Of a stretch of DNA of 64,000 nucleotides, positions 1 to 64,000 are shown piece after piece (position 1 is the first letter of the stretch; each line of letters starts with the position of its first letter). The stretch lies in the NCBI RefSeq assembly GCF_003002095.1, contig NZ_PVZC01000007.1:62001-126000 (forward strand), in the 5' to 3' direction. Origin of the DNA: Allonocardiopsis opalescens. Lineage in GTDB: Bacteria; Actinomycetota; Actinomycetes; Streptosporangiales; Streptosporangiaceae. Below the pieces are notes generated by a model. It had not been told where the DNA came from. It was given only the letters and a program-made list of their open reading frames with translations, and did not search any database. A program made the position numbers and the translations under genes.

Positions 1-3000
1 CGGGCGCCACCGCGGCCGGGTTGAGCTGGAACATCACCTGGAACAGCGGGTGGCGGGCGGTGGAGCGGGCCGGGTTGAGCCGCTCAACCAGGTACTCGAA
101 GGGCACGTCCTGGTGGTCGAAGGCGGCCAGGTCGGCGCGCACGACCCGGGCGAGCACCTCGGTGAAGTCGGGGTCGCCGGACAGGTCGGTGCGCAGCACG
201 AGGGTGTTGACGAAGAAGCCGACCAGCGGTTCGAGCGCTTCGTCGCCGCGTCCCGCGGTCGGCGAGCCGATGGCGATATCGGTGCCCGCGCCCATCTTGG
301 CCAGCAGTACGGCGAAGGCGGCCTGCAGGGTCATGAAGGAGGTGGCCCCGTGCGCGCGCGCCAGCTTCACCAGGCCGGTGTGCAGCTCGGCGGGCACGGT
401 GAAGTCCACGGTGTCGCCGCTGTGCCCGGCCACCGCCGGACGGGGCCGGTCGACCGGGAGCGCGATCTGCTCGGGCAGGCCGGCCAGGGCCCGGGTCCAG
501 AAGTCGGTCTGCCGCTCCAGCACCGGGCTGGGCCCGCTGCCGTCGCCCAGCCACTCGTGCTGCCAGAGCGTGTAGTCGGCGTACTGCACCGCCAGCGGCT
601 CCCAGTCGGGGGCCTGCCCGCGCAGCCGGGCGGCGCAGGCCAGCGAGAGGTCCTGGATCAGCGGCCCCATCGACCAGCCGTCCCCGGCGATGTGGTGCAC
701 GACCAGCACGAGGACGTGCTCGTCAGGGCGGAGCGTGAGCAGCGCGGCGCGCAGCGGTAGGTCGGCGGCGAGGTCGAAGTCGACCGCGGCGGCCGCGTCG
801 ACCAGGCCGGGCAGTTCGTCTTCGGCGCAGTGCCGCACCTCAAGGGCGGGCCTGGCCTCGTCGGCGGGCAGCACCCGCTGGAAGGGGCGGCCGTCGCGCA
901 CCGGGAAGACCGTGCGCAGCGACTCGTGCCTGGCCGCCACGTCGGCCAGGCCGGCGCGCAGCGCGGCGGCGTCGACCCGGCCGTGCAGGCGGACCGCGAC
1001 CGGGATGTTGTAGGTGGCGCTGGGACCTTCGATCTGCTTGAGGAACCACAGCCTGCGCTGCGCGAAGGAGAGCGGGACCTCCTCGGGCCGCTCGCGGGGG
1101 GCCAGCGGGGGCCGGCCGCCGGTGCGTGTCCGCGCCGCGCCGACCAGCTCCGCCATGGCGGCCACGGTGGGCCGCTGGAAGACCTCGACCACGTCGAGTT
1201 CGGCTCCGAGCACGGCGCGGACCCGGCTGATGAGGCGGACCACGAGCAGCGAGTGCCCGCCCAGCGCGAAGAAGTCGTCGTCGGGCCGCACGTCCGTGCG
1301 GCCGAGCACCTCGCCGAACAGCTCGCACAGCGCCGCCTCCACGGCTCCGGCCGGCGCGCGCCGTTCGGGGCGTCCGGCCCCGGCGAGGTAGCCGGGCTCG
1401 GGGGCGGCGGTGTGGCGGGCCGGGAGTTCCGTCTCGTCGGGCAGCAGCACCTGGACGCGCGACAGCGGGACGGCCGGATCGCCGAGCGCCTGGTCGAGCA
1501 CGCCGAGCAGCCGCTGAGCCATCCGCTCGACGCTCTCCCGCTCGAACAGGTCGGTGGCGAACTCCAGCGAGGCCGCGATGCCGGCGGGCTCGCCCTTCTC
1601 CGACCGGTACTCCTGCAGCAGCAGCGACAGGTCGAACTTGGCGACCGGCAGGTCCACCGGCTCCGGCCGCACCTCGATGCCGCCGAGGCTGAACTCCGGC
1701 ACCGCCGCCTCGGTGTGAAAGGCGAGCATGACCTGGAACAGCGGGTGCCGGTCGACCGAACGCACCGGGCGCAGCGCCTCCACCAGATGCTCGAACGGCA
1801 CATCGGCGTGCGCGTAGGCGAGCAGGTCGGTCTCCATCACCCGGGCCACGACGTCCTCGAACGACGGGTCCCCTGACAGGTCCGTGCGCAGCACCAGCGT
1901 GTTGACGAAGAAGCCGACCAGGCTCCACAGTTCCTCGTCCGTGCGCCCGGCGATCGGCGTGCCCAGCACGATGTCGTCACCGGCGCCCAATCGGTGCAGC
2001 ACGACCGCGAAGAGCGCGTGCATCGCCATGAAGGGGGTGACGTCGCGCTCGCGGCAGAACTCCGCCAGCCGCCGGTGAGTGGCTTCGGGAATGGAGAAGT
2101 GGACGGTGTCCCCACCGCCGCCGACCACCGCGGGCCTGGGGTGGTCGGTGGGCAGACCCAGATGCGTCGGCATATCCGCCAGGGCGTCGGTCCAGTAGTC
2201 CAGCTGATCGGCGATCCCGCCGTCGCCCAGCCGCTCGTGCTGCCACAGGGCGTAGTCGGCGTACTGCACCAGCAGCGGCTCCCAACCCGGGGCCTCCCCG
2301 CGGGTGCGCGCCTGGTACGCGGCCATCAGGTCACGCGTCAGCGGCCCCATCGACCAGCCGTCCCCGGCGATATGGTGCAGGACGAGCACCAGCACGCACT
2401 CCTGCGGCGCCACCGGGAAGAGCCAGGCGCGGAACGGAGGCCGTGCGCCGAGGTCGAAGTGCCAGGCCGCCGCCTCGCGCACCCGCTCGGCCAGCAGCTC
2501 CGGTGCACATGGCCGCACCTCCAGCCAGCGGCCGCACTCCGCCACCCCGAGGATCCGCTGGTAGGGCTCCCCCTCCGGCGCCTCGAACACGGTGCGCAGC
2601 GGCTCATGCCGCTCGGCGACGTCCTGGAACGCCTGCTCCAGCGCGGCTGCGTCGACCGAACCGCTCAACCGCAGCACCACCGGGATGTTGTAAGTGGCGC
2701 TGGGACCCTCGAGCTGGGCGAGGAACCACAGCCGCTGCTGCGCGAAGGAGAGCGGGATCCGCTCCGGCCGGTCAGCGGCGGTCAGACGCGACGAGGCGCC
2801 GCCGGTGGGCGCCTTCGCCGCGTTGATCAGTTCGGCCATGGCCGCCGGGGTGGGACGCTGGAAGACCTGGACCACGTCGAGTTCGGCTGCCAGCACGGAA
2901 CGGACCCGGCTGATCAACCGGATCACCAGCAGGGAGTGCCCACCCAGCTCGAAGAAGTCGTCGTCGGGTCCGACGTCCGTGCGGCCGAGCACCTCGCCGA

Positions 3001-4507
3001 ACAGCTCGCACAGCGCCGCCTCCACCGCTCCGGCCGGCGCGCGCCGTTCGGGCCGCCCGCCCGGAGCCGGGTAGCCGGGCTGGGGTGCGGGCTTGTGGCG
3101 GGCCGGCAGTTCCTTCTCGTCGGGCAGCAGTACCTGGACGCGCGACAGCGGGAGCGCGGGATCGCCGACCATCTGGTCGAGCACGCCGAGCAGCCGGCGC
3201 GCCATCCGCTCGACGCCCTCCCGCTCGAACAGGTCGGTGGCGAACTCCAGCGAGGCCGCGATGCCGGCGGGCTCGCCGGCCGCCGAGCGGTGCTCCTGCA
3301 GCAGCAGCGACAGGTCGAACTTGGCGACCGGCAGGTCCACCGGCTCCGGCCGCACTTCGACGCCGCCGAGGCTGAACTCCGGCACCGCCGCTTCGGTGTG
3401 GAAGGCGAGCATGACCTGGAACAGCGGGTGCCGGTCGACGGAGCGGACCGGGCGCAGCGCCTCGACGAGGTGCTCGAACGGCACGTCGGCGTGCGCGTAG
3501 GCGAGCAGGTCGGTCTCCATCACCAGGGTCAGCAGCTCGTCGAAGGAGGGATCGCCGGACAGGTCGGTGCGCAGCACCAGGGTGTTGACGAAGAAGCCGA
3601 CGAGGTCCCACAGCTCCTCGTCCGTGCGTCCCGCGATCGGCGTGCCCAGCACGATGTCGTCGCCCGCGCCGAGCCGGTGCAGCAGCGCGGTGAACACCGC
3701 GTGCAGCGCCATGAACGGAGTGATATCGCGCTCGCGGCAGAACTCCGCCAGCCGCCGGTGAGTGGCTTCGGGAATGGAGAAGTGGACGGCGTCTCCGGCG
3801 CCGCTGACCACCGCGGGCCGGGGGCGGTCGGTGGGCAGGCCCAGATGCGTCGGCATATCGGCCAGCGCGTCGGTCCAGTAGTCCAGCTGCTCGGCGATCC
3901 CGCCGCCGTCCATGCTCTCGCGCTGCCAGAGCGCGTAGTCGGCATACTGCACCGGCAGCGGCTCCCAGCCGGGGGCGCGCCCCTCGGCGCGCGCCTGGTA
4001 GGCGGTCATCAGGTCGCGCGTCAGCGGCCCCATCGACCAGCCGTCCCCGGCGATGTGGTGCAGGACGAGCACCAGCACGCCCTGGTCCGGCGCCAGGGTG
4101 AACAGCCAGGCGCGGAAGGGCGGCCGCCTGTCGAGGTCGAAGGGCCGGCCCGACGCCTCGCGCACCCGCTCGGGCAGCGACTCAGGTGTACACGGCCGCA
4201 CCTCCAGCCAGCGGCCGCACTCCTCGATCCCCAGGATGCGCTGGTAGGGCTCCCCCTCCGGCGCCTCGAACACGGTGCGCAGCGGCTCGTGCCGCTCGGC
4301 GACGTCCTGGAACGCCTGCTCCAGCGCGTCGGAATCGACCGATCCGCTCAGGCGGAGCACCACCGGGATGTTGTAGGTGGCGCTGGGGCCTTCGAGCTGG
4401 GCGAGGAACCACAGCCGCTGCTGCGCGAAGGAGAGCGGGATCCGCTCCGGCCGGTCAGCGGCGGCCGGACGCGACGAGGCGCCGCCGCCCCAGCCGTTCA
4501 CCGTCAT
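1..4507 (-). CDS. NRPS 3: adenylation-less C-PCP-C-PCP-C... chain (3' end outside window)
   Basis: Starts at ATG 4507 (GGAAGAG upstream) and stays open to the left edge, about 1,500 codons. I read a C domain (residues ~20-450), PCP (~480-550), a second C (~580-1010), PCP (~1035-1110) and a third C that is cut off. All three C domains keep [13 protein letters not shown], and both PCPs keep the phosphopantetheine serine (LGGHSLL). Between each C and its PCP there is only a short linker, with no A-domain motif (no SGSTG, YGPTE or TGD). The PCPs must therefore be loaded by an adenylation enzyme in trans. A-less modules are known, for example one in ramoplanin synthetase, but several in a row are unusual. 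The gene is last in the cluster's minus-strand order, and its end (thioesterase or further modules) lies outside the window. Modules 1 and 2 are near-identical copies. Confidence 0.9.
1091..2770 (-). repeat. Tandem module duplication, copy B (~1,680 bp)
   Basis: This covers C-PCP module 2 of NRPS 3, close to copy A at DNA level. The third unit (below 1090) starts 1,680 bp further on (the equivalent site is at about 1031). Its C domain is clearly more diverged, while the linker and PCP before it still match copy A closely. This suggests duplication or gene conversion with mosaic boundaries. Confidence 0.75.
2771..4453 (-). repeat. Tandem module duplication, copy A (~1,683 bp)
   Basis: This covers C-PCP module 1 of NRPS 3. 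Matching points recur exactly 1,683 bp (561 codons) apart; for example, the string beginning gagctgggcgaggaacc is at 4394 and again at 2711. Long stretches around 3695-3800 match 2012-2117 almost base for base. The boundaries are approximate. Confidence 0.8.
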
Positions 4508-4760
4508 AGGAATCATCTCTTCCGGGTTGGCCACCAGGGATAAATCCGTGCGTACCGGATTGGCCGCCGGTATTCCGCGTCGCATTACGGTGGCGCTTTA
4601 CCTGCTCGGCCGCTGCGCCGCCCCGATCGGATACCGCCGCCCGAATTGCGTGCTGCGTGGAGGCTAACAGCAGCACCATTCGAAAACACCTGATCGGTTG
4701 CACACCGAGCCGCCGCGATAATCCTGCGATCGCCCCGGCCCGGTGACTACAATCGGCGGC

Positions 4761-5153
4761 ATGGCGAAGCTGCGCGATATCGTTTTCGACTGCCGTCATC
4801 CCGCCTCACTGGCCCGTTTCTGGGCGGCGGTCCTGGACGGCTACGAAGTGGCCCCCTATGACGAGGACGACCTCGCCGAGCTGCGCCGGCAGGGCTACGA
4901 CGACCCTGAGGACGATCCCCAGGTCCTGGTGCGCCCGGTCAGCGGCCAGGGGACCAGGTACTTCTTCAACCGGGTGCCCGAGCCCAAGGCGGCCAAGAAC
5001 CGCGTCCACCTGGACCTGCACGCTCCCGATATGGAGGGCGAGATCAAGCGGGTCATCGAACTCGGTGCCCGCGAGGTGGCCCGGGTCGAGGACTGGGTGG
5101 TCCTGGCCGATCCCGAGGGCAACGAGTTCGACATCCTGCCCTGGGAGGATTGA
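4761..5153 (+). CDS. Small VOC (glyoxalase-like) protein
   Basis: A 130-aa protein starting at ATG 4761. It has the glyoxalase-like pattern of an N-terminal DCRHPASLARFW segment, a central VHLDLHAP strand and a C-terminal LADPEGNEFDILPW strand, as in the Glyoxalase_6 type of vicinal-oxygen-chelate proteins. Members act as metal-dependent isomerases or dioxygenases, or as drug-binding resistance proteins; the substrate cannot be read here. The gene is divergent from NRPS 3 (253-bp gap) and convergent with the C-A* gene, with only 12 bp between the stops. It sits alone on the plus strand inside a minus-strand NRPS operon, which would fit a self-protection or tailoring role, but that is inference. 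Confidence 0.8.
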   Translation: MAKLRDIVFDCRHPASLARFWAAVLDGYEVAPYDEDDLAELRRQGYDDPEDDPQVLVRPVSGQGTRYFFNRVPEPKAAKNRVHLDLHAPDMEGEIKRVIELGAREVARVEDWVVLADPEGNEFDILPWED

Positions 5154-5165
5154 GCCGGACCGCTC

Positions 5166-7565
5166 TCAGCCGGCGTCCAGGCTCTCGGCGTAGACGTACG
5201 CGCCCGGCGCGGGCCGGCCGGGCAGCGTCTCGCTCAGGAAGCGCCGCAGCGCGGGAACCGGAGGGGGCGCGGCGAGCGCGGGCACCACATAGGCGACGAG
5301 TCCGCTTCCGCGCCGCTGTACCCGCGCGTCGCGCACGCCCGGATGGCGGCGCAGCGCCTCCTCGATCATCAGCGCGGCCGCCTGCGCGGCGCTGGGCGGC
5401 TCCGCGGGCAGCAGGTGGCCGGCCGGGTGGCGGCGCACCCGCAGCCCGGTCGCCAGGCAGGGGCCGGCCCCCTCGGGCAGGTCCACCCCGGCGGGGGCGG
5501 TGACCGCACTCCCCTCCCCCGCACCATCCAGGGACGGCCCCCAGATCAGCAGCTCACCCGGCACCCCGGGCGGCACCGGCCGACCGCGTGCGTCCACCAC
5601 GGCCAGCGCCGTCCCCGGCGCCGCGCCGCCCAGCGGACCATGCACACCGCCGTCGGACCGGTGGACGAGCAGGGTCCCCCAGCCCCCGGTGCGCTCGGGC
5701 CCCCAGACGCTCACCAGCTGCGGCCCCCGGTCCCCGTGACGGGCGAACCAGGCTCCGGTATCGGGCGGCACCGGCCCGTCACCGCGCAGGAGGACCAGGC
5801 GGGGACCGTTCCCGGACCGCGGACCGCGGTAGGCCGCCGTCAAGGCCGGCAGCGCCGAGGCCGGCAGGCACAGCACATCGGCGCCGGCGGCCAGCGCGCG
5901 GGCCAGACCCCCCGCGGAGGCGTCCTGCCGCATCGCCTCCCGTGCGCAGTGCCGCGCGGCCGCCTGCTCCCAGCCCCGGTCGTGCGCGAGGAGCCACACA
6001 TCGTCCGTGGTGCAGCCGAGGATGCCCGCCACCGCGCGCAGCCGGCCGTCCTGCCCGCCGTGCCGCGCGGCGCCGCGCCACTCGGCCGCCAGCCCGGCCG
6101 CCTCGGCGGGAGTGAGCAGCGGCAGGTCGTGCACGGCACGGTCCGGATCCTCGGCCATGGCGGCGAGCAGGACTCCCAGGTGCGCCGCCATCCGCTGGAC
6201 GGTCGACGGGTCGAACAGGTCGGTGCTGTACTCCAGGTGGCCGTCCAGTCCGGCCGGGGTGCGCAGGAAGGACAGCTCCAGGTCCACCTTGGCCGCCACC
6301 ACCGGCCGCGGCACGGGTTCGACGGTCAGCCCCGTGGGCGGAGGCGGCAGGGGAACCGGCTGGTTGTGCAGCGCGAACACGGTCTGGAAGAGCGGGTTGC
6401 GGTCCAGGGCGCGCTGGGGGCGCAGCTCGCGCACCAGCCACTCGAAGGGTACGTCGCCGTTGTCGAGCGCCGCCAGCACGGTGCCGCGCACCGTCCGCAG
6501 CAGCTCGCGCACGGTCGGATCCTCCGACAGCCTCCCTCTGACCAGCAGCGTGGTCGCGAAGCAGCCGACCGCTCCTTCGAGCCCGCTGCCGGCCCGGTTG
6601 GCGTACGGGGTGCCCACCAGCAGGTCCTCGCGGCCGCAGTAGCGCGACAGCAGCACGAAGTAGCCGGCGAGCAGCACCATGAACAGCGTCGCGCCCTCTT
6701 CGCGGCCGCGCCGCTCCAAGCGCTCCACCAACTCCTCCGGGAGGGTGAACAGGTACTCGGCGCCGGCGTGGCTCTCCCTGGCCGGCCTGGGCCGGTCGGT
6801 GGGAAGCTCCAGCTGTTCCGGCGCCCCGGCCAGGCTGTTCCGCCAGTGCGCGAGCCGCGCCGCGACCTCGGGCGATTCCAGCCGCTCGCGCTGCCAGACC
6901 GCGTAATCGGCGTACTGGACGCCAGGCGGCGGCAGCGCCGCGGGCCGCCCTTCGCACGCCGCCGCGTACAGCGCGATCAGCTCCCCCGCCAGTACGCGGA
7001 TCGACCAGCCGTCGCTCACGATGTGGTGGACGGCGAGCACCAGCAGGTGGTGCCGCTCGGCCAGCCGGATCAGCGCGACCCGCAGGAGCGGCGGCGCGCC
7101 GAGGTCGAACGGGGCCGCGCCCAGCGCGGCGGCCCGCTCGGCCGCGGCCGCCTCGCGCCGCCGCACCGGCAGGCCGTCCACCGAGTCGACGGTGAGTGTC
7201 AGGGCCGCGTCGGGCACCACCACCTGCATCGGCACGTCGTCGCGCTCCACGATCGCCGTCCGCAGTGCCTCGTGCCTGTGTACCAGCTCGGCCAGGGCCG
7301 CGCGCAGCACCGCGGTGTCCAGTGGGCCGCGGAGCGTGAAGGCGCTCAGCTCGTTGTAGGCCGCCGACTCCGGGTAGATCCGCTCCACCAGCCACAGCCG
7401 CTCCTGCGCCGGCGACAGGGGCGCGGGCTCGGCAGGACGCGGCCGCCGGACCGGAGCGCCCGCCGCGCGCTCGGCGGCCAGTTCGCGCCGCAGCAGCAGC
7501 TCGGCCAGCCGCCGCCTGCGGTCCGCAGACCCGGGGCGGCCGCTCAGTCCAGGTCCTTCGCCCAC
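5166..7565 (-). CDS. Condensation domain fused to a degenerate adenylation remnant (no PCP)
   Basis: A 799-aa protein from GTG 7565, with GGGGAGG 8 nt upstream; it overlaps the end of the ammonia-lyase gene by 22 nt. Residues 1-45 form a charged, Arg/Leu-rich helix that could be a docking element. Residues ~45-475 are a C domain with an intact HHIVSDGWS. Residues ~490-799 look like a decayed A domain. GPER stands where YGPTE is expected, PGELLIWGPSL resembles the A5-A6 region, and GLRVRRHPAGHLL resembles the A7-A8 region. The nucleotide-binding SGSTG-PKG loop, the TGD motif and the catalytic A10 lysine are absent. There is no PCP. The A part is almost certainly inactive for adenylation; it could be structural or a leftover from a fusion. 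Confidence 0.8.
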   Translation of the reverse strand: MGEGPGLSGRPGSADRRRRLAELLLRRELAAERAAGAPVRRPRPAEPAPLSPAQERLWLVERIYPESAAYNELSAFTLRGPLDTAVLRAALAELVHRHEALRTAIVERDDVPMQVVVPDAALTLTVDSVDGLPVRRREAAAAERAAALGAAPFDLGAPPLLRVALIRLAERHHLLVLAVHHIVSDGWSIRVLAGELIALYAAACEGRPAALPPPGVQYADYAVWQRERLESPEVAARLAHWRNSLAGAPEQLELPTDRPRPARESHAGAEYLFTLPEELVERLERRGREEGATLFMVLLAGYFVLLSRYCGREDLLVGTPYANRAGSGLEGAVGCFATTLLVRGRLSEDPTVRELLRTVRGTVLAALDNGDVPFEWLVRELRPQRALDRNPLFQTVFALHNQPVPLPPPPTGLTVEPVPRPVVAAKVDLELSFLRTPAGLDGHLEYSTDLFDPSTVQRMAAHLGVLLAAMAEDPDRAVHDLPLLTPAEAAGLAAEWRGAARHGGQDGRLRAVAGILGCTTDDVWLLAHDRGWEQAAARHCAREAMRQDASAGGLARALAAGADVLCLPASALPALTAAYRGPRSGNGPRLVLLRGDGPVPPDTGAWFARHGDRGPQLVSVWGPERTGGWGTLLVHRSDGGVHGPLGGAAPGTALAVVDARGRPVPPGVPGELLIWGPSLDGAGEGSAVTAPAGVDLPEGAGPCLATGLRVRRHPAGHLLPAEPPSAAQAAALMIEEALRRHPGVRDARVQRRGSGLVAYVVPALAAPPPVPALRRFLSETLPGRPAPGAYVYAESLDAG

Positions 7566-9073
7566 GTCCGCAGCCTCCCCCGCAGGTAGCGGCGCGACTT
7601 CTCGATGTCATCGGCCTGCAGCCGGTCCTCGCGCAGGAATCCGACCTCCTGGCGGAACTCCGCCACCACGCCGCGGGTCGCGGGCGACGGCCGCAGCCCC
7701 TGGTTGAGATCGATGGCCTGAACGGCGGTCATCAGTTCCACCGCGAGCACGTACTCGCAGTTGTCCAGGATGGTCCACAGTTTGTAGGCGCTGGTGCCGC
7801 CCATGCTGACGTGGTCTTCCTGCAGCTGCGAGGTGGGGATGGTGTCGATGCTCGCCGGAGTGGCCAGCACCTTGTTCTCGTTGACCAGCGCCGCCGAGGT
7901 GTACTGCGGGATCATCAACCCCGAGTCCACCCCCGGTTCGGGGGCCAGGAAGTCCGGCAGCCCGTGCTGGCCGGAGAGCAGCTGGTAGGTGCGCCGCTCG
8001 GAGATGTTGGCCAGCTCGCTCATCGCGATGGCCAGGAAGTCCAGCGCGAAGGCGGTGGACTCCCCGTGCAGGTTCCCGCCCAGGATCACCTGGTCGTGCT
8101 CGGGGAAGAACAGCGGGTTGTCCGAGACGCTGTTGCACTCCCTGCCGACGATATCGCGTGCGAATCCACAGGTCTGGCGGACGGCGGCGTGCACCTGGGG
8201 TGCGCAGCGGAAGGAGTAGGGGTCCTCGCGCGCCGCATTGCCCTGCGGGAGGGTGTGGTGGTTGCTCCCGTCGAGCAGCCGCACCAGGTTGCCGGCCACC
8301 GCCGAACGCTCCGGATGCAGCGAGGTGGCGTGCAGGATGGGCTGGTAGAAGGTGTCGGCGCAGCTGAAGCCCTGGATGCTCAGGCCGGCGATCAGGTCCG
8401 CCGCCTTGATCAGCCGCTCGCTCCGCAGTACCGAGTCCAGAGCGAGCGCGTTGATGTACTGCACCCCGTTGGTCAGCGCCAGCCCCTCCTTGGGCTTGAG
8501 CCGCAGGGGCTTCCACCCCATCGCCTCCAGGACGGCGCCCGCGTCGGTGATCCGGCCGTCCACCCGCACCTTGCCGAGGCCGATGAGCGGCAGCGCCAGG
8601 TGCGCGAGCGGCGCCAGGTCGCCGCTGGCGCCCACCGTGCCCTTCTTGGGCACCACCGGGATCACGTCGGCGTTCCACAGGTCGAGCACCCGCTGCACCG
8701 CCTCCAGCGAGATGCCGGAGTAGCCGGCCCGGAAGGTGAGCAGTTTGACCAGCATCGCCAGCCGGGACACCCGCTCGGGCACCGGCTCGCCGACCCCGCA
8801 GGCGTGTGAGACCAGGTGCTTGTGCTGCAGCTCGGACATGCGGTCGGCGGGGATGCGCGTCTCGCACAGCGGGCCGAAGCCGGTGTTGATGCCGTAGATG
8901 TGGCGGTCCTGGGGTGCGATGCGCTCGACGTAGCGGGCGCCGGCGTCGATGCGCTCGGCCACTTCGGGCGCGAGGGCGAGCCGCGGCGGCTCATCGACCA
9001 GCGCCATCAGCGCGTCGAGCGAGTAGAAGTCGGTGGAGATCTCCACCGTGGGACGGTCGGCGGCTGCGCTCAC
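7544..9073 (-). CDS. Histidine-ammonia-lyase-like MIO enzyme
   Basis: A 509-aa protein, the normal length for bacterial HAL. It starts at GTG 9073, overlapping the NRPS 2 stop (GTGA). The MIO-forming Ala-Ser-Gly is at residues 149-151 (GTVGASGDLAPL). The catalytic loop Tyr is at residue 60 (IYGINTGFG). The substrate-selectivity pair in LVSHACGVG is Ser-His (89-90), as in HAL rather than the His-Leu of tyrosine ammonia-lyases. NNxxPQ-type and QEDHVSMGG motifs are present. The family eliminates ammonia from aromatic amino acids or, in aminomutases, moves it to the beta carbon. Translational coupling to NRPS genes on both sides suggests it makes a building block (urocanate-like acid or a beta-amino acid) rather than acting in histidine degradation. 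Lyase versus mutase cannot be settled by eye. Confidence 0.85.
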   Translation of the reverse strand: MSAAADRPTVEISTDFYSLDALMALVDEPPRLALAPEVAERIDAGARYVERIAPQDRHIYGINTGFGPLCETRIPADRMSELQHKHLVSHACGVGEPVPERVSRLAMLVKLLTFRAGYSGISLEAVQRVLDLWNADVIPVVPKKGTVGASGDLAPLAHLALPLIGLGKVRVDGRITDAGAVLEAMGWKPLRLKPKEGLALTNGVQYINALALDSVLRSERLIKAADLIAGLSIQGFSCADTFYQPILHATSLHPERSAVAGNLVRLLDGSNHHTLPQGNAAREDPYSFRCAPQVHAAVRQTCGFARDIVGRECNSVSDNPLFFPEHDQVILGGNLHGESTAFALDFLAIAMSELANISERRTYQLLSGQHGLPDFLAPEPGVDSGLMIPQYTSAALVNENKVLATPASIDTIPTSQLQEDHVSMGGTSAYKLWTILDNCEYVLAVELMTAVQAIDLNQGLRPSPATRGVVAEFRQEVGFLREDRLQADDIEKSRRYLRGRLRTWAKDLD

Positions 9074-12000
9074 ATCGCTCTCGATTCGTCGGCGTCAGGA
9101 GGTGCTTCGTACTCGGCCAGCAGGGCTTCCACCTCGTCATCGGTGAGCCCGGCCAGCCGCTCCTCGATTCCGGCCAGTCGGCCGTCCAGACCCGCCTCGG
9201 CCAGTCGGCGCTCGACCTCCGCTGCGGTCCCCGCGACGGTGGGCCGGGCGAACAGGTCCTGGAGCGGTACGTCCGCTCCGTGGCGCTCCCTGATCCGGTT
9301 CACCAGCCGAGCGGCCTGCAGTGAGTTGCCGCCGAGCTGGAAGAAGTCGTCGTCGCGCCCGACCTCGGCTGCGCCCAGGACCTCGCCGACCAGTTCGGCG
9401 AGGTCACGCTCCAGGCCCGTACGCGGCGGGGCGGAGCCGCGCGCGGACGTCCGCTCGCCGGCCGGCGGCAGCGCGCGGCGGTCGAGCTTGCCGTTGGGCG
9501 TGCGGGGCAGCGCCGCCGGCCGGACCACCACGCCGGGCACCATGGTCCGCGGCAGCCGCTCGGCGAGGAAGTCGCGCAGCGCGGCGGTGTCGTGCGCCGG
9601 ATCGGCCACGACGTAGAGGACGAGGTGCTGCCCCTGCCCCGCCTCCTGCACCGCGGCGGCGCACTCGCGCACCCCGGGGAAGCGGGCGGCGGCCCGCTCG
9701 ACCTCCTCCAGCTCGACGCGGACCCCCATCAGCTTCACCTGGTTGTCCGTCCGGCCGACGAACTCCAGCTCGCCGTCGTGGCGCAGCCGGGCCAGGTCGC
9801 CGGTCCGGTACGCCCGGCCGCGCGGGCGGGCGCGCACCGAGGCGGCGAAGCGCGCGGCGGTGTCGTCGGGGTCGCCCAGGTAGCCGGCGGACAGGTACGG
9901 CCCCGCGATCCACAGCTCCCCGGTGACGCCGGCCGGGCACAGCCGCCCCTGGTCGTCCAGGACCAGCACGGCCCGGCCGTCGATGGGGCGGCCGATCGGA
10001 ACGGCCGCGCCATCGGGCGGCACCGCGTCCACGGTGAAGGAGGTGGCGGCCACCGCCTCGGTCGGCCCGTAGATGTTGACCATGCGCACCCCGGCTCCCA
10101 GCACAGCGCGCGCCGCCGCCACCACGTCGGCGGGCAGCGGCTCTCCCACGAAGGCGACGGTCCGCAGGGCGGTGCCACCGCCGTCCGACCGCAGCCGTCG
10201 CAGGACCTCGCGGAACAGCCGCGGGATGACCTGGAGCACGGTGACGCGCCGCTCGCGCAGCCAGCGGGCCAGCGCACCGGGGTCGGCGCGCCCTCCGGCC
10301 GGGCGCATGCATAGCGCGGCACCGCTGCACAGCGCGCCGAAGATCTCGCAGTAGGCGACGTCGAAGGAGAGCGCGGCGAGCTGGCCGACCCGCTGCCCCG
10401 GGCCGATGCCGAGGGCGTCCGCCTGCCAGCGGACGAACTCCGCCAGATCGGCGTGGGTGTGCGGGATGCCCTTGGGCCGGCCGGTGGAGCCTGAGGTGTA
10501 GGCGATGTAGGCGAGGTCGCGCGGAACGGGCGCGGCGACGGGCCGCGGCGCCGCGGCACCGCGCGGTGGCACTCCCGGTACGCTCGACGGCTCCGCGCCG
10601 CCGCCGGCGTCGACCACCGCGACCGGCGCCGCCCCGGCCAGCGCGCCGGCGTGCCGCCCGGCCGCGGCGGCGTCGGCGACGACCAGGGCGGGCCGCAGTT
10701 CATCGATGAGCCCCCGCACGCGTGCACCGGGGTTGACCGGGTCGACGCAGGCGAAGGCGGCGCCGGCCTTCACCACACCCAGCAGCGCGACGATCGCGGC
10801 CGCGCCGGCGTCCATCAGCACGGCGACCGGGCGTCCCGGCACCGCGCCCAGTTCGGTGAGGCGGCCGGCCAGGCGCGCGGCCCGCGCCGCCACTTCGCGG
10901 TAGCTCAGCACCGTCGCGCCGTCGATCACGGCGTCGGCTTCCGGCGCCTCGGCCGCCCGGCGCTCGAACTGGTCGAGCAGAGTGGTGTCGGGTCCCGCGG
11001 CACCGGTCGCGTCGGCGGCGGCCAGAATGCGCAGCCGCCGCTCGTCGGGCAGCGACTCGGCCTCGCCCACCGGCCGGTGCGGATCCGCGGCGAAGCACTC
11101 CAGAAGGTGGGCCAGCACGGCGGCCAGTTCCTCGGCCGCGGCGGCCAGGTAGCGGTCGGTGCGGTACCGCAGGGCCGCGCCGCCGTCGCCGACCGCGAGC
11201 ACGAGCGCGGTTCCCAGCGCGTCGGCGTCGGGCTCCCAGTCCTGCGCCGAGCCGTCGCCCGGACCCAGCACCAGCACCTGGCGCAGCGCCTCGCAGGGTC
11301 CGTCCAGACCGGCGGCGATGGTGTCGAAGGGCAGTTCGGCGGCGCTGTCGCGGGTCCGCTCAGCGTGCACGCGGGCGATCAGCTCGGCGGCGCTCTCGTC
11401 CTCGCGCACCGCGATCCGCACCGGTACCACGTCGGCCAGCGCCCCGACCACCGCCCGCTGACCACCGCCGGTGCGGCCTGCCGCCGGGGTCGCCATGACG
11501 ACGTCGCGTCCCGCGCCGAACCTGCTCAGCGCGACCGCCGCTCCGGCGAGCAGCGCGTCATCAGCAGCCCCGGCCGGGCCGGCCGGAGCGGGAACGGGCG
11601 CCGCGACCGCGGCGGTGACCCAGCGGCCCGGGCCGGGGCCGTCCTGGGCTCCGGCCAGCGGCAGCCGCGCGGGCATCCCGGCGAGGCGCTCGCGCCAGTA
11701 GGCGGCCCTCGCGCGGCCATCAGCGCCACCGACGGCGCGGCGCAGCCAGACCGCGTGGTCGGCGGCTTGCAGGGGCGGATCCGCGCCGTCGCCGGGGGAG
11801 CCGCCGGCCGCCGCGGCGTGGTAGCCGCGCACCAGTGCGTCCATGACCCTGCGCAGCGACCATGCGTCCAGGGCGAGCGGGTCGGCTGCCGCGATCAGCA
11901 GCGACGCACCGGGCGACCGGGCCAGTCCCACCGCCAGCGGTTCGTCCGGCCCCGCGCCTGCGGCGAGGGCGGCGGCGAGGCCGCCGGCCCCGGTGCCGGC

Positions 12001-13611
12001 CGCGAGCGGGTCCAGCCGCCGCAGCCGGGCTCGGCCCGGAGGGCCGACGACCTGGCGCAGCGGTCCGCCGTCGTCCACGAGCACGGTGCGCAGCGCTTCG
12101 TACCGCTCCTCGACCCAGCCCAGGGCCGCGCCCACCGCCTCGGCGGAGGCGTCCGCCGGCAGCGGAGCGGTCGCGATCCTGCGCTCGGGCGCGGCGCCGG
12201 CGGCGCGCGCCGCGTGCAGCCGGCGCTGCGGCGGGGTGGGCGGCACCGGCTGGGCCCGGTCGACCCGGCGCGGCACCGGCACCCCCGCCGCGGCCAGTCT
12301 GCTGATCGGCAGCTCGGGGTCCCTGGCCAGCCGCCGCAGCAGCCCGGACAGGTCGGCGGCCAGCTCCGCGACCGTGTCGGCGCGCAGCAGGTCGGCGTCA
12401 TAGCGCAGGACGGCGTCCAGGCCCGCCGCCCCGGGGGAGACGAAGAGAGCGAGGTCGTCTTGCGCCGTACCCGTCTCGACGGGGAAGGGGAGCAGGGCCG
12501 TCCCCGCGCCGAGGTCCAGTGGGACCGCCGGGAAGTTTTGGAAGGCGACCGCGGTGCGGAACAGCGGAGCCGCCGGCCCGCCGGGGCGGGCCGGCCGCCC
12601 GGCCAGTGCCTGGAGCGGCACCTCCTGGTGGTCGAGGACGTCGGTGACGGTGCGCGCGGTGCGCACCAGCAGCTCGCGGAAGCTGGGGTCGCCGGTGAGG
12701 TCGGCGCGGACCGGCAGCACGTTGACGAACGGGCCGATCAGCGCGTGCAGCCGCTCGTCGGGCCGGTTGGCGGTGGGGGTGCCGACGTGGAAGCGGCGCC
12801 GGCCGGTGTGCCGGTACAGCAGCACCTGGAAGGCGGCGAGCACCGCCATGTAGAGGGTGGCCGACTCCTCGGCGGCCAGTGCGGACAGCCGGCGGGCCGC
12901 CGGCCCGTCCACGGTGACGGCGCGATGGCCGCCGAGGAACCGCGGCACCGGGGCGCGCGGGTGGTCGAGCGGCGGCTCCAGCGGCTCCACCTCCTCGGCC
13001 AGCGCCCGCTCCCAGAACGCGTACTGCCCGGCCGGCTCGCGCGCCTCGGCCCTGGCCCGCTGCCAGCGCGCGTAGTCGGCGTACTGCAGCGCCGGCGGCG
13101 GCGCGGCGGGGCCCTGTCCGGTGGCGGCGCGGTACAGGGCGGCGAACTCCGTGAAGAAGACACCGAGTGACCATCCGTCGAAGACGGCGTGGTGGGCGAC
13201 CAGGACCAGCCGCTCCTGCTCGCCGGGCGCCCGGATGAGGGCCGCCCGGAACAGCGGGCCGCGCGAGAGTTCGAAGGGCTCGGTGGCGAAGCTCCTCACG
13301 AGCGCATCGGCCTGCCCGGCGGAGCCGGCCTCCCGCACGGCCAGCGGAGTGTCGGGCACGGTGCTGGTCACCTGGAGGAGCCGATCGCCGTCGAGGACCA
13401 GGCGCGTGCGCAGCACGGAGTGCCTGCGCACGATCTCGCGCAGCGCTTCGCGGACGGCGGCGGCGTCCAATGCGCCATCGACACGGGCGCCGAAGGCCAG
13501 ATTGTGCACGGCCGTTCCGGGCCTGAGCCGCTCGGCGAACCAGAACCGCTCCTGCGTCGACGACGCGGGAGCGCTGGAATCCCCAGGGCCGCGTTCCAGG
13601 GGTATCCGCAT
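9070..13611 (-). CDS. NRPS 2: C - degenerate C - A - PCP
   Basis: A 1,513-aa protein. I start it at ATG 13611, which has GGGGGAGAGG 9 nt upstream, not at the upstream in-frame codon 13683. The first C domain (~18-435) has HHAVFDGWS at residues 140-148. A second C-like region (~455-865) keeps the fold signature, but the active site reads AADPLALDAWS, so both catalytic histidines are gone. Then comes an A domain (~890-1370) with [27 protein letters not shown] and NGKLDR. A PCP (~1400-1470) has LGGNSLQA. The pocket residues I read are D-V-C-Q-A-V-I-A-A-K, which match no code I know. The C-terminal tail (LDGRLAGIEERLAGLTDDEV) is an acidic helix typical of docking tails. The divergent gene at 13798 is an MbtH-like protein. 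Confidence 0.9.
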   Translation of the reverse strand: MRIPLERGPGDSSAPASSTQERFWFAERLRPGTAVHNLAFGARVDGALDAAAVREALREIVRRHSVLRTRLVLDGDRLLQVTSTVPDTPLAVREAGSAGQADALVRSFATEPFELSRGPLFRAALIRAPGEQERLVLVAHHAVFDGWSLGVFFTEFAALYRAATGQGPAAPPPALQYADYARWQRARAEAREPAGQYAFWERALAEEVEPLEPPLDHPRAPVPRFLGGHRAVTVDGPAARRLSALAAEESATLYMAVLAAFQVLLYRHTGRRRFHVGTPTANRPDERLHALIGPFVNVLPVRADLTGDPSFRELLVRTARTVTDVLDHQEVPLQALAGRPARPGGPAAPLFRTAVAFQNFPAVPLDLGAGTALLPFPVETGTAQDDLALFVSPGAAGLDAVLRYDADLLRADTVAELAADLSGLLRRLARDPELPISRLAAAGVPVPRRVDRAQPVPPTPPQRRLHAARAAGAAPERRIATAPLPADASAEAVGAALGWVEERYEALRTVLVDDGGPLRQVVGPPGRARLRRLDPLAAGTGAGGLAAALAAGAGPDEPLAVGLARSPGASLLIAAADPLALDAWSLRRVMDALVRGYHAAAAGGSPGDGADPPLQAADHAVWLRRAVGGADGRARAAYWRERLAGMPARLPLAGAQDGPGPGRWVTAAVAAPVPAPAGPAGAADDALLAGAAVALSRFGAGRDVVMATPAAGRTGGGQRAVVGALADVVPVRIAVREDESAAELIARVHAERTRDSAAELPFDTIAAGLDGPCEALRQVLVLGPGDGSAQDWEPDADALGTALVLAVGDGGAALRYRTDRYLAAAAEELAAVLAHLLECFAADPHRPVGEAESLPDERRLRILAAADATGAAGPDTTLLDQFERRAAEAPEADAVIDGATVLSYREVAARAARLAGRLTELGAVPGRPVAVLMDAGAAAIVALLGVVKAGAAFACVDPVNPGARVRGLIDELRPALVVADAAAAGRHAGALAGAAPVAVVDAGGGAEPSSVPGVPPRGAAAPRPVAAPVPRDLAYIAYTSGSTGRPKGIPHTHADLAEFVRWQADALGIGPGQRVGQLAALSFDVAYCEIFGALCSGAALCMRPAGGRADPGALARWLRERRVTVLQVIPRLFREVLRRLRSDGGGTALRTVAFVGEPLPADVVAAARAVLGAGVRMVNIYGPTEAVAATSFTVDAVPPDGAAVPIGRPIDGRAVLVLDDQGRLCPAGVTGELWIAGPYLSAGYLGDPDDTAARFAASVRARPRGRAYRTGDLARLRHDGELEFVGRTDNQVKLMGVRVELEEVERAAARFPGVRECAAAVQEAGQGQHLVLYVVADPAHDTAALRDFLAERLPRTMVPGVVVRPAALPRTPNGKLDRRALPPAGERTSARGSAPPRTGLERDLAELVGEVLGAAEVGRDDDFFQLGGNSLQAARLVNRIRERHGADVPLQDLFARPTVAGTAAEVERRLAEAGLDGRLAGIEERLAGLTDDEVEALLAEYEAPPDADESRAM

Positions 13612-13797
13612 GAGAGAATTCCTCTCCCCCGGGCATTGAATTCGTTTCGCTTTTCCACCGCGGATTCTAGGAGACGCAGTCATACAGGCGTCAAGGAAGG
13701 GACTTGGACATCGCGTCCATCCGAATTTCCCTCTTCCGCTCGGCCGCGTCCGGCCAGACTATGGGTTTCCGCTATTCCAGTGAGAGGGGAAACCCGA
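13612..13797. promoter_or_regulatory. Divergent promoter region between NRPS 2 and the MbtH-like gene
   Basis: A 186-bp gap between two divergent starts, less GC-rich than its surroundings. Both genes have good ribosome binding sites at its edges: GAGAGGGGA for the plus gene and GGGGGAGAGG for the minus gene. I see no convincing StrR-type inverted repeat here. Confidence 0.5.
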
Positions 13798-14349
13798 ATG
13801 GCGAATACCGAGGACGGCCTCCAGCGGGTCGTCGTCAACCACGAGGAGCAGTACTCGATCTGGCCCGCCGACCGGGAGCCGCCCGAAGGGTGGACCGCCG
13901 AGGGCTTCCAGGGCGACCGCGAGTCCTGCGTCGCCTACATCGACCAGGTGTGGACCGACATGCGCCCGCTGAGCCTGAGGCGCGCCATGGAGGAGGCGGC
14001 CCGAGGCGGCGGACCGGACGTCGAGCCGCCGGCCGCGCCGGCCGGTCCGCCGCTTCCCGACCGGCTGGCGGGCGCCGAGCACCGGGTCGACGTCGTCCTG
14101 CGCCCGGAGCCGTCGGCCGAGCGGCTGCGCGCCGCCGTCGAACGCGGCTACCTTCACCTGCGCTTCCCCGACACCGACGGCGGCACCGAGGTGGGGGTCG
14201 CACTGCACCCGCGTGATGCCGCCCTCGCCGAGGAGTCCGGTCGGATCACGCTGAGCGGCGAGTTCACCCTCGATTTCACGCCGCTGCACTGCACGGCGCT
14301 GATCGACACCGCCGCCTACAGCGGCAGCGCCCGCGTCGAGCGCCGCTGA
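13798..14349 (+). CDS. MbtH-like protein with a C-terminal extension domain
   Basis: A 183-aa protein from ATG 13798 (GAGAGGGGA upstream). Residues ~8-62 are a textbook MbtH fold: VVVNHEEQYSIWP, then PEGW, GDRESCVAYI and WTDMRPLSLRRAM, with all three family tryptophans. MbtH proteins bind NRPS A domains and are often needed for their solubility and activity. Most are only about 70 aa. Here a Pro-rich linker (~70-85) leads to about 95 further residues of mixed alpha/beta appearance (LHLRFPDTDGGTEVGVALHP..., then SGEFTLDFTPLHC) that I do not recognise. The gene lies between two NRPS genes on the opposite strand, and its 3' end overlaps the end of NRPS 1 by 34 nt. It probably assists the A domains of NRPS 1 and 2; the tail's role is unknown. 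Confidence 0.85.
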   Translation: MANTEDGLQRVVVNHEEQYSIWPADREPPEGWTAEGFQGDRESCVAYIDQVWTDMRPLSLRRAMEEAARGGGPDVEPPAAPAGPPLPDRLAGAEHRVDVVLRPEPSAERLRAAVERGYLHLRFPDTDGGTEVGVALHPRDAALAEESGRITLSGEFTLDFTPLHCTALIDTAAYSGSARVERR

Positions 14350-17300
14350 GCGCCCGCCGCCTGCTCGACCCGCCGGGCGACCGCGGCCAGCCGGTCGTCC
14401 TCGAAGACCAGCCGGAGCGGCAGCTCCACAGCGAAGCGACCGTTGATCCGGCTGGTCATCCGGGTCGCCAAGAGCGAATCACCACCCAGATCGAAGAAGC
14501 CGTCGTGCCGCCCGACCACCGCGACGCCGAGCATCTCGCGCCACAGCGCCGCCAGTTCCGTCTCCATCCCGGGCTCGGGCGGCTCGGCCGCCGCAGCCGG
14601 GCGCTCGGCCACCGCCGCCGCGCGCACCAGCGCCGACCGGTCGACCTTGCCCGTACGGGTCCTGGGCAGCTCGTCGACGGCCGAGAAGAGCGCCGGGACC
14701 ATGTAGTCGGGGAGCCGCCGGCGCACCGCGGCCCGCACGTCGCGGATCTCGGTCCCTGAACCGCCGAGACGCACCCAGGCGGCCAGCCGCGTTCCCGAAG
14801 GTCCCTCGGCCGGCACCACCGCCGCCTCCACCACTCCGCCGACCGCGGCGACGGCCGCCTCCACCTCGCCGACCTCCACCCGGTGGCCGCGGATCTTGAC
14901 CTGCGTGTCGATCCGTCCGATCAGCTCCAGGCCGCGCCGGGTCCACCGGGCGCGATCGCCGCTGCGGTAGCAGCGGGCCCCCGGCCCGCCGGCCGGATCC
15001 GGCAGGAAGGCGGCGGCGGTCAGGCCCGGCCGGCCCAGGTAGCCGCGCGCCACCCCGACCCCCTGGCACAAGATCTCGCCGGGCACGCCCACCGGAACCG
15101 CGGTCAACCCGGCGTTCACCACCGTCTGCCGGGAGCCGGGCAGCGGGAACCCGACGGGTACCGGCTCGGCACCGGCCGGCACCTCGGCGGAGGTGGAGCA
15201 GAAGCTGTCCTCGGTCGGCCCGTAGAGGTTCAGCACCCGCGCCGCGCCGGCCTCGCGCAGCCGGCGCACCAGCGGCTCGGGCAGCGCCTCACCGCCCGAC
15301 GCCACGACCCGTCCGCAGGCCCACCCCGCGATGCCGCCGTCCCCGGGCGGTGCCGTCTCGGCGAGTGCGGCGAGTGCGGAGGGGACGCCGGTCACGCACA
15401 TCACGCGCTCGCGTTCGGCCAGTTCAGGCAGGTCGAGCACGCTGTCGGCCAGCACGGCGGTACCGCCGGCGGCCAGCGGGCCGAAAAGCTCGAAGACCGA
15501 GAAGTCGAAAGCGATCGAGGTGCCCGCCAGCACCCCCGACAGCTCCGTCGGACTGAAGGCCCGCGCCGCCCAGCCGATGCGAGCCAGCACGCCGCTGTGG
15601 GTCACCACGACGCCCTTGGGCCGGCCGGTCGAGCCGGAGGTGTACAGGACGTACGCCGCCTGCTCGGGATGGGCGAGCGCGGCCGGCGGCGCCGGCGGCG
15701 CCGCCAGGGCCGTCTCGACGGTGAGCACCGGGACGTCCCAGGTATCGAGCCACCCGGCCGTCTCGGTATCGGCGAGGACGATGCGCACGCCCGCGTCGGC
15801 CAGCATCTCGGCGCGGCGCTGCGCCGGGTCGGCGAGCCGGACCGGCAGATAGGCGGCACCGGCCGCCAGCACGCCGAGCACGGCGACGGGCAGCAGCGAG
15901 GTGCGCTCGTGGCAGACCGCGACGCGGTCCTCGGCGCCGATCCCCCACGCGCGCAGGGCCGAGGCGACCCGGCGCACCGCGTCCGCCAGACCCGCGTAGC
16001 TCAGGGCGCCGTCGGGCGCGGCCACCGCGACCCGGTCCGGAGTCCTGGCCGCCTGGGCCAGCACGGCGCCGTGCACGCCGTCCGCGCCCGCCGCCGGCGC
16101 CGGGCCTCCGTCGCCCCAGGCGGCCAGCAGCCGCCGCTCGCCCTCGGCCACGAGGTCGATCCCGGCCGCCGCGGCGTCGGGATCGGCGACAAGTGCGGCG
16201 GCCAGCCGCAGGAAGCGGTCGGCGAGAGCGGCCGCGGACTCGGCCGCGAACAGCTCGGCGTCGTACTCGAAGGCGACGTCCAGTCCGCCGCCGGGCTCGG
16301 GGCGGACCATCACGGTGAGGTCGAACTTGGCGGCGCCCGTCTCCAGCGGCTCCAAGCGGGTGCGCAGCCCGCTCAGCTCCGGCTCCGGCGCCTGGCGCTC
16401 GACGGCGAGCATGACCTGGAACAGCGGCGTGCCCGCCTGGGTGCCGGAGCCCGCCGTCTCCTTGACGACCTGCGCGAAGGGCGTGTCCTGGTGGGCCAGC
16501 GCCTCGGCCGCCTCAGTGCCGCAGCGCCGCAGCAGCTCGCGGAAGCCGGGCCGCCCGGTGAGGTCGGCGCGCAGCACCACCGTGTTGGCCAGGCAGCCGA
16601 AGAGCCGCTGCGACTCGGGCGAGGTCCGGCAGGCGACGGGTGTGCCGATCCCGAACTCCTCCTGGCCGCTCTCGGCGCCCAGCAGGGCGGCGAGCAGGGC
16701 GGCCAGCGCGGCGAATCGGGTGGTCCCCTCGGCTCGCGCCAGCTCGTCCAGCGCGCCGACCGTACCGGCGTCCACGGTTCGGCGCACGGTCGCGGCCGGG
16801 CGGCGCCCCGCACCCCGGCGCGGCGCGTCGGCCGGCAGGCGCAGAGCCGGCAGCCCCGCGAGCCGCTCGCTCCACCATGCCAGGCCCTGCTCCCCCGCGG
16901 ACGGCGGCGCGGCGGCCCAGCTCGGATAGTGGCCGGCCGGGGCGGTCGGCGGGCCGTCGGCGCGGTAGGCGGCGGCGAGGTCCTCGGCGAGCAGTTCGAG
17001 CGACCAGCCGTCGCAGCCGGCGTGGTGGGCGACGAAGACGAGCCGGTGGTCGTCGGGCCCCAGCCGCAGCAGCCTAGCCCGCCACAGCGGTCCGGCGGCC
17101 AGGTCGAAGCGGCGGCGGGCCTCCTCGCGAGCGATGCGGTCCGCCTCGGCCGCGTCCCGCACCTCGGTGACGGGGAGCCGTGGCGGCCGCGGCTCGGCCA
17201 GGCGCTGGCGCGGGACGCCGTCGACCAGCGGGAAGTGCAGCCGCATCCCGTCGTGGCGCGCCACCGCCGCGCGCAGCGCCCGCTCCAGCCGGCCGGGGTC

Positions 17301-20300
17301 CAGCGGACCGGCCAGGTGCAGCACCGCGGGCAGGTGGTAGGCGGGGTCGTCCGGGTCGAGCGAGGACAGCAGCCAGAACCGCTCCTGTGTGTGGGTGAGC
17401 GGGAGGTCGACCGCGGCCGGCGGCACGGGCGCGGACAGGCGCCCGCGGGCCGGGGCCGCGTCGACGGCCGCGGCCAGGCCGGCGACCGTCGGGGCGGCCA
17501 GGAACTCCTCCAGGGTGACGCGGGCGCCGGTGCGCTCCTCCACGCGGGCCAGCAGGCGCATGGCCAGCAGCGAGTGCCCGCCCTGCGCGAAGAAGCCCTC
17601 GTCGCCGGCCGGGTCGCCGGTGTCCAGCAGCGCGGCCCACTCCTCGGCCACCGCGGCCTCGGTGGCCGAGGGAGCGGCCCGCCGCGGCGGGGCGGGGCGG
17701 GCGGCGGCCGGGGCCAGGGAGCGGAGCGCGCCGCGGTCGACCTTGCCGGTCGACGTCCTGGGCAGCCGGTCGAGCACGGCGTAGCGGGCCGGCACCAGGG
17801 CGGCCGGCAGCCGCGCCGCGGCGAAGGCGCGCAGTTCCTCCGCAGTCGCCGTTCCCGCCGTGTAGCCGACGAGGGCCGCACCGGCGCTGCCCGGGTCGTG
17901 CACGGCGACGGCCGCCTCGCGGACGCCTGGGCACTCGGCGAGCACCGCCGCGACCTCGCCCGGCTCGATCCGCACCCCTCTGAGCTTGACCTGGTCGTCG
18001 TCGCGGCCGAGGAAGACCAGTGAGCCGTCGGGACGGCGGCGGGCGAGGTCCCCGGTGCGGTAGCGGCGCTCCCCGCCCGCTGCGGGGACGAAGCGCTCGG
18101 CGGTCCGCCCGGGGGCGTGCGCGTAGCCCCGGGCCAGCCCGGGCCCGCGCAGGAACAGCTCGCCGGGCACGCCGATGTCGGCCGGGCGGTCCTGCGGGCC
18201 CAGCACCTCGGCCGCGCCGCCGGGCAGCGGCCGGCCGATGGAGACGATGCCGGGTCCGCGCGGGTCGATCCGGGCCGCGGTCGAGTAGGTGGTGTCCTCC
18301 GTCGGGCCGTAGAGGTTGAGCAGCCGTACGCCGTCCCCGATCCGGGCGGCCAGCGCGGCGGGCAGCCGCTCGCCGGCCAGGTTCACGGCCCGCACCGACG
18401 CGGGCAGACCGTCGCGCAGCAGCTCGGCCATCAGCGAGGGCACCGTGTTGACGAGGGTGGCGTGCTCGCGCTCGGGCAGCCGCGGCAGGTCGAGGGTGTG
18501 CCCGGCCAGCAGCACGGTTCCGCCGGCCGCCAGCGGCACCAGCAGTTCGAACGCCGACAGATCGAAGGTGAGCGGGGTCCCGGCGAGCACCCCGGCCAGC
18601 TCCTGCCGCCCGAATGCCGACACCCCCCAGTCGGCCAGCGCCGCCAGCCCGCCCCTGGTGAGGTCGACGCCCTTGGGCCGGCCGGTGGAGCCGGAGGTGA
18701 ACAGGGTGTAGGCGAGCTGGGCCGGGTGGGCGGGCTCAGGGGTCGCAAGCGGCCCCGCGCCGGGCCGGGCCGCGTCGAGCCGCAGCACCGGGGCGGCGCC
18801 GGCCAAGTGCGCGGCGGCGGTGTCCGCGTCGGCCAGCACCAGGGCGGGCCTCAGCTCCGCCAGCAGCATCCGCACGCGTGCGGGCGGCTGGGCGGTGTCG
18901 ACGGGGCAGTAGGCGCCGCCCGCCCACAGCACCCCGAGCAGCCCCGCGAGCAGTTCGGGGGTGCGGGCGGCCGCGACGGCGACCCGCGTCTCGGGTCCCA
19001 CTCCCTGCTCGCGCAGCTTCCCCGCGACCGCCGCGGCCGCCGCGGTCAGCGCGGCGTAGGTCACGGCGTGCCCGCCCTGGCGCACGGCCACCGCGTCGGG
19101 GACGCGCCGCGCGGTGGCGGCGACCCGCTCCACCAGGTCGGCGGGCGGTGCGGCGACCGCGAGCCGGCCCGTGCCGGCGACAGGGCCGCCGCTGCCGGAC
19201 AGCGCCGACAGGCGCAGCGCCGGATCGGCGAGCACCGCCTCCACGCACCGCGCGTAGCGGTCGGCGATCGCGCCGGCACCCGCGTCGTCGAGCAGGTCGG
19301 CGGCGTAGCGCACCACCAGCACGAGGCCGTCGGCGGTCGGACCGACCTCCACCGCCAGGTCCACGGGCAGGTCGGGTGGCGGCAGTGGGAGTGTACGGGC
19401 CGGCAGCCCGGCGAGTTCCACGGCGCGGCCGGGCGCGCCGATCGCGACCGCGGCGGCCGAGGCGCCGGCGAAGGCGGGCGGGCTGTGGAAGACGAACATC
19501 ACGTCGTACAGCGGGTTGCGCCCGTCGGTCCGGGAGGCGCCCACCGCTTGGACCACCGAGGCGAAGGGCAGGTCCTGGTGGTCGAGGGCGGCGAGGACCG
19601 TGGCGTGCACCCGGGCGAGCAGTTCGTCGAAGCGCGGATCGCCGGCCACGCGCGTGCGGAGCGCCAGGGGGTTGGCGAAGAAGCCGACGGCCGACCGGGC
19701 GGCCGTGTCGCGCCGTCCGGCGGCCGGGCTGCCCACCACCACGTCGGAGCCGTCGCCGTAGCCGGCCAGCACCGCTTTGAGCACGGCGAGCAGCACCGTG
19801 TAGGTGGTGGTGCCGTGGCGCTCGGCGAGCGCGCGCGGCGCGGCGGGGTCGGCGAGCCGCAGCTCGCGGACGACCGCGCCGGCCGCCAGGCGGGCGGGGC
19901 CCGTGCGGTGGCGCTCCGCGGGCAGCGGCGTCGGCCGGTGCCCGCCGGCCAGCGCCGCCGCCCACCACCGCCGGTCGTCCTCGCCTCCGCCGGCCGGCGG
20001 AGGCGGCGCCCATCCGGCCGCCGCGGGCAGCTCCGGGGTGCGGCCGGCCGCGAAGGCGCGGTAGGCGGTGTCGAACTCCGCCAGCAGCAGTGTGGCCGAC
20101 CACAGGTCGACGGCGGCGTGGTGCGCGGCGACGGCGAGCAGGTCGTGGTCGCGGCGGCGCAGCAGCGCCGCCCGCAGCAGCGGCGGGCGCGTCAGGTCGA
20201 AGGGGGCGGCGGTGCGGGCCAGGGCGGCGTCGACCTCCGCGGGGTCCCAGTCCGACGCCTCTGCCACGCGCAGTTCCGCGGCGGCCTCGGTGACGCGCGC

Positions 20301-22439
20301 CTCGGGTGCGCCGTCCCGGCCCACCAGTGCGGTGCGCAGCTGCGGATGGCGGGCGACGAGCAGGTCCAGGGTGCGCCGCAGCGCTCCGGCGTCGAGCCGC
20401 CCCTCGACGCGGAAGGCGCGAGCCAGCACATGCGCGGTGGTGCCGGGGTGGCGCTGCTCCAGGAACCAGGTGGCCGCCTGGGACGGGGTGGCGCCCGGCA
20501 CCGCGGCTGCTTCGGCGGGCGACGCGGACCGCGGCGCGGCGGGCTCGTCGACGATGCGGTCGGCGACCAGCCCGGCCAGTTCGGCCACGGTGGCCGCCCC
20601 GTACAGTTCGCGCAGGTCGATGCGCGCCGCCCAGCGCGCGGCGATGTCGCCCTGGAGCTGGGCGGCGGTCAGGGAGTCCAGGCCGCAGGCGGCCAGCGGG
20701 GTGTCCCCCGAGATCCGCTCGGCCGCCGTCCCCGTCGCCGATGACAGCCAGGCCGCGAGCGAGGCGGCGACGGCCGCCGCTCGGCGCTCGGGGGCGAGCC
20801 CGGCCAGCGCGCGGTGGGCGACCAGGCCCGATGGCGCGGTCCTGCCGTTCAGCCCCTCGGGCACGCGCTCTTCCACCACCACGGCGAAGCCGTCGGACAG
20901 GTAGCGTTCGCGTGCGGTCGAGCGGCGTACCTTGCCGCTCGTCGTACGCGGCAGGGCGCCTCTGGCGACGAGGGCGACCGCGTGGGGGCGCACCCGCGCC
21001 GCTTCGGCCACCGCCGCCCGGACGCCGTCGAGCAGTTCCAGGCAGCGCTCCGGGTCGCGTACGCCCCTGGGGAGTTCGGCCAGCACGACGATGCGCTCCT
21101 CACCGCCGCTGTCGACGCCGAAGGCCGCCGCGGTGGAGCCGGCCAGCTCGGGCACCCCGGCGCGCACCGCCTCCTCCAGATCCTCAGGGAACACATTGCG
21201 CCCCCTGACCACGATCATGTCCGTGGCCCTGCCGTTGATGTAGAGCTCACCGTCGCGCTGGAAGCCGAGGTCGCCGGTGCGCAGCCAGCCGTCGGCGGTG
21301 AACGCGGCGGCGGTCGCCTCGGGCCGGTTCCAGTAACCCGCCGTGACGCTCGGCCCCGCGATGCGGATCTCGCCCGTCTCGCCCGCGGCCGCCGGCGCGC
21401 CGCTCACCGGGTCCACCACGGCCACGCGGTGCCCCGCCACCGCGGTTCCCGCGGCCACCAGCTCGGTGCCGCCCGCGTCGCGCACGGTGGCGGCTCCCGC
21501 GCCCCGCCGTCCTCCGGTGGCGATCAGGGTCGTCTCCGCCAGGCCGTAGCAGGGGTAGAAGGCGCCGGGCCGGAAGCCCGAGCCGGCGAAGGCGGCGGCG
21601 AAGCGCTCCAGCGTGCGCGGGCGTACCGGATCGGAGCCGATGAAGGCCAGCTCCCAGGCCGACAGGTCGAGGGCGGCGCGCTCGGCCGCGGTACTGCGGG
21701 CGACACACGCCTCGTAGGCGAAGTTCGGACCGCCCGACGCGGTGGCCCGTTCCTCGGCGACCGCCCTCAGCCACTCCATCGGGTCGCGGGCGAAGATCTG
21801 GGGCGGCATGAGCGTGACCGGGATACCGGTCCACAGCGGGGCCAGGATGCCGCCGATCAGCCCCATGTCGTGGTAGGGAGGCAGCCACAGCAGCACCCGG
21901 TCGTCCTCGTCGAGGGCCATGGCGGTGCGGATCGCCTCCAGGTTGGCCGCCAGGCTGGCGTGGGTCACCATCACGCCCTTGGGGGCCCCGGTCGAACCGG
22001 ACGTGTACTGGAGGAAGGCGAGCTCCTCCGCCGGGCCGCCGCGGTCGGGCGTGTCGACCGCGACGAGCCCGTCAGCGGTGATGGCCGCCCGGGCGCCGGC
22101 GTCGGCGATGACGGGATGCCGTGCCAGGTCGGCCGCGCCGCCCCGTCCGCTGGTGGCGGGCGGGACCGGCACGGCCACCGCGCCGGCCCGCTGGCAGGCG
22201 AGGAAGCCGACGACGTACTCGGGTCCCGGCGGCAGGTACAGCGCCACCCGCTCACCGCGCCCGGCCAGCGAGCCCATCTCCGCGGCTCTGCGCTCGACCT
22301 CGGCGGCGAGGGCGCCGTAGGTCAGCGACCGGGTGTCGGAGCCGGGCCTCCGGAAACGGTAGGCGGTCCGGTGCGGCGACTCGGCCGCACGCCGGTCCAG
22401 AACGCGGGCGAGGTCGGACGTGCGCTGGTGGACTCCCAC
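14316..22439 (-). CDS. NRPS 1: FAAL-ACP-C-A(Hpg)-PCP-C-A-PCP
   Basis: A 2,707-aa protein. I place the start at GTG 22439 (GGAG 5 nt upstream), 29 bp after the regulator stop; the frame is open further upstream but overlaps that gene. Order: fatty-acyl-AMP ligase (~1-545; [37 protein letters not shown]); ACP (~565-645; GLDSLTAAQ); C (~660-1085; HHAAVDLWS, Gly replaced by Leu); A (~1095-1580); PCP ([10 protein letters not shown]); C (~1685-2105; HHAGCDGWS); A (~2115-2590); PCP ([10 protein letters not shown]). The first A pocket reads D-L-F-N-N-A-L-T-Y-K, the signature known for 4-hydroxyphenylglycine. The second reads D-F-F-T-A-G-L-F-C-K, which I cannot assign. The FAAL would activate a fatty acid and load it on the ACP, so the peptide should be N-acylated. 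No epimerase or thioesterase is present. Confidence 0.92.
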
Positions 22440-22468
22440 GGTCGCTCCGTTTTGCTCGTCTTCACACT

Positions 22469-23521
22469 TCAGGCGAGAGTGCCGAGCCTTTCGGCCCGAC
22501 TTTGCAGTTCTTCGGCCAGGCTCAGCCAGGCCGTGGCGCATTCGGTCGCGATCTGGGCGACGGCGGGGATACAGTGCGAGGGGACGGAGTCGGCGATTTC
22601 CTGCCATGATCCGCTCTGCACGATCCGGGATCCGAGCCATCGGACCATATGTCGTCCAGATTCCGAATATCGCACCGACGGGTCTTTCCTGAGATTATCC
22701 AGCAGTACCGCAGGGTCGACACCGTTCCGCGGTCGCGGCCGGTTCAGCGAGATAGTGCTATGCGCGGGTTCACGTTTACCTTTGCGCACGCCTTCGGGGA
22801 TGGGATCGCGCCCCTCGTCGATCCGCTTGCGCACGTCGCGCGCCGTTCCCACCGATATCCCGGCGTTTCGGGCGATCTCGCGCAGGGAAGCCTCAGGACG
22901 CCGGGCGATCAGCTCGGCCGCGCGCCGGCGCCCGTCGGCGAAGTTGAGCGGTCGGGTCTTCCCGTCGCGCCCGACACGGCTGTGCAACTGCGGTATCTCC
23001 TCGGTTGCACTGGCGCGTATACCGCGGATGGTGCGCGCGGAGAGTCCGGCGACCGCGGCGATCGACCGGTCCGACCACTGCGGATACAGGTCGAGGATGC
23101 GCTTGGCCGCGGCATGGCGGTCCGACAGCGACAGCGGGAGCCCGTAGGCGATATTGGCCTCCACGGCGCGCACGAACGCCTCGCTCGCATCGCCGTCGAA
23201 GAAGGTGGCGGAGATCTTCTCGTCGCCGCGCATGATCGCCGCCCTGACGCGGTGCATGCCGTCGATGACCCGCATGGTCGAGCGGTGGACCAGAATGGCC
23301 GGAAGTCGCGCGTCGGTCTCGGCCAGAATTTGAGTGTGGTCGACATCCTCACCAAGGAGCCGGGGGGAGCCGTCCAGCACGAGCGAGTCGATATCAAGTA
23401 GCACTGAATTATTCTCAGTGGCTTCTACGTTACCTTCCGAGCAAAACAAAACGCACTCCCCCGGGGTTACCGCAGGTTCCGCACGAACAAGGTAACTGTA
23501 AGCGAGATAACCATTGATCAT
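22469..23521 (-). CDS. StrR-type ParB-fold pathway-specific transcriptional activator
   Basis: About 350 aa. The N-terminal ParB/Srx-like half (SPRLLGEDVDHTQILAE, then LPAILVHRSTMRVIDGMHRVRAA and YGLPLSLSDRHAAAKRIL) and the following helix-turn-helix regions (DRSIAAVAGLSARTIRGI; SLREIARNAGISVGTARDV) match the StrR/NovG/Bbr group. These proteins activate streptomycin, novobiocin and glycopeptide-type clusters. The stop lies 29 bp before the NRPS 1 start, so both may share a transcript. The start is uncertain. TTG 23524 and ATG 23521 both follow a GAGGA, but the first ~40 residues look unlike the family and are AT-richer; a GTG at the SVLLDIDSL segment would give a more usual N-terminus. I saw no TTA codon in the 5' part I checked. 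Confidence 0.85.
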   Translation of the reverse strand: MINGYLAYSYLVRAEPAVTPGECVLFCSEGNVEATENNSVLLDIDSLVLDGSPRLLGEDVDHTQILAETDARLPAILVHRSTMRVIDGMHRVRAAIMRGDEKISATFFDGDASEAFVRAVEANIAYGLPLSLSDRHAAAKRILDLYPQWSDRSIAAVAGLSARTIRGIRASATEEIPQLHSRVGRDGKTRPLNFADGRRRAAELIARRPEASLREIARNAGISVGTARDVRKRIDEGRDPIPEGVRKGKREPAHSTISLNRPRPRNGVDPAVLLDNLRKDPSVRYSESGRHMVRWLGSRIVQSGSWQEIADSVPSHCIPAVAQIATECATAWLSLAEELQSRAERLGTLA

Positions 23522-23866
23522 CAATATTTACAATCCTCATGTCTTTCTCAAACGCCCCAATGTATACTTTCGAAGTTTTGCCTCCAGCGCACAACGCACC
23601 GCAATGAAAGCATCACCGATCGTGTTCTTCCATGATCAACCGGACATACCACCGGCCTGCACCCGGCGCACATGAGACCAATGCGCGGCGGCCCGCGGTC
23701 CGGGTGCCGCGACGCGCCGAGCGGGCCGACGGGCGCCACCGCGCCCTCCGGTGCACGGCGGCTCCTGGTGCACTCGGTCCGCACGCCGTTACATTCCGAT
23801 CAGCACGGCCGCGGCGAGACGCGGCGCGTCCGCGCGATATGCACCCCGTCCCGCCAGGGAGGCACG
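23522..23866. other. Intergenic region between StrR-type regulator and MFS exporter
   Basis: A 345-bp divergent gap. The part next to the regulator (about 23525-23640) is markedly AT-richer than the rest of the window and likely holds the regulator promoter. The part next to the exporter is GC-rich. I see no gene in it and no clear StrR-box palindrome. Confidence 0.5.
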
Positions 23867-25096
23867 GTGACCCGGACATCCCTCGGCCCGGCCTTCCAGC
23901 GGCTCTGGCTGGCGTCGGGCCTGTCCAACACCGCCGACGGCGTCATCGCGGTGGGCGTTCCCATCCTCGCGGTGGGCCTCACCCGCTCCCCGCTGCTCGT
24001 CTCGCTGCTCACCACCGCGCTCACCACGCCCTGGCTCATCCTCACCCTGCACGCCGGCGTGCTGGCCGACCGCTACGACAGGCGGCTCATCGTGCTGCTG
24101 GCCGGCTGCTGCCGCGCCGTCGCGCTCGGCGCCGCCGCGGTGGCGGCCGCCGCGGGCCTGCTCAGCCTGCCGCTGCTGTACGCCGTCGTGATCGTGATCG
24201 GCTGCGCCCAGGTCTTCGGAGACACCACCACGCAGTCGCTGGTCCCCATGACCGTCGCCAAGGAGCGGCTGGGCGCCGCCAACGGGCGCTTGTTCGCGGT
24301 GCAGACCATCGGCGATGCCTTCCTGGGCGCGCCGATCGGCGGCGTCCTGGTCGGCGTGGCCGCCGCGGCGGTGTTCGGCCTGCCCGGCGTCCTGTACGCG
24401 GTGGCCGTCGTCCTCCTACTGGCGATGCCGGGCCGCTACCGCGCCCCGGCCGCCCCGGCGCGCCCCATGAGGGCCGATATCGCCGAGGGCCTCCGCTACC
24501 TCGGACGGCATCGCGTGCTGCGCGCCCTCGCCGTCTACGCCGGCGCGTGGAACTTCGCCACCACCGCCTACATGGCCGTCCTAGTGCTGTGGGTGGTCGG
24601 CCCCGAGTCGGCCGTGGGGCTCAGCCCGGCCGGCTTCGGGCTGCTTGGCGTGGCCTTGGCCGCGGGTGCCGTCGCCGGCTCGCTGGCGGCCGAGCGCTTC
24701 GCCGGACTGGTCGGCGAGACCCGCCTGCTGCTCACCGCGAACGTCACCGGCGCGCTGATCATGGTCGTCCCCGTCCTGGCCCCCACCCCGTGGGCGCTCT
24801 TCCCGGCCGCGGCCGCCGTCGGCGCCACCCAGATGGGCGCCAATGTCATCGTGGTGTCGCTGCGGCAGCGGCTCATCCCCGACCCGCTGCTCGGCCGCGT
24901 GAACGCCAGCTACCGGCTCATCGGCGAGGGCAGCACCCCCCTGGGCGCCGCCGCGGGCGGGGCGGTCGCCGCCCTGGCCGGACTCCCCGTACTGTTCTGC
25001 CTGGCCGCCGCCGGCTGTCTGGCCGCCGGCCTGTACGCGGGCCGCATGGTGACCGCCCGGTCGGTGGCCGCCGTCGAACTCCAGGGATCGGACTGA
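23867..25096 (+). CDS. MFS exporter (drug efflux type)
   Basis: A 409-aa integral membrane protein with about 12 hydrophobic segments. The start is GTG 23867, with AGGGAGG 5 nt upstream; the open frame further upstream lacks membrane character and is probably untranslated. The N-terminus (FQRLWLASGLSNTADGVIAVGVPILAV) and the cytoplasmic loop LADRYDRRLIVLLAGC are typical of MFS_3-type exporters (EntS / macrolide-efflux-like). Divergent from the StrR-type regulator and next to the NRPS genes, it most likely exports the peptide product or gives self-resistance; that role is inferred from position. Confidence 0.88.
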   Translation: MTRTSLGPAFQRLWLASGLSNTADGVIAVGVPILAVGLTRSPLLVSLLTTALTTPWLILTLHAGVLADRYDRRLIVLLAGCCRAVALGAAAVAAAAGLLSLPLLYAVVIVIGCAQVFGDTTTQSLVPMTVAKERLGAANGRLFAVQTIGDAFLGAPIGGVLVGVAAAAVFGLPGVLYAVAVVLLLAMPGRYRAPAAPARPMRADIAEGLRYLGRHRVLRALAVYAGAWNFATTAYMAVLVLWVVGPESAVGLSPAGFGLLGVALAAGAVAGSLAAERFAGLVGETRLLLTANVTGALIMVVPVLAPTPWALFPAAAAVGATQMGANVIVVSLRQRLIPDPLLGRVNASYRLIGEGSTPLGAAAGGAVAALAGLPVLFCLAAAGCLAAGLYAGRMVTARSVAAVELQGSD

Positions 25097-25346
25097 CACC
25101 GAGGTGCCGATCGCCAACACCGTCACCACGAACGGCGCGTGCGTCTGGTGGAGCGGGGCGAGCATCGGATTCTGAAACGCCCGGAGCGCGCCCCGGTAAG
25201 CGCCTTCTACACCTCGTGTACCCATCACCGCACGGCGTACGACGGGGATTCGCCCAGCCGACACCGCTGAGACCGGCAGACGCGATCAGGCGCGCTCCCC
25301 GAACGGGCTCGACGGATACCGGACGGTGGGAGGATCCCGCCGCGGA

Positions 25347-26546
25347 TCACCGCTGGTCCGGAGTGGGTGGGACCGCGAGGAAGCGCCGCGCCAGGCCGAT
25401 GCCGACCGGGTGGGTGGCGATCCGCAGGCCCAGGACGCGTGCCCGCACGCCCAGCGGGGTGGCGGCGACGAAGACGCCGCGCAGCCGGCGGCCCTGCCGG
25501 CCCCAGCGTTCGGCGACCGGTCGCAGCCGCCGCTCCCACGCCTCCAGCGCGGCCGGCACATCGCCGGGCTGACGGTCCAGCTCGTCGCCCAGCGCCTCGG
25601 CGCCGCCGACCGCCAGTGACGAGCCGAAGCCCGCGAACAGGCTCACGCACCAGGCGGCATCGCCGGCCGGCACGACGCGGCCGACGCTCCACCGGTCGGC
25701 CCGGACCTGACTGACCTGGTCGAAGTAGACGTCCGCCTCGTTCCGCTCCGCCGCGTCGAGCAGTTCGGGAACCACCCAGCCCAGATCTCCGTAGCGGTGG
25801 CGCAGTGTCGCCGCGGCGCCCGCGGCCAGTTCGGCCTCGGCGTCGCCAGTGCGGAAGATGAAGAAGGCCGCCGCCTGGCGGCCCGGCGGTGTGATCACGC
25901 TGACGCCGCGCCGGACCAGCGGCAGGGCGATGCTCGTGCCCGGGTCGATACCGCTGGGGACCTCGGGCAGCGGGACGATCGCGATGGCGGTGCCGAAGTC
26001 GTGGCGGAAGCCCTCCTCGGGCCCGAAGACCAGGGAGCGCACTCGCGAGTGCAGCCCGTCGGCGCCGACGAGCAGGTCGGCCCGCTCCCGGGTGCCGTCG
26101 CTCAGGGTGGCCGTCACTCCCCCGGCGTCCTGCTCGATGGCCGTGACCGTGGTGCCGAACCGCACGTCGGGCGGTTCGTCCAGCGCCTCGAACAGCACGG
26201 ATTCCAGATCGCCGCGGAAGATGGAGACCTGCCGCTCGCCGAGCAGGTCGGTCTGGGCGCGCACGCCCATGGTCGCCTCCACCCGGCCGTCGCGGTCGAC
26301 GTAGCGCAGTTCGACGGGCTCCGGCTCAGCGGCGTGCACGGCGGCCGCGAGGCCCATGCGCTCGGCGGCGTCGTAGCCCAGGTCGGAGAAGTTCACCAGG
26401 TAGCCGCCGCCGCGCCGCGCCGGCGCGCGCTCCACGACCAGGACCTCCCAGCCGCCGGTCCGCAGCCGCAGCGCGACGGCCAGTCCCGCGATCCCCGCTC
26501 CGACGACCAGTGCGCGGCGGGACGCGCGGCTTCCGCTGTTCGGCAT
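25347..26546 (-). CDS. FAD-dependent aromatic-hydroxylase-type monooxygenase
   Basis: A 399-aa protein from ATG 26546 (GAGGAGAGG upstream). The dinucleotide-binding GAGIAGLAVALRL is near residue 17, the second FAD motif LVGADGLHSRVR near ~165, and the flavin-binding GDAAWCVSLFAGFGSSLAVGGAEAL near ~295. This is the PHBH-type fold of single-component flavin hydroxylases, which includes polyketide/peptide tailoring enzymes and TetX-like drug-inactivating enzymes. It is convergent with the MFS exporter (250-bp gap). It may tailor the NRPS product, for instance by ring hydroxylation, or it may already lie outside the cluster. The substrate is unknown. Confidence 0.82.
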   Translation of the reverse strand: MPNSGSRASRRALVVGAGIAGLAVALRLRTGGWEVLVVERAPARRGGGYLVNFSDLGYDAAERMGLAAAVHAAEPEPVELRYVDRDGRVEATMGVRAQTDLLGERQVSIFRGDLESVLFEALDEPPDVRFGTTVTAIEQDAGGVTATLSDGTRERADLLVGADGLHSRVRSLVFGPEEGFRHDFGTAIAIVPLPEVPSGIDPGTSIALPLVRRGVSVITPPGRQAAAFFIFRTGDAEAELAAGAAATLRHRYGDLGWVVPELLDAAERNEADVYFDQVSQVRADRWSVGRVVPAGDAAWCVSLFAGFGSSLAVGGAEALGDELDRQPGDVPAALEAWERRLRPVAERWGRQGRRLRGVFVAATPLGVRARVLGLRIATHPVGIGLARRFLAVPPTPDQR

Positions 26547-26847
26547 GACCTCTCCTCATCACAGGTGTGGTGTCACGCCGACCAGGCTTCCCGGCACTCC
26601 ATCGGCGCCCGCCGCCTGACGGGGCCGAACGCCTCGGAATCTAGGCCCTCCCCGGCGGCCTGTAGAGGTCCGCGGGCGTCAAGAAAATGTCAACGGGCCC
26701 GGAATCCACAAGGGCGCGGGGCCGCCGCGCCGCGCCAGTCGTTCGTTCTCTTCGAAGGCTTCTCTACCTTGAACCACGCATCGGTCCCGGTCCGGTCGAT
26801 GGTGCGGCGCATGGCGGGTCGGCGACGCGGCCGCCGACCCGCGCCTG
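26547..26847. other. Intergenic region; holds a probable terminator, otherwise nothing seen
   Basis: 301 bp between the monooxygenase start and the M24-fold gene stop. Apart from the hairpin at 26814-26842 and the presumed promoter of the monooxygenase near its right-to-left start, I see no gene or repeat. Confidence 0.5.
26814..26842 (-). terminator. Hairpin after the M24-fold gene
   Basis: An 11-bp perfect stem, GCGGGTCGGCG (26814-26824) with CGCCGACCCGC (26832-26842), and a 7-nt loop. It begins 6 nt past the stop at 26848. There is no T-run, as is common in high-GC actinomycetes. Confidence 0.6.
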
Positions 26848-28104
26848 TCACCGGGCGGCGCGCAGCACCTCTCGGGTCAGCGGACTGAGCGCGATGGGCT
26901 CGTCCTCGCCCACGATCACTGTGCCGCCGATGTGGGTGAGGTGGCGGTCGAAGGCGTACTGCGGTTCCAGGACGAAGCACATCCCCGGTTCCAGCAGCAG
27001 GTCGGCCATGGAGGTGGGGTGGCCGGACACAGGAGGATAGGCGTCCGCGCCGGGGAGCGTGCTGATGTCCCCGCGCCCCTTGCCGAGCACGAGGCCCGGG
27101 TTGAGCGAGTGGACGGTGATGAGGTACATCTGGCCGTCGTGTGCGTCGAGCGGCGCGTGCATCGCCTCCACGACCTCGCCGAAGGTACGGCCCGGACGCA
27201 GTACCGCCAGGCCGGCGTCGTAGGACTTCCGCGCGATCTCGCCCGCCCGCCAGTAGTCCTCGTGCACGTCGCCGACGGCGATGGTGACCTGGTGCTGCGT
27301 ATGGCGCCCTCCGAACTGGGAGAACACCTCGGCGTAGATGACGTCGCCGTCGGCCAGCAGGCGCGGTGCCTCCGCGCGGTAGCCCCACGCGGGCAGGCCC
27401 GATGCGACTCCGTTCGGTCCGGACGACAGGTGCATGGCCGAGGGGAGCGTCCCGCGCCGGTAGCCCGCCGCCATACCGGCGGCGTAGACCTCCGCCTCCG
27501 ACACGCCCGGGCCCGCGGCGTCGACCATCGCCCGCACCATGGCGTCTCCGATCTCCGCGGAGCGCCGCACAAGCGCCATCTCCTCGTCACCGAGCCGCAT
27601 CGTCATCACGGCGACGGCGAGGTCGACCGGCCGGAAGCCGGCGTCCGGGAACCGCTCCAGGACGCGGCTCCACAAGGTGTGGGGCAGCACGCCTTCAGGG
27701 TGCCACGGCAGGTGCGGCCCGAGTCCGACGACGCCGATGTTCCCCTTGCCGAGGCCCAGCTCGGTGAGGGTGGCCGCGATCGCGGCAAAGCCGCGGAAGG
27801 CCCTGATGTTCCGCGGCGGGATCCACGGCTCGTGACCGCGCCGGCTCGACTCCAGGCGGTCCAGGATGAACCCCGGCCCCGGCAGGTGCGCGATCGGCTC
27901 ACCGTCTCGCGGGAAGACGACCGTCGTCCCGGGGCGGTCGTTGGTGAACCAGGTGTCGTAGGCGACCGGGGCCGGGCCCGCGTCCTCGTGCTCGCCGAAG
28001 ACCAGCAGCGCGTCCAGGCCCTCGCGCGCCATGAGCGCCCGGGCCAGGTCCCAGCGGCGGTCGCGCTCGGCCGGTGAGAGGGTGGGTACCGCGGTTTCGT
28101 TCAT
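26848..28104 (-). CDS. M24 (pita-bread) family protein lacking most metal ligands
   Basis: A 418-aa protein from ATG 28104 (GAGGAGACGAGACG upstream). It has the creatinase-type N-domain and the C-terminal pita-bread fold of Xaa-Pro peptidases. In true M24 peptidases two Asp, one His and two Glu bind two metals. Here the first Asp segment reads GDVIYAEVFSQFGGRHTQHQ, with Glu and Gln/His where the Asp pair is expected. The His motif is replaced by NPGLVLGKGRGD. Only the Glu of LEPGMCFVLEPQ is clear. It may therefore act without metals, as creatinase or other non-peptidase M24 relatives do, rather than as an aminopeptidase. It lies downstream of the SDR gene (76-bp gap) and probably in one transcript with it. 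Confidence 0.75.
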   Translation of the reverse strand: MNETAVPTLSPAERDRRWDLARALMAREGLDALLVFGEHEDAGPAPVAYDTWFTNDRPGTTVVFPRDGEPIAHLPGPGFILDRLESSRRGHEPWIPPRNIRAFRGFAAIAATLTELGLGKGNIGVVGLGPHLPWHPEGVLPHTLWSRVLERFPDAGFRPVDLAVAVMTMRLGDEEMALVRRSAEIGDAMVRAMVDAAGPGVSEAEVYAAGMAAGYRRGTLPSAMHLSSGPNGVASGLPAWGYRAEAPRLLADGDVIYAEVFSQFGGRHTQHQVTIAVGDVHEDYWRAGEIARKSYDAGLAVLRPGRTFGEVVEAMHAPLDAHDGQMYLITVHSLNPGLVLGKGRGDISTLPGADAYPPVSGHPTSMADLLLEPGMCFVLEPQYAFDRHLTHIGGTVIVGEDEPIALSPLTREVLRAAR

Positions 28105-28180
28105 CGTCTCGTCTCCTCGGTGGTCAACGTGGTGGCCGTCCCCTCGGGACGGGTGGCCGGCAGCGAAGGTCTCGGGCCGG

Positions 28181-29152
28181 TCAGACGCGGACGCCGGTCA
28201 GCACCTCGCTGTCGGCCCAGAGACCATCGGCGCGGACGGTGTCGTAGGACTCCTCCGACGAGCGGATCGGCGTGCGGCCGTTGTAGTACCGGCCCGTGAC
28301 CGCTGCGAGCTCCGGTGCGGTCGCCAGCCAGGCGAGCGCGCCGCCCGCCTCCGGGGCCGATCTGATGTTGGGCCCCACCACCCGGTGCAGCAGCCAGGGC
28401 GCGCGCGGGAGCACGTGGTCGGCGATGAACCTCAGCGGGGCAGGCAGCGAGCGGCCCAGGGAGGTGCCCAGCACCATGCCGGGGTCGAAGGCGTTGGCCG
28501 TGACACCGTCGGGCAGCCGGCGGGCCAGGGCGTAGGTGAAGTAGAGGTTCGCGAGCTTGGAGGTGCTGTAGCGGCGCTGCCCGGCGACGAGCGTGCTGTC
28601 CGACTCGGCCGACGGCCCGAGTTCGCCCCGCGCCAGGGCCTGCGCGCTGCTCCACGCCGGGCTGGGCCCCGCATTGGCCGGGTCGTGGGTACCGCTGGAG
28701 GTCACGACGACGCGCGCCGGGGCCTTCAGTACGGGCAGCAGCGCGTTGACCAGGGCGAAGTGGCCCAGGTGGTTGACACCGAAGGTGGCCTCGAAGCCGT
28801 CGGCCGTGCGGGTGAGCTTGGTGCCCATCTGCACGCCCGCGTTGCACACCAGGGCGTGCGGCCGGGGGATCGAGCCCGACTCCACGCGGCCGGTCAGCGC
28901 CGCGGCGAACTCCCGGACGGAGGCGAGCGACGACAGGTCCATCGCCATCGCCTCCACCGTGCCGCCATGCGCGGCGGCGGCGGTCAGTGAAGCCACGGCC
29001 TCTTGGCCCCGGGCGGTGTCGCGGACGGGCAGCACCACGTGCCACCGGCCGTGCTCGCCGCTGAGGATCGCGGTGGCCGCGGCGAGTCCGATGCCGCTGC
29101 TGCCACCGGTGATGACGATCGTGCGGGCCTCGCCCGCGGTCTGATGTGCCAT
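28181..29152 (-). CDS. Short-chain dehydrogenase/reductase
   Basis: A 323-aa protein. The start is taken at ATG 29152, which has AAGGAG 9 nt upstream and places the Rossmann strand near the N-terminus; an in-frame upstream codon at 29230 is unlikely. It shows the NAD(P) loop TGGSSGIGLAAA, CNAG (here LVCNAGVQMG), NHLGHFALVNALLP and the catalytic YSTSKLANLYF. The overall pattern is that of the protochlorophyllide-reductase/retinol-dehydrogenase-like SDRs. The substrate cannot be deduced. It is divergent from an AraC regulator (123 bp), which probably controls it together with the M24-fold gene. Confidence 0.88.
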   Translation of the reverse strand: MAHQTAGEARTIVITGGSSGIGLAAATAILSGEHGRWHVVLPVRDTARGQEAVASLTAAAAHGGTVEAMAMDLSSLASVREFAAALTGRVESGSIPRPHALVCNAGVQMGTKLTRTADGFEATFGVNHLGHFALVNALLPVLKAPARVVVTSSGTHDPANAGPSPAWSSAQALARGELGPSAESDSTLVAGQRRYSTSKLANLYFTYALARRLPDGVTANAFDPGMVLGTSLGRSLPAPLRFIADHVLPRAPWLLHRVVGPNIRSAPEAGGALAWLATAPELAAVTGRYYNGRTPIRSSEESYDTVRADGLWADSEVLTGVRV

Positions 29153-29275
29153 TGCCGTCCACTCCTTCGGTCGTCGCCGGTCGACGGTCGTCGTGGCGTC
29201 GACACTCAGCCTGGCGCGGATCGGTGACACGTTGAATAATTGTGAAGCGCTATTTCTTGTGCGAGAGTGTCACTC

Positions 29276-30214
29276 GTGAGGGACCAGCTGTCGGAGGTGT
29301 TCGACCTCGTCGAAATCCGCGGTCTCGTGTCGGGCGGCTTCGCCGCCCATGGACGGTGGGAGGCACGCAGGCCGTGCCGCGACATGCTGAAGCTCATCGC
29401 CATGGTGTCCGGCCACGGCCGACTGCTCACCGACGGTCTCGACGAGCCGGTCCATCTCGCCGCCGGTGACATCGCCATCCTCAACTACCGCACGTGGCTC
29501 CGGCACGAGGGCGGAGACCCGGGTCCCGGCCCGCGCCACCGGATCGGCCCCGAGGAGAACTTCACCGGCCTCACCGAGGCGGACCGCAGCACCGACGATG
29601 TCGTGATCGGCATCGCCGTGGACATCAACCCGGCCGGCCGCGAACTGCTGCTGCAGCGGCTGCCGCCCGTGGGAGTCGTCAAGGCCTCGGCGGCGGCTCC
29701 GCTGCGCATCCTCCTCGACCAGCTCTTCGGCGAGGTCGCGGGCAACCGCACCGGCTCCGCCTTCGCCGTCCGGCAGTACGGCCAGCTTCTCGTGCTCGAG
29801 GTGCTGCGCGCCTACCTGGACCAGACCGAGGCGCCGCCGGGCTGGCTCCGGGTGCTGACCGATGACCGGCTGCGCCCCGCCCTGGCCCTCATGCACGCCG
29901 AGCCCGCCACATCCTGGAGCCTGGAGGACCTGGCGCGCGCCGCCGCGATGTCCCGCTCGTCCTTCGCCCGCCGCTTCCGCGCCGCGGCGGGCATGCCGCC
30001 GCTCACCTACCTCAGCCGCTACCGCATGCTCCTGGCGCAGCGCGCCCTGAGGCACAGCGACGCACGCGTCGGCTCCCTGGCGGCCGACCTGGGCTATGCC
30101 TCCGAGGCGGCGTTCAGCAACGCCTTCAAGCGCGAGATCGGCGAATCCCCGCTGCGCTACCGGCACCGCGTGCGCGGCGAACTGCCCGGACGCGAGCAGG
30201 CCGCCCTTGCGTGA
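29276..30214 (+). CDS. AraC-family transcriptional regulator (Cupin_6 type)
   Basis: About 312 aa from GTG 29276 (GAGAG 8 nt upstream); GTG 29267 is a possible alternative. The N-terminal ~180 residues are a cupin sensor domain (MVSGHGRLLTDG, then LAAGDIAILNYRTWLRH). The C-terminal ~100 residues carry the double HTH: WSLEDLARAAAMSRSSFARRF, then GSLAADLGYASEAAFSNAFKREIGESPLRYR. Family members typically control an adjacent divergent oxidoreductase gene, so the SDR at 28181-29152 is the likely target. The effector is unknown. Confidence 0.9.
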   Translation: MRDQLSEVFDLVEIRGLVSGGFAAHGRWEARRPCRDMLKLIAMVSGHGRLLTDGLDEPVHLAAGDIAILNYRTWLRHEGGDPGPGPRHRIGPEENFTGLTEADRSTDDVVIGIAVDINPAGRELLLQRLPPVGVVKASAAAPLRILLDQLFGEVAGNRTGSAFAVRQYGQLLVLEVLRAYLDQTEAPPGWLRVLTDDRLRPALALMHAEPATSWSLEDLARAAAMSRSSFARRFRAAAGMPPLTYLSRYRMLLAQRALRHSDARVGSLAADLGYASEAAFSNAFKREIGESPLRYRHRVRGELPGREQAALA

Positions 30215-30405
30215 ACGGAGCGGAGACCGCCTGCCTTCAGGTGCCGGCAACCGTCACTGAAAGTGACAGAATCCGCATCGGCCTGCCGTTTCCGAGCGTC
30301 GTATCGGTGCGGCTCGCGCAGGCCGGGAGCCGAGGGGTCACGGTCGGACGGGAGGAATTCGATGTCCTCGGGCCAGGGGATGTCGGGGTCGGCGTCCGAC
30401 GGCGG

Positions 30406-30430
30406 GCGCCGCGCCGGGTGGGCGCGGCGC
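30406..30430 (-). terminator. Hairpin after the orphan 405-aa gene
   Basis: A perfect 10-bp stem, GCGCCGCGCC (30406-30415) with GGCGCGGCGC (30421-30430), with a 5-nt loop, about 25 nt past the stop at 30456. It lies between convergent genes and could stop both. Confidence 0.55.
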
Positions 30431-30455
30431 GGGGTTTCGCCGGCGCGCTGGTCGG

Positions 30456-31673
30456 TCAGCTTGCGCGGCGCACGCTGAGTTCGACCTCGTACTTGCCGGT
30501 GTACTGGTTCTCGTGCTCATCGCCCCAGTCGTCGATCCATGTCTGCACCAGGGTGGAGCGGTCCCACGTGGGCCCCTCCGGGAAGTTGAAGTAGACGAAG
30601 TCGGCGGCGATGAGGTCGTCGGTGAGCCAGGACGTGATGATGTCGACGAGGCCGAAGACCAGGCCGATGGCGTGTCCGATGTAGTACGGGCGCTTGGTCG
30701 GTTCCTGCAGCGCCTCCTCGATGTCCTTGGAGACCTGTTTGGCGATCTTGTGGAACTCGCCCAGGAAATCCGGGTCCTTGTGGTCTTCCTCCCATGCCTG
30801 CACCCCGAAGAACATTTCATTGAGCGGAATGAAGCCGCCCTTGCCGTCCGGCATCAGGACAGTGAAGTTAGAGACATCCTCGTTGTAATCCTTCTCGACA
30901 TCGTTGTTGAATCCTTCCACCGTCTTGGAGCGGCCGGCGGGATCGCACATTCGCGGAGAGTTGCTTATGACCTCGAAGGTGAAGTAGACCTCGTCATCGC
31001 CGGGCTCGCCGGCCGTGACGCGGAGGCATTTCACTTTCCCCAGGTGCAGGACGCATGTGTGCTCCGGCGCCGTACGTTCGGCATCGGCGGATCCGCCCAC
31101 CATCACGGTGGTGTGCTGCGGCTTCTTGGGCGGGACCGGGATGAGTCGGGTCCAACCGTGGCGCTGGACCTCCGGCCCTTTCGGCTTCTTCGGCTTCTTG
31201 CCGATCTCGGTCTGTTTGGCGACATTGGGCATGTTCTGGATCACGTTCCACACCTCGGGCATCCACGCGACCGCGTCCTTGTGCGTGACGGTGGAGTCGG
31301 GCGTGAGGTGCGCGACCTTCTCCGGGAACAGGGCATTGCGCTGGTCGGTGGAGAGTTCGGCGAATGCCTTGCCCCACTTCCCGGTCTCGCCCTCGTGGGG
31401 CATGGCGATCTTGGCCAGGCGCAGCAGCGACGCTTCGAGCTTGCTCAGCTCCTTTTTCGTCACCGCCTTGTGGCAGGCGTTGAGCATCACCGGCGTCAGG
31501 TAGTTGACCCGCCGGTTGGCCGCCAAGCGCTGGGCGCCCAGCCGGTGATGGTCCTCATCGTTCTTCTCCGGCACCCTGCCTGATCGCGCCCACACGACAT
31601 CGGTAGGGCTGCTGGACTCCTTCGCCGCGGCGGCCAGCCGTGCCCTCAACCGCTCCGCGTCCATCTTGGTCAT
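30456..31673 (-). CDS. Orphan protein of unknown function (405 aa)
   Basis: Starts at ATG 31673 with GGAG 6 nt upstream. I do not recognise the family. It has no signal peptide. The N-terminal half is charged, with a His-containing helix (NDEDHHRLGAQRLAANRRVNYLTP) and a Lys-rich linker (KKPKKPKGPEVQ at ~165). The middle part has beta-rich segments (DEVYFTFEVISNSP). A hydrophobic, possibly membrane-associated segment follows (YYIGHAIGLVFGLVDIITSWLTDDLIAADF, in parts). The C-terminal strand region ends in YEVELSVRRAS. GC content is lower than in the neighbours and the gene is flanked by a terminator and a gene remnant, so it may have been acquired by transfer. The layout of a soluble N-part, a linker and a hydrophobic C-part would fit a secreted or effector-like protein, but this is speculation. 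Confidence 0.7.
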   Translation of the reverse strand: MTKMDAERLRARLAAAAKESSSPTDVVWARSGRVPEKNDEDHHRLGAQRLAANRRVNYLTPVMLNACHKAVTKKELSKLEASLLRLAKIAMPHEGETGKWGKAFAELSTDQRNALFPEKVAHLTPDSTVTHKDAVAWMPEVWNVIQNMPNVAKQTEIGKKPKKPKGPEVQRHGWTRLIPVPPKKPQHTTVMVGGSADAERTAPEHTCVLHLGKVKCLRVTAGEPGDDEVYFTFEVISNSPRMCDPAGRSKTVEGFNNDVEKDYNEDVSNFTVLMPDGKGGFIPLNEMFFGVQAWEEDHKDPDFLGEFHKIAKQVSKDIEEALQEPTKRPYYIGHAIGLVFGLVDIITSWLTDDLIAADFVYFNFPEGPTWDRSTLVQTWIDDWGDEHENQYTGKYEVELSVRRAS

Positions 31674-32116
31674 ACGAGTCTCCGTCCATCCATGCGCGCC
31701 CGACGAATTCAGACATAAAAAGCGCGCGACCGGGAACACGCGGCAATCTGTTTTCGGCGTGTCGCCGCCCACATACCCGCCGCACCGCCTTACACGCGGC
31801 CGACGAGAGTTGAGACGGTAAATTGACGGCAACATATTCAATTCATGAGCACAATCAAATTGCCGACACGGAAATATTTTCCAGTCGCGTAGACCTGTCC
31901 CCCATCGGAGGAGACGGCGATGCGGGTTCCTGGTCACTGAGTTCGTCGAGCCGTTGCCAGGTGGCGTTATCGACCGTTTCGGTGAAGGCGACCACGTGCG
32001 CGTCAAGCGCACCGTCCAGGTCTCCCCTATCCAGGCGGACCCTGCCGAGGTTCTCGTTGCGTGGTGTCAGGCTGTCAGCGTCCTTGTGATCGGGGAGACC
32101 GGTGCGAGGATGTGGT
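31674..32116. other. Gene-free stretch with an AT-rich core and a TPR gene remnant
   Basis: 443 bp between the orphan gene and the arginase-family gene. The part near 31,800-31,880 is AT-rich and probably holds the orphan gene's promoter. The rest reads on the minus strand as the TPR remnant listed separately. Confidence 0.5.
31855..32086 (-). pseudogene. Remnant of a TPR-repeat protein (C-terminal fragment)
   Basis: The minus frame ending at a TGA (31855-31857) reads RNENLGRVRLDRGDLDGAL followed by DAHVVAFTETVDNATWQRLDEL. The NLGRVxLxxGDLDxAL pattern is the hallmark of a tetratricopeptide helix pair. No start codon with a ribosome binding site precedes it, and the frame runs back into the 5' end of the arginase-family gene. 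It is most simply the leftover C-terminus of a TPR regulator or scaffold whose body has been deleted. Confidence 0.4.
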
Positions 32117-33043
32117 ATGGCCGATGTCGAGTTGATCGCCGTTCCGTTCGATGGCTATGGCCGAGCCGGTCACCAGGCGGCCGCGGCGGAAGCGCTGCGC
32201 GGTTCGGGCCTGCCGGCGGCGCTCGGTCCGTACCGGGTGGTCGAGTCCGAGCCGCTGGCATTGCCCGAGGGGACGGGCGAGCGCGGTGCGGACACCTCGC
32301 TGGTCAACGAGCCGGCTCTGGTCGCGATGAGTGAGCAGGTGGGCGAGCGGGTGGCCGCCGCCGTCACCGCAGGGCGGTTCCCGGTCGTCTACGGCGGGGA
32401 CTGCACCACGCTGCTGGGCATCATCCCGGCACTGCGCGCCGACGGACGGGTAGGGCTGCTGTTCTTCGACGGCCACGAGGACACCATGCCGCTGGACGTC
32501 TCCGAGGACGGCGAGGCGGCCAACACCGAGATCGGGCTGCTGCTCGGCCTGACCGGACGACTGCTGCGCGGGCCGCTGGCCGCGCGCCTGCCGGCGCTGG
32601 GTCTCGAGGAGCTGGCCATGCTCGGACCGCGAGACGCGGGCTGGCGGCGGCAGTTCAACGTCGCCTCACTGCGCGACCTCGGGGTGTGGATGCGCGACTG
32701 GCACGAGGTGGACGCGGATCCGGAGGGATCCGGCGCGCGGGCCGCGGCGCATCTGCAGCGGCACACCGCACGGTGGTGGCTGCACATCGACCTCGACGTG
32801 CTGGACCCCGAGGAGTTCCCTGCCCAGGGATTTCCCGACATCCCCGACGAGCCCGGTGGCCTGACGTGGCAGCAGCTCACCTCGGCCGCCACCGGTGCCC
32901 TCCGGGAAGGAGGCTGCATCGGCTGCAGTGTCGCCATCTACGACCCCGACCAGGACGGTGATCGCGCCGGAGCCGGCCGGATTTGCGACTTCATCGCCGA
33001 GGTCATCGCCACACGGTCACCAGGCCGGGACCAAAGGCGGTAG
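32117..33043 (+). CDS. Arginase/agmatinase-family (ureohydrolase) protein
   Basis: A 308-aa protein from ATG 32117 (GAGGA 7 nt upstream). Family motifs are present: YGGDCTTLLG, FFDGHEDTM and LHIDLDVLDPEEF. In classical arginases the first motif is GGDHS and the second DAHxD. Here the Mn-ligand His of the first is Cys and the Ala of the second is Gly, while the remaining Asp/His ligands are kept. Such Cys variants occur in a subgroup of the family whose substrates are poorly known, so arginine or agmatine should not be assumed. It stands alone with no urea or amino-acid genes nearby. Confidence 0.8.
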   Translation: MADVELIAVPFDGYGRAGHQAAAAEALRGSGLPAALGPYRVVESEPLALPEGTGERGADTSLVNEPALVAMSEQVGERVAAAVTAGRFPVVYGGDCTTLLGIIPALRADGRVGLLFFDGHEDTMPLDVSEDGEAANTEIGLLLGLTGRLLRGPLAARLPALGLEELAMLGPRDAGWRRQFNVASLRDLGVWMRDWHEVDADPEGSGARAAAHLQRHTARWWLHIDLDVLDPEEFPAQGFPDIPDEPGGLTWQQLTSAATGALREGGCIGCSVAIYDPDQDGDRAGAGRICDFIAEVIATRSPGRDQRR

Positions 33044-33241
33044 GTACGGACCCCGCCGCGCCCCCGGCCGCGAAGGCGCCTTCCGCGCCACCGCGGGACG
33101 CCGCAGGCGACCGCGGCCGTGTTCGCCGGTCTTGCCGAGACCTGGGCCGGGACCGGGCCTGCGGCCCCGTGGCCGGTCGAGGCCGCGCACTCCTTCGACT
33201 GAGCGTGGTGCGAGCCGATCGGTAGGCGCTATGTTGGCCGG

Positions 33242-33910
33242 ATGCCGAATGTGCCGCCGCAGCGCAGTGACGCCGCGCCGAATGGAGGCGTCCGCTGGTG
33301 GACGCTCATCGGCCCCGCTATGACCACGATCATCGGTGCGTTCCTGGTGACCGCGGTGTACGGCACCGAGCAGATGCCGCGGATGCAACTCGAACTCCTC
33401 CTGTCGGGCCAGCAGTTCCTGCTGCAGGGCGTGGTCGCGTACGTGGTCGCGGCGGCTGTGGCCCTTCCCGTCGGGTTCCTGCTCGGCGCCCGGTTCCCGA
33501 CGGCGGTGACCGTCGCCGCCGTCGTGCTCATGGCGATCGGCGTGCTGCTGACGGCCTTCGCCGCGGGCGGCGGCATGATGACGGTGGGGCGGGTGCTCAC
33601 CGGACTCGGCGCGGGCGCGGCCGCCGGAGTGATCGGGGCACTGGCACGGCGGATCGGGCGGTGGGGGGCCGTCGCGGCCATGGTCGTCGTGGCCTTCGGC
33701 CTCCTGTCCATCGTGGCCGCCCCGTTCGTCAGCCAGATGTTCTCCGACGCGTTCGGCTTCCGCACCACGTTCTTCGCCGCGATTCCGCTGCTGCTAGCCG
33801 CACTGCTCGCCACCGCCATCAGCGCGCTGGTGAGCTACGCCCTGGCCCCGCGCCCTGCCCGGCCGGGCCCCTACGGCATGCCGAACCCGCCACAGGGGCC
33901 GCATCGCTGA
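33242..33910 (+). CDS. Small integral membrane protein, half-MFS-like
   Basis: A 222-aa protein from ATG 33242 with a weak ribosome binding site. It has five or six hydrophobic segments; the stretch GRVLTGLGAGAAAGVIGALARR resembles TM4 of MFS carriers (RVLQGxGAG). It corresponds to only about half an MFS protein and ends in a Pro-rich tail. It could be a small independent membrane protein or the surviving N-terminal half of a transporter. No partner half is seen next to it. Confidence 0.65.
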   Translation: MPNVPPQRSDAAPNGGVRWWTLIGPAMTTIIGAFLVTAVYGTEQMPRMQLELLLSGQQFLLQGVVAYVVAAAVALPVGFLLGARFPTAVTVAAVVLMAIGVLLTAFAAGGGMMTVGRVLTGLGAGAAAGVIGALARRIGRWGAVAAMVVVAFGLLSIVAAPFVSQMFSDAFGFRTTFFAAIPLLLAALLATAISALVSYALAPRPARPGPYGMPNPPQGPHR

Positions 33911-34306
33911 ACGCGCACGCGCCACTCGATCACGAACCCAACGGCGAACAGTCGCTGAAGGTAGCCCGTTCGAGCTGAGCGCGATTCACGTCGATCACCT
34001 CCGACGCCGTCGCGCCGCCATCGTGGCACACGGACTGCACCACAGCACCGGCCGGAACCGGGCTGCCCGCACCCGACGGATCTCCTCCCCTCGACCGGGG
34101 GTACGGGAGACCGCGACCGGGCTCGCCATCACCCCACCAGCCCAGGGTCCGCACGGCGGCAATTTTGGCAACCGGTTGACACTTGCGATTTCCACCTGGT
34201 TAACTCCGCTCAGGCAATGGCTTGCATCGGTGTCTTCCCGGTATGGCGCGAGCGGTTCCGGTTGCACCCGATTGCCACCTTGACCGCCTGGCGGAGGGGT
34301 TGATCA
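33911..34306. other. Intergenic region upstream of the GPH transporter
   Basis: 396 bp. It holds the LacI-type operator and overlapping -35 box (34166-34181) for the downstream transporter. The remaining ~250 bp show no gene I can support. Confidence 0.55.
34166..34181 (+). promoter_or_regulatory. LacI-type operator over the -35 box of the GPH transporter gene
   Basis: TGGCAACCGGTTGACA. The last six bases are a perfect -35 (TTGACA). A possible -10 (GTTAAC/TTAACT) follows after 17-18 bp. The layout implies direct repression of the transporter at 34307. Confidence 0.85.
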
Positions 34307-35734
34307 ATGACGGCGCATACGGCGAGATCGGCCCCGGGCACGGCGAATCCGCGGTTGATCAACATCGTGGGCTACGGTGCCGGCGACGCGGCCAACAACG
34401 TCGCCTTCATGCTCGCCACGCAGTTCCTGCTGCTGTACTACACCGACGTGGCGGGGATCAGCGCGGCCGCGGCGGGCACGCTGTTCCTCGTCCTGCGCGT
34501 CTTCGACGCCGTCACCGACGTGATAGCGGGCCGCATCGTGGACCGGACCGACAGCCGGTTCGGGAAGTTCCGCCCCTATCTGCTGTTCGGCTCTCTCCCG
34601 CTGCTGCTGCTCTCGGTGGCCACCTTCACCGTGCCGCGGATCGGCGAGACGGGCGTGCTGCTGTACGCGTACGCGACCTACGCGCTGCTCGGCCTGGCGT
34701 ACACCTTCGTCAACATCCCGTACGGCTCCCTGGCCGCGGCGATGACCCAGGACCCGGCTGCACGCTCGAAACTCGCGGCGGCGCGGACCGTCGGCGGGAC
34801 GGTCGTCGGCGCGGCCCTGAGCGCCGTCGTGGCGCCGCTGCTGTCGCGCACCACCGACCTGCAGGCATTCTTCACGACCGTCACGATCGTGCTGGTGTTC
34901 GTCGGCATGGCGCTCTACCTGTTCTGCTTCTTCACCGTGCGGGAGACCGTCAGGCGCGACATCCCGAAGGTGACGCTGCGGCAGTCCGTCCAGGTGCTCC
35001 GGACGAACCGCCCGCTGGTGTTCCTCTGCATCAGCTCGGTGCTCCTGCTGCTGGCGCAGTTCGCCAAGACGACCGCGCAGATCTACTACATGCGCGACGT
35101 CTTCGACGCGCTCGACCTCGTCCCGGTCCTTTCGGTCTCGCAGCTCGTGGTCACCTTCGCAATGGCGCCGATCGTCCCTTCGATCGTGCGGAAATGGGGA
35201 AAGCGGAACTCCTATATCGGCGCCGGAATCATCGCCGCGGTATTCAGTGCGGTCGCTTTCGCCGCACCCACCGTGTGGATCGCCATGGCCGCGCTGATGA
35301 TCTCGCTGCCGGCCGTCATGGTGGTCAACATCGTCATCTGGGCGCTCGAAGCGGACACGGTGGAGTACGGCGAATGGCGGACCGGCGTCCGCGCCGAAGG
35401 GATCATCTACAGTGTCTTCTCCTTCACCCGGAAGGCGGGCCAGGCACTGGGCGCGAGTTTCGCCGCCTACGCGCTCGCCCTGACCGGGTACGTCGGCACC
35501 GCGGCGGCGCAGACGGAGAGCGCGCTCTGGGGCATCCGGGCCTCGGTCGGACTGCTGCCGGCCGTCTTCATCGCCGGAGCGGCGCTGATCATGCTGGCCT
35601 ATCCGCTGACGGACTCCGTCCACCGCGAGCTCGTGCGCGAGATCGACGACCGCCGTACCCAGCCCGAGCCGGACGGGTCGGCGACCGCCGACCAGCCGCG
35701 GCCGCGCCCGGACGGAGGCGGCCACGGCGCGTGA
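34307..35734 (+). CDS. GPH-family (glycoside/pentoside/hexuronide) sugar:cation symporter
   Basis: A 475-aa protein from ATG 34307 (GGAGGGG 8 nt upstream) with about 12 hydrophobic segments. Family signatures are AFMLATQFLLLYYTDVAG near the N-terminus and the RIVDRTDSRFGKFRPYLL loop (D-R-T-x-x-R-G-K-x-R-P), both diagnostic of the MelB/GusB/XynP group. GusB-type members import glucuronides. With a beta-glucuronidase across the terminator and the same operator in front, glucuronide or hexuronide uptake is the most likely role. A terminator follows at 35752-35805. Confidence 0.9.
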   Translation: MTAHTARSAPGTANPRLINIVGYGAGDAANNVAFMLATQFLLLYYTDVAGISAAAAGTLFLVLRVFDAVTDVIAGRIVDRTDSRFGKFRPYLLFGSLPLLLLSVATFTVPRIGETGVLLYAYATYALLGLAYTFVNIPYGSLAAAMTQDPAARSKLAAARTVGGTVVGAALSAVVAPLLSRTTDLQAFFTTVTIVLVFVGMALYLFCFFTVRETVRRDIPKVTLRQSVQVLRTNRPLVFLCISSVLLLLAQFAKTTAQIYYMRDVFDALDLVPVLSVSQLVVTFAMAPIVPSIVRKWGKRNSYIGAGIIAAVFSAVAFAAPTVWIAMAALMISLPAVMVVNIVIWALEADTVEYGEWRTGVRAEGIIYSVFSFTRKAGQALGASFAAYALALTGYVGTAAAQTESALWGIRASVGLLPAVFIAGAALIMLAYPLTDSVHRELVREIDDRRTQPEPDGSATADQPRPRPDGGGHGA

Positions 35735-35751
35735 AGCGGCCGCCGGGCGGC

Positions 35752-35805
35752 CGCTGAGGGGGCGCCGCCGAGCACCGGCCGTGTGCTCCGCGACGCCCCC
35801 TCAGC
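35752..35805. terminator. Bidirectional terminator between convergent GPH transporter and gluconokinase genes
   Basis: A perfect 12-bp stem, GCTGAGGGGGCG (35752-35763) with CGCCCCCTCAGC (35794-35805); the loop contains a second short stem (AGCAC/GTGCT). It sits between two converging stop codons. Confidence 0.75.
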
Positions 35806-35877
35806 GCGTGTCGTCCGCCTCGGCTGTTCGCCGGGCCGGCGGTGCCGCCGGCCGGCGCGGTGGTCGCTCCCCGGTTC

Positions 35878-36408
35878 TCACCGCACCTGACCGGTCGGCA
35901 CCGGGCCGCCGTCGATCGCGCTCGCCACGATGGCCTCGACCGTACCGCGGATGTCCACCGTGATCCCGGCTTCGTCGGGCTCCAGCGCCTCCAGGGTGCG
36001 CAGCTGGGTGACGAGCAGGCTCATCGGCATGAAGTGGCCGGCGCGCCCGCTCAGGCGTTCGGCGATGGTCTCCTCGGTGCCGTCCAGGTGGACGAAGAAG
36101 ACCGGAACGCCGGCGCCCCGCCGGATCCGGTCCCGGTACCCGCGCCGGAGCGCGGAACAGGCGATGACGGTGGTGGCGCCCGATGCCGAGCGCTCGCGCA
36201 ACTTTGCGGCGACGCGGTCCAGCCAGGGCCGGCGGTCGGCGTCGTCCAGGGGGATCCCGGCGGACATCTTGCGGATGTTCTCGGCGGGATGGAGATCGTC
36301 GGCGTCCACGAAGCCTCCGCCGAGCGCCGCGGCGAGCCGCTCCCCCACGCTCGTCTTGCCCGCCCCCGAGACCCCCATGACCACGATGGCGGGGCCCGGC
36401 GCGCTCAC
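35878..36408 (-). CDS. gntK: Gluconokinase (GntK type)
   Basis: A 176-aa protein from GTG 36408, overlapping the mannonate dehydratase stop by GTGA, so translationally coupled. The P-loop is [34 protein letters not shown] and [17 protein letters not shown] are the standard gluconokinase signatures. It phosphorylates D-gluconate to 6-phosphogluconate. In a glucuronate operon one would expect a KDG kinase instead. Either the operon also handles gluconate (or aldonates freed from it), or the enzyme accepts a related acid. Last gene of the beta-glucuronidase operon. Confidence 0.9.
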
Positions 36409-37643
36409 CAGTCGTGCACCGTTCCGTCGTGCAACCGGTTGTACGGCAGGTACGCCTGGACGTAGGGGTACCGGCCGGCTCCGTCGACGTCGAGTTCGAC
36501 GCCGAGGCCGGGCCGGTCGCCGGGGTGCAGGTAGCCGTCCTGCCAGGTGAAGGACTGCTCGAAGACCGCGTCGGTCTTCTCGCCGTGCTTCATGTACTCC
36601 TGGATGCCGAAGTTGTGGATGGCCAGCCCGAGGTGCATCGCGGCGGCCATCCCGACCGGGGAGATGTCGGTCGGGCCGTGCATGCCCGACTTGATCTGGT
36701 ACTGCGAGGCGTAGTCGAGCACCTTCTTCAGGTGGGTGATCCCGCCGGTGTGGGTGACGGCGGAGCGCACGTAGTCGATGAGCTGCTCGCGGATGATCTG
36801 CTGGTAGTCCCAGACGGTGTTGAAGATCTCGCCGATCGCCAGAGGCGTCGTGGTGTGCCGGCGTACCAGGCGGAGCGCCTCCTGGTTCTCCGCGGGGGTG
36901 CAGTCCTCCAGCCAGAACAGGTCGTAGGGCTCCAGGCTCTTGCCGAGTCTGGCGGCCTGGATGGGGGTGAGCCGGTGGTGGGCGTCGTGCAGCAGGGGCA
37001 GCTCGGGGCCGAACTCGTTGCGCACGGCCTCGAAGACCGTCGGGATGTGCCGCAGGTAGGAGCGGGTGTCCCAGTCCTCCTCGTGCGGCAGGGCGCCGCG
37101 CTGGGCCGGCTCGTGGTCGTAGCGGACGCCCTTGTTCGCCTCGTAGGTGGCGTTCGAGGCGATCCCGTAGATCGACTTGAGTCCGGGGACACCGGTCTGC
37201 ACCCGGATGGCCCGGTAGCCCTGCTCCTGGTGCGAGCGGATGGAGTCGAACAGCTCGTCGAGGGTCTTGCCCGAGGCGTGGCCGTAGGCGAGCAGCCCGC
37301 GGCGCGACGCGCCCCCGAGCAGCTGGTACACGGGCATGTTCGCCGTCTTACCCTTGATGTCCCACAGCGCCATGTCCACCGCGGCGATCGCCGCCATGGT
37401 CACCGGCCCGCGGCGCCAGTACGCGCCGCGGTAGAGGAACTGCCAGGTGTCCTCGATCCGGCTCTCGTCCCGGCCGATCAGCAGCGGGACGACGTGGTCC
37501 TTCAGGTAGGAGACCACGGCGAGTTCGCGCCCGTTCAAGGTGGCGTCGCCGAGGCCGGTGACGCCGTCGGCCGTCGTGAGCTTCAGCGTGACGAAGTTGC
37601 GGTCGGGGCTGGTGACGATGACCTCGGCCCTGTCGATGCTCAT
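36405..37643 (-). CDS. manD: D-mannonate dehydratase, enolase superfamily (ManD/RspA type)
   Basis: A 412-aa protein from ATG 37643; the open frame upstream overlaps the beta-glucuronidase and is not used. It matches ManD closely: [11 protein letters not shown], the 150-180 loop region with YGHASG and IRVQTGVPG, metal-binding DAHH and ED (FWLEDCTP), then [10 protein letters not shown] and [13 protein letters not shown]. ManD proteins dehydrate D-mannonate to 2-keto-3-deoxygluconate (KDG); some family members act weakly on D-gluconate instead. Together with UxaC and UxuB at 51-54 kb it completes glucuronate to KDG. It is 13 bp downstream of the GH2 gene and coupled to gluconokinase. Confidence 0.9.
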
Positions 37644-37656
37644 ATGCCGTGCTTCC

Positions 37657-39462
37657 TCAGTTCGTCTCGTCGGGCGCGGACCCGGGTTTGCGGCAACCGA
37701 TCGCCTTCCAGCGGGCGCGCAGCGCGAAGGCCGTCGACTTCGGCCGCCGGTCGCGGGTGAAGACGCCCTTCTTGTTGCCGTCCACCCGGTGGACGCCCTT
37801 GGAGGTCTGGAAGTCGGCGAAGTTCCAGATCTGCTCGCCGACGAACTGGGGAAACTCGTCGAAGACCCTGTGGTGCATCTCCAGGAAGGCGGTCTGGTAC
37901 TCCTCGGTCCATGGCTGGTCCCAGACGGAATGAAGGCCCGCCTGGGTATCGGCACCGTACTCGGTCATCATGATCGGCTTGTCGACGCGGTCGATCCAGC
38001 CCCTGAGGTCCTGGCGCAGGTAGTCCTCAGCGGTGGCGAGGTCGCCGCTCGCCACGTACCAGCCGTAGTAGCGGTTCAGGCTGACCACGTCGAAGAGGTC
38101 GATGACCTGGTCGTTGCGGAAGGTGGCGAACAGGACGATCGCGTAGGTGAGGGGGCGCGTCGGGTCCAACTCGCGGGCCAGCTCGACCAGCGGCTCGAAG
38201 TACTCGCGCGCCCCGTCCTCGTTGGACGCCGGCTCGTTGGCGATGCACCACATCACCACGCTCGGGTGGTTCTTGTCGCGGGCGATGAGTTCGCGGATGT
38301 GCTGGGCGTGAGCGGCCCGCGTCTCGTCGTTGCAGGTGTCCGGCGAGAAGGTCGGCGTCGTCGGCCTACCGGTGAGCCCGCCCTGGACGCCGAGGTTGAG
38401 TCCCACGGCGGCGGTCTCGTCGATGACGACGATGCCGTGCCGGTCGGCGAACTCCAGCACCTCCTCGGCGTAGGGGTAGTGCGAGGTGCGGAAGGAGTTG
38501 GCGCCGATCCACTCCATGAGCTGGAAGTCGTGCACCAGGTAGGCGTCGTCGTGGCCCTTGCCGCGCACCGGGGTGTCCTCGTGCCTGCCGAAGCCGGTGA
38601 AGTAGAAGGGTTCGCCGTTGATGAGGAACTCGCGCCCGCGCACCTCGACCGTCCGGACGCCGAAGGGCTCCTCGTAGCGGTCCAGCACCGTGTCGCCGTC
38701 GAGCAGTTCCACCCGCAGCCGGTAGAGGTAGGCGGCACCCGGCTGCCAGAGCCGGACGCCCTCGATGCGGAGGGAGCCTTCGTCCCCGGTGCCGGCGGCG
38801 ACCTCGGCGCCGGTCGCGTCGAGGACCGTCGCCCGCACCCGGGCCTCCCCGCTGTAGGCGACCCGGTAGTCCACGAGGCCGGCGCCGTCCGCGACGCCCG
38901 TGGTGATCACGATGTCGTCGACGCGCGTGCGCGGCGTGCTGTAGAGCCACACGGAGCGGGCGAGACCGGCGTAGTTGTAGAAGTCGTGCAGGTAGGTCTG
39001 GGTACGCCGGCCGTTTCGCGCCACGGTGATCGTTCCCGGCGGGATGGAGGTGTTGGTGAGCTCGTTGCACACGCCCACCGTCAGCCGGAACTCCCCGCCG
39101 GGCCGCACCAGGTCCGTCAGCTCGGCTTCGAACGGGGTGTAGCCGCCGACGTGCTCGGCGACCAGGGTGTCATCGACGTGGACGCGCCCCTCGTGCGTCG
39201 CCGCGTCCAGGCGCAGGACGACGCGCTCCCCGGCCCAGCCCCGCGGCACCCTGACCGTCCGCTGGTAGTAGACCCAGCCCACGTGGTCGCGGACGCGTGC
39301 GTCCACGAACTGGTCGTTGTAGCTGGCCGGGACGGCGACGTCGAGCGTGCCGGGGAGCACCCGGGCCCAGGGTTCGCCGCCGGCGTCGGTGTCGAGGGCG
39401 AACCGCCAGATCCCGTCGAGGTTCACCAGTTCGCGGGTGGCCGTGCTGCGGGGTTTCAGCAT
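37657..39462 (-). CDS. uidA: Beta-glucuronidase, GH2
   Basis: A 601-aa cytoplasmic protein, the length of E. coli UidA. The start is ATG 39462 with a perfect AGGAGGAATCA ahead. Sugar-binding, Ig-like and TIM-barrel domains are in order. The acid/base Glu is in [18 protein letters not shown] and the nucleophile Glu in [13 protein letters not shown]. The C-terminus has ENIWNFADF-like [11 protein letters not shown] and [13 protein letters not shown], the N-x-K segment that recognises the glucuronate carboxylate. It releases D-glucuronate from beta-glucuronides. First gene of the uidA-manD-gntK operon, with an operator at 39520-39535. Confidence 0.93.
37691..37706 (-). promoter_or_regulatory. Possible weak operator inside the end of uidA, ahead of manD
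   Basis: CGGCAACCGATCGCCT differs only at its two ends from the intergenic site at 49818-49833. It lies about 50 bp ahead of the manD start but within coding DNA, so it may be chance. Confidence 0.25.
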
Positions 39463-39519
39463 TGATTCCTCCTGCGGATACAGATCATCTCGCCTCGGCG
39501 GATCGCGAACGCGAGCATG

Positions 39520-39535
39520 TGGCAACCGATTGTCG
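39520..39535 (-). promoter_or_regulatory. LacI-type operator ahead of the uidA-manD-gntK operon
   Basis: TGGCAACCGATTGTCG, followed by a short palindrome TTGTCGACAA. It is 58 bp upstream of the uidA start and conforms to the set of repeated sites in this region. Confidence 0.82.
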
Positions 39536-39581
39536 ACAATTGGGTGGTGCGGTACGGCCACTCGCGCCCGGAGGCCCCGCG

Positions 39582-40007
39582 CTAATCGAAATCCGACCGG
39601 AACCCGAGTGCGGCGAGCACCGCCGCACCGATCTCCGCGTCCTGCTCCGGCGTTCCGCCCGCGACTCCGAGTCCGCCGAGGTGCTTGCCGTCGACCGAGA
39701 GCGGGAAGCCCCCGCGGATATTGGTCAGCAGATTGCCCGACCCCATGGGCAGCGCGACGGCGAAGTCACCCCGCATCCGGCCGCTGGGCCGCCGGGTCGA
39801 CGCCGAGGTATTCGCCTTCCGCCTGCTGGTCTCGGTACTGTGCGGCGTCGTGCCGTCGGCGCGCACGAAGGCGACGAGCGCCATCGACGGGTCGACGACC
39901 GTCACCGCGACGGATACGCCGCGCCGCGCTCCCTCATCGATCGTCGCGGCAGCGAACTCCTGAGCGGTCGCGTGACTCACCGCGGCGCTCTCCACGTACT
40001 GGGGCAT
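39582..40007 (-). CDS. glcG: GlcG/HbpS-type (Haem_degrading) protein
   Basis: A 141-aa protein from ATG 40007 (AGGAGCCGAG upstream). It has the GlcG/HbpS signature of AVTVVDPSMALVAFVRADGT, then a basic segment and GGFPLSVDGKHLGGLGVAGGTPEQDAEI. Members bind haem or small cofactors and often accompany glycolate oxidase (glc operons) or extracytoplasmic sensor systems. Here it is the last gene after the glycolate-oxidase-like and malate synthase genes, 8 bp behind the latter, which fits a glycolate-utilisation accessory. Its biochemical role is not established by sequence. Confidence 0.88.
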   Translation of the reverse strand: MPQYVESAAVSHATAQEFAAATIDEGARRGVSVAVTVVDPSMALVAFVRADGTTPHSTETSRRKANTSASTRRPSGRMRGDFAVALPMGSGNLLTNIRGGFPLSVDGKHLGGLGVAGGTPEQDAEIGAAVLAALGFRSDFD

Positions 40008-40015
40008 CTCGGCTC

Positions 40016-42208
40016 CTATCGTCCGGCGGGCGCCGAAGCGGGCTTCGTCGTGCGGGCGGCGGCCTTCGCCTGCCTGCGACGCCGGTGGAGAATCGGCTCG
40101 GTGTAGCCGTTGGGCTGCCGAGTCCCTTCGAGCACCAGTTCCAGCGCCGCCTGGAAGGCCAGGCTGCCGTCGAAGTCGGCGCTCATCGAGCGGTAGCGGG
40201 GGTCGGCGGCGTTCTGGGCGTCGACCACGGCGGCCATGCGGCGGAGGCTCTCATGCAGTTCCTCGGCGGTGACCACGCCGTGGCGGAGCCAGTTGGCCAG
40301 GAGTTGGCTGGAGATCCGCAGGGTGGCGCGGTCCTCCATCAGCGCCACGCCGTGGATGTCGGGGACCTTCGAGCAGCCGATGCCCTGGTCGACCCAGCGC
40401 ACGACATACCCCAGGAGCGACTGCGCGTTGCTGTCGAGCTCTTCCCGGCGCTCGGCGTCGGTCCAGTCCGGCTCGTCCGCCACGGGGATGCGCAGCAGAT
40501 CCTCCACCCGGCTGCTCCGGCGGCCGCTCAGTTCCCGCTGCCGCCGGGACACGTCGACCCGGTGGTAGTGCAGCGCGTGCAGGGTCGCCGCCGTCGGCGA
40601 CGGAACCCATGCCGTGCTCGCCCCGGCCCGCGGATGCTCGATCTTCTGCTCGATCATGTCCGCCATCAGGTCGGGCATGGCCCACATGCCCTTGCCGATC
40701 TGGCCGTGCCCCGGCAGACCGGCTTCGAGGCCGATGGCGACGTTCTGCTCCTCATAGGCGGCGATCCAGCGCTGCTGCTTCATGTCCGCCTTGCGGACGA
40801 AGGCCCCGGCCTCCATCGAGGTGTGGATCTCATCGCCGGAGCGGTCCAGGAAGCCTGTGTTGATGAAGACGATCCGCTCCCTCGCCTGCTCGACGCAGGC
40901 TTTGAGATTGAGCGTGGTCCGCCGCTCCTCGTCCATGAGGCCGAGCTTCAGCGTGTTCGCGGGCAGGCGCAGCAGCTCTTCGACCGCGGCGAAGAGGTCG
41001 ACGGCCAGGGCGACCTCGGCCGGTCCGTGCATCTTGGGCTTGACGATGTAGACCGACCCGTGGCGCCCGTTGCGGCGGGGGTTGCCCGCGTCCCGGCCCG
41101 GCAGCGCGGCGAGCGTGGTGACGACGGCGTCCAGGATGCCCTCGCCGATCTCCTCGCCGCGCGGGTCGAGGACCGCGTCGGTGGTCATCAGGTGTCCGAC
41201 ATTGCGCACGAAGAGCAGGGCGCGCCCGGGGACGACGAGTTCGCCGCCGTCGGGCGCGGTGAAGCGCCGGTCATCGGCCAGGTGCCGCACGACGGTGCGT
41301 CCGCCCTTGTCGAAGGCGGCTTCGAGGTCGCCCCGGTTCAGGCCGAGCCAGTTGCGGTACGCGGCGAGCTTGTCCGCGGCGTCGACGGCCGCGACCGAGT
41401 CCTCGAGGTCCGCGATCACCGTGAGCGCGGATTCGACGACCACGTCCGAGACGCCTGCCGGGTCGGTCGCGCCGACCGGGCTGGAGCGGTCGATCCGGAT
41501 CTCGACATGGAGTCCGTGGTGCCGGAGCAGGATCGACTCCGGGTCGCGCGGATCACCCGCGTAGCCCGCGAACAGGCCGGGGTCCGCCAGCGCGGCCCGG
41601 CCGCCGCCCGACAGCGCCACCGACAGCCGGTCCGCGGCCACCGAGAACGCGACGACGTCGCGGTGGCCGCCCTCGGTCAGCGGCGCGATCTCGTCCAGCA
41701 GCTCGCGCACCCGGGCCACCACCCGGGCGCCGCGTTCGGCGTCGTACCGGCCGGGCGCCGGGGCTCCCGGGAGCGTGTCCGTACCGTAGAGCGCGTCGTA
41801 GAGCGAGCCCCAGCGCGCGTTGGCCGCGTTGAGCGCGTAACGGGCGTTGGACACCGGGACGACGAGCTGGGGGCCGGCGAGCCGCGCCACCTCGTCGTCG
41901 ACGCCGGCCGTGGTCACGGTGACGTTCGCCGGTTCGGGCAGCAGGTATCCGATCTCCGCCAGGAACGCCCGGTACGCCGCCGCGTCGATCGGGGCCGGGT
42001 GCTCCCGGTGCCAGCCGTCGATGGCGGCCTGCAACCGGTCGCGCTCCGCCAGGAGGGTCCTGGTGCGCGGGCCGAACTCCTCGATGATCCGTGCGAAGCC
42101 CGGCCAGAACTCCGCCGCGTCGACCGCCGCACCGGGGAGGAGTTCCCGCTGCACGAAGGCGTGCAGCTCGCGGTCGACCGACAGTCCCCCGACCGTGGTG
42201 TACGTCAT
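40016..42208 (-). CDS. glcB: Malate synthase G
   Basis: A 730-aa protein, full length for isoform G. The start ATG 42208 overlaps the upstream stop (ATGA). Motifs: [83 protein letters not shown] and [17 protein letters not shown]. It condenses glyoxylate with acetyl-CoA to malate. Coupling to a FAD-linked glycolate/D-2-hydroxyacid oxidase and GlcG indicates a glycolate to glyoxylate to malate route, controlled by the same LacI-type operator (43677) as the glucuronide genes. Confidence 0.95.
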
Positions 42209-43611
42209 CGCGCCCGCGCCTCTTCACCGAGCGCGGCGCCGGCGGGCATCGCGAAGATCGTCCCCGGGTTGAGGATCCCGTCCGGATCCAGCGCGCGTTT
42301 GACGCGGTGGGAGACCTCCAGCAGGTCCTCGCCGATCTGGTCGGCCAGCCACGGCCGCTTGAGGCGCCCCACTCCGTGCTCTCCCGTAATGGTTCCGCCG
42401 AGCCGGATGGCGAGGTCCATTATCTCGCCGTAGGCGAGATACGCCCGTTCGGTGAGCTCGGCGTCCTCGGGCCGGTACACGATGAGCGGGTGGGTGTTGC
42501 CGTCTCCCGCGTGGGCGATGAACGCGATGACCACGTCCCGCTTCCGAGCGATCTCCTCCACGCCCTCCACCAGCTCCGGCAGTCGCGGGAGCGGTACCCC
42601 GACGTCCTCGAGGAGCAGCGGTCCGAGCTTCTCGACGGCCGGGATCGCGATGCGGCGCGCGTGCGCGAAGCGCTCCCCCTCCTCGGGACCCGCGGCCTCG
42701 AAGGCGTCGAAGGCGCCGTGCTCGGTGAAGGCGCTCAGCATCGCGGCCACCTCGGCACCGTCGGGATGCCGGTCGTCCGAACGCGCCACGACCAGAGCGG
42801 CGGCGTGCCGGTGCAGTCCCATGCCGAGCACGTCCTCGACGGCGCCGATCGAGGTGCGGTCCATGTATTCGAGCATGGACGGGCGGACGCGCGAGGCGAT
42901 CTCCAGACCCGCCGCGGCCGCCTTCTCCGTGCTGTCGAACCAGCCCACGACCGTCCGCGCGAGAGGAGGGGCCGGCAGCAGGCGGAGGGTGAGCTCGGTG
43001 ATGACGCCGAGCGTGCCTTCGCTGCCCACGAAGAGCTTGAGCATCGAGAGTCCGGCGACGTCCTTGAGCCGCGGACCGCCCACCCTCACGGCCCTGCCGT
43101 CGGCGAGGACGACCTCCGCGCCGAGGACGTAGTCGGTCGTGACCCCGTACTTGACGCAGCACAGGCCCCCGGCGTTCGTCGCGGCGTTCCCCCCGATGGT
43201 GCAGATGTCGAAGGACGCCGGGTCGGGCGGGTACCACAGGCCGCGCTCCGCCGCGGCGGCCTTGACCTCGGAGTTGAGCAGGCCCGGCTGCACGACGGCC
43301 ATCCGGGTGGCCTCGTCCACCCGGATGGCGCGCATCCGCTCCGTGCTCAGCACGATGCCGCCCTCGACCGCGGTGGCCCCGCCGGACAGGCCCGTGCCCG
43401 CCCCTCGCGGTGTGACCGGGACCCCGCGGGCCGAGGCCCACCGCATGATCGCCTGCACATCGGCCGTGCTCCGCGGAAGGACCACGGCGAGCGGCATGCC
43501 GGCCGCAGGGTCGAGCGCGCGGTCCCGGCGGTACGGCTCCATCGCCGCCGGATCGGCGAGCACGGCGGCCGCGCCTATCGACGACGCCAGTTCCTCGACC
43601 GGCCCTTTCAT
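42205..43611 (-). CDS. glcD: FAD-linked D-2-hydroxyacid (glycolate-type) oxidase, GlcD-like
   Basis: A 468-aa protein from ATG 43611. It has the PCMH-type FAD domain ([44 protein letters not shown]) and the C-terminal oxidase domain with [14 protein letters not shown] and [14 protein letters not shown], whose His residues bind the metal/substrate. It oxidises glycolate or another D-2-hydroxyacid to the 2-oxoacid. GlcE and the iron-sulphur subunit GlcF are not next to it, so it resembles the stand-alone D-lactate/glycolate dehydrogenases. First gene of the glcD-glcB-glcG operon. Confidence 0.9.
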
Positions 43612-43676
43612 GCACGATTCCGTATCACGGCATAGTGGTCTCGCATGGTCGGATGCTATCCCGCATTCCGTTTATT

Positions 43677-43692
43677 TGGCAACCGGTTGTCA
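43677..43692 (-). promoter_or_regulatory. LacI-type operator ahead of the glcD-glcB-glcG operon
   Basis: TGGCAACCGGTTGTCA. Read on the minus strand, TTGCCA within it can serve as -35 with TAGCAT 18 bp later as -10, so the operator overlaps the promoter. Confidence 0.85.
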
Positions 43693-43753
43693 ACATATTG
43701 GGAAAACGCCATGCCGGATGAAACCGCGAGGGCCCGCCTCCCGGTCGGCGGCC

Positions 43754-45829
43754 TCACTCGGGGGCGATGGCGACGACCTCGAACAGGTCGAGTGCCGGCA
43801 GCTCGAAGACGAGATCGCCGTCGTCCGCCTCCGCGCGCAAGGGGGTACCGGACACCAGTGCGGTAGCCGTGCGGCTTCGCGCCCCCTCGCCGACCAGCCG
43901 CAGGCGCCCGCCGGGCACCGGCAGGTGCGGCCCGTAGGAACGCCGGCCCGCGCCGCTGTGGTTGATCAGGTGCACCACGGTGCTCCGGCCGCTCGAACCG
44001 ACGATGACCTCCACGGAATCGGGCAGGTCCGCGGTGACCGGCACCCGCAGCACGGACCGCGCGACACTCACGATGTGATCGCGGACGTCCGTCTTGCCGA
44101 ACTCGCGGTAGGTGCGGCCGACCGTCCACGGCACATGCACCACCCGGCCGGAGCCGAAACGGGAGCGCACGTGGCCGGGGTCGCCGCCGACGATGTGCCC
44201 GTAGGACAGCTCCGGGGGACCGAAGGGCGCCCGGGGCAGCACGGCGCCGGTCTTCTCGGCCCCCGGTTTCCAGGCGAACCGCTGGTAGCGGCCGAACACG
44301 GGGATCAGCGGACCGCTGTAGTGGAACTCGCCGGCTCGCGGCTGCGGGCGGTCCGTCACGTAGGTCGACCGCAGTTCCTCCCCCGAGAGCACGGGGACCA
44401 GCGCCTGGAGCGCCGGTGAACTCGCCAGCTCCAGGGCGCCGTCCCGGCCCACGCCCGACGAACCGGTCAGCAGGAGCGTGCCGCCGCCGTGCACGTACTC
44501 GTCCACGGCGGCCGCGCCGTCGCGGAGCGTGCCGACGTCGGGCAGGACCACGAGACCGTACCGCCGGAGCGCCCCGTCGGCCCCCAGCCGGGCGAGCCGG
44601 TCGACCGGGAGGACGTCGAACGGGATGTGCGCCTCGAGGAGCGCCAGGTACAGGCCCCGGAACTCCTCGAGCACGTCCCAGTACGCCCCTGGGGCCGCCG
44701 AACCGTGGTCGGGCCGTACCAGGCCGACGGTGGCCGCCGGCCGCAGGTCCCGGTACAGCTCGCCGTGCGCCGAGCGGAAGCGCATCACCTCCCGCCCGGC
44801 GGAGACGGCCCATTCCATCGGCAGCCGACCGGGGGCGCCGAAGTAGTAGGCGGAGGGGTTCCCCCCTCGGGCGACCGCCTGCACGAGGTACTGCGCGAAG
44901 TGCTCGGGCTGCTCGGAGCCCATCCGGTAGACGGGGTCGATGAAGGCGACGCAGTTGACCATGACCGACGCCCCCGGCCGGGAGGAGGTCTGGGCGCTGA
45001 CCGCCTCCGCCGTGGCGTGCGGCCAGAACTCCTTCCCCGGCATCGCCCGGTAGGCGTTGTTGCCTTCGACGTACTCGATGGGCGCGCCCCGCCGGAGGAT
45101 GACGCCTACGTCTCGGCCCCGGGAGCCGACATGGTCGACGATCTTCGCCGTGAGCCGGGCGAGGGTCGCGGAGACGTACCGCCGCCACAGCCCGAACTCC
45201 GGCGCTTTCATGTCCGCCGGCAGCGGCCGCCCGCCGCTGAACCGGGCGAAGCCCTCCTGGCACGCCCCGCAGTGGCAGGGGCCGTGCATCACCTCGTCAT
45301 AGTCGCGCTCGTTGAAGTTGAACCAGTTGAAGAAGACGCCGTCGACGTCGTACCGGTCCAGTACCTCGTCGACGACGTCCAGGCTCCGCTCCTGGTAGTA
45401 CTCGCCAGAGGGGCACGCGCTGGAGAGCGTGTTGTACACCTGCGGCCGCCCCGCCGGCGAGCGGTACAGCCACTCCGGGTGAGCGGCCGCGATCCGCGCC
45501 GAGACCTTGGACATGTCGAAGCGCGCGATCACCTTGATCCCGCGGCGCTTCGCGGCCGCCACGGCGTCGCCGAACAGGTCGCCCGAAGGCCGCGAGCCCA
45601 GCAGCGGATTGCGCGTCTGGAACGGGAGATCGGTCGGATAGAAGGACGAGATCCCGCCCGCGTTGAGGAGCCAGGTATCGGCGCCGTACTCCCGCACCGC
45701 GTCCGCGGCGGCCTCGGCGTCCATGCTCGCGTCGATGTCCTGCAGGTTCGTCTGCAGGATGTTGTAGGGCAGGCGCCACCTGCTGTCGCGGGGCAGGTCT
45801 CTTTCGGTGCTGGGAGAATCCACTTGCAT
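43754..45829 (-). CDS. Putative glycosidase: TIM barrel (HGH6-like) plus beta-galactosidase-type trimerisation domain
   Basis: A 691-aa cytoplasmic protein from ATG 45829 (weak ribosome binding site). Residues ~30-370 form a TIM-barrel with VIARFDMSKVSARIA, CPSGEYYQERSLDVVDEVL, DGVFFNWFNFNERDYDE and a CHCGACQEGFARF cluster. This is the style of the 'hypothetical glycosyl hydrolase 6' families. Residues ~385-560 look like the middle domain of GH42 enzymes (LVVLPDVGTLRDGAAAVDEYVHGGGTLLLTG). The C-terminal part is beta-rich. Enzymes of this build are largely uncharacterised; some remove unusual sugars. It follows the Dpp-type transporter genes and shares their operator, so it likely processes the imported oligosaccharide inside the cell. 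Confidence 0.7.
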   Translation of the reverse strand: MQVDSPSTERDLPRDSRWRLPYNILQTNLQDIDASMDAEAAADAVREYGADTWLLNAGGISSFYPTDLPFQTRNPLLGSRPSGDLFGDAVAAAKRRGIKVIARFDMSKVSARIAAAHPEWLYRSPAGRPQVYNTLSSACPSGEYYQERSLDVVDEVLDRYDVDGVFFNWFNFNERDYDEVMHGPCHCGACQEGFARFSGGRPLPADMKAPEFGLWRRYVSATLARLTAKIVDHVGSRGRDVGVILRRGAPIEYVEGNNAYRAMPGKEFWPHATAEAVSAQTSSRPGASVMVNCVAFIDPVYRMGSEQPEHFAQYLVQAVARGGNPSAYYFGAPGRLPMEWAVSAGREVMRFRSAHGELYRDLRPAATVGLVRPDHGSAAPGAYWDVLEEFRGLYLALLEAHIPFDVLPVDRLARLGADGALRRYGLVVLPDVGTLRDGAAAVDEYVHGGGTLLLTGSSGVGRDGALELASSPALQALVPVLSGEELRSTYVTDRPQPRAGEFHYSGPLIPVFGRYQRFAWKPGAEKTGAVLPRAPFGPPELSYGHIVGGDPGHVRSRFGSGRVVHVPWTVGRTYREFGKTDVRDHIVSVARSVLRVPVTADLPDSVEVIVGSSGRSTVVHLINHSGAGRRSYGPHLPVPGGRLRLVGEGARSRTATALVSGTPLRAEADDGDLVFELPALDLFEVVAIAPE

Positions 45830-45901
45830 GGCACGCCTAACGACGGAGGGATGGAAAGTGGGCGCGGCCGCGCGGCGGGCCGCGCGGCACGGTGGTGCGG
45901 A

Positions 45902-46768
45902 TCAGCGCGAGGGCGCCTGGGTCCCCCTCGTCTCGGGGAGGTCCTGCCCGGCGAGGCGCTTGCGCTCCTCGCGGCGCCTGCGCTGCTCGACCGGGTCGGC
46001 GAGCGGTGCCGCGACGAGAAGGCGCTTGCTGTACGGATGCCGCGGATCCGATGTGACCGCCGCCGCCGGGCCCGTCTCGACGATGTTCCCGGTGTAGATC
46101 ACCGACACGCGGTGGCTGATGTGCCGCACCACCGCGAGGTCGTGCGAGATGAACAGGAACGCGACCCCGGTCTCCTGCTGGATGTCGATGAGCAGCTTCA
46201 GAACCAGGGCCTGCGTGGACAGGTCCAGGGCCGAGACCGGCTCGTCGCAGACGATGAGCTTGGGACGCGGCGCGAGGGCCCGGGCGATGGCGACGCGCTG
46301 CCGCTGCCCTCCGCTGAACTCGCGCGGCAGCCGGTCCGCGGTGTCCTTGGGGAGTTCCACCTGCTCCAGCAGCCCCCGCACCCGGGCTCGGGCGTCGCGA
46401 GGGCTCGCGCCCTGGACGATGAGCGGTTCGCTGAGGATGTCGCCGACGGTGAGCGCCGGGTTCAGCGAGGAGTACGGGTCCTGGAACACGACCTGGATGT
46501 GCCGGGCCAGTTCCCGGCGCCGGCGCGCTCCGGCGTGGGTGATGTCCTCCCCGTCGAAGCGGATGGCACCTCCGCTCGGTTTCACCAGGCCGAGCACTGC
46601 GCGGCCGATCGTCGTCTTGCCGGAACCGGACTCGCCGACCAGCCCCAGGACCTCGCCCTGTCCGATGGCGAGTGAGACACCGTGCAGGACCTCGTGGGGC
46701 TTGGCCCGAAAGCCCCGGCCGGGGAACTGCACCCTGAGCTTCTCCACCTGGAGCAGCGGCTCAGCCAT
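45902..46768 (-). CDS. Dpp/Opp-type ABC transporter ATPase (DppF-like)
   Basis: A 288-aa protein from ATG 46768, overlapping the preceding gene by 8 nt. Walker A GESGSGKTTIGRAV, Q-loop VVFQDPYSSLNP, signature FSGGQRQRVAIARALA and Walker B LIVCDEPVSALD are all intact. The C-terminal oligopeptide-transporter segment HPYSKRLLVAAPLADP marks the DppF group. It works with the ATPase half of the fused gene upstream. Confidence 0.93.
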   Translation of the reverse strand: MAEPLLQVEKLRVQFPGRGFRAKPHEVLHGVSLAIGQGEVLGLVGESGSGKTTIGRAVLGLVKPSGGAIRFDGEDITHAGARRRRELARHIQVVFQDPYSSLNPALTVGDILSEPLIVQGASPRDARARVRGLLEQVELPKDTADRLPREFSGGQRQRVAIARALAPRPKLIVCDEPVSALDLSTQALVLKLLIDIQQETGVAFLFISHDLAVVRHISHRVSVIYTGNIVETGPAAAVTSDPRHPYSKRLLVAAPLADPVEQRRRREERKRLAGQDLPETRGTQAPSR

Positions 46769-48548
46769 GACCCGGTCCTCTCGTCGTGTCGCCGATCAGT
46801 ACGGGCGGGTCCTCCCGGACCACGCTTTCGTCCAGGATCGAGGCGAGGAGCTTCTTCGTGTACGGGTGCCGGGGCTCCCGGAAGACGTCCAGAACGGTTC
46901 CGGACTCGACGATCCGTCCGTCCTGCATGACGGCCATCCGGTCGCAGATGTCCGCCACCACCCCGAAGTTGTGGGTGACGAGCAGGATGGCCATCCCCAT
47001 CTCCCGCTGCAGCTCGCGCAGGAGGTCCAGGATCTCGGCCTGGATGGTGACGTCCAAGGCCGTCGTCGGCTCGTCCGCGATGAGCACTCTCGGCCGGCTC
47101 GCGACGGCCGACGCGATCAGGACCCGCTGCGCCATGCCTCCGGAGATCTGGTGCGGATACAGGCCCATCGTGCGCCGGGGATCGGCGATGCCGACGTGGC
47201 CGAGCAGTTCGAGCGCCCGTGCCCGCGCCGCGGACCGCGACATCGCCGTCGTGGCGCGGATGCCCTCGACCACCTGGGCGCCGATGGTGAACGACGGGTC
47301 CAGGTTGGACATCGGCTCCTGTGGAACGTAGGCGATCTCGCGCCCGCGGAGCGCGCGGAGTCCGCGCTCCGGAAGGCCGACGAGTTCGCGGCCGTCGAGC
47401 CTGATCGAGCCTTCGGTGACGGTCGCCTCGGCGGGCAGCACCCCCAGGACGGCGAAGGCCGTCTGGGTCTTCCCCGAACCCGATTCGCCCACGAGCCCCA
47501 GGGTCTCGCCCGCGTTCAGCGTGACCGAGACCCCGTTCAGTACGGGCTTGGGCTCGCCGCCCGGATCGGGATAGCTGAGACGCAGGTCCCGGATGCTGAG
47601 GAGTGCACCGGCGTCGTCGCCGGATCTCGGCACCGCCTTCGCCCGCGCCGTGGCACCCACCTTCGACGCCTTGGGACGGGCCCCTTCGAGGGCGTCCCGC
47701 AGGGAGTTGCCGAGCAGCACCAGTGAGGCGGTGGAGACCCCGAGCAGCAGGGCGGGCCAGACGAACTGCAGCGGGTCCACGTAGAGGTTGAGGAAGCCGT
47801 AGGAGATCATCGCGCCGAAGCTCGGGACGTCGCTCGAACCCACGCCGAGGAAGGCCAGGCCCGCTTGGACGCTGATCGCCGATCCCATCAGGAAGGCGGT
47901 GGAGATGATCACCGGTCCGCGGACCACGGGCATGACATGGCGCCCCAGGATCCGGAGGGTCGAGAGCCCGGCGACGCGCGCGGCGTCGACATAGAGCTCG
48001 TTCCGGACTCCGACGGTGACGTTCCGGACCAGCCGGTAGGTCCCCGGCGCGAGCAGCACGCCGAAGATGAGCATGGTGACCCGGAAGTCTCCCCTGGTGA
48101 GCGGCATGAGCACGATCAGGAGCAGGATCCCGGGGAAGGTCATGATCAGATTGAAGACCCACTCGATCGCGCCCCGCACCCGGCCGCCGAAGTAGCCGCC
48201 GATCAGCCCGCAGCTCAGCCCCACGGCGATCGCGACGCCCGTGCCGATCAGCGCGGAGAGCACGCTGGTGTTGATCGAGTAGATGAGGCGGGCCCAGATG
48301 TCGCGCCCGTTCTGGTCGCCGCCGAGGGGGTAGCCGGGCGTACCGACCGGAGCGTTCACCGCGCTGAGCACGGCCTCGTTCGGTCCATGGCCGGTGACCC
48401 ACGGCGCCAGCAGGCCCAGGATGACGAAGACCAGCAGCAGGCCCGCGGTGATGTCGGCCTGGGGATCCCTGATGAGGCGCCGGAGGGCCGACCGCTTCGG
48501 CGCCGCGGGGGCCGCCTCCGTGCCGATGAGAGCCGGTTCGCTGCTCAA
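46761..48548 (-). CDS. Fused ABC permease (DppC-like) and ATPase (DppD-like)
   Basis: A 595-aa protein. The start is TTG 48548, overlapping the upstream stop (TTGA) with GAGGA just ahead; longer frames would run into the DppB-like gene. Residues ~25-300 are a DppC-type permease with the EAA loop YVDAARVAGLSTLRILGRHVMP. After a short linker, residues ~320-560 are an ATPase with GESGSGKTQTAFAV, YVPQEPMSNLDP, ISGGMAQRVLIASA and LIADEPTTALD, ending in HPYTKKLLAS. Permease-ATPase fusions occur in actinobacterial Dpp-type systems. Such systems import peptides, nickel or, with SBP_bac_5 partners, oligosaccharides; the local context favours oligosaccharides. Confidence 0.9.
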   Translation of the reverse strand: MSSEPALIGTEAAPAAPKRSALRRLIRDPQADITAGLLLVFVILGLLAPWVTGHGPNEAVLSAVNAPVGTPGYPLGGDQNGRDIWARLIYSINTSVLSALIGTGVAIAVGLSCGLIGGYFGGRVRGAIEWVFNLIMTFPGILLLIVLMPLTRGDFRVTMLIFGVLLAPGTYRLVRNVTVGVRNELYVDAARVAGLSTLRILGRHVMPVVRGPVIISTAFLMGSAISVQAGLAFLGVGSSDVPSFGAMISYGFLNLYVDPLQFVWPALLLGVSTASLVLLGNSLRDALEGARPKASKVGATARAKAVPRSGDDAGALLSIRDLRLSYPDPGGEPKPVLNGVSVTLNAGETLGLVGESGSGKTQTAFAVLGVLPAEATVTEGSIRLDGRELVGLPERGLRALRGREIAYVPQEPMSNLDPSFTIGAQVVEGIRATTAMSRSAARARALELLGHVGIADPRRTMGLYPHQISGGMAQRVLIASAVASRPRVLIADEPTTALDVTIQAEILDLLRELQREMGMAILLVTHNFGVVADICDRMAVMQDGRIVESGTVLDVFREPRHPYTKKLLASILDESVVREDPPVLIGDTTRGPGHG

Positions 48549-49486
48549 TAGATCCTCGCCTTCGGGTTGAGCCAGCCGTTGACCAGATCGATCAGGAGGT
48601 TCACACCCACCACGAGCATCACGCTGAAGACCGTGATGCCCATGATGACGGGGATGTCTCCTTGGATGGACGAGTTGAACGCGAACGAACCGAATCCCGG
48701 CAGGGCGAACACGTTCTCGATGATGAGCGCGCCGCCCAGCATGGCGAGGAACTCCAGGGAGAGGACCACCAGGGCCGGGGCGGCGGCGTTGCGCAGCGCG
48801 TGCTTGTAGACGATGGACCAGGTCGGGACACCGCGGGTGCGGAGGGTGCGCACGTAGTCCTTTCGCAACTCGCCGATCATCGTCCCGCGGACCTGCGCGG
48901 CCATGTTCGCCACACCGTTGATCACCAGGACGGTCACCGGGATCGTGATCGACGCGGCCCACCGCACCGGGTCCTCCCCGAAGGGGGTGTAACCGGTGGC
49001 GGGCAGCAGTCGCGCGTTGATGGCGAACACGACGACCAGCACGATCGCGATCAACAGGTTCGGGAGCAGAAGACCGGTCAGCGACACGCCCTGGGCGAGG
49101 CGGTCGACCGCGCCGGCGCGCGAGGCCGCCAGCACGCCGAGGAGCACGCTGACGACGACGCTGAGCACCAGCGCGACCAGCACGATCGAGAGGGTCACCC
49201 CCAGCCGCGCCGAGACCGCGGTCGCCACCGGCTCACTGGTGAAGAGCGAGACTCCGAAGTCGCCGCGGAGCACTCCGCCGAGCCACTCGAAGTACTGCGC
49301 GAACAGCGGGCGGTTCAGTCCGAGCTGCTCCCGCATCGCCTCCACCGCGTCCGGTGACGCGGCCGGCCCCAGGACGTTGGTGACGACGCCGTCGAAGGAG
49401 AAACTGAGCAGCCAGAAGGTGATGAAGGTGACGAGGACGGCGAGCACCAGTCCCGTCGCGACACGGCGCAGGATGTACGAGACCAT
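48545..49486 (-). CDS. Dpp/Opp-type ABC permease (DppB-like)
   Basis: A 313-aa protein. The start is taken at ATG 49486 (MVSYILRRVATGLVL), the standard DppB N-terminus; an upstream in-frame start at 49588 adds a non-membrane leader and is unlikely. It has six hydrophobic segments and the EAA-type loop YVRTLRTRGVPTWSIVYKHALRNA. It pairs with the fused DppC-DppD protein encoded next (TTGA overlap). First gene of the transporter-glycosidase operon, with two operators upstream. Confidence 0.92.
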   Translation of the reverse strand: MVSYILRRVATGLVLAVLVTFITFWLLSFSFDGVVTNVLGPAASPDAVEAMREQLGLNRPLFAQYFEWLGGVLRGDFGVSLFTSEPVATAVSARLGVTLSIVLVALVLSVVVSVLLGVLAASRAGAVDRLAQGVSLTGLLLPNLLIAIVLVVVFAINARLLPATGYTPFGEDPVRWAASITIPVTVLVINGVANMAAQVRGTMIGELRKDYVRTLRTRGVPTWSIVYKHALRNAAAPALVVLSLEFLAMLGGALIIENVFALPGFGSFAFNSSIQGDIPVIMGITVFSVMLVVGVNLLIDLVNGWLNPKARIY

Positions 49487-49631
49487 CAGCGGCCCCCGGT
49501 TTCTCGACGCGGGTATCGCCGGTGCGGACGCACCGGCGAAAGCCGAGTGGCGGTCGCACGTGCGCGGGGCGGACGTGACCGACCGCACATCAGCGTGGGT
49601 GAGAAGCGATAGTGCATGGCTGCGTCGATCC

Positions 49632-49647
49632 TGTCAACCGTTTGCCG
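49632..49647 (-). promoter_or_regulatory. LacI-type operator over the -35 of the Dpp-type operon
   Basis: On the minus strand CGGCAAACGGTTGACA. It ends in a perfect TTGACA with CACTAT 17 bp downstream as a possible -10. Confidence 0.8.
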
Positions 49648-49817
49648 TCGGTCGCCGACCGGCTGCTACGACCCAAGGGCGTGGGGGATCCCGCCCCGCC
49701 GCATCGATCGCGATGCGCGGACCAGGGCACGACAGGCTTGAACATGGCAGTTGTACTCGCCGATCACCGCAGGGCGGCCGGACCGCAGCTTCGCGGCCGG
49801 ACCCCTTTCGGCTGACA

Positions 49818-49833
49818 TGGCAACCGATCGCCA
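49818..49833 (-). promoter_or_regulatory. Second, upstream LacI-type operator of the Dpp-type operon
   Basis: TGGCAACCGATCGCCA, 186 bp upstream of the site at 49632. It could support looping by a LacI-family tetramer or act as an auxiliary site. Confidence 0.75.
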
Positions 49834-49905
49834 AATCTCGGTGCCGGCGCGGCCGGGCGGACGGGTGCGGCCGTGCGTGCCTCGTGGCGGGAGGCGGCGC
49901 GGCGC

Positions 49906-50778
49906 CTAGACACCGCGGCCGTTCAGTTCCTCGGTGAGTTTGAGGAGCGCGGCGTGGTCCAGGTGCCCGTCGCCGCGGGCGACCAGCGCGCGCACCAGTT
50001 GCGTCACGGCGGCGGTGAGCGGCAGGGACAGGCCCGCCGCGGCGGCCGTGTCCTGCACGATGCCCAGGTCCTTGGCGTGCAGGGCGAGCCGGAACCCGGG
50101 CCGGTAGGAGCGCCCCAGGAAGGCCGGCCGCTTGCGCTCCAGGACCGTGCTCCCCGCCAGCCCGCCGCCGATCACGTCCAGGGCGGCGGGCAGGTCCGCG
50201 CCCTGCGCATCCAGGAAGGCGACGGCCTCGGCGACCATCTGGATGTTGCCCGCCACGATGAGCTGGTTCGCCGCTTTGACGACCTGCCCCGCGCCGATCG
50301 GCCCCACGTGCACGATGGTCCTTCCCATCGCCTCGAACACCGGCAGCGCGGCCGAGAAGTGCTCCTTCGACCCGCCCACCATGATCGACAGGACGCCGTC
50401 GACGGCACCCGCCTCCCCGCCGCTGACCGGCGCGTCGAGCATCCCCACCGATTCCGGCACGATCCGCGCCCGGATCTCGCGGGTCGCCGTGGGATCGATG
50501 GTGCTCATATCGATCACGAGCGCCCCCGCCCGCAGGTGCGGCACCGCGTCCGTCAGCGCCGAACGGACGTCCGGGGTGTCGGGAAGCATCGTGATGACGA
50601 CGTCGGCGCCGGAGACCGCCCGCGGCAGGTCGTCCGTCACCGCCAGCCCCGCTTCGAGCGCACCGGCGTGGGCGCGGCCCGGACGCACCACGCCGGTCAC
50701 CTCGTGTCCGCGCCGCTTCAGGTTGACCGCCATGGGCAGTCCCATGACCCCCAGTCCGATGAATGCGATCGACGTCAT
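49906..50778 (-). CDS. garR: Tartronate semialdehyde reductase / beta-hydroxyacid dehydrogenase (GarR/GlxR type)
   Basis: A 290-aa protein from ATG 50778. The Rossmann motif is GLGVMGLPMAVNLKRRGHEV, the substrate motif DAPVSGGEAGAVDGVLSIM, and the catalytic Lys lies in GQVVKAANQLIVAGN; all are as in GarR/GlxR. The family reduces tartronate semialdehyde to D-glycerate, or acts on related 3-hydroxyacids. Tartronate semialdehyde arises from glyoxylate (carboligase) or from glucarate/galactarate breakdown; neither source enzyme is in view. It is divergent from uxaC with an operator between them. Confidence 0.85.
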   Translation of the reverse strand: MTSIAFIGLGVMGLPMAVNLKRRGHEVTGVVRPGRAHAGALEAGLAVTDDLPRAVSGADVVITMLPDTPDVRSALTDAVPHLRAGALVIDMSTIDPTATREIRARIVPESVGMLDAPVSGGEAGAVDGVLSIMVGGSKEHFSAALPVFEAMGRTIVHVGPIGAGQVVKAANQLIVAGNIQMVAEAVAFLDAQGADLPAALDVIGGGLAGSTVLERKRPAFLGRSYRPGFRLALHAKDLGIVQDTAAAAGLSLPLTAAVTQLVRALVARGDGHLDHAALLKLTEELNGRGV

Positions 50779-50891
50779 TGCGTTTCGTCTTCCCTTCCAT
50801 TCCGGGGATTCCCAACGAATGCGATTCCGTTTATCGCTCGCGTTCCGCATAGGGACGGCATGTGAGCGGTCACCGCGTCCATGCAGTGGCA

Positions 50892-50907
50892 TGGCAACCG
50901 ATTGTCA
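50892..50907. promoter_or_regulatory. LacI-type operator between divergent garR and uxaC
   Basis: TGGCAACCGATTGTCA, placed between the two starts so one site can control both directions. Confidence 0.85.
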
Positions 50908-51012
50908 TCTACAGTAACCGGGGAACGCGGGCCCCGCCACAGCGCGGTGTCGTGCTCCCCGCGCGTGCGCCGCGTCCGCGGCGCCGCCAGTGGACCAGAT
51001 CGGGGGTTTCAG

Positions 51013-52401
51013 TTGCCATCCGCCAGAGACCATGACCGCCTGCTGCCCGGTGAGCCGCGCACCAGGGACATCGCTCGCGGCCTGTACGAGCGCGTGAGGT
51101 CGGCCCCGGTCATCTCTCCGCACGGACACGTCCCGGCCGAGACCGTCGCCGGGAACCTGCCCTTCGGCAACCCCGCGGACCTCTTCATCTCCTCGGACCA
51201 CTACGTCATCCGGCTCCTGCACGCCGCCGGCGAACCCCTCCAGGACCTCGTCGACCCGGGCGGCGACCCCCGGAAGGTGTGGCGCACCTTCGCGCGGCAC
51301 CAGTCCCACTTCGCCGGAACAGCGGTCGCCGTGTGGTTCGCCGATTCGCTCGAGACGGTGTTCGGCATCCACGAACCGCTCAACGAGGAGAACGCCGACA
51401 AGCTCTACGACGCCATCAGCACGGCACTCATGTCTCCCGCGATGCGGCCGCGCGCGCTGTTCGACGCTTTCCGCATCACGGTGCTCGCGACCACCGACGA
51501 CCCGCTGGACCCGTTGGAGGCGCACGCCGAACTGGCGGCGGATCCGTCGTTCGCCCATCGCGTGCTGCCGACCTTCCGCCCGGACCGCTACATCGATCCC
51601 GGTGCAAACGGTTTCCGCGAGAATGTCGAGCGGCTCACCGCCGCCACCGGCGGCGCCCCCGGCTTCAAGGGCTACCTCGACGCGCTGCGGGCCCGCCGCG
51701 AGCACTTCCTGCGGCACGGGGCCGTGTCCGTCGACGTCGGCGTCGAGGACCCGTTCACCGCGCAACTGGATCCGCGGGAGGCCGAGCGGCTGTTCGCCCG
51801 GGTCATGGGCGGTGGCGCGACGGACGCGGACCGGCGGCTGTTCCGCGGCCACCTGCTCTGGCGGATGGCGGAGATGTCGGTCGAGGACGGCCTGGTGCTG
51901 ACGCTCCATCCCGGTGTCCGCCGGAACCACTCGACGCGGACCTTCCGCGGCTTCGGCGCCGACACCGGGCACGACATCCCGCTGCGCACCGCCTTCACCG
52001 ACGAGCTGCGGCCCCTCCTCGAGAGCTTCGGCCTCGAAGCCGGCTTCCACCTCGTGCTGTTCACGGTCGACGAGACCGTCTACTCGCGCGAACTCGCCCC
52101 GCTGGCGGGCTTCTACCCGAGCGTCTTCATCGGCGCGCCGTGGTGGTTCCTCGACGCCCCCGACGCCATCCTGCGCTGGCGCGCCGCGATCACCGAGACC
52201 GCGGGCTTCTACCGGACCTCGGGCTTCATCGACGACACCCGCGCCTTCCTGTCGATCCCGTCCCGCCACGACGTCTCGCGCCGGGTCGACGCGTCCTTCC
52301 TCGCCCGGTACGTCACCGAGGGGCGGCTCGGCCTGCAGATGGCGGAGACCATCATCGACGACCTCGTCGCCACCATCCCGCGGAAGGCCTTCAAGCTGTG
52401 A
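51013..52401 (+). CDS. uxaC: Glucuronate (uronate) isomerase
   Basis: About 462 aa. The best start is TTG 51013 with GGGGG 7 nt ahead, since family homology begins just after it; longer in-frame starts exist upstream but would cover the operator. The metal-binding SPHGHVP, FRITVLATTDDPLD, VLPTFRPDRYID, LTLHPGVRRNHS and the C-terminal LGAPWWFLD-type GAPWWFLDAPDAI, then ETAGFYRTSGFIDDTRAF, are typical of UxaC. It converts D-glucuronate to D-fructuronate (or galacturonate to tagaturonate). The stop overlaps the start of the reductase gene (GTGA). Confidence 0.92.
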   Translation: MPSARDHDRLLPGEPRTRDIARGLYERVRSAPVISPHGHVPAETVAGNLPFGNPADLFISSDHYVIRLLHAAGEPLQDLVDPGGDPRKVWRTFARHQSHFAGTAVAVWFADSLETVFGIHEPLNEENADKLYDAISTALMSPAMRPRALFDAFRITVLATTDDPLDPLEAHAELAADPSFAHRVLPTFRPDRYIDPGANGFRENVERLTAATGGAPGFKGYLDALRARREHFLRHGAVSVDVGVEDPFTAQLDPREAERLFARVMGGGATDADRRLFRGHLLWRMAEMSVEDGLVLTLHPGVRRNHSTRTFRGFGADTGHDIPLRTAFTDELRPLLESFGLEAGFHLVLFTVDETVYSRELAPLAGFYPSVFIGAPWWFLDAPDAILRWRAAITETAGFYRTSGFIDDTRAFLSIPSRHDVSRRVDASFLARYVTEGRLGLQMAETIIDDLVATIPRKAFKL

Positions 52402-53732
52402 CGCCCCCGCTCTCCCGGCCGAACCTCGCCGCCGCGGGCCGGGACTCGGCGGCCGCGCCGGTCCGGATCGTCCACTTCGGGCTCGGCGCCTTCCACCGCG
52501 CGCACCAGGCCTGGTACACGCAGCACGCCCGCGACCGCGACCAGTGGGGCATCGCCGCCTTCACCGGGCGCAGCGATCGGAACGCGCGCCTCCTCGACGC
52601 GCAGGACGGCCTCTACACGCTGGTCCGGCGCGGCGCCGGCGGCGATACCTCCGAGGTCGTCACCAGCATCGTCCAGGCCCGGCCCGGCTCCGACCTGCCG
52701 GCGCTCATCGCGGCCTTCTCCCGGCCGGAGCTGGCGATCGCCACCATCACCGTCACGGAGCGGGGCTACCGCCTGGCATGGGACGGCGGCCTCGACCGCG
52801 AGGACGCCGGCCTCACCGCCGACCTCGCCGGACTCGCGTCCGAACCGTTCGGCGGCTTCGCGCCGACCACACTCCTCGGCCGGCTGCTGCTCGGGCTCGA
52901 CGCCCGGCGCCGGGCCCGGCTGCCCGGAATCGCCGTGGTCCCCTGCGACAACGTGCCGGACAACGGCCGGTTCCTGTCCACCGGACTGCTCCAGGCGGCG
53001 GCCGAGGTGGACACCGGGCTGGCGGCGTGGATCTCGGCCGAGGTGAGCTTCGTGTCCACCTCCGTCGACAGGATCACCCCGCGGACCACGGCGGCGGACG
53101 TGGCCGCCGTGAACAGGGACGCCCCGTTCCAGGACGCGGCACCGGTGATCACCGAGCCGTTCACCGACTGGGTGCTCAGCGGGGACTTCCCCGCCGGACG
53201 CCCGTGCTGGGAGGACGCCGGAGCGCGCTTCACGGCCGATATCGAGCCGTGGGAGCGCCGCAAGCTCTGGATGCTCAACGGCGCCCACACCATGCTGGCG
53301 AACGGCGGGCTCGCGCTCGGCCATGAGACCGTCGCGGGCGCGATGGGCGACCCGCGGCTGCGGGAGATGGTCGACGCCCTGTGGGACGAGGCCGCCGCGC
53401 AGCTGCCCGCGGAGGTCGAGCCGCCGGCCTATGCGGAGCAGCTCCGGACCCGCTTCGCGAATCCGCGCATCGAGCACCGGCTGGCGCAGATCGCGGCGGA
53501 CAGCGCGGCGAAGCTGAAGCTGCGCATCATCCCGGTCGCGGTGGCCGAGCGTGCGGCCGGGCGCCCGGCCGGCGCGTGCGCCTTCGCCGTCGCCTGCTGG
53601 GCCGCCGCCTCGGTGGTCGGGGACGTCGAGACCGCCGTCCACGCCCTGTCTCCCGTCCTGGCCGCGGACGGCGGCTTCGTCGACGCGGTCCGCCGCGGCC
53701 TGGACGAGCTCGGCCGCCGCGGCGCGGCCTGA
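52398..53732 (+). CDS. uxuB: Fructuronate reductase / mannitol dehydrogenase family (UxuB type)
   Basis: A 444-aa protein from GTG 52398, coupled to uxaC. The N-terminal NAD domain begins IVHFGLGAFHRAHQA. VVPCDNVPDNGRF and TSVDRITPRTT lead to the catalytic K-x-x-x-N-x-x-H in RRKLWMLNGAHTML, characteristic of the long-chain mannitol dehydrogenase family. Next to uxaC it is most likely the D-mannonate oxidoreductase that reduces fructuronate to mannonate, the substrate of the ManD protein at 36.4-37.6 kb. Tagaturonate reductase activity is the main alternative. Confidence 0.9.
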   Translation: MTPPLSRPNLAAAGRDSAAAPVRIVHFGLGAFHRAHQAWYTQHARDRDQWGIAAFTGRSDRNARLLDAQDGLYTLVRRGAGGDTSEVVTSIVQARPGSDLPALIAAFSRPELAIATITVTERGYRLAWDGGLDREDAGLTADLAGLASEPFGGFAPTTLLGRLLLGLDARRRARLPGIAVVPCDNVPDNGRFLSTGLLQAAAEVDTGLAAWISAEVSFVSTSVDRITPRTTAADVAAVNRDAPFQDAAPVITEPFTDWVLSGDFPAGRPCWEDAGARFTADIEPWERRKLWMLNGAHTMLANGGLALGHETVAGAMGDPRLREMVDALWDEAAAQLPAEVEPPAYAEQLRTRFANPRIEHRLAQIAADSAAKLKLRIIPVAVAERAAGRPAGACAFAVACWAAASVVGDVETAVHALSPVLAADGGFVDAVRRGLDELGRRGAA

Positions 53733-53805
53733 GCAGCGCGGACGGGCATCGTCCGCGCCGGCGGGTGCCGGACGCTCCGCCCGTTCCGGCGGGACGTCCA
53801 TAACT

Positions 53806-53821
53806 TGGCAACCGATTGACA
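53806..53821 (+). promoter_or_regulatory. LacI-type operator over the -35 of the D-2-hydroxyacid dehydrogenase gene
   Basis: TGGCAACCGATTGACA. TTGACA forms the -35 and TACGCT, 18 bp on, a possible -10. Confidence 0.85.
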
Positions 53822-53880
53822 AAATCTCCGCGACTGCCATACGCTGCCGCAACTCGGGGCTCCGCCGGACGCGGAAGTCT

Positions 53881-53931
53881 CCGCCTCTGGAACATCTGCG
53901 TCTCTGGAACATCTCCGTCCTTGGAACAAGG
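53881..53931 (+). repeat. Three 17-bp tandem repeats in the 5' leader of the dehydrogenase gene
   Basis: Units CCGCCTCTGGAACATCT (53881), GCGTCTCTGGAACATCT (53898) and CCGTCCTTGGAACAAGG (53915). The first two differ at 2 of 17 positions; the third is diverged. They lie between the promoter and the ribosome binding site. Confidence 0.7.
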
Positions 53932-53943
53932 GAGTCCACCACG

Positions 53944-54951
53944 ATGCCGTCTCCTTCGGAGGAACGAGAGATCCGCAGCGTCCTGGCGACCGTGCTCTAC
54001 CAGCCCCACGAGATCGACCTGCTCCGCGCCGCCTTCGCTCCCGCCGAGTTCGTGCACCTCCACCCCGGCGACGCGGAGGGCATCGCCGAGGCACTGGAGC
54101 ACGCGGATGTCGCTGTGCTGCCCATCGACCTCGACGACCGCTTCCTCAAGGCGCCGAAACTGCGCTGGGTGCACTGCGACCACTCCGGACTGACCCGGTC
54201 GGCCCGTCCCGAGGTCTTCGAGAAGGGGCTGATCGTGACCGGCTCGGCCGGCCGCTCCGCACCCGCGCTCGCCCAGCACGGGTTCTTCTTCGCCCTCGCG
54301 CTCACCTTCGACGCCAGGCGGCTGTTGGAGAAGCAGGCCGAGCACGTGTGGCGCGGCATCCCCGACTACCACCACCGGCTGGCCCTGTGGGGCAAGACGC
54401 TCGGCATCGTCGGATTCGGGCACACCGGGCGTGAGATGGCCGAACTCGGCAGGGCCTTCGGCATGCGCGTCGTCGCGCTCCGGCGCCAGGCCGGCCGGAC
54501 CCATCCCGCCGTGGACCTCATGCTCGCCACCGACGCGGGCGACTCCCTGGACACGCTCATCGCGGAGGCCGACGTGATCATGCTGGCCGCGCCGCTGAGC
54601 GACGAGACCTACCACCTGTTCTCCACCGAGCAGTTCGCCTCGATGAAGGACGACGCCTACATCATCAACATGGCGCGCGGACCGGTCATCGACCAGGACG
54701 CCCTCATCGACGCCCTGCGAACCGGCCAGATCGCCGGAGCGGGCCTGGACGTCACCGACCCCGAGCCGCTGCCGGCCGAATCCCCGCTGTGGGACCTGCC
54801 GAACGTCATCATCACACCGCACATGACGCCCATGCTGCCCGACCGCACGCAGCGCTCGATCGACATGATCGTCGAGAACATCGGCCGGTACCGCCGCGGT
54901 GAGCCCCTGCTCAACGCCCTCGGCCCTCGCGACATCTTCACCAGGAGGTAG
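53944..54951 (+). CDS. NAD-dependent D-2-hydroxyacid dehydrogenase
   Basis: A 335-aa protein from ATG 53944 (AAGGGAG 9 nt ahead). The NAD loop is GIVGFGHTGREMAELG; catalytic Arg in NMARGPVIDQDALIDAL, Glu in GLDVTDPEPLP and His in VIITPHMTPM are intact. Family members interconvert 2-oxoacids and D-2-hydroxyacids (glyoxylate/hydroxypyruvate reductase, phosphoglycerate dehydrogenase and others). Within this regulon hydroxypyruvate or glyoxylate reduction is plausible, but the sequence does not decide it. It precedes the ABC binding protein gene (57-bp gap) and both are probably in one transcript. Confidence 0.88.
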   Translation: MPSPSEEREIRSVLATVLYQPHEIDLLRAAFAPAEFVHLHPGDAEGIAEALEHADVAVLPIDLDDRFLKAPKLRWVHCDHSGLTRSARPEVFEKGLIVTGSAGRSAPALAQHGFFFALALTFDARRLLEKQAEHVWRGIPDYHHRLALWGKTLGIVGFGHTGREMAELGRAFGMRVVALRRQAGRTHPAVDLMLATDAGDSLDTLIAEADVIMLAAPLSDETYHLFSTEQFASMKDDAYIINMARGPVIDQDALIDALRTGQIAGAGLDVTDPEPLPAESPLWDLPNVIITPHMTPMLPDRTQRSIDMIVENIGRYRRGEPLLNALGPRDIFTRR

Positions 54952-55008
54952 CCACTCTCCCCGATACCGCCATTCCTCGCGGCACCGCAGCACAAAGGAG
55001 CTCAGCCC

Positions 55009-56529
55009 ATGTCACAGTTCAAACCGCGCCGACCGGCGACCGGCGCCGCCATCGCGGTCCTCGCCATCGCCCTCACGGCCTGCGGGGGCCCAGGCGGATC
55101 CCAGGACGAGGGCGCGGCGACCCTCACCTTCGGTGTGCAGGCGCCGCCGAACTCACTCGACCCGGCACAGCTCCACGACGGGACGCAGCGGTACGTCTGG
55201 GGCTCTCTCTACGACACCCTCATCTACAGCGACAACGAAGGCGAACTCCAGCCCGCCGCCGCCGAGAGCTGGGAGTACTCCGAGGACGCCAGGACACTCA
55301 CCCTCCGGCTGCGCGATGACATGACCTTCAGCGACGGGGACCCGGTGACCTCCGAGGCCGTGCGGGTCACGCTGGAACGGACCCGGGACACCGCGGGACC
55401 CCAGCAGAACAACCTCGGCGCGATCGAGTCGGTCGACACCCCCGACGAGCACACCGTGGTCCTCAACCTGAGCGAGCCCGACCCGAACCTGCTCGTCGCC
55501 CTGGCCTTCGGCTCGGGTGTCATCGGCGACCCCGACACCATCGACGACGAGAGCACCGCTCTCAACCCGGTCGGCTCGGGTCCCTACGTCCTCAACCGCG
55601 AGGAGACCGTCGACGGATCCACCTACGTCCTCGAACGCCGCGACGACCACTGGAACGCGGACGCCTACCCGTTCGAGACGGTCACGGTGCGCGCGATCCA
55701 GGACCGGACCGCGCTCTTCAACGCGCTGCTCACCGGAGAGCTGGACGCGGGCACCGTCGACGAGACGCAGGCCGGGCAGGTGGAAAGGGCCGGCTTCACG
55801 CTGCAGCGCGTCGACGGCATCTCGGTCGGGCAGATCGTGATCGCCGACCGGGCCGGCGAGGTGGTGCCGGCGCTCGCGGACGTGCGGGTCCGGCAGGCCA
55901 TCAACCTCGCCTTCGACCGCCAGGGGATCATCGACGCCATCTTCCTCGGCCTGGGCCAGCCGACCACGCAGATCTTCAACACGCTCTCGCCCGCGTTCGT
56001 CGAGGAGCTCAACGGCGAGTACGAGTACGCCCCCGACCGGGCGAGGGAGCTGCTGGCCGAGGCCGGGTACCCCGACGGGTTCACCCTCACGATGCCGGCG
56101 AACCTCTTCGTCCAGCAGGTGCAGCCGACGATCACGCAGGCGCTCGCCGACATCGGCATCACGGTGGAGTGGGAGCCCGTGCCGGCGCAGCAGTCCGGGC
56201 AGACCACCAACTGGGGGATGTACTTCAACCTCGGCGCGGTCGCGCCCCCGTCCAGAACGGTGGCGCTGTACTTCGAGGAGTCCGGATCGCAGAACCCCTT
56301 CGGGACGACGGACCCCGAGCTGGACGGGCTGCTCGAGGATCTGGCCGCGGAGACCGATCCGGAGGCGGCGAACGGGATCTACCGGGAGATCAATGCCTTC
56401 GCGGTGGAGAACGCCTGGTCCGCGCCCATCTTCCTGCAGAGCACCAACTGGGCGACCAGGGACGGAGTGGAGTACGTCGGAACCGCGAACGCCCTGTTCG
56501 ACATCCGCGTGTTCGCCCTGAGCCGGTAG
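55009..56529 (+). CDS. Lipoprotein solute-binding protein, family 5 (Dpp/Opp type)
   Basis: A 506-aa protein from ATG 55009 (AAAGGAG 8 nt ahead). It has a lipoprotein signal: basic N-terminus, hydrophobic core and lipobox LTAC with Cys near residue 25. The SBP_bac_5 fold follows, with NSLDPAQ, TLTLRLRDDMTFSDGDPVTSEAV, VGSGPYVL and VRQAINLAFDRQGII. It is the only binding protein for the permease/ATPase genes at 45.9-49.5 kb and would deliver the oligosaccharide (or peptide) ligand to them. Confidence 0.92.
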   Translation: MSQFKPRRPATGAAIAVLAIALTACGGPGGSQDEGAATLTFGVQAPPNSLDPAQLHDGTQRYVWGSLYDTLIYSDNEGELQPAAAESWEYSEDARTLTLRLRDDMTFSDGDPVTSEAVRVTLERTRDTAGPQQNNLGAIESVDTPDEHTVVLNLSEPDPNLLVALAFGSGVIGDPDTIDDESTALNPVGSGPYVLNREETVDGSTYVLERRDDHWNADAYPFETVTVRAIQDRTALFNALLTGELDAGTVDETQAGQVERAGFTLQRVDGISVGQIVIADRAGEVVPALADVRVRQAINLAFDRQGIIDAIFLGLGQPTTQIFNTLSPAFVEELNGEYEYAPDRARELLAEAGYPDGFTLTMPANLFVQQVQPTITQALADIGITVEWEPVPAQQSGQTTNWGMYFNLGAVAPPSRTVALYFEESGSQNPFGTTDPELDGLLEDLAAETDPEAANGIYREINAFAVENAWSAPIFLQSTNWATRDGVEYVGTANALFDIRVFALSR

Positions 56530-56541
56530 GCCGAGCAGTAA

Positions 56542-56557
56542 TGTCGACCGGTCGCCA
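56542..56557. promoter_or_regulatory. LacI-type operator 1 ahead of lacI
   Basis: TGTCGACCGGTCGCCA; its reverse complement is TGGCGACCGGTCGACA. It lies 26 bp (centre to centre) from operator 2. Confidence 0.75.
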
Positions 56558-56567
56558 GAGCAGTCCA

Positions 56568-56583
56568 TGGCAACCGGTCGACA
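56568..56583. promoter_or_regulatory. LacI-type operator 2 ahead of lacI
   Basis: TGGCAACCGGTCGACA, about 160 bp upstream of the regulator start. The pair with 56542 suggests autoregulation with cooperative binding. Confidence 0.82.
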
Positions 56584-56745
56584 CCCGTTCCCCGATTGGC
56601 CTCGGACGCTCCGGAGACGGCACGTACACGCACGGAGCCAAGCGGTATGATCCCACGAGGACGGGCCGCGGACGGTCGTTGACAGCCCTCGAAATCGTGA
56701 CCTCGCGTCATCAGATCTGACGCTGTTCTTCTGGAATGAGTTGGT

Positions 56746-57774
56746 GTGGCGCCCCGCAAGCAGAGCACAGCATCGGCTACGGGCCGCACGCGGCCTCCGG
56801 CGACGATCTATGACGTCGCACGCCTCAGCGGAGTGAGCCCGTCGACGGTCTCCCGGGCGCTGAACAAGCCGGGGCGGCTGAACGGAGCGACCGAGCAGCG
56901 GATCCGCGAGGTGGCCGAGGCGGTCGGGTACCGGCTGAACCCCATGGCGCGGGCGCTGCCGACCGGCCGGACCCAGATGATCGCGCTCATCCTGTCCGAC
57001 ATCACCAATCCGGTCTTCTTCGAACTGGTCCGCGGCGCCGAGCGGGTGGCCGCGAGCCGCGGCTACATCCTCATTCTCGCCGAGAGCCAGGAGTCCGCCG
57101 ATCTCGAGCACCGGACCGCCCAGCGCCTGCTCGGATCGGTCGACGGACTGGTGCTGGTCTCCGCCCGCCTGGAGAACACGGCCATCCGGACCCTCAGCGA
57201 GCAGAAGCCCCTGCTCGTCGTCAACCGCAGGCTGCGCGGCACGCCGAGCCTCGTCCCCGACGTCGGACCGGGGATCGAGGACGCGCTCGACCACCTCCAA
57301 GAGCTCGGGCACTCATCGCTCGCCTATCTCGCGGGTCCGGCCAAGTCCTGGATGAGCCGGCTGCGCGAACAGACCCTCAAGAACGCCGCCGACGAGCGGG
57401 GCATGGGCGTGCGGACGATCGGGCCGAACGACCCCACGCTGGCGGGCGGCGCGGCGGCTCTGCCCGCGCTGTCGGGCACGACGGCGAGCGCGGTGCTCGC
57501 CTACAACGACCTCATGGCCATCGGCCTGCTCCAGGCGTGCCAGGGAGCCGGAATCACCGTGCCCGACGATCTGAGCATCATCGGATTCGACGACATCTTC
57601 GGCTCGGATTTCACCTCTCCGCCGATCACCACCATCCGCACGCCGCTCGGCCGACTGGGCGAAGAGGCGGCGCGGCGGCTCATCGCGAGCCTCGATGACG
57701 ACGACACCGGTTCCGCGGTCGATCTGACGACCGAGTTCGTCATCCGCAATTCGACCGCTCGCGTAAAGGTCTGA
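56746..57774 (+). CDS. LacI/GalR-family repressor, likely master regulator of the region
   Basis: A 342-aa protein from GTG 56746 (weak ribosome binding site). The N-terminal HTH is TIYDVARLSGVSPSTVSRAL and the hinge helix GYRLNPMARAL. It is followed by the periplasmic-binding-like effector domain with LILSDITNPVFFELVRGAE, VLAYNDLMAIGLLQACQ and SIIGFDDIFGSDFTSPPITTI. The conserved near-palindrome centred on CCGG/CCGA in front of nearly all units from 34 to 58 kb has the form expected for LacI sites, and two copies precede this gene. It is most likely a repressor released by a uronate-pathway intermediate; the effector is unknown. Confidence 0.93.
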   Translation: MAPRKQSTASATGRTRPPATIYDVARLSGVSPSTVSRALNKPGRLNGATEQRIREVAEAVGYRLNPMARALPTGRTQMIALILSDITNPVFFELVRGAERVAASRGYILILAESQESADLEHRTAQRLLGSVDGLVLVSARLENTAIRTLSEQKPLLVVNRRLRGTPSLVPDVGPGIEDALDHLQELGHSSLAYLAGPAKSWMSRLREQTLKNAADERGMGVRTIGPNDPTLAGGAAALPALSGTTASAVLAYNDLMAIGLLQACQGAGITVPDDLSIIGFDDIFGSDFTSPPITTIRTPLGRLGEEAARRLIASLDDDDTGSAVDLTTEFVIRNSTARVKV

Positions 57775-57821
57775 CCGCCCGTTCCGGGAACCACTGGAAA
57801 GGCGCCGTCCTCCGACCGCCC

Positions 57822-57837
57822 TGGCAACCGATTGCAT
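57822..57837 (+). promoter_or_regulatory. LacI-type operator ahead of the alpha/beta hydrolase gene
   Basis: TGGCAACCGATTGCAT, 38 bp before the hydrolase start. The left half matches fully; the right half is weaker. Confidence 0.75.
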
Positions 57838-57874
57838 TCTACCGACCCCACCCCGAACGACAGGAGACGACGCC

Positions 57875-58660
57875 GTGACGAACGGGGCCATGAACGTGTC
57901 CCTCGGCCACACCGGCACCCCGGCGGCCGCACCCGAAACGATCGTCTTCGTCAACTCCCTCGCGACCACGGGACGGATGTGGGACGGCGTCGTCGCGGAG
58001 CTTCCCCCCGGTCACCGCGTGGTCCGCTACGACCAGCGCGACCGCGGCGGGATCCACGGGCGCCGGCCGTTCGAACTCGACGACCTGGTCACTGACCTGT
58101 TCGCGGTCATGGACGCCGCGAACGCCCCCACCGCCCATGTCGTCGGCGTCTCCCTGGGCGGCATCGTCGGCCTGCGGGCCGCGGCCCGCGAACCGCGCCG
58201 CGTCGCGTCGCTCACCGCGATGTGCTGCGCCGCGCGCTTCTCCCGGGACGTCTGGGTGGAGCGGGGCCGCGTGGTGCGGTCGGCCGGCTTCGCGTCGATC
58301 GTCCCCGGAATCATCGACCGCTGGTTCACCCCCGAGTTCCAGCGGCGAGCCCCGCACGTCGTAAGCGGCTTCCGCACCATGCTGGAAGCCACCGATCCCC
58401 TGGGGTACGCGTACGCCAGCGATCTGCTGGCATCAGCGGACGTCCGCGACGACCTCCCCTCGATCACCGCGCCGACGCTCGTCATCAGCGGAGAGGCCGA
58501 CACCGCCAATCCCGTCGCCGACCAGGTGATGATCGCCAAGGCCGTTCCGAACGCCCGCCACGCGACTCTGCCGCGGACAGCGCACCTCGCCCCGGCCGCC
58601 GAGCCCGCCCGTGTCGCACGATTGATCCACAACCACATCACCTCCGCGCTGCAGCGCTAG
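57875..58660 (+). CDS. Alpha/beta hydrolase, 3-oxoadipate-enol-lactonase-like
   Basis: A 261-aa protein from GTG 57875 (AGGAG 8 nt ahead). The nucleophile Ser is in VVGVSLGGIVGL, the Asp in TLVISGEADTANPV and the His in TAHLAPAAEP, a complete triad. The closest pattern I know is the PcaD enol-lactonase group (YDQRDRGG, then the cap). There are no protocatechuate genes here. The LacI-type operator in front ties it to the glucuronide regulon, where it might open an aldonolactone or cleave an ester on the imported sugar. This assignment is inferred from context. Confidence 0.85.
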   Translation: MTNGAMNVSLGHTGTPAAAPETIVFVNSLATTGRMWDGVVAELPPGHRVVRYDQRDRGGIHGRRPFELDDLVTDLFAVMDAANAPTAHVVGVSLGGIVGLRAAAREPRRVASLTAMCCAARFSRDVWVERGRVVRSAGFASIVPGIIDRWFTPEFQRRAPHVVSGFRTMLEATDPLGYAYASDLLASADVRDDLPSITAPTLVISGEADTANPVADQVMIAKAVPNARHATLPRTAHLAPAAEPARVARLIHNHITSALQR

Positions 58661-58745
58661 TACGCGCGACCGCGCCAACCCGGCAGGAGGCCGGATGGAT
58701 TTCCCCGGTCCGGAGCCGCGCGCCGGCGTCCCTGCTGAGGCCCCG

Positions 58746-58785
58746 GGCACGGCCCGGACGAGAGTGCGCCCGCCCGGGCCGTGCC
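58746..58785. terminator. Bidirectional terminator between hydrolase and secreted glycosidase genes
   Basis: A 12-bp stem, GGCACGGCCCGG (58746-58757) with CCGGGCCGTGCC (58774-58785), with a 16-nt loop, placed between convergent stop codons. Confidence 0.7.
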
Positions 58786-58795
58786 GGTAACGGGG

Positions 58796-60496
58796 TCAGC
58801 CGAGTTCGATGTAGTCCAGTTCGGCGTAGTCGGTGGCGCCGGGGAAGCCGGGGGCGCCCTTGGCGAGGCGGATGCGGTTGTGGCCGGGTTCCAGGTGGAC
58901 CGTGGTGGTGACGGTCGGGCCGAAGGTGCCCCAGCCCGAGGTCGGCGGGTAGCCGACCGTCCGCCAGGGGCCGCCGTTGACGGACAGGCCCTGGGTGGAG
59001 GTCCGGGTGCCGCCGTTGGCGTAGCCGATGGTGAGGGTGTAGTCGCCCGCCTCGGGGGCCTGGACCAGGAAGTCGACGTAGCTGTCGGTGCGGGGGTCGC
59101 CGGAGTTGTCGATCCTGCCGACGTAGCCGCTGTTGGACGCGGTGGGCGACTCCAGGCGCAGGGCTCGGTAGACCGACGCGTTCTCCGCCTCGTAGCGGTG
59201 CGGGTGGGCGGGTTCGCCCTGGGCCGGGCGGATGGCGAGGTGGTAGCCGCGGGTGCGGTCCATGTCGGGCAGCTCGACGGAGAGCCGGCCGCCGCTGACC
59301 TGGTGGATGCCGGTGGACTCGACGGTCGGCTCGGGCACGTGGGTGAACCGCCCGGCCGCCGGGGTGGACTCCAGCAGCACCTCGACCTGGGGGCCGAAGT
59401 CCGCCAGGCCGGTCAGGTCGATGGTGGCGGGGCCGTCGCCGTCGCCGAAGACGACGTGCGCGACACCGCGGGCGGCGTCGTAGGAGGCGAAGCCGTCCAG
59501 GCCGATCTGCGCCGCCGGGGTGGTGGCGACCATGTTCCCGGACATGTCGCCGTACCACTTGTACAGCCACCACATCCCGGTCGGCTGGTCGTTGTTCACC
59601 ACCAGCCCGTTGACGGTGCCGTACTCGTACCAGAAGGCGCGGTTGGCCGAGTCCACGCCGCCGCGCTCCAGCTTGGCGATGTAGCCGGCGATCCGGCCCG
59701 GCACGTCGACCTCGCTGGTGGCGGCGTACTCGTTGAGGGCGAGGGGGCGCGGGCTGATGCCCAGCTCGCGCTCCAGCGCCCGGTACTGCTCGATATGGGC
59801 GGCCACGGCCGAGGGCGGCGCGGTCAGCTCGTGCCAGCTCACCACGTCGGGCAGGGCGCCGTGGTCGCGGGCGTGGGTGAGGAAGGAGCGCATGTAGCCG
59901 GTGTCGAAGCGCGCGGTGCTCGGGCCGATGATCGGGGTGAGGGGGTCGGCCGCGCGCACCCGCTGGAAGGTGCGCACCCATCCCTCGTTGAACGGGCCCG
60001 CCTCCTGGGTGTTCCAGGTGTAGTCGGGTTCGTTCCACAGCTCGTAGCCCTCGATGTTGCTCACCGAGGTGGCCGCGAGCCGGTCCTGGACCTGGCGGTC
60101 GACCTTGGTCAGCCAGTCCTGCCAGCTCACCCACTGGTAGGGGAAGCGCGGGTAGATGTCGGGCATCCGGATGATCACGCCCGCGCCGACGCGGTCGGCC
60201 TGGGGCGCCACGAGCAGGGCGTCGCCGCCGGGCGGCTGCCCGTTGGGCTCGTGCACGGTGCCCGGGGCGGGCTGGGTGACGTTGCGCAGCTGGATCGGGT
60301 GCAGCATCTCGTCGGCGGGCCGGTCGTTCTCGATCAGCGCGTACAGCCCGCCGGAGGCGGCGTGGGTGACCGGGCGGATCGGCGCGCCCAGGTCGACGGC
60401 CAGGGTGGTGGCCGCCGAGGCCGCGGGGGCGAGGGCCAGCGGGGCGGTCGCGGTCGCCGCGGTGAGGATCGCGGCGAGCCAGCGGGATCGTTTCAT
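58796..60496 (-). CDS. Secreted clan-A glycoside hydrolase (GH39-like) with C-terminal CBM
   Basis: A 566-aa protein from ATG 60496 (AGGAGAAGCAG upstream). A Sec signal (MKRSRWLAAILTAATA, then LALAPAASAA) gives cleavage near residue 29. The barrel has GYELWNEPDYTWN, whose NEP Glu is the usual clan-A acid/base, and PRPLALNEYAATSEV, whose Glu is a likely nucleophile. The closest overall style is GH39 or a related family. The last ~130 residues (HPHRYEAENASVYRALRLES, then DSYVDFLVQAPEAGDYTLTIGYANG) form a CBM6/35-type sugar-binding module. It probably releases sugars from plant polysaccharide outside the cell for uptake by the permeases encoded upstream. Last gene of the minus-strand unit. Confidence 0.85.
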   Translation of the reverse strand: MKRSRWLAAILTAATATAPLALAPAASAATTLAVDLGAPIRPVTHAASGGLYALIENDRPADEMLHPIQLRNVTQPAPGTVHEPNGQPPGGDALLVAPQADRVGAGVIIRMPDIYPRFPYQWVSWQDWLTKVDRQVQDRLAATSVSNIEGYELWNEPDYTWNTQEAGPFNEGWVRTFQRVRAADPLTPIIGPSTARFDTGYMRSFLTHARDHGALPDVVSWHELTAPPSAVAAHIEQYRALERELGISPRPLALNEYAATSEVDVPGRIAGYIAKLERGGVDSANRAFWYEYGTVNGLVVNNDQPTGMWWLYKWYGDMSGNMVATTPAAQIGLDGFASYDAARGVAHVVFGDGDGPATIDLTGLADFGPQVEVLLESTPAAGRFTHVPEPTVESTGIHQVSGGRLSVELPDMDRTRGYHLAIRPAQGEPAHPHRYEAENASVYRALRLESPTASNSGYVGRIDNSGDPRTDSYVDFLVQAPEAGDYTLTIGYANGGTRTSTQGLSVNGGPWRTVGYPPTSGWGTFGPTVTTTVHLEPGHNRIRLAKGAPGFPGATDYAELDYIELG

Positions 60497-60557
60497 CTGC
60501 TTCTCCTGGGACGGGGACGGGGTCAGGGTTCGGGTCGTGGGGCGGGAGGCGCCCGCC

Positions 60558-62474
60558 TCACGTACGGGGCAGCCAGACGCGCATGGTGGACGGTCCGCGC
60601 CGGGCCCAGCGGTGGTAGGGCACCAGGCGGACCGGGACGGCCGGGGCCTGCCTGGGTGCCGGCTCGGCCGGGGTGTAGGGGAAGGCTTCGTCGGCCGGTG
60701 GCCTGAAGCTCCCGCGCACGATGGCGCCGCCGGGGGCCGGCTCGGGCGGCGCGGAGACGTCCACCCGCAGCTCGTCGAGCTCGCCGCCGTCCTGGTCGGT
60801 GGACTCCGCGCACAGTACGACCGGCCCCCGCTGCACGGCGGCGCAGCCGCGGACGGCGTCGATGCGCTCGTCGGGGAAGGTCCAGCGCGGCTGGAGCGGC
60901 AGTTCGAGCCGCAGCTCCTCGCCGACCGCGAAGGCGCGCCGCACCACCGCCGGGCCGGGCGGCACCGGACGCCGTCCGCCGGCGTCGGCCAGCACGGCGC
61001 CCGTCGCCCAGGACGGCACCCGCAGCGCGATGGTCCACGGTCCGGGGCCGCTCTCGGTGATCCGTACCACGACGGTGCCGTCGTCGGGGTAGCCGGTGCT
61101 CACCCGCACCCCGGCGGGCCGGCCGTCGTCGAGCCGGGTGCGCACGTCCATGCCGGCGTACTGGTGGATCTGCACGCCCTCGCCGTCGGCGGTCGCCAGG
61201 TAGCCGCCGAGCGAGGCCAGCAGGCGGGCCGCGTTGGGCAGGCAGCACGACACCTCGAACCAGGGTGCCCGCATGCCCCCGCCGAAGCGCAGCCGGGCGC
61301 GGTCGGGCGCGGCGGGCTCGGCGGGTACCCGCTGGTGCAGGGTGTTGGCGTAGAAGAAGGCGCGTCCGTCGTCGGCGACGGAGGTAGCGACGATGTTGTA
61401 CAGCGCGCGCTCGATCACGTCGCCGTAGCGGGTGTCGCCGGTGGCCAGCAGCAGCCGCCAGGCCAGCATCACCGAGGCGACGCCCGCGCAGGTCTCGGAG
61501 TAGGCGCGGTCGGCGGGCAGCACGAAGTCCTCGCCGAAGGACTCGCCCTCGTGGTGGGAGCCCATCCCGCCGGTGAGGTAGGTGCGCCGGGCGAGGGTTC
61601 GGTCGAACTGGGCCCGGACCGCCTCCAGCAGCTCGGTGTCCCCGGTCTCCACGGCCGTGTCGACCACGCCGCAGGCCAGGTACAGGGCGCGCACGGCATG
61701 GCCGCGCAGCACCCGCGCGGTGCGCGGCGGGATGTCGTCGGAGAAGTAGGACCAGCCCAGCGGGTGCTCGGGCAGGGTGCGGTGGCCGCGCCGCTCGACG
61801 AAGAGCGCCGCCTGGTCCAGGTAGCGCTGCTCGCCGGTGAGCCGGGCGAACTCCACCAGCGCGGGCTCGATCTCCGGGTGCCCGCACACCCCCGGGTTCC
61901 CGTCCGGACCGAAGGCGGCGCACACGTGGTCGGCGACCCGGCGGGCCACCTCCACCAGCTCGTCGAGACCGTGGGTCCTGGCCCGGGCCACCGCCGCCTG
62001 CAGCAGGTGCCCGGCGCAGTACAGCTCGTGGCCGAAGGCGAGGTCGCTGTAGCGGGCCGGCTGCCCCGGGCCGCCGAAGGCGGTGCCGAGGTAGCCGTCG
62101 CCGTCCTGCGCGGCGGCCAGCACCCCGGCCAGTCCGCCGATCCGCGCCGCCCAGTCCTGACCGGGGTCCCTGGTCCGGCCCGCCTCCCAGGCCATCGCCT
62201 CCAGCAGCTTGTAGACCTCGGAGTCGGAGAACTCCAGCCCGCGCCGGGTGCCGGGCGCCGGGGCGGGGCGGCCGGTCCAGCCGAGCCGGTCCATCCAGTC
62301 GCGGCAGTGCTCGATGGTGGCGGTCCCGTTGGTCTGCTGGCGCCGGTGCCAGAAGCCGCCGGTCAGCCGTACCTCGGCCAGTCCGAGCGGGCGCAGCGCC
62401 CCGCGCGAGGGGACGACCGGCCGGCCGCCGGCCTGGCCGGCCGGCGCCTTGTTCAGCTGGGATGAGGCGGTCAT
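60558..62474 (-). CDS. Beta-L-arabinofuranosidase, GH127 family
   Basis: A 638-aa cytoplasmic protein from ATG 62474 (AAGGA upstream). GH127 features: an (alpha/alpha)6 barrel with SDSEVYKLLEAMAW, DGDGYLGTAF (AAQDGDGYLGTAF), GHELYCAGHLLQAAVA and YLTGGMGSHHEGESFGEDF. ETCAGVASVMLAWRLL is followed by the Cys-rich SCCLPNAARLLASL. The family uses a Zn-coordinated Cys nucleophile with a Glu (here Glu in GGMGS-HHEGESFG/ETCA and Cys in SCC). It cleaves terminal beta-L-arabinofuranosyl residues, as found on hydroxyproline-rich glycoproteins. It lies between permease genes and a secreted glycosidase, so it should act on the imported arabinoside. Confidence 0.88.
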   Translation of the reverse strand: MTASSQLNKAPAGQAGGRPVVPSRGALRPLGLAEVRLTGGFWHRRQQTNGTATIEHCRDWMDRLGWTGRPAPAPGTRRGLEFSDSEVYKLLEAMAWEAGRTRDPGQDWAARIGGLAGVLAAAQDGDGYLGTAFGGPGQPARYSDLAFGHELYCAGHLLQAAVARARTHGLDELVEVARRVADHVCAAFGPDGNPGVCGHPEIEPALVEFARLTGEQRYLDQAALFVERRGHRTLPEHPLGWSYFSDDIPPRTARVLRGHAVRALYLACGVVDTAVETGDTELLEAVRAQFDRTLARRTYLTGGMGSHHEGESFGEDFVLPADRAYSETCAGVASVMLAWRLLLATGDTRYGDVIERALYNIVATSVADDGRAFFYANTLHQRVPAEPAAPDRARLRFGGGMRAPWFEVSCCLPNAARLLASLGGYLATADGEGVQIHQYAGMDVRTRLDDGRPAGVRVSTGYPDDGTVVVRITESGPGPWTIALRVPSWATGAVLADAGGRRPVPPGPAVVRRAFAVGEELRLELPLQPRWTFPDERIDAVRGCAAVQRGPVVLCAESTDQDGGELDELRVDVSAPPEPAPGGAIVRGSFRPPADEAFPYTPAEPAPRQAPAVPVRLVPYHRWARRGPSTMRVWLPRT

Positions 62475-62519
62475 GGGGTCCTTTCGTCGGCGGGGACGGG
62501 GCGGGGCGGCCGGGCGGGG

Positions 62520-63407
62520 TCAGCCCTTGAGCGCGCCCGAGGTGAAGCCGCGCACGTAGTGCCGCTGCAGCAGCAGGAACAGGGCCGTGCAGGGCACCGC
62601 CGAGACGATGACGCCCGCCTGCAGCGCGCCGAAGTCGATCGCGCCGTGGCTGCTGGACCGCATCGCGGCCAGTGCCGTGGGCAGGGTGAGCAGGCTGTCG
62701 TCGGACAGCAGCATCAGCGGCGCGATGAACTCGTTCCACGAAGCCAGGAAGGCGAACAGGCCGACGGTGACCATGGCGGGCACGACGACCGGGATGAGGA
62801 CCCGCACCAGCGTGCGCACCGGTCCGCAGCCGTCGATGAGGGCGGCCTCGTCCAGGTCGCGCGGCACGCCGTCGAAGGCGTTGCGCATCATGAACAGTGC
62901 GAACGGCAGCTGGAACATGGTGAGCACCAGGGCGAGGCCGAGGTGGGAGTTCTCCAGGCCCAGCCGTCCGAGCAGGACGTACAGCGGCACCAGCAGGGTC
63001 GGGTACGGCACCATCAGGATGCCCAGGGTGACCAGGAACAGCAGGTCGCGGCCTGGGAAGCGGAAGCGGGCCGCCGCGTAGCCGCCGAGGGTGGCGGCGG
63101 TGAGGGTGCCCGCCACCGTCAGCAGGGAGACCACCAGGCTGTTGGCGGTGTATTGGGGCAGCCCGGCGCCGTACTCGGCCAGCCGCCGGTAGTTGTCCAG
63201 CCCGACGCCCTCGGCGCCGCCGGCGGCCCTCGGTCCGCGCACCGACGCCCACGCGGTCCACAGCAGCGGGGCGAGGAACAGGACCGCCAGCGCCAGCAGC
63301 GTGGTGTGCCGGCCGGTGGCCGTGATCCGCACCAGGATCCGGCGGCGCCGGCCGGCCCGCCGGGAGGCCGGCGGTGTCGCGGCCGCGGACGCGGGTGGCA
63401 GGCTCAT
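62520..63407 (-). CDS. Carbohydrate ABC permease, MalG type
   Basis: A 295-aa protein from ATG 63407, overlapping the previous stop (ATGA). It has six hydrophobic segments and the EAA loop DLDEAALIDGCGPVRTLVRVLIPVVVPA, the family's hallmark; the C-terminus is LLLQRHYVRGFTSGALKG. It forms the second half of a CUT1 sugar importer with the gene at 63404; the ATPase is usually a shared MsiK-type protein elsewhere. The likely cargo is an arabino-oligosaccharide, given the GH127 gene next door. Confidence 0.93.
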   Translation of the reverse strand: MSLPPASAAATPPASRRAGRRRRILVRITATGRHTTLLALAVLFLAPLLWTAWASVRGPRAAGGAEGVGLDNYRRLAEYGAGLPQYTANSLVVSLLTVAGTLTAATLGGYAAARFRFPGRDLLFLVTLGILMVPYPTLLVPLYVLLGRLGLENSHLGLALVLTMFQLPFALFMMRNAFDGVPRDLDEAALIDGCGPVRTLVRVLIPVVVPAMVTVGLFAFLASWNEFIAPLMLLSDDSLLTLPTALAAMRSSSHGAIDFGALQAGVIVSAVPCTALFLLLQRHYVRGFTSGALKG

Positions 63408-64000
63408 CGCCGGTCTCCTCGCTCGCGAAGGATGGACAGCTGGACCACGTTCCCGACCACCAGGACGAGCGCCACCAGGACCGACATGGCCGCGGCCACG
63501 CCGACGTCGAGCAGAGTGAAGGCCTGCCGGTAGACGGTCATCACCACGGTGACGGTGGAGTTGTCGGGGCCGCCGCTGGTGAGCAGCACGAACTGCTCGA
63601 AGGCCAGCAGCGAGCCGGTGACGCACAGCGTCAGCGCCAGGGCCAGCGTCGGCCGCAGCAGCGGCAGGGTCACGTGGCGCAGGGTGCGCCACCAGCCGGC
63701 GCCGTCCACCCGCGCCGCCTCGTACACGTCGTCGGGAATCGCCTGCAGGCCGGTGAGCAGCACCAGCATGTAGAAGCCGGCGAAGCGCCAGGTGATCATC
63801 AAGACGGTGGACCACAGGGCGGCGCCGGGGGTGCCGAACCAGTCGACGGTGCCGTCGCCGATGCCCAGCGCCGCCAGCAGCGGCCCGAGCGGGCCGGCCT
63901 CGTCGCTGAAGATGACGTACCAGAGCAGGCTGGCCACGGCGAGGCCGACCACCGCGGGCTGGAAGAACGCGGTGCGGGCCAGGCCGACGCCCCGGCCCGG
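63404..64000 (-). CDS. Carbohydrate ABC permease, MalF type (5' end outside window)
   Basis: The frame is open to the right edge (reads GLARTAFFQPAVVGLAVASLLW), so the visible part is the C-terminal ~198 residues and the start is not in view. The EAA loop DVYEAARVDGAGWWRTLRHVTLPLLRPT is clear. It is coupled to the MalG-type gene by ATGA. The binding protein and a regulator are expected further right. Confidence 0.92.
   Translation of the reverse strand, partial: PGRGVGLARTAFFQPAVVGLAVASLLWYVIFSDEAGPLGPLLAALGIGDGTVDWFGTPGAALWSTVLMITWRFAGFYMLVLLTGLQAIPDDVYEAARVDGAGWWRTLRHVTLPLLRPTLALALTLCVTGSLLAFEQFVLLTSGGPDNSTVTVVMTVYRQAFTLLDVGVAAAMSVLVALVLVVGNVVQLSILRERGDRR

What the first reader, a model, noticed from the sequence alone, without database searches (positions are those of the whole stretch)
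1..4507. NRPS built of consecutive C-PCP modules without any adenylation domain
Seen directly: three C domains and two PCPs in a row, all with intact active-site motifs and no A-domain motif between them. Single A-less modules served in trans are established (one in ramoplanin synthetase). A run of at least two identical A-less modules implies one trans A enzyme charging several carriers with the same residue, i.e. a homo-oligomeric stretch.
Basis: partly seen in the sequence, partly recalled or inferred. Interest (0 to 1): 0.8.

Follow-up and report, generated by a model that had tools for sequence, protein, structure and literature searches.

The report
Peptide synthetase missing most loading domains
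A bacterial antibiotic-type assembly enzyme has four building stations but only one of them carries the part that selects and loads its amino acid, and the gene next door encodes a separate loading enzyme that may feed the other stations, perhaps with diaminopropionate.

Summary
The whole gene (C7:57352-66585, 3077 aa, open frame) is C-T-C-T-C-A-T-C-T-TE: three of four modules lack an A domain, and the only A, in module 3, lies about 300 bp outside the window. Modules 1 and 2 are close copies; all four C domains form one clade. The stand-alone A-T at C7:26801 has a degenerate A. A better feeder is the next gene, C7:54065, an A-T-TE. Its A code recurs in 77 of 78 relatives. Among the best 80 relative loci (79 with gene calls), 63 have a Pls/PosA-like protein directly upstream, 62 of them without an A domain, and 63 of 80 have SbnA, SbnB and TauD genes. 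Here its TE nucleophile and the oxygenase's distal iron His are lost. Best reading (0.5): it loads diaminopropionate, or a relative of it, in trans onto modules 1, 2 and perhaps 4. Main rival (0.33): the module-3 A serves all four carriers, as in fungal SidC. Consecutive A-less modules have precedents: a new variant of a known kind.

The parts
2..4585 (-). In-window part of the NRPS gene g57352 (whole gene C7:57352-66585, 3077 aa, C-T-C-T-C-A-T-C-T-TE). Parts left of the window, in contig coordinates (window = C7:62001-126000), all on the minus strand: C7:54065-57268, A-T-TE protein, 83 nt behind g57352, A code DIWQSTADDK, proposed trans feeder; C7:47315-48298, TauD-family oxygenase, distal iron His replaced by Asn; C7:49365-54068, SbnA-like/ATP-grasp fusion, GHMP kinase and argininosuccinate-lyase-like gene, proposed to make the diamino acid; C7:26801-28510, stand-alone A-T with degenerate A, poor trans-A candidate
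   Evidence: gene; feeder; oxygenase; precursor genes; degenerate A-T:
3140..4441 (-). C1 condensation domain (aa 49-482), HHIAGDG
2816..3028 (-). T1 carrier domain (aa 520-590), LGGHSL
1457..2758 (-). C2 condensation domain (aa 610-1043), HHIAGDG; 87% identical to C1
1133..1345 (-). T2 carrier domain (aa 1081-1151), LGGHSL; 85% identical to T1
1..1078 (-). C3 condensation domain (aa 1170-1609), cut by the window edge; left of the window follow A3 (code DVWQVSLIEK), T3, C4, T4 and TE
5166..7565 (-). C domain with an A remnant (C-terminal part only, no A3 motif) and no carrier

Best explanation
g57352 is a four-module synthetase in which modules 1, 2 and 4 have no A domain. The A domain of the neighbouring A-T-TE protein (C7:54065-57268) activates a short diamino acid, most likely L-2,3-diaminopropionate (Dap) or a derivative. 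It charges the carriers of A-less modules in trans, T1 and T2 first of all and probably T4. The module-3 A adds a different residue (its code looks Ser-like), giving a stretch such as Dap-Dap-X-Dap that the C-terminal TE releases. Shown here: the architecture, intact C and T motifs, intact A core motifs in both A domains, gene order, the conserved code, and loss of the TE nucleophile and of an oxygenase iron ligand. Inferred: Dap as substrate, trans loading, which carriers are served, and the product.
For: (1) The A code DIWQSTADDK is identical in 77 of 78 relatives aligned (the other differs at one place) and in G101. (2) Of the 80 relative loci kept by a capped scan (best 80 of 526 confirmed), 63 also hold SbnA, SbnB and TauD matches and 10 hold SbnA, ATP-grasp, lyase, kinase and TauD matches, the set seen here. 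The SbnA and SbnB of one locus (L101) score above the NCBIfam cut-offs for diaminopropionate synthesis. (3) In 63 loci, of 79 with gene calls, a Pls/PosA-like polymerase lies directly upstream on the same strand; in 62 of these 63 it has no A domain (family name tested on L101 only). So this A family usually sits behind an A-less carrier protein, and here g57352 occupies that place, 83 nt upstream. (4) TE nucleophile: Ser in 67, Cys in 11, Gly only here, of 79. The distal iron His of the TauD partner is kept in 79 of 80 relatives; ours has Asn and the one exception, G101, has Tyr. G101's A-T has no TE and its cluster has a C-T-C protein with an A remnant between C and T, as judged by eye. The old release and hydroxylation route looks lost while A and T motifs stay. 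(5) The precursor genes are better kept than the oxygenase: 4 of 57, 6 of 86 and 2 of 65 near-invariant columns changed, against 29 of 96. (6) Precedent: CmnA-A1 loads L-Dap in trans onto A-less CmnI (PMC12400406, part 1 of 3 of the text read).
Against: T1, T2 and T4 are closer to T3, the carrier of the module-3 A (58-60%), than to the carrier of the A-T-TE protein (44-47%). The A-T-TE protein is the most diverged member of its family in the A domain as well (31 of 206 near-invariant columns changed; T 6 of 25, TE 11 of 56), so it may itself be decaying. The link to Dap is by gene neighbourhood. Our SbnA-like part scores 249.8 bits, below the curated cut-off of 349.95, and SbnB was not seen among the cluster genes scanned, so the substrate could be something else. 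In Streptosporangium carneum (L111) a homologous A-T-TE sits behind a C-A-T-C-A-T-TE protein without A-less modules. G346 has the same precursor genes and a C-T-C-A-T-TE protein with one A-less module but no A with this code in the 80 kb read. Our A-T groups with that of G101 only weakly (0.36).
Confidence: 0.5

Rival explanations
1. In-protein sharing: the single A of module 3 loads its own carrier and also T1, T2 and T4, so the protein adds four copies of one residue (a Ser-like or Dap-like amino acid by its code). No trans enzyme is needed.
For: C1-C4 form one clade (100/99), and T1-T4 resemble each other more (56-85%) than any other carrier in the 180 kb read (at most 53%), as expected of modules amplified around one A. 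In SidC, A3 is reported to serve T4 and T5 of two consecutive A-less modules (PMC10192304, passages). G009 and G012 have C-A-T-C-T-C-A-T-C-T-C-T-TE beside an A-T-C protein, with no stand-alone A-T in the 61.6 and 100 kb read.
Against: Shared ancestry of the modules would look the same under trans loading. In SidC the A-less modules lie downstream of the A; here two lie upstream. It leaves unexplained why an intact A-T of a family that usually neighbours A-less carriers sits next door. The code differs from the closest Ser-like one (G012, DVWHVSLVDK) at 3 of 10 places, so the substrate is unsure.
Confidence: 0.33
2. The A-less carriers receive another residue by a shuttle: for example the amino acid made on the LysW-type amino-group carrier, passed from the carrier of the degenerate A-T protein (C7:26801) or by the BtrH-like protein.
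For: The cluster has LysW, LysX, kinase, semialdehyde dehydrogenase, M20 peptidase, split transketolase and aminotransferase genes next to the degenerate A-T, and a BtrH_N protein. That A-T keeps an intact carrier.
Against: Nothing ties these genes to modules 1 and 2 beyond being in the same cluster; the nearby type II TE has an ordinary GHSMG motif. A C-A-T protein (C7:39005) with intact motifs could take the LysW-made amino acid instead.
Confidence: 0.1
3. The cluster is decaying and the A-less modules are non-functional relics.
For: Two degenerate A domains, one C without HHxxxDG, a TE without its nucleophile and an oxygenase without its distal His in the same cluster.
Against: The C1-C4 and T1-T4 motifs are intact apart from one Gly in C4, the 3077-aa frame is open, three precursor genes are well conserved, and modules 1 and 2 seem to have been duplicated after the A loss, since they share the same C-T linker.
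Confidence: 0.07

Closest known systems
Capreomycin CmnA-A1 / CmnI (and viomycin VioA / VioI)
   Same: An A domain elsewhere loads an A-less carrier in trans; the residue is L-Dap in capreomycin (PMC12400406).
   Different: One A-less module there, three here; the donor A there belongs to another chain module, here proposed to be an A-T-TE protein; no loading shown here.
SidC / SidD (fungal siderophore synthetases)
   Same: SidC: consecutive A-less modules in one protein, reported to be served by its A3; SidD A1 loads two carriers (PMC10192304, passages).
   Different: Fungal; A-less modules downstream of the A; hydroxamate residues. Here two lie upstream and one downstream.
Unnamed relatives G009 and G012 (ornithine monooxygenase, siderophore-like)
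   Same: C-A-T-C-T-C-A-T-C-T-C-T-TE: three A-less modules of five, two of them consecutive; C domains in the same larger clade.
   Different: Two A domains; no stand-alone A-T found nearby; different cluster.
Syringomycin SyrB1/SyrB2/SyrC
   Same: Separate A-T, TauD-like enzyme and TE-like domain beside an A-less C-T-TE module (PMC8949500 section 4.1).
   Different: TE nucleophile and oxygenase distal His are lost here.
Poly(Dap) synthetase and Pls/PosA homopolymer synthetases
   Same: The feeder A-T-TE family sits beside A-less Pls/PosA-like proteins and SbnA/SbnB genes in most loci examined; PDAP synthetase activates L-Dap (PMC4668381, passages).
   Different: Here the acceptor protein has true C domains and a fixed number of modules; PDAP synthetase is a single A-T chain with a membrane polymerase part.
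WS9326A Cal19 with Cal22/Cal23; ramoplanin and enduracidin stand-alone A-T
   Same: A module without an A (WS9326A) or with an inactive one as the review puts it (ramoplanin, enduracidin) is complemented by separate A-T proteins; the ramoplanin-type feeder also has an N-terminal extension.
   Different: Single modules; our feeder's extension is like the C-terminal half of a C domain (hhalign 99.4%), the ramoplanin one was not compared.

Membership tests
NRPS with A-less modules (A supplied from elsewhere) | C joined to T without an A domain, in one open frame | tested here: met
   modules 1, 2 and 4
NRPS with A-less modules (A supplied from elsewhere) | Condensation and carrier motifs intact | tested here: met
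   (C4 reads HHIAGDV: His and Asp kept, Gly changed)
NRPS with A-less modules (A supplied from elsewhere) | An A enzyme charges the orphan carriers | not testable with these tools
   needs a loading assay
CmnA/CmnI-type trans loading of Dap | An intact A domain for Dap outside the A-less module | tested here: inconclusive
   A motifs intact; code identical in 77 of 78 relatives; SbnA and SbnB matches in 63 of 80 relative loci; our own SbnA-like part is below the curated cut-off; substrate not assayed
SyrB1/SyrB2/SyrC aminoacyl shuttle | Iron enzyme with intact ligands acting on the A-T | tested here: not met
   distal His replaced by Asn; 79 of 80 relatives keep His
SyrB1/SyrB2/SyrC aminoacyl shuttle | Shuttle TE with Cys or Ser nucleophile | tested here: not met
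   Gly here; Ser 67, Cys 11 of the other 78. A separate type II TE gene with GHSMG exists at C7:25986-26804
SidC-type in-protein sharing | An intact A in the same protein as consecutive A-less modules | tested here: met
   A3 at aa 1629-2140
SidC-type in-protein sharing | That A loads the other carriers | not testable with these tools
   no assay possible
Pls/PosA homopolymer synthetase | No ordinary C domain; membrane polymerase region | tested here: not met
   g57352 has four C domains and Pfam lists only Condensation, AMP-binding, PP-binding, Thioesterase and AMP-binding_C; TIGR02353 itself was not run on it

The most novel reading that the evidence does not exclude
A feeder enzyme that in many Streptomyces stands beside an A-less homopolymer (poly-Dap-like) synthetase has been rewired here to a modular synthetase. 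Its modules shed their A domains, so an open-ended homopolymer system has become a counted one: the number of A-less C-T modules sets the length of a Dap run, which grows simply by module duplication (modules 1 and 2).
Probability: 0.3. Interest if true: 0.7.

Novelty: new variant of a known kind. Interest (0 to 1): 0.5.

Why it matters
If right, one stand-alone loading enzyme serves several carriers of a modular synthetase, upstream and downstream of a normal module. This breaks the usual one-module-one-A prediction used in genome mining and gives a simple way for a synthetase to lengthen a run of one residue. The cluster also shows a graded series of A-domain loss: intact, degenerate, truncated, cleanly removed. 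It gives a concrete in vitro test with four carriers and two candidate A domains.

Tried and rejected
Assembly collapse and pseudogene: rejected on open frame, repeat length and synthetases elsewhere with the same kind of junction. The stand-alone A-T at C7:26801 as trans A: considered first, rejected because its A lacks the A3 signature, Asp235 and the A10 Lys. The C-A remnant at window 5166-7565 as trans A: rejected (no A3 motif). SyrC-type shuttle: not met. The loss of TE and oxygenase function in ours and in G101 need not be two events: the two oxygenases are sisters (0.99). The oxygenase's proximal motif (QHEE here against HxE) could be a one-residue shift, so only the distal His loss is claimed. 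The plasmid search returned matches below 60% identity made of separate pieces in the rows listed (15 of 81), which I took for ordinary C domains and did not follow. Searching the papers for the A codes as text found none (0 papers). Among listed solved structures none is named as a Dap-specific A domain. Organism name: not obtained.

Limits: one search kept the best 80 of 526 confirmed relatives, so counts on these loci describe the closest relatives only. One search scored only three candidates per genome in the rows shown, so no match in 197 other genomes is weak evidence. In one search (seven candidates scored per genome), 5 of 99 other same-family genomes had a single match across C-T-C; two of these (G009, G012) have two consecutive A-less modules, the other three (G031, G074, G097; G097 in two proteins) single ones with a stand-alone A-T, TauD-like and TE genes nearby (Pfam run for G031 only). 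A-less C domains of G101 and G346 fall in the other half of the C tree, so there is no single A-less lineage. Of the five other genomes with an SbnA-fusion match, A-less C-T occurs in G101 and G346, not in the stretches of G338 and G025, and G013 was too short to tell. Pfam reports five Condensation stretches in g57352 where my profile finds four C domains; I take one to be split, unchecked. Dropped rows: locus L144 gave no gene calls; L114's longer protein was outside the length filter.
Full report
CHECK OF THE OBSERVATION. The window is contig 7, 62001-126000, of a 6.97 Mb genome. The ORF at 2..4585(-) runs off the left edge. With the neighbouring stretches fetched, the gene is C7:57352-66585, 3077 aa. 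Pfam finds five Condensation stretches, four carriers, one A domain and one thioesterase; with profiles built from its own domains it is C-T-C-T-C-A-T-C-T-TE, four C domains. C1, C2 and C3 carry HHIAGDG, C4 HHIAGDV, and all four carriers LGGHSL. The C-to-T gap is 37 residues in modules 1 and 2, 43 in module 4 and 537 in module 3.

NOT AN ARTEFACT, AS FAR AS SEQUENCE SHOWS. The frame is open over 3081 codons. Modules 1 and 2 are 89% identical in DNA and the longest exact repeat in the gene is 73 nt. The linkers that stand in place of the A domain are alike in modules 1 and 2, so the A was probably lost before they were duplicated. The tree of 47 C domains puts C1-C4 in one clade (100/99), within a larger clade that also holds C domains of A-less modules of G009, G012, G031, G074 and G097, but not those of G101 and G346. 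The nearest solved structures to C1 are 5u89 and carrier-C didomains such as 7kvw.

NEIGHBOURHOOD. Around the gene lies a cluster with: a protein whose first A looks like an acyl ligase by eye, followed by carrier and two modules (window 14316-22640); a C-C-A-T protein whose second C lacks HHxxxDG (9070-13683); a HutH-like lyase (7544-9073); a C with an A remnant (5166-7565); the A-T-TE protein C7:54065; a lyase, a GHMP kinase and an SbnA/ATP-grasp fusion; a GntG-type aldolase; a TauD-like oxygenase; a BtrH_N protein; a C-A-T protein; P450 and acyl-CoA dehydrogenase genes; and a LysW-type set ending in a degenerate A-T.

WHO CAN CHARGE THE ORPHAN CARRIERS. A domains with intact motifs: module 3 (DVWQVSLIEK), C7:54065 (DIWQSTADDK), C7:39005, window 9070 and the three of window 14316. 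The stand-alone A-T C7:26801 and the remnant at window 5166 are degenerate. A scan of named genomes with the C7:54065 protein confirmed 526 relatives and kept the best 80 loci. The code is the same in 77 of 78 aligned. Of the 80 loci, 63 also have SbnA, SbnB and TauD matches, and 10 have SbnA, ATP-grasp, lyase, kinase and TauD matches, the set seen here. In 63 loci a Pls/PosA-like protein lies directly upstream on the same strand, and 62 of these 63 lack an A domain (the name from NCBIfam on one member). This family therefore usually stands next to an A-less carrier protein. In our genome the A-less synthetase stands at the same place.

WHAT HAS CHANGED HERE. Its TE has Gly where the others have Ser (67) or Cys (11), and the oxygenase's distal His is Asn, with 79 of 80 relatives keeping His. 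The one other exception, G101, also has an A-T without TE and a C-T-C protein with an A remnant in the same cluster; its oxygenase is sister to ours (0.99). None of the 79 relative loci with gene calls shows C directly followed by T within the flank of up to 10 kb; the flanks read around our gene and G101 were longer. The old fate of the charged residue seems gone while A and T keep their motifs. I infer that the residue now goes to the orphan carriers. Whole-domain divergence does not single out the TE (A 31 of 206, T 6 of 25, TE 11 of 56, N-terminal part 3 of 21 near-invariant columns changed), which weakens the argument. Our SbnA-like part is below the curated SbnA cut-off (249.8 against 349.95), so Dap itself is not certain.

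THE RIVAL. T1, T2 and T4 resemble T3 (58-60%) more than the A-T-TE carrier (44-47%), and SidC is reported to use one A for consecutive A-less modules in the same protein (PMC10192304, passages). G009 and G012 look like that case, with ornithine monooxygenase genes. G346 has the same precursor genes and an A-less module but no A with the DIWQSTADDK code in the 80 kb read. I cannot exclude the rival; I give it 0.33.

COMPARISON WITH THE LITERATURE. Trans loading of Dap: PMC12400406 (part 1 of 3). Syringomycin, albicidin, ramoplanin, enduracidin: PMC8949500 (section 4.1). WS9326A: PMC7539972 (passages). A C-PCP-C protein proposed to be served by one stand-alone A acting iteratively: PMC11446937 (passages). 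PDAP synthetase: PMC4668381 (passages). Consecutive A-less modules are thus known. What I did not find in the searches is a bacterial protein with A-less modules on both sides of its only A and a Dap-type feeder next door; most subscription papers are not in that library.

VERDICT. A real and unusual architecture, a new variant of a known kind, with a testable feeder. Interest 0.5.

Noticed in passing
C7:26801-36804 (left of the window): LysW-type amino-group carrier set (LysW, LysX, kinase, semialdehyde dehydrogenase, M20 peptidase) with split transketolase and aminotransferase, plus a sulfotransferase at C7:46647; resembles the route to the azabicyclic amino acid of azinomycin and vazabitide A described in PMC9570651 (passages).
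   Followed up: partly
loci L073-L152: A-T-TE protein with a constant A code next to an A-less Pls/PosA-like protein, SbnA, SbnB and a TauD oxygenase in about 60 of 80 loci, mostly Streptomyces: looks like a hydroxylated poly-diaminopropionate pathway, unknown to me.
   Followed up: partly
window 7544-9073: Histidine ammonia-lyase-like gene (above the HutH cut-off) among the NRPS genes; may supply urocanate or a beta-amino acid.
   Followed up: no
window 9070-13683: C-C-A-T protein whose second C has no HHxxxDG and is the longest end branch of the C tree; possibly an interface-like domain.
   Followed up: no
window 5166-7565: C domain followed by only the C-terminal part of an A domain and no carrier, reminiscent of the truncated A described for SidD.
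   Followed up: no
G101:C27 (L169, L170): Related cluster with A-T lacking TE, oxygenase with Tyr at the distal His place, and a C-T-C protein with an A remnant: a possible intermediate of A-domain loss.
   Followed up: partly
G346:C9 (L171-L174): Cluster sharing the lyase, kinase, SbnA-fusion and aldolase genes, with a C-T-C-A-T-TE protein (one A-less module) and several separate A proteins.
   Followed up: partly
G009:C34 (L059-L062), G012:C2 (L063-L067): Siderophore-like synthetases C-A-T-C-T-C-A-T-C-T-C-T-TE with ornithine monooxygenase genes and two consecutive A-less modules.
   Followed up: partly
C7:134885-163811 (right of the window): A second NRPS cluster on the + strand on the same contig.
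   Followed up: no
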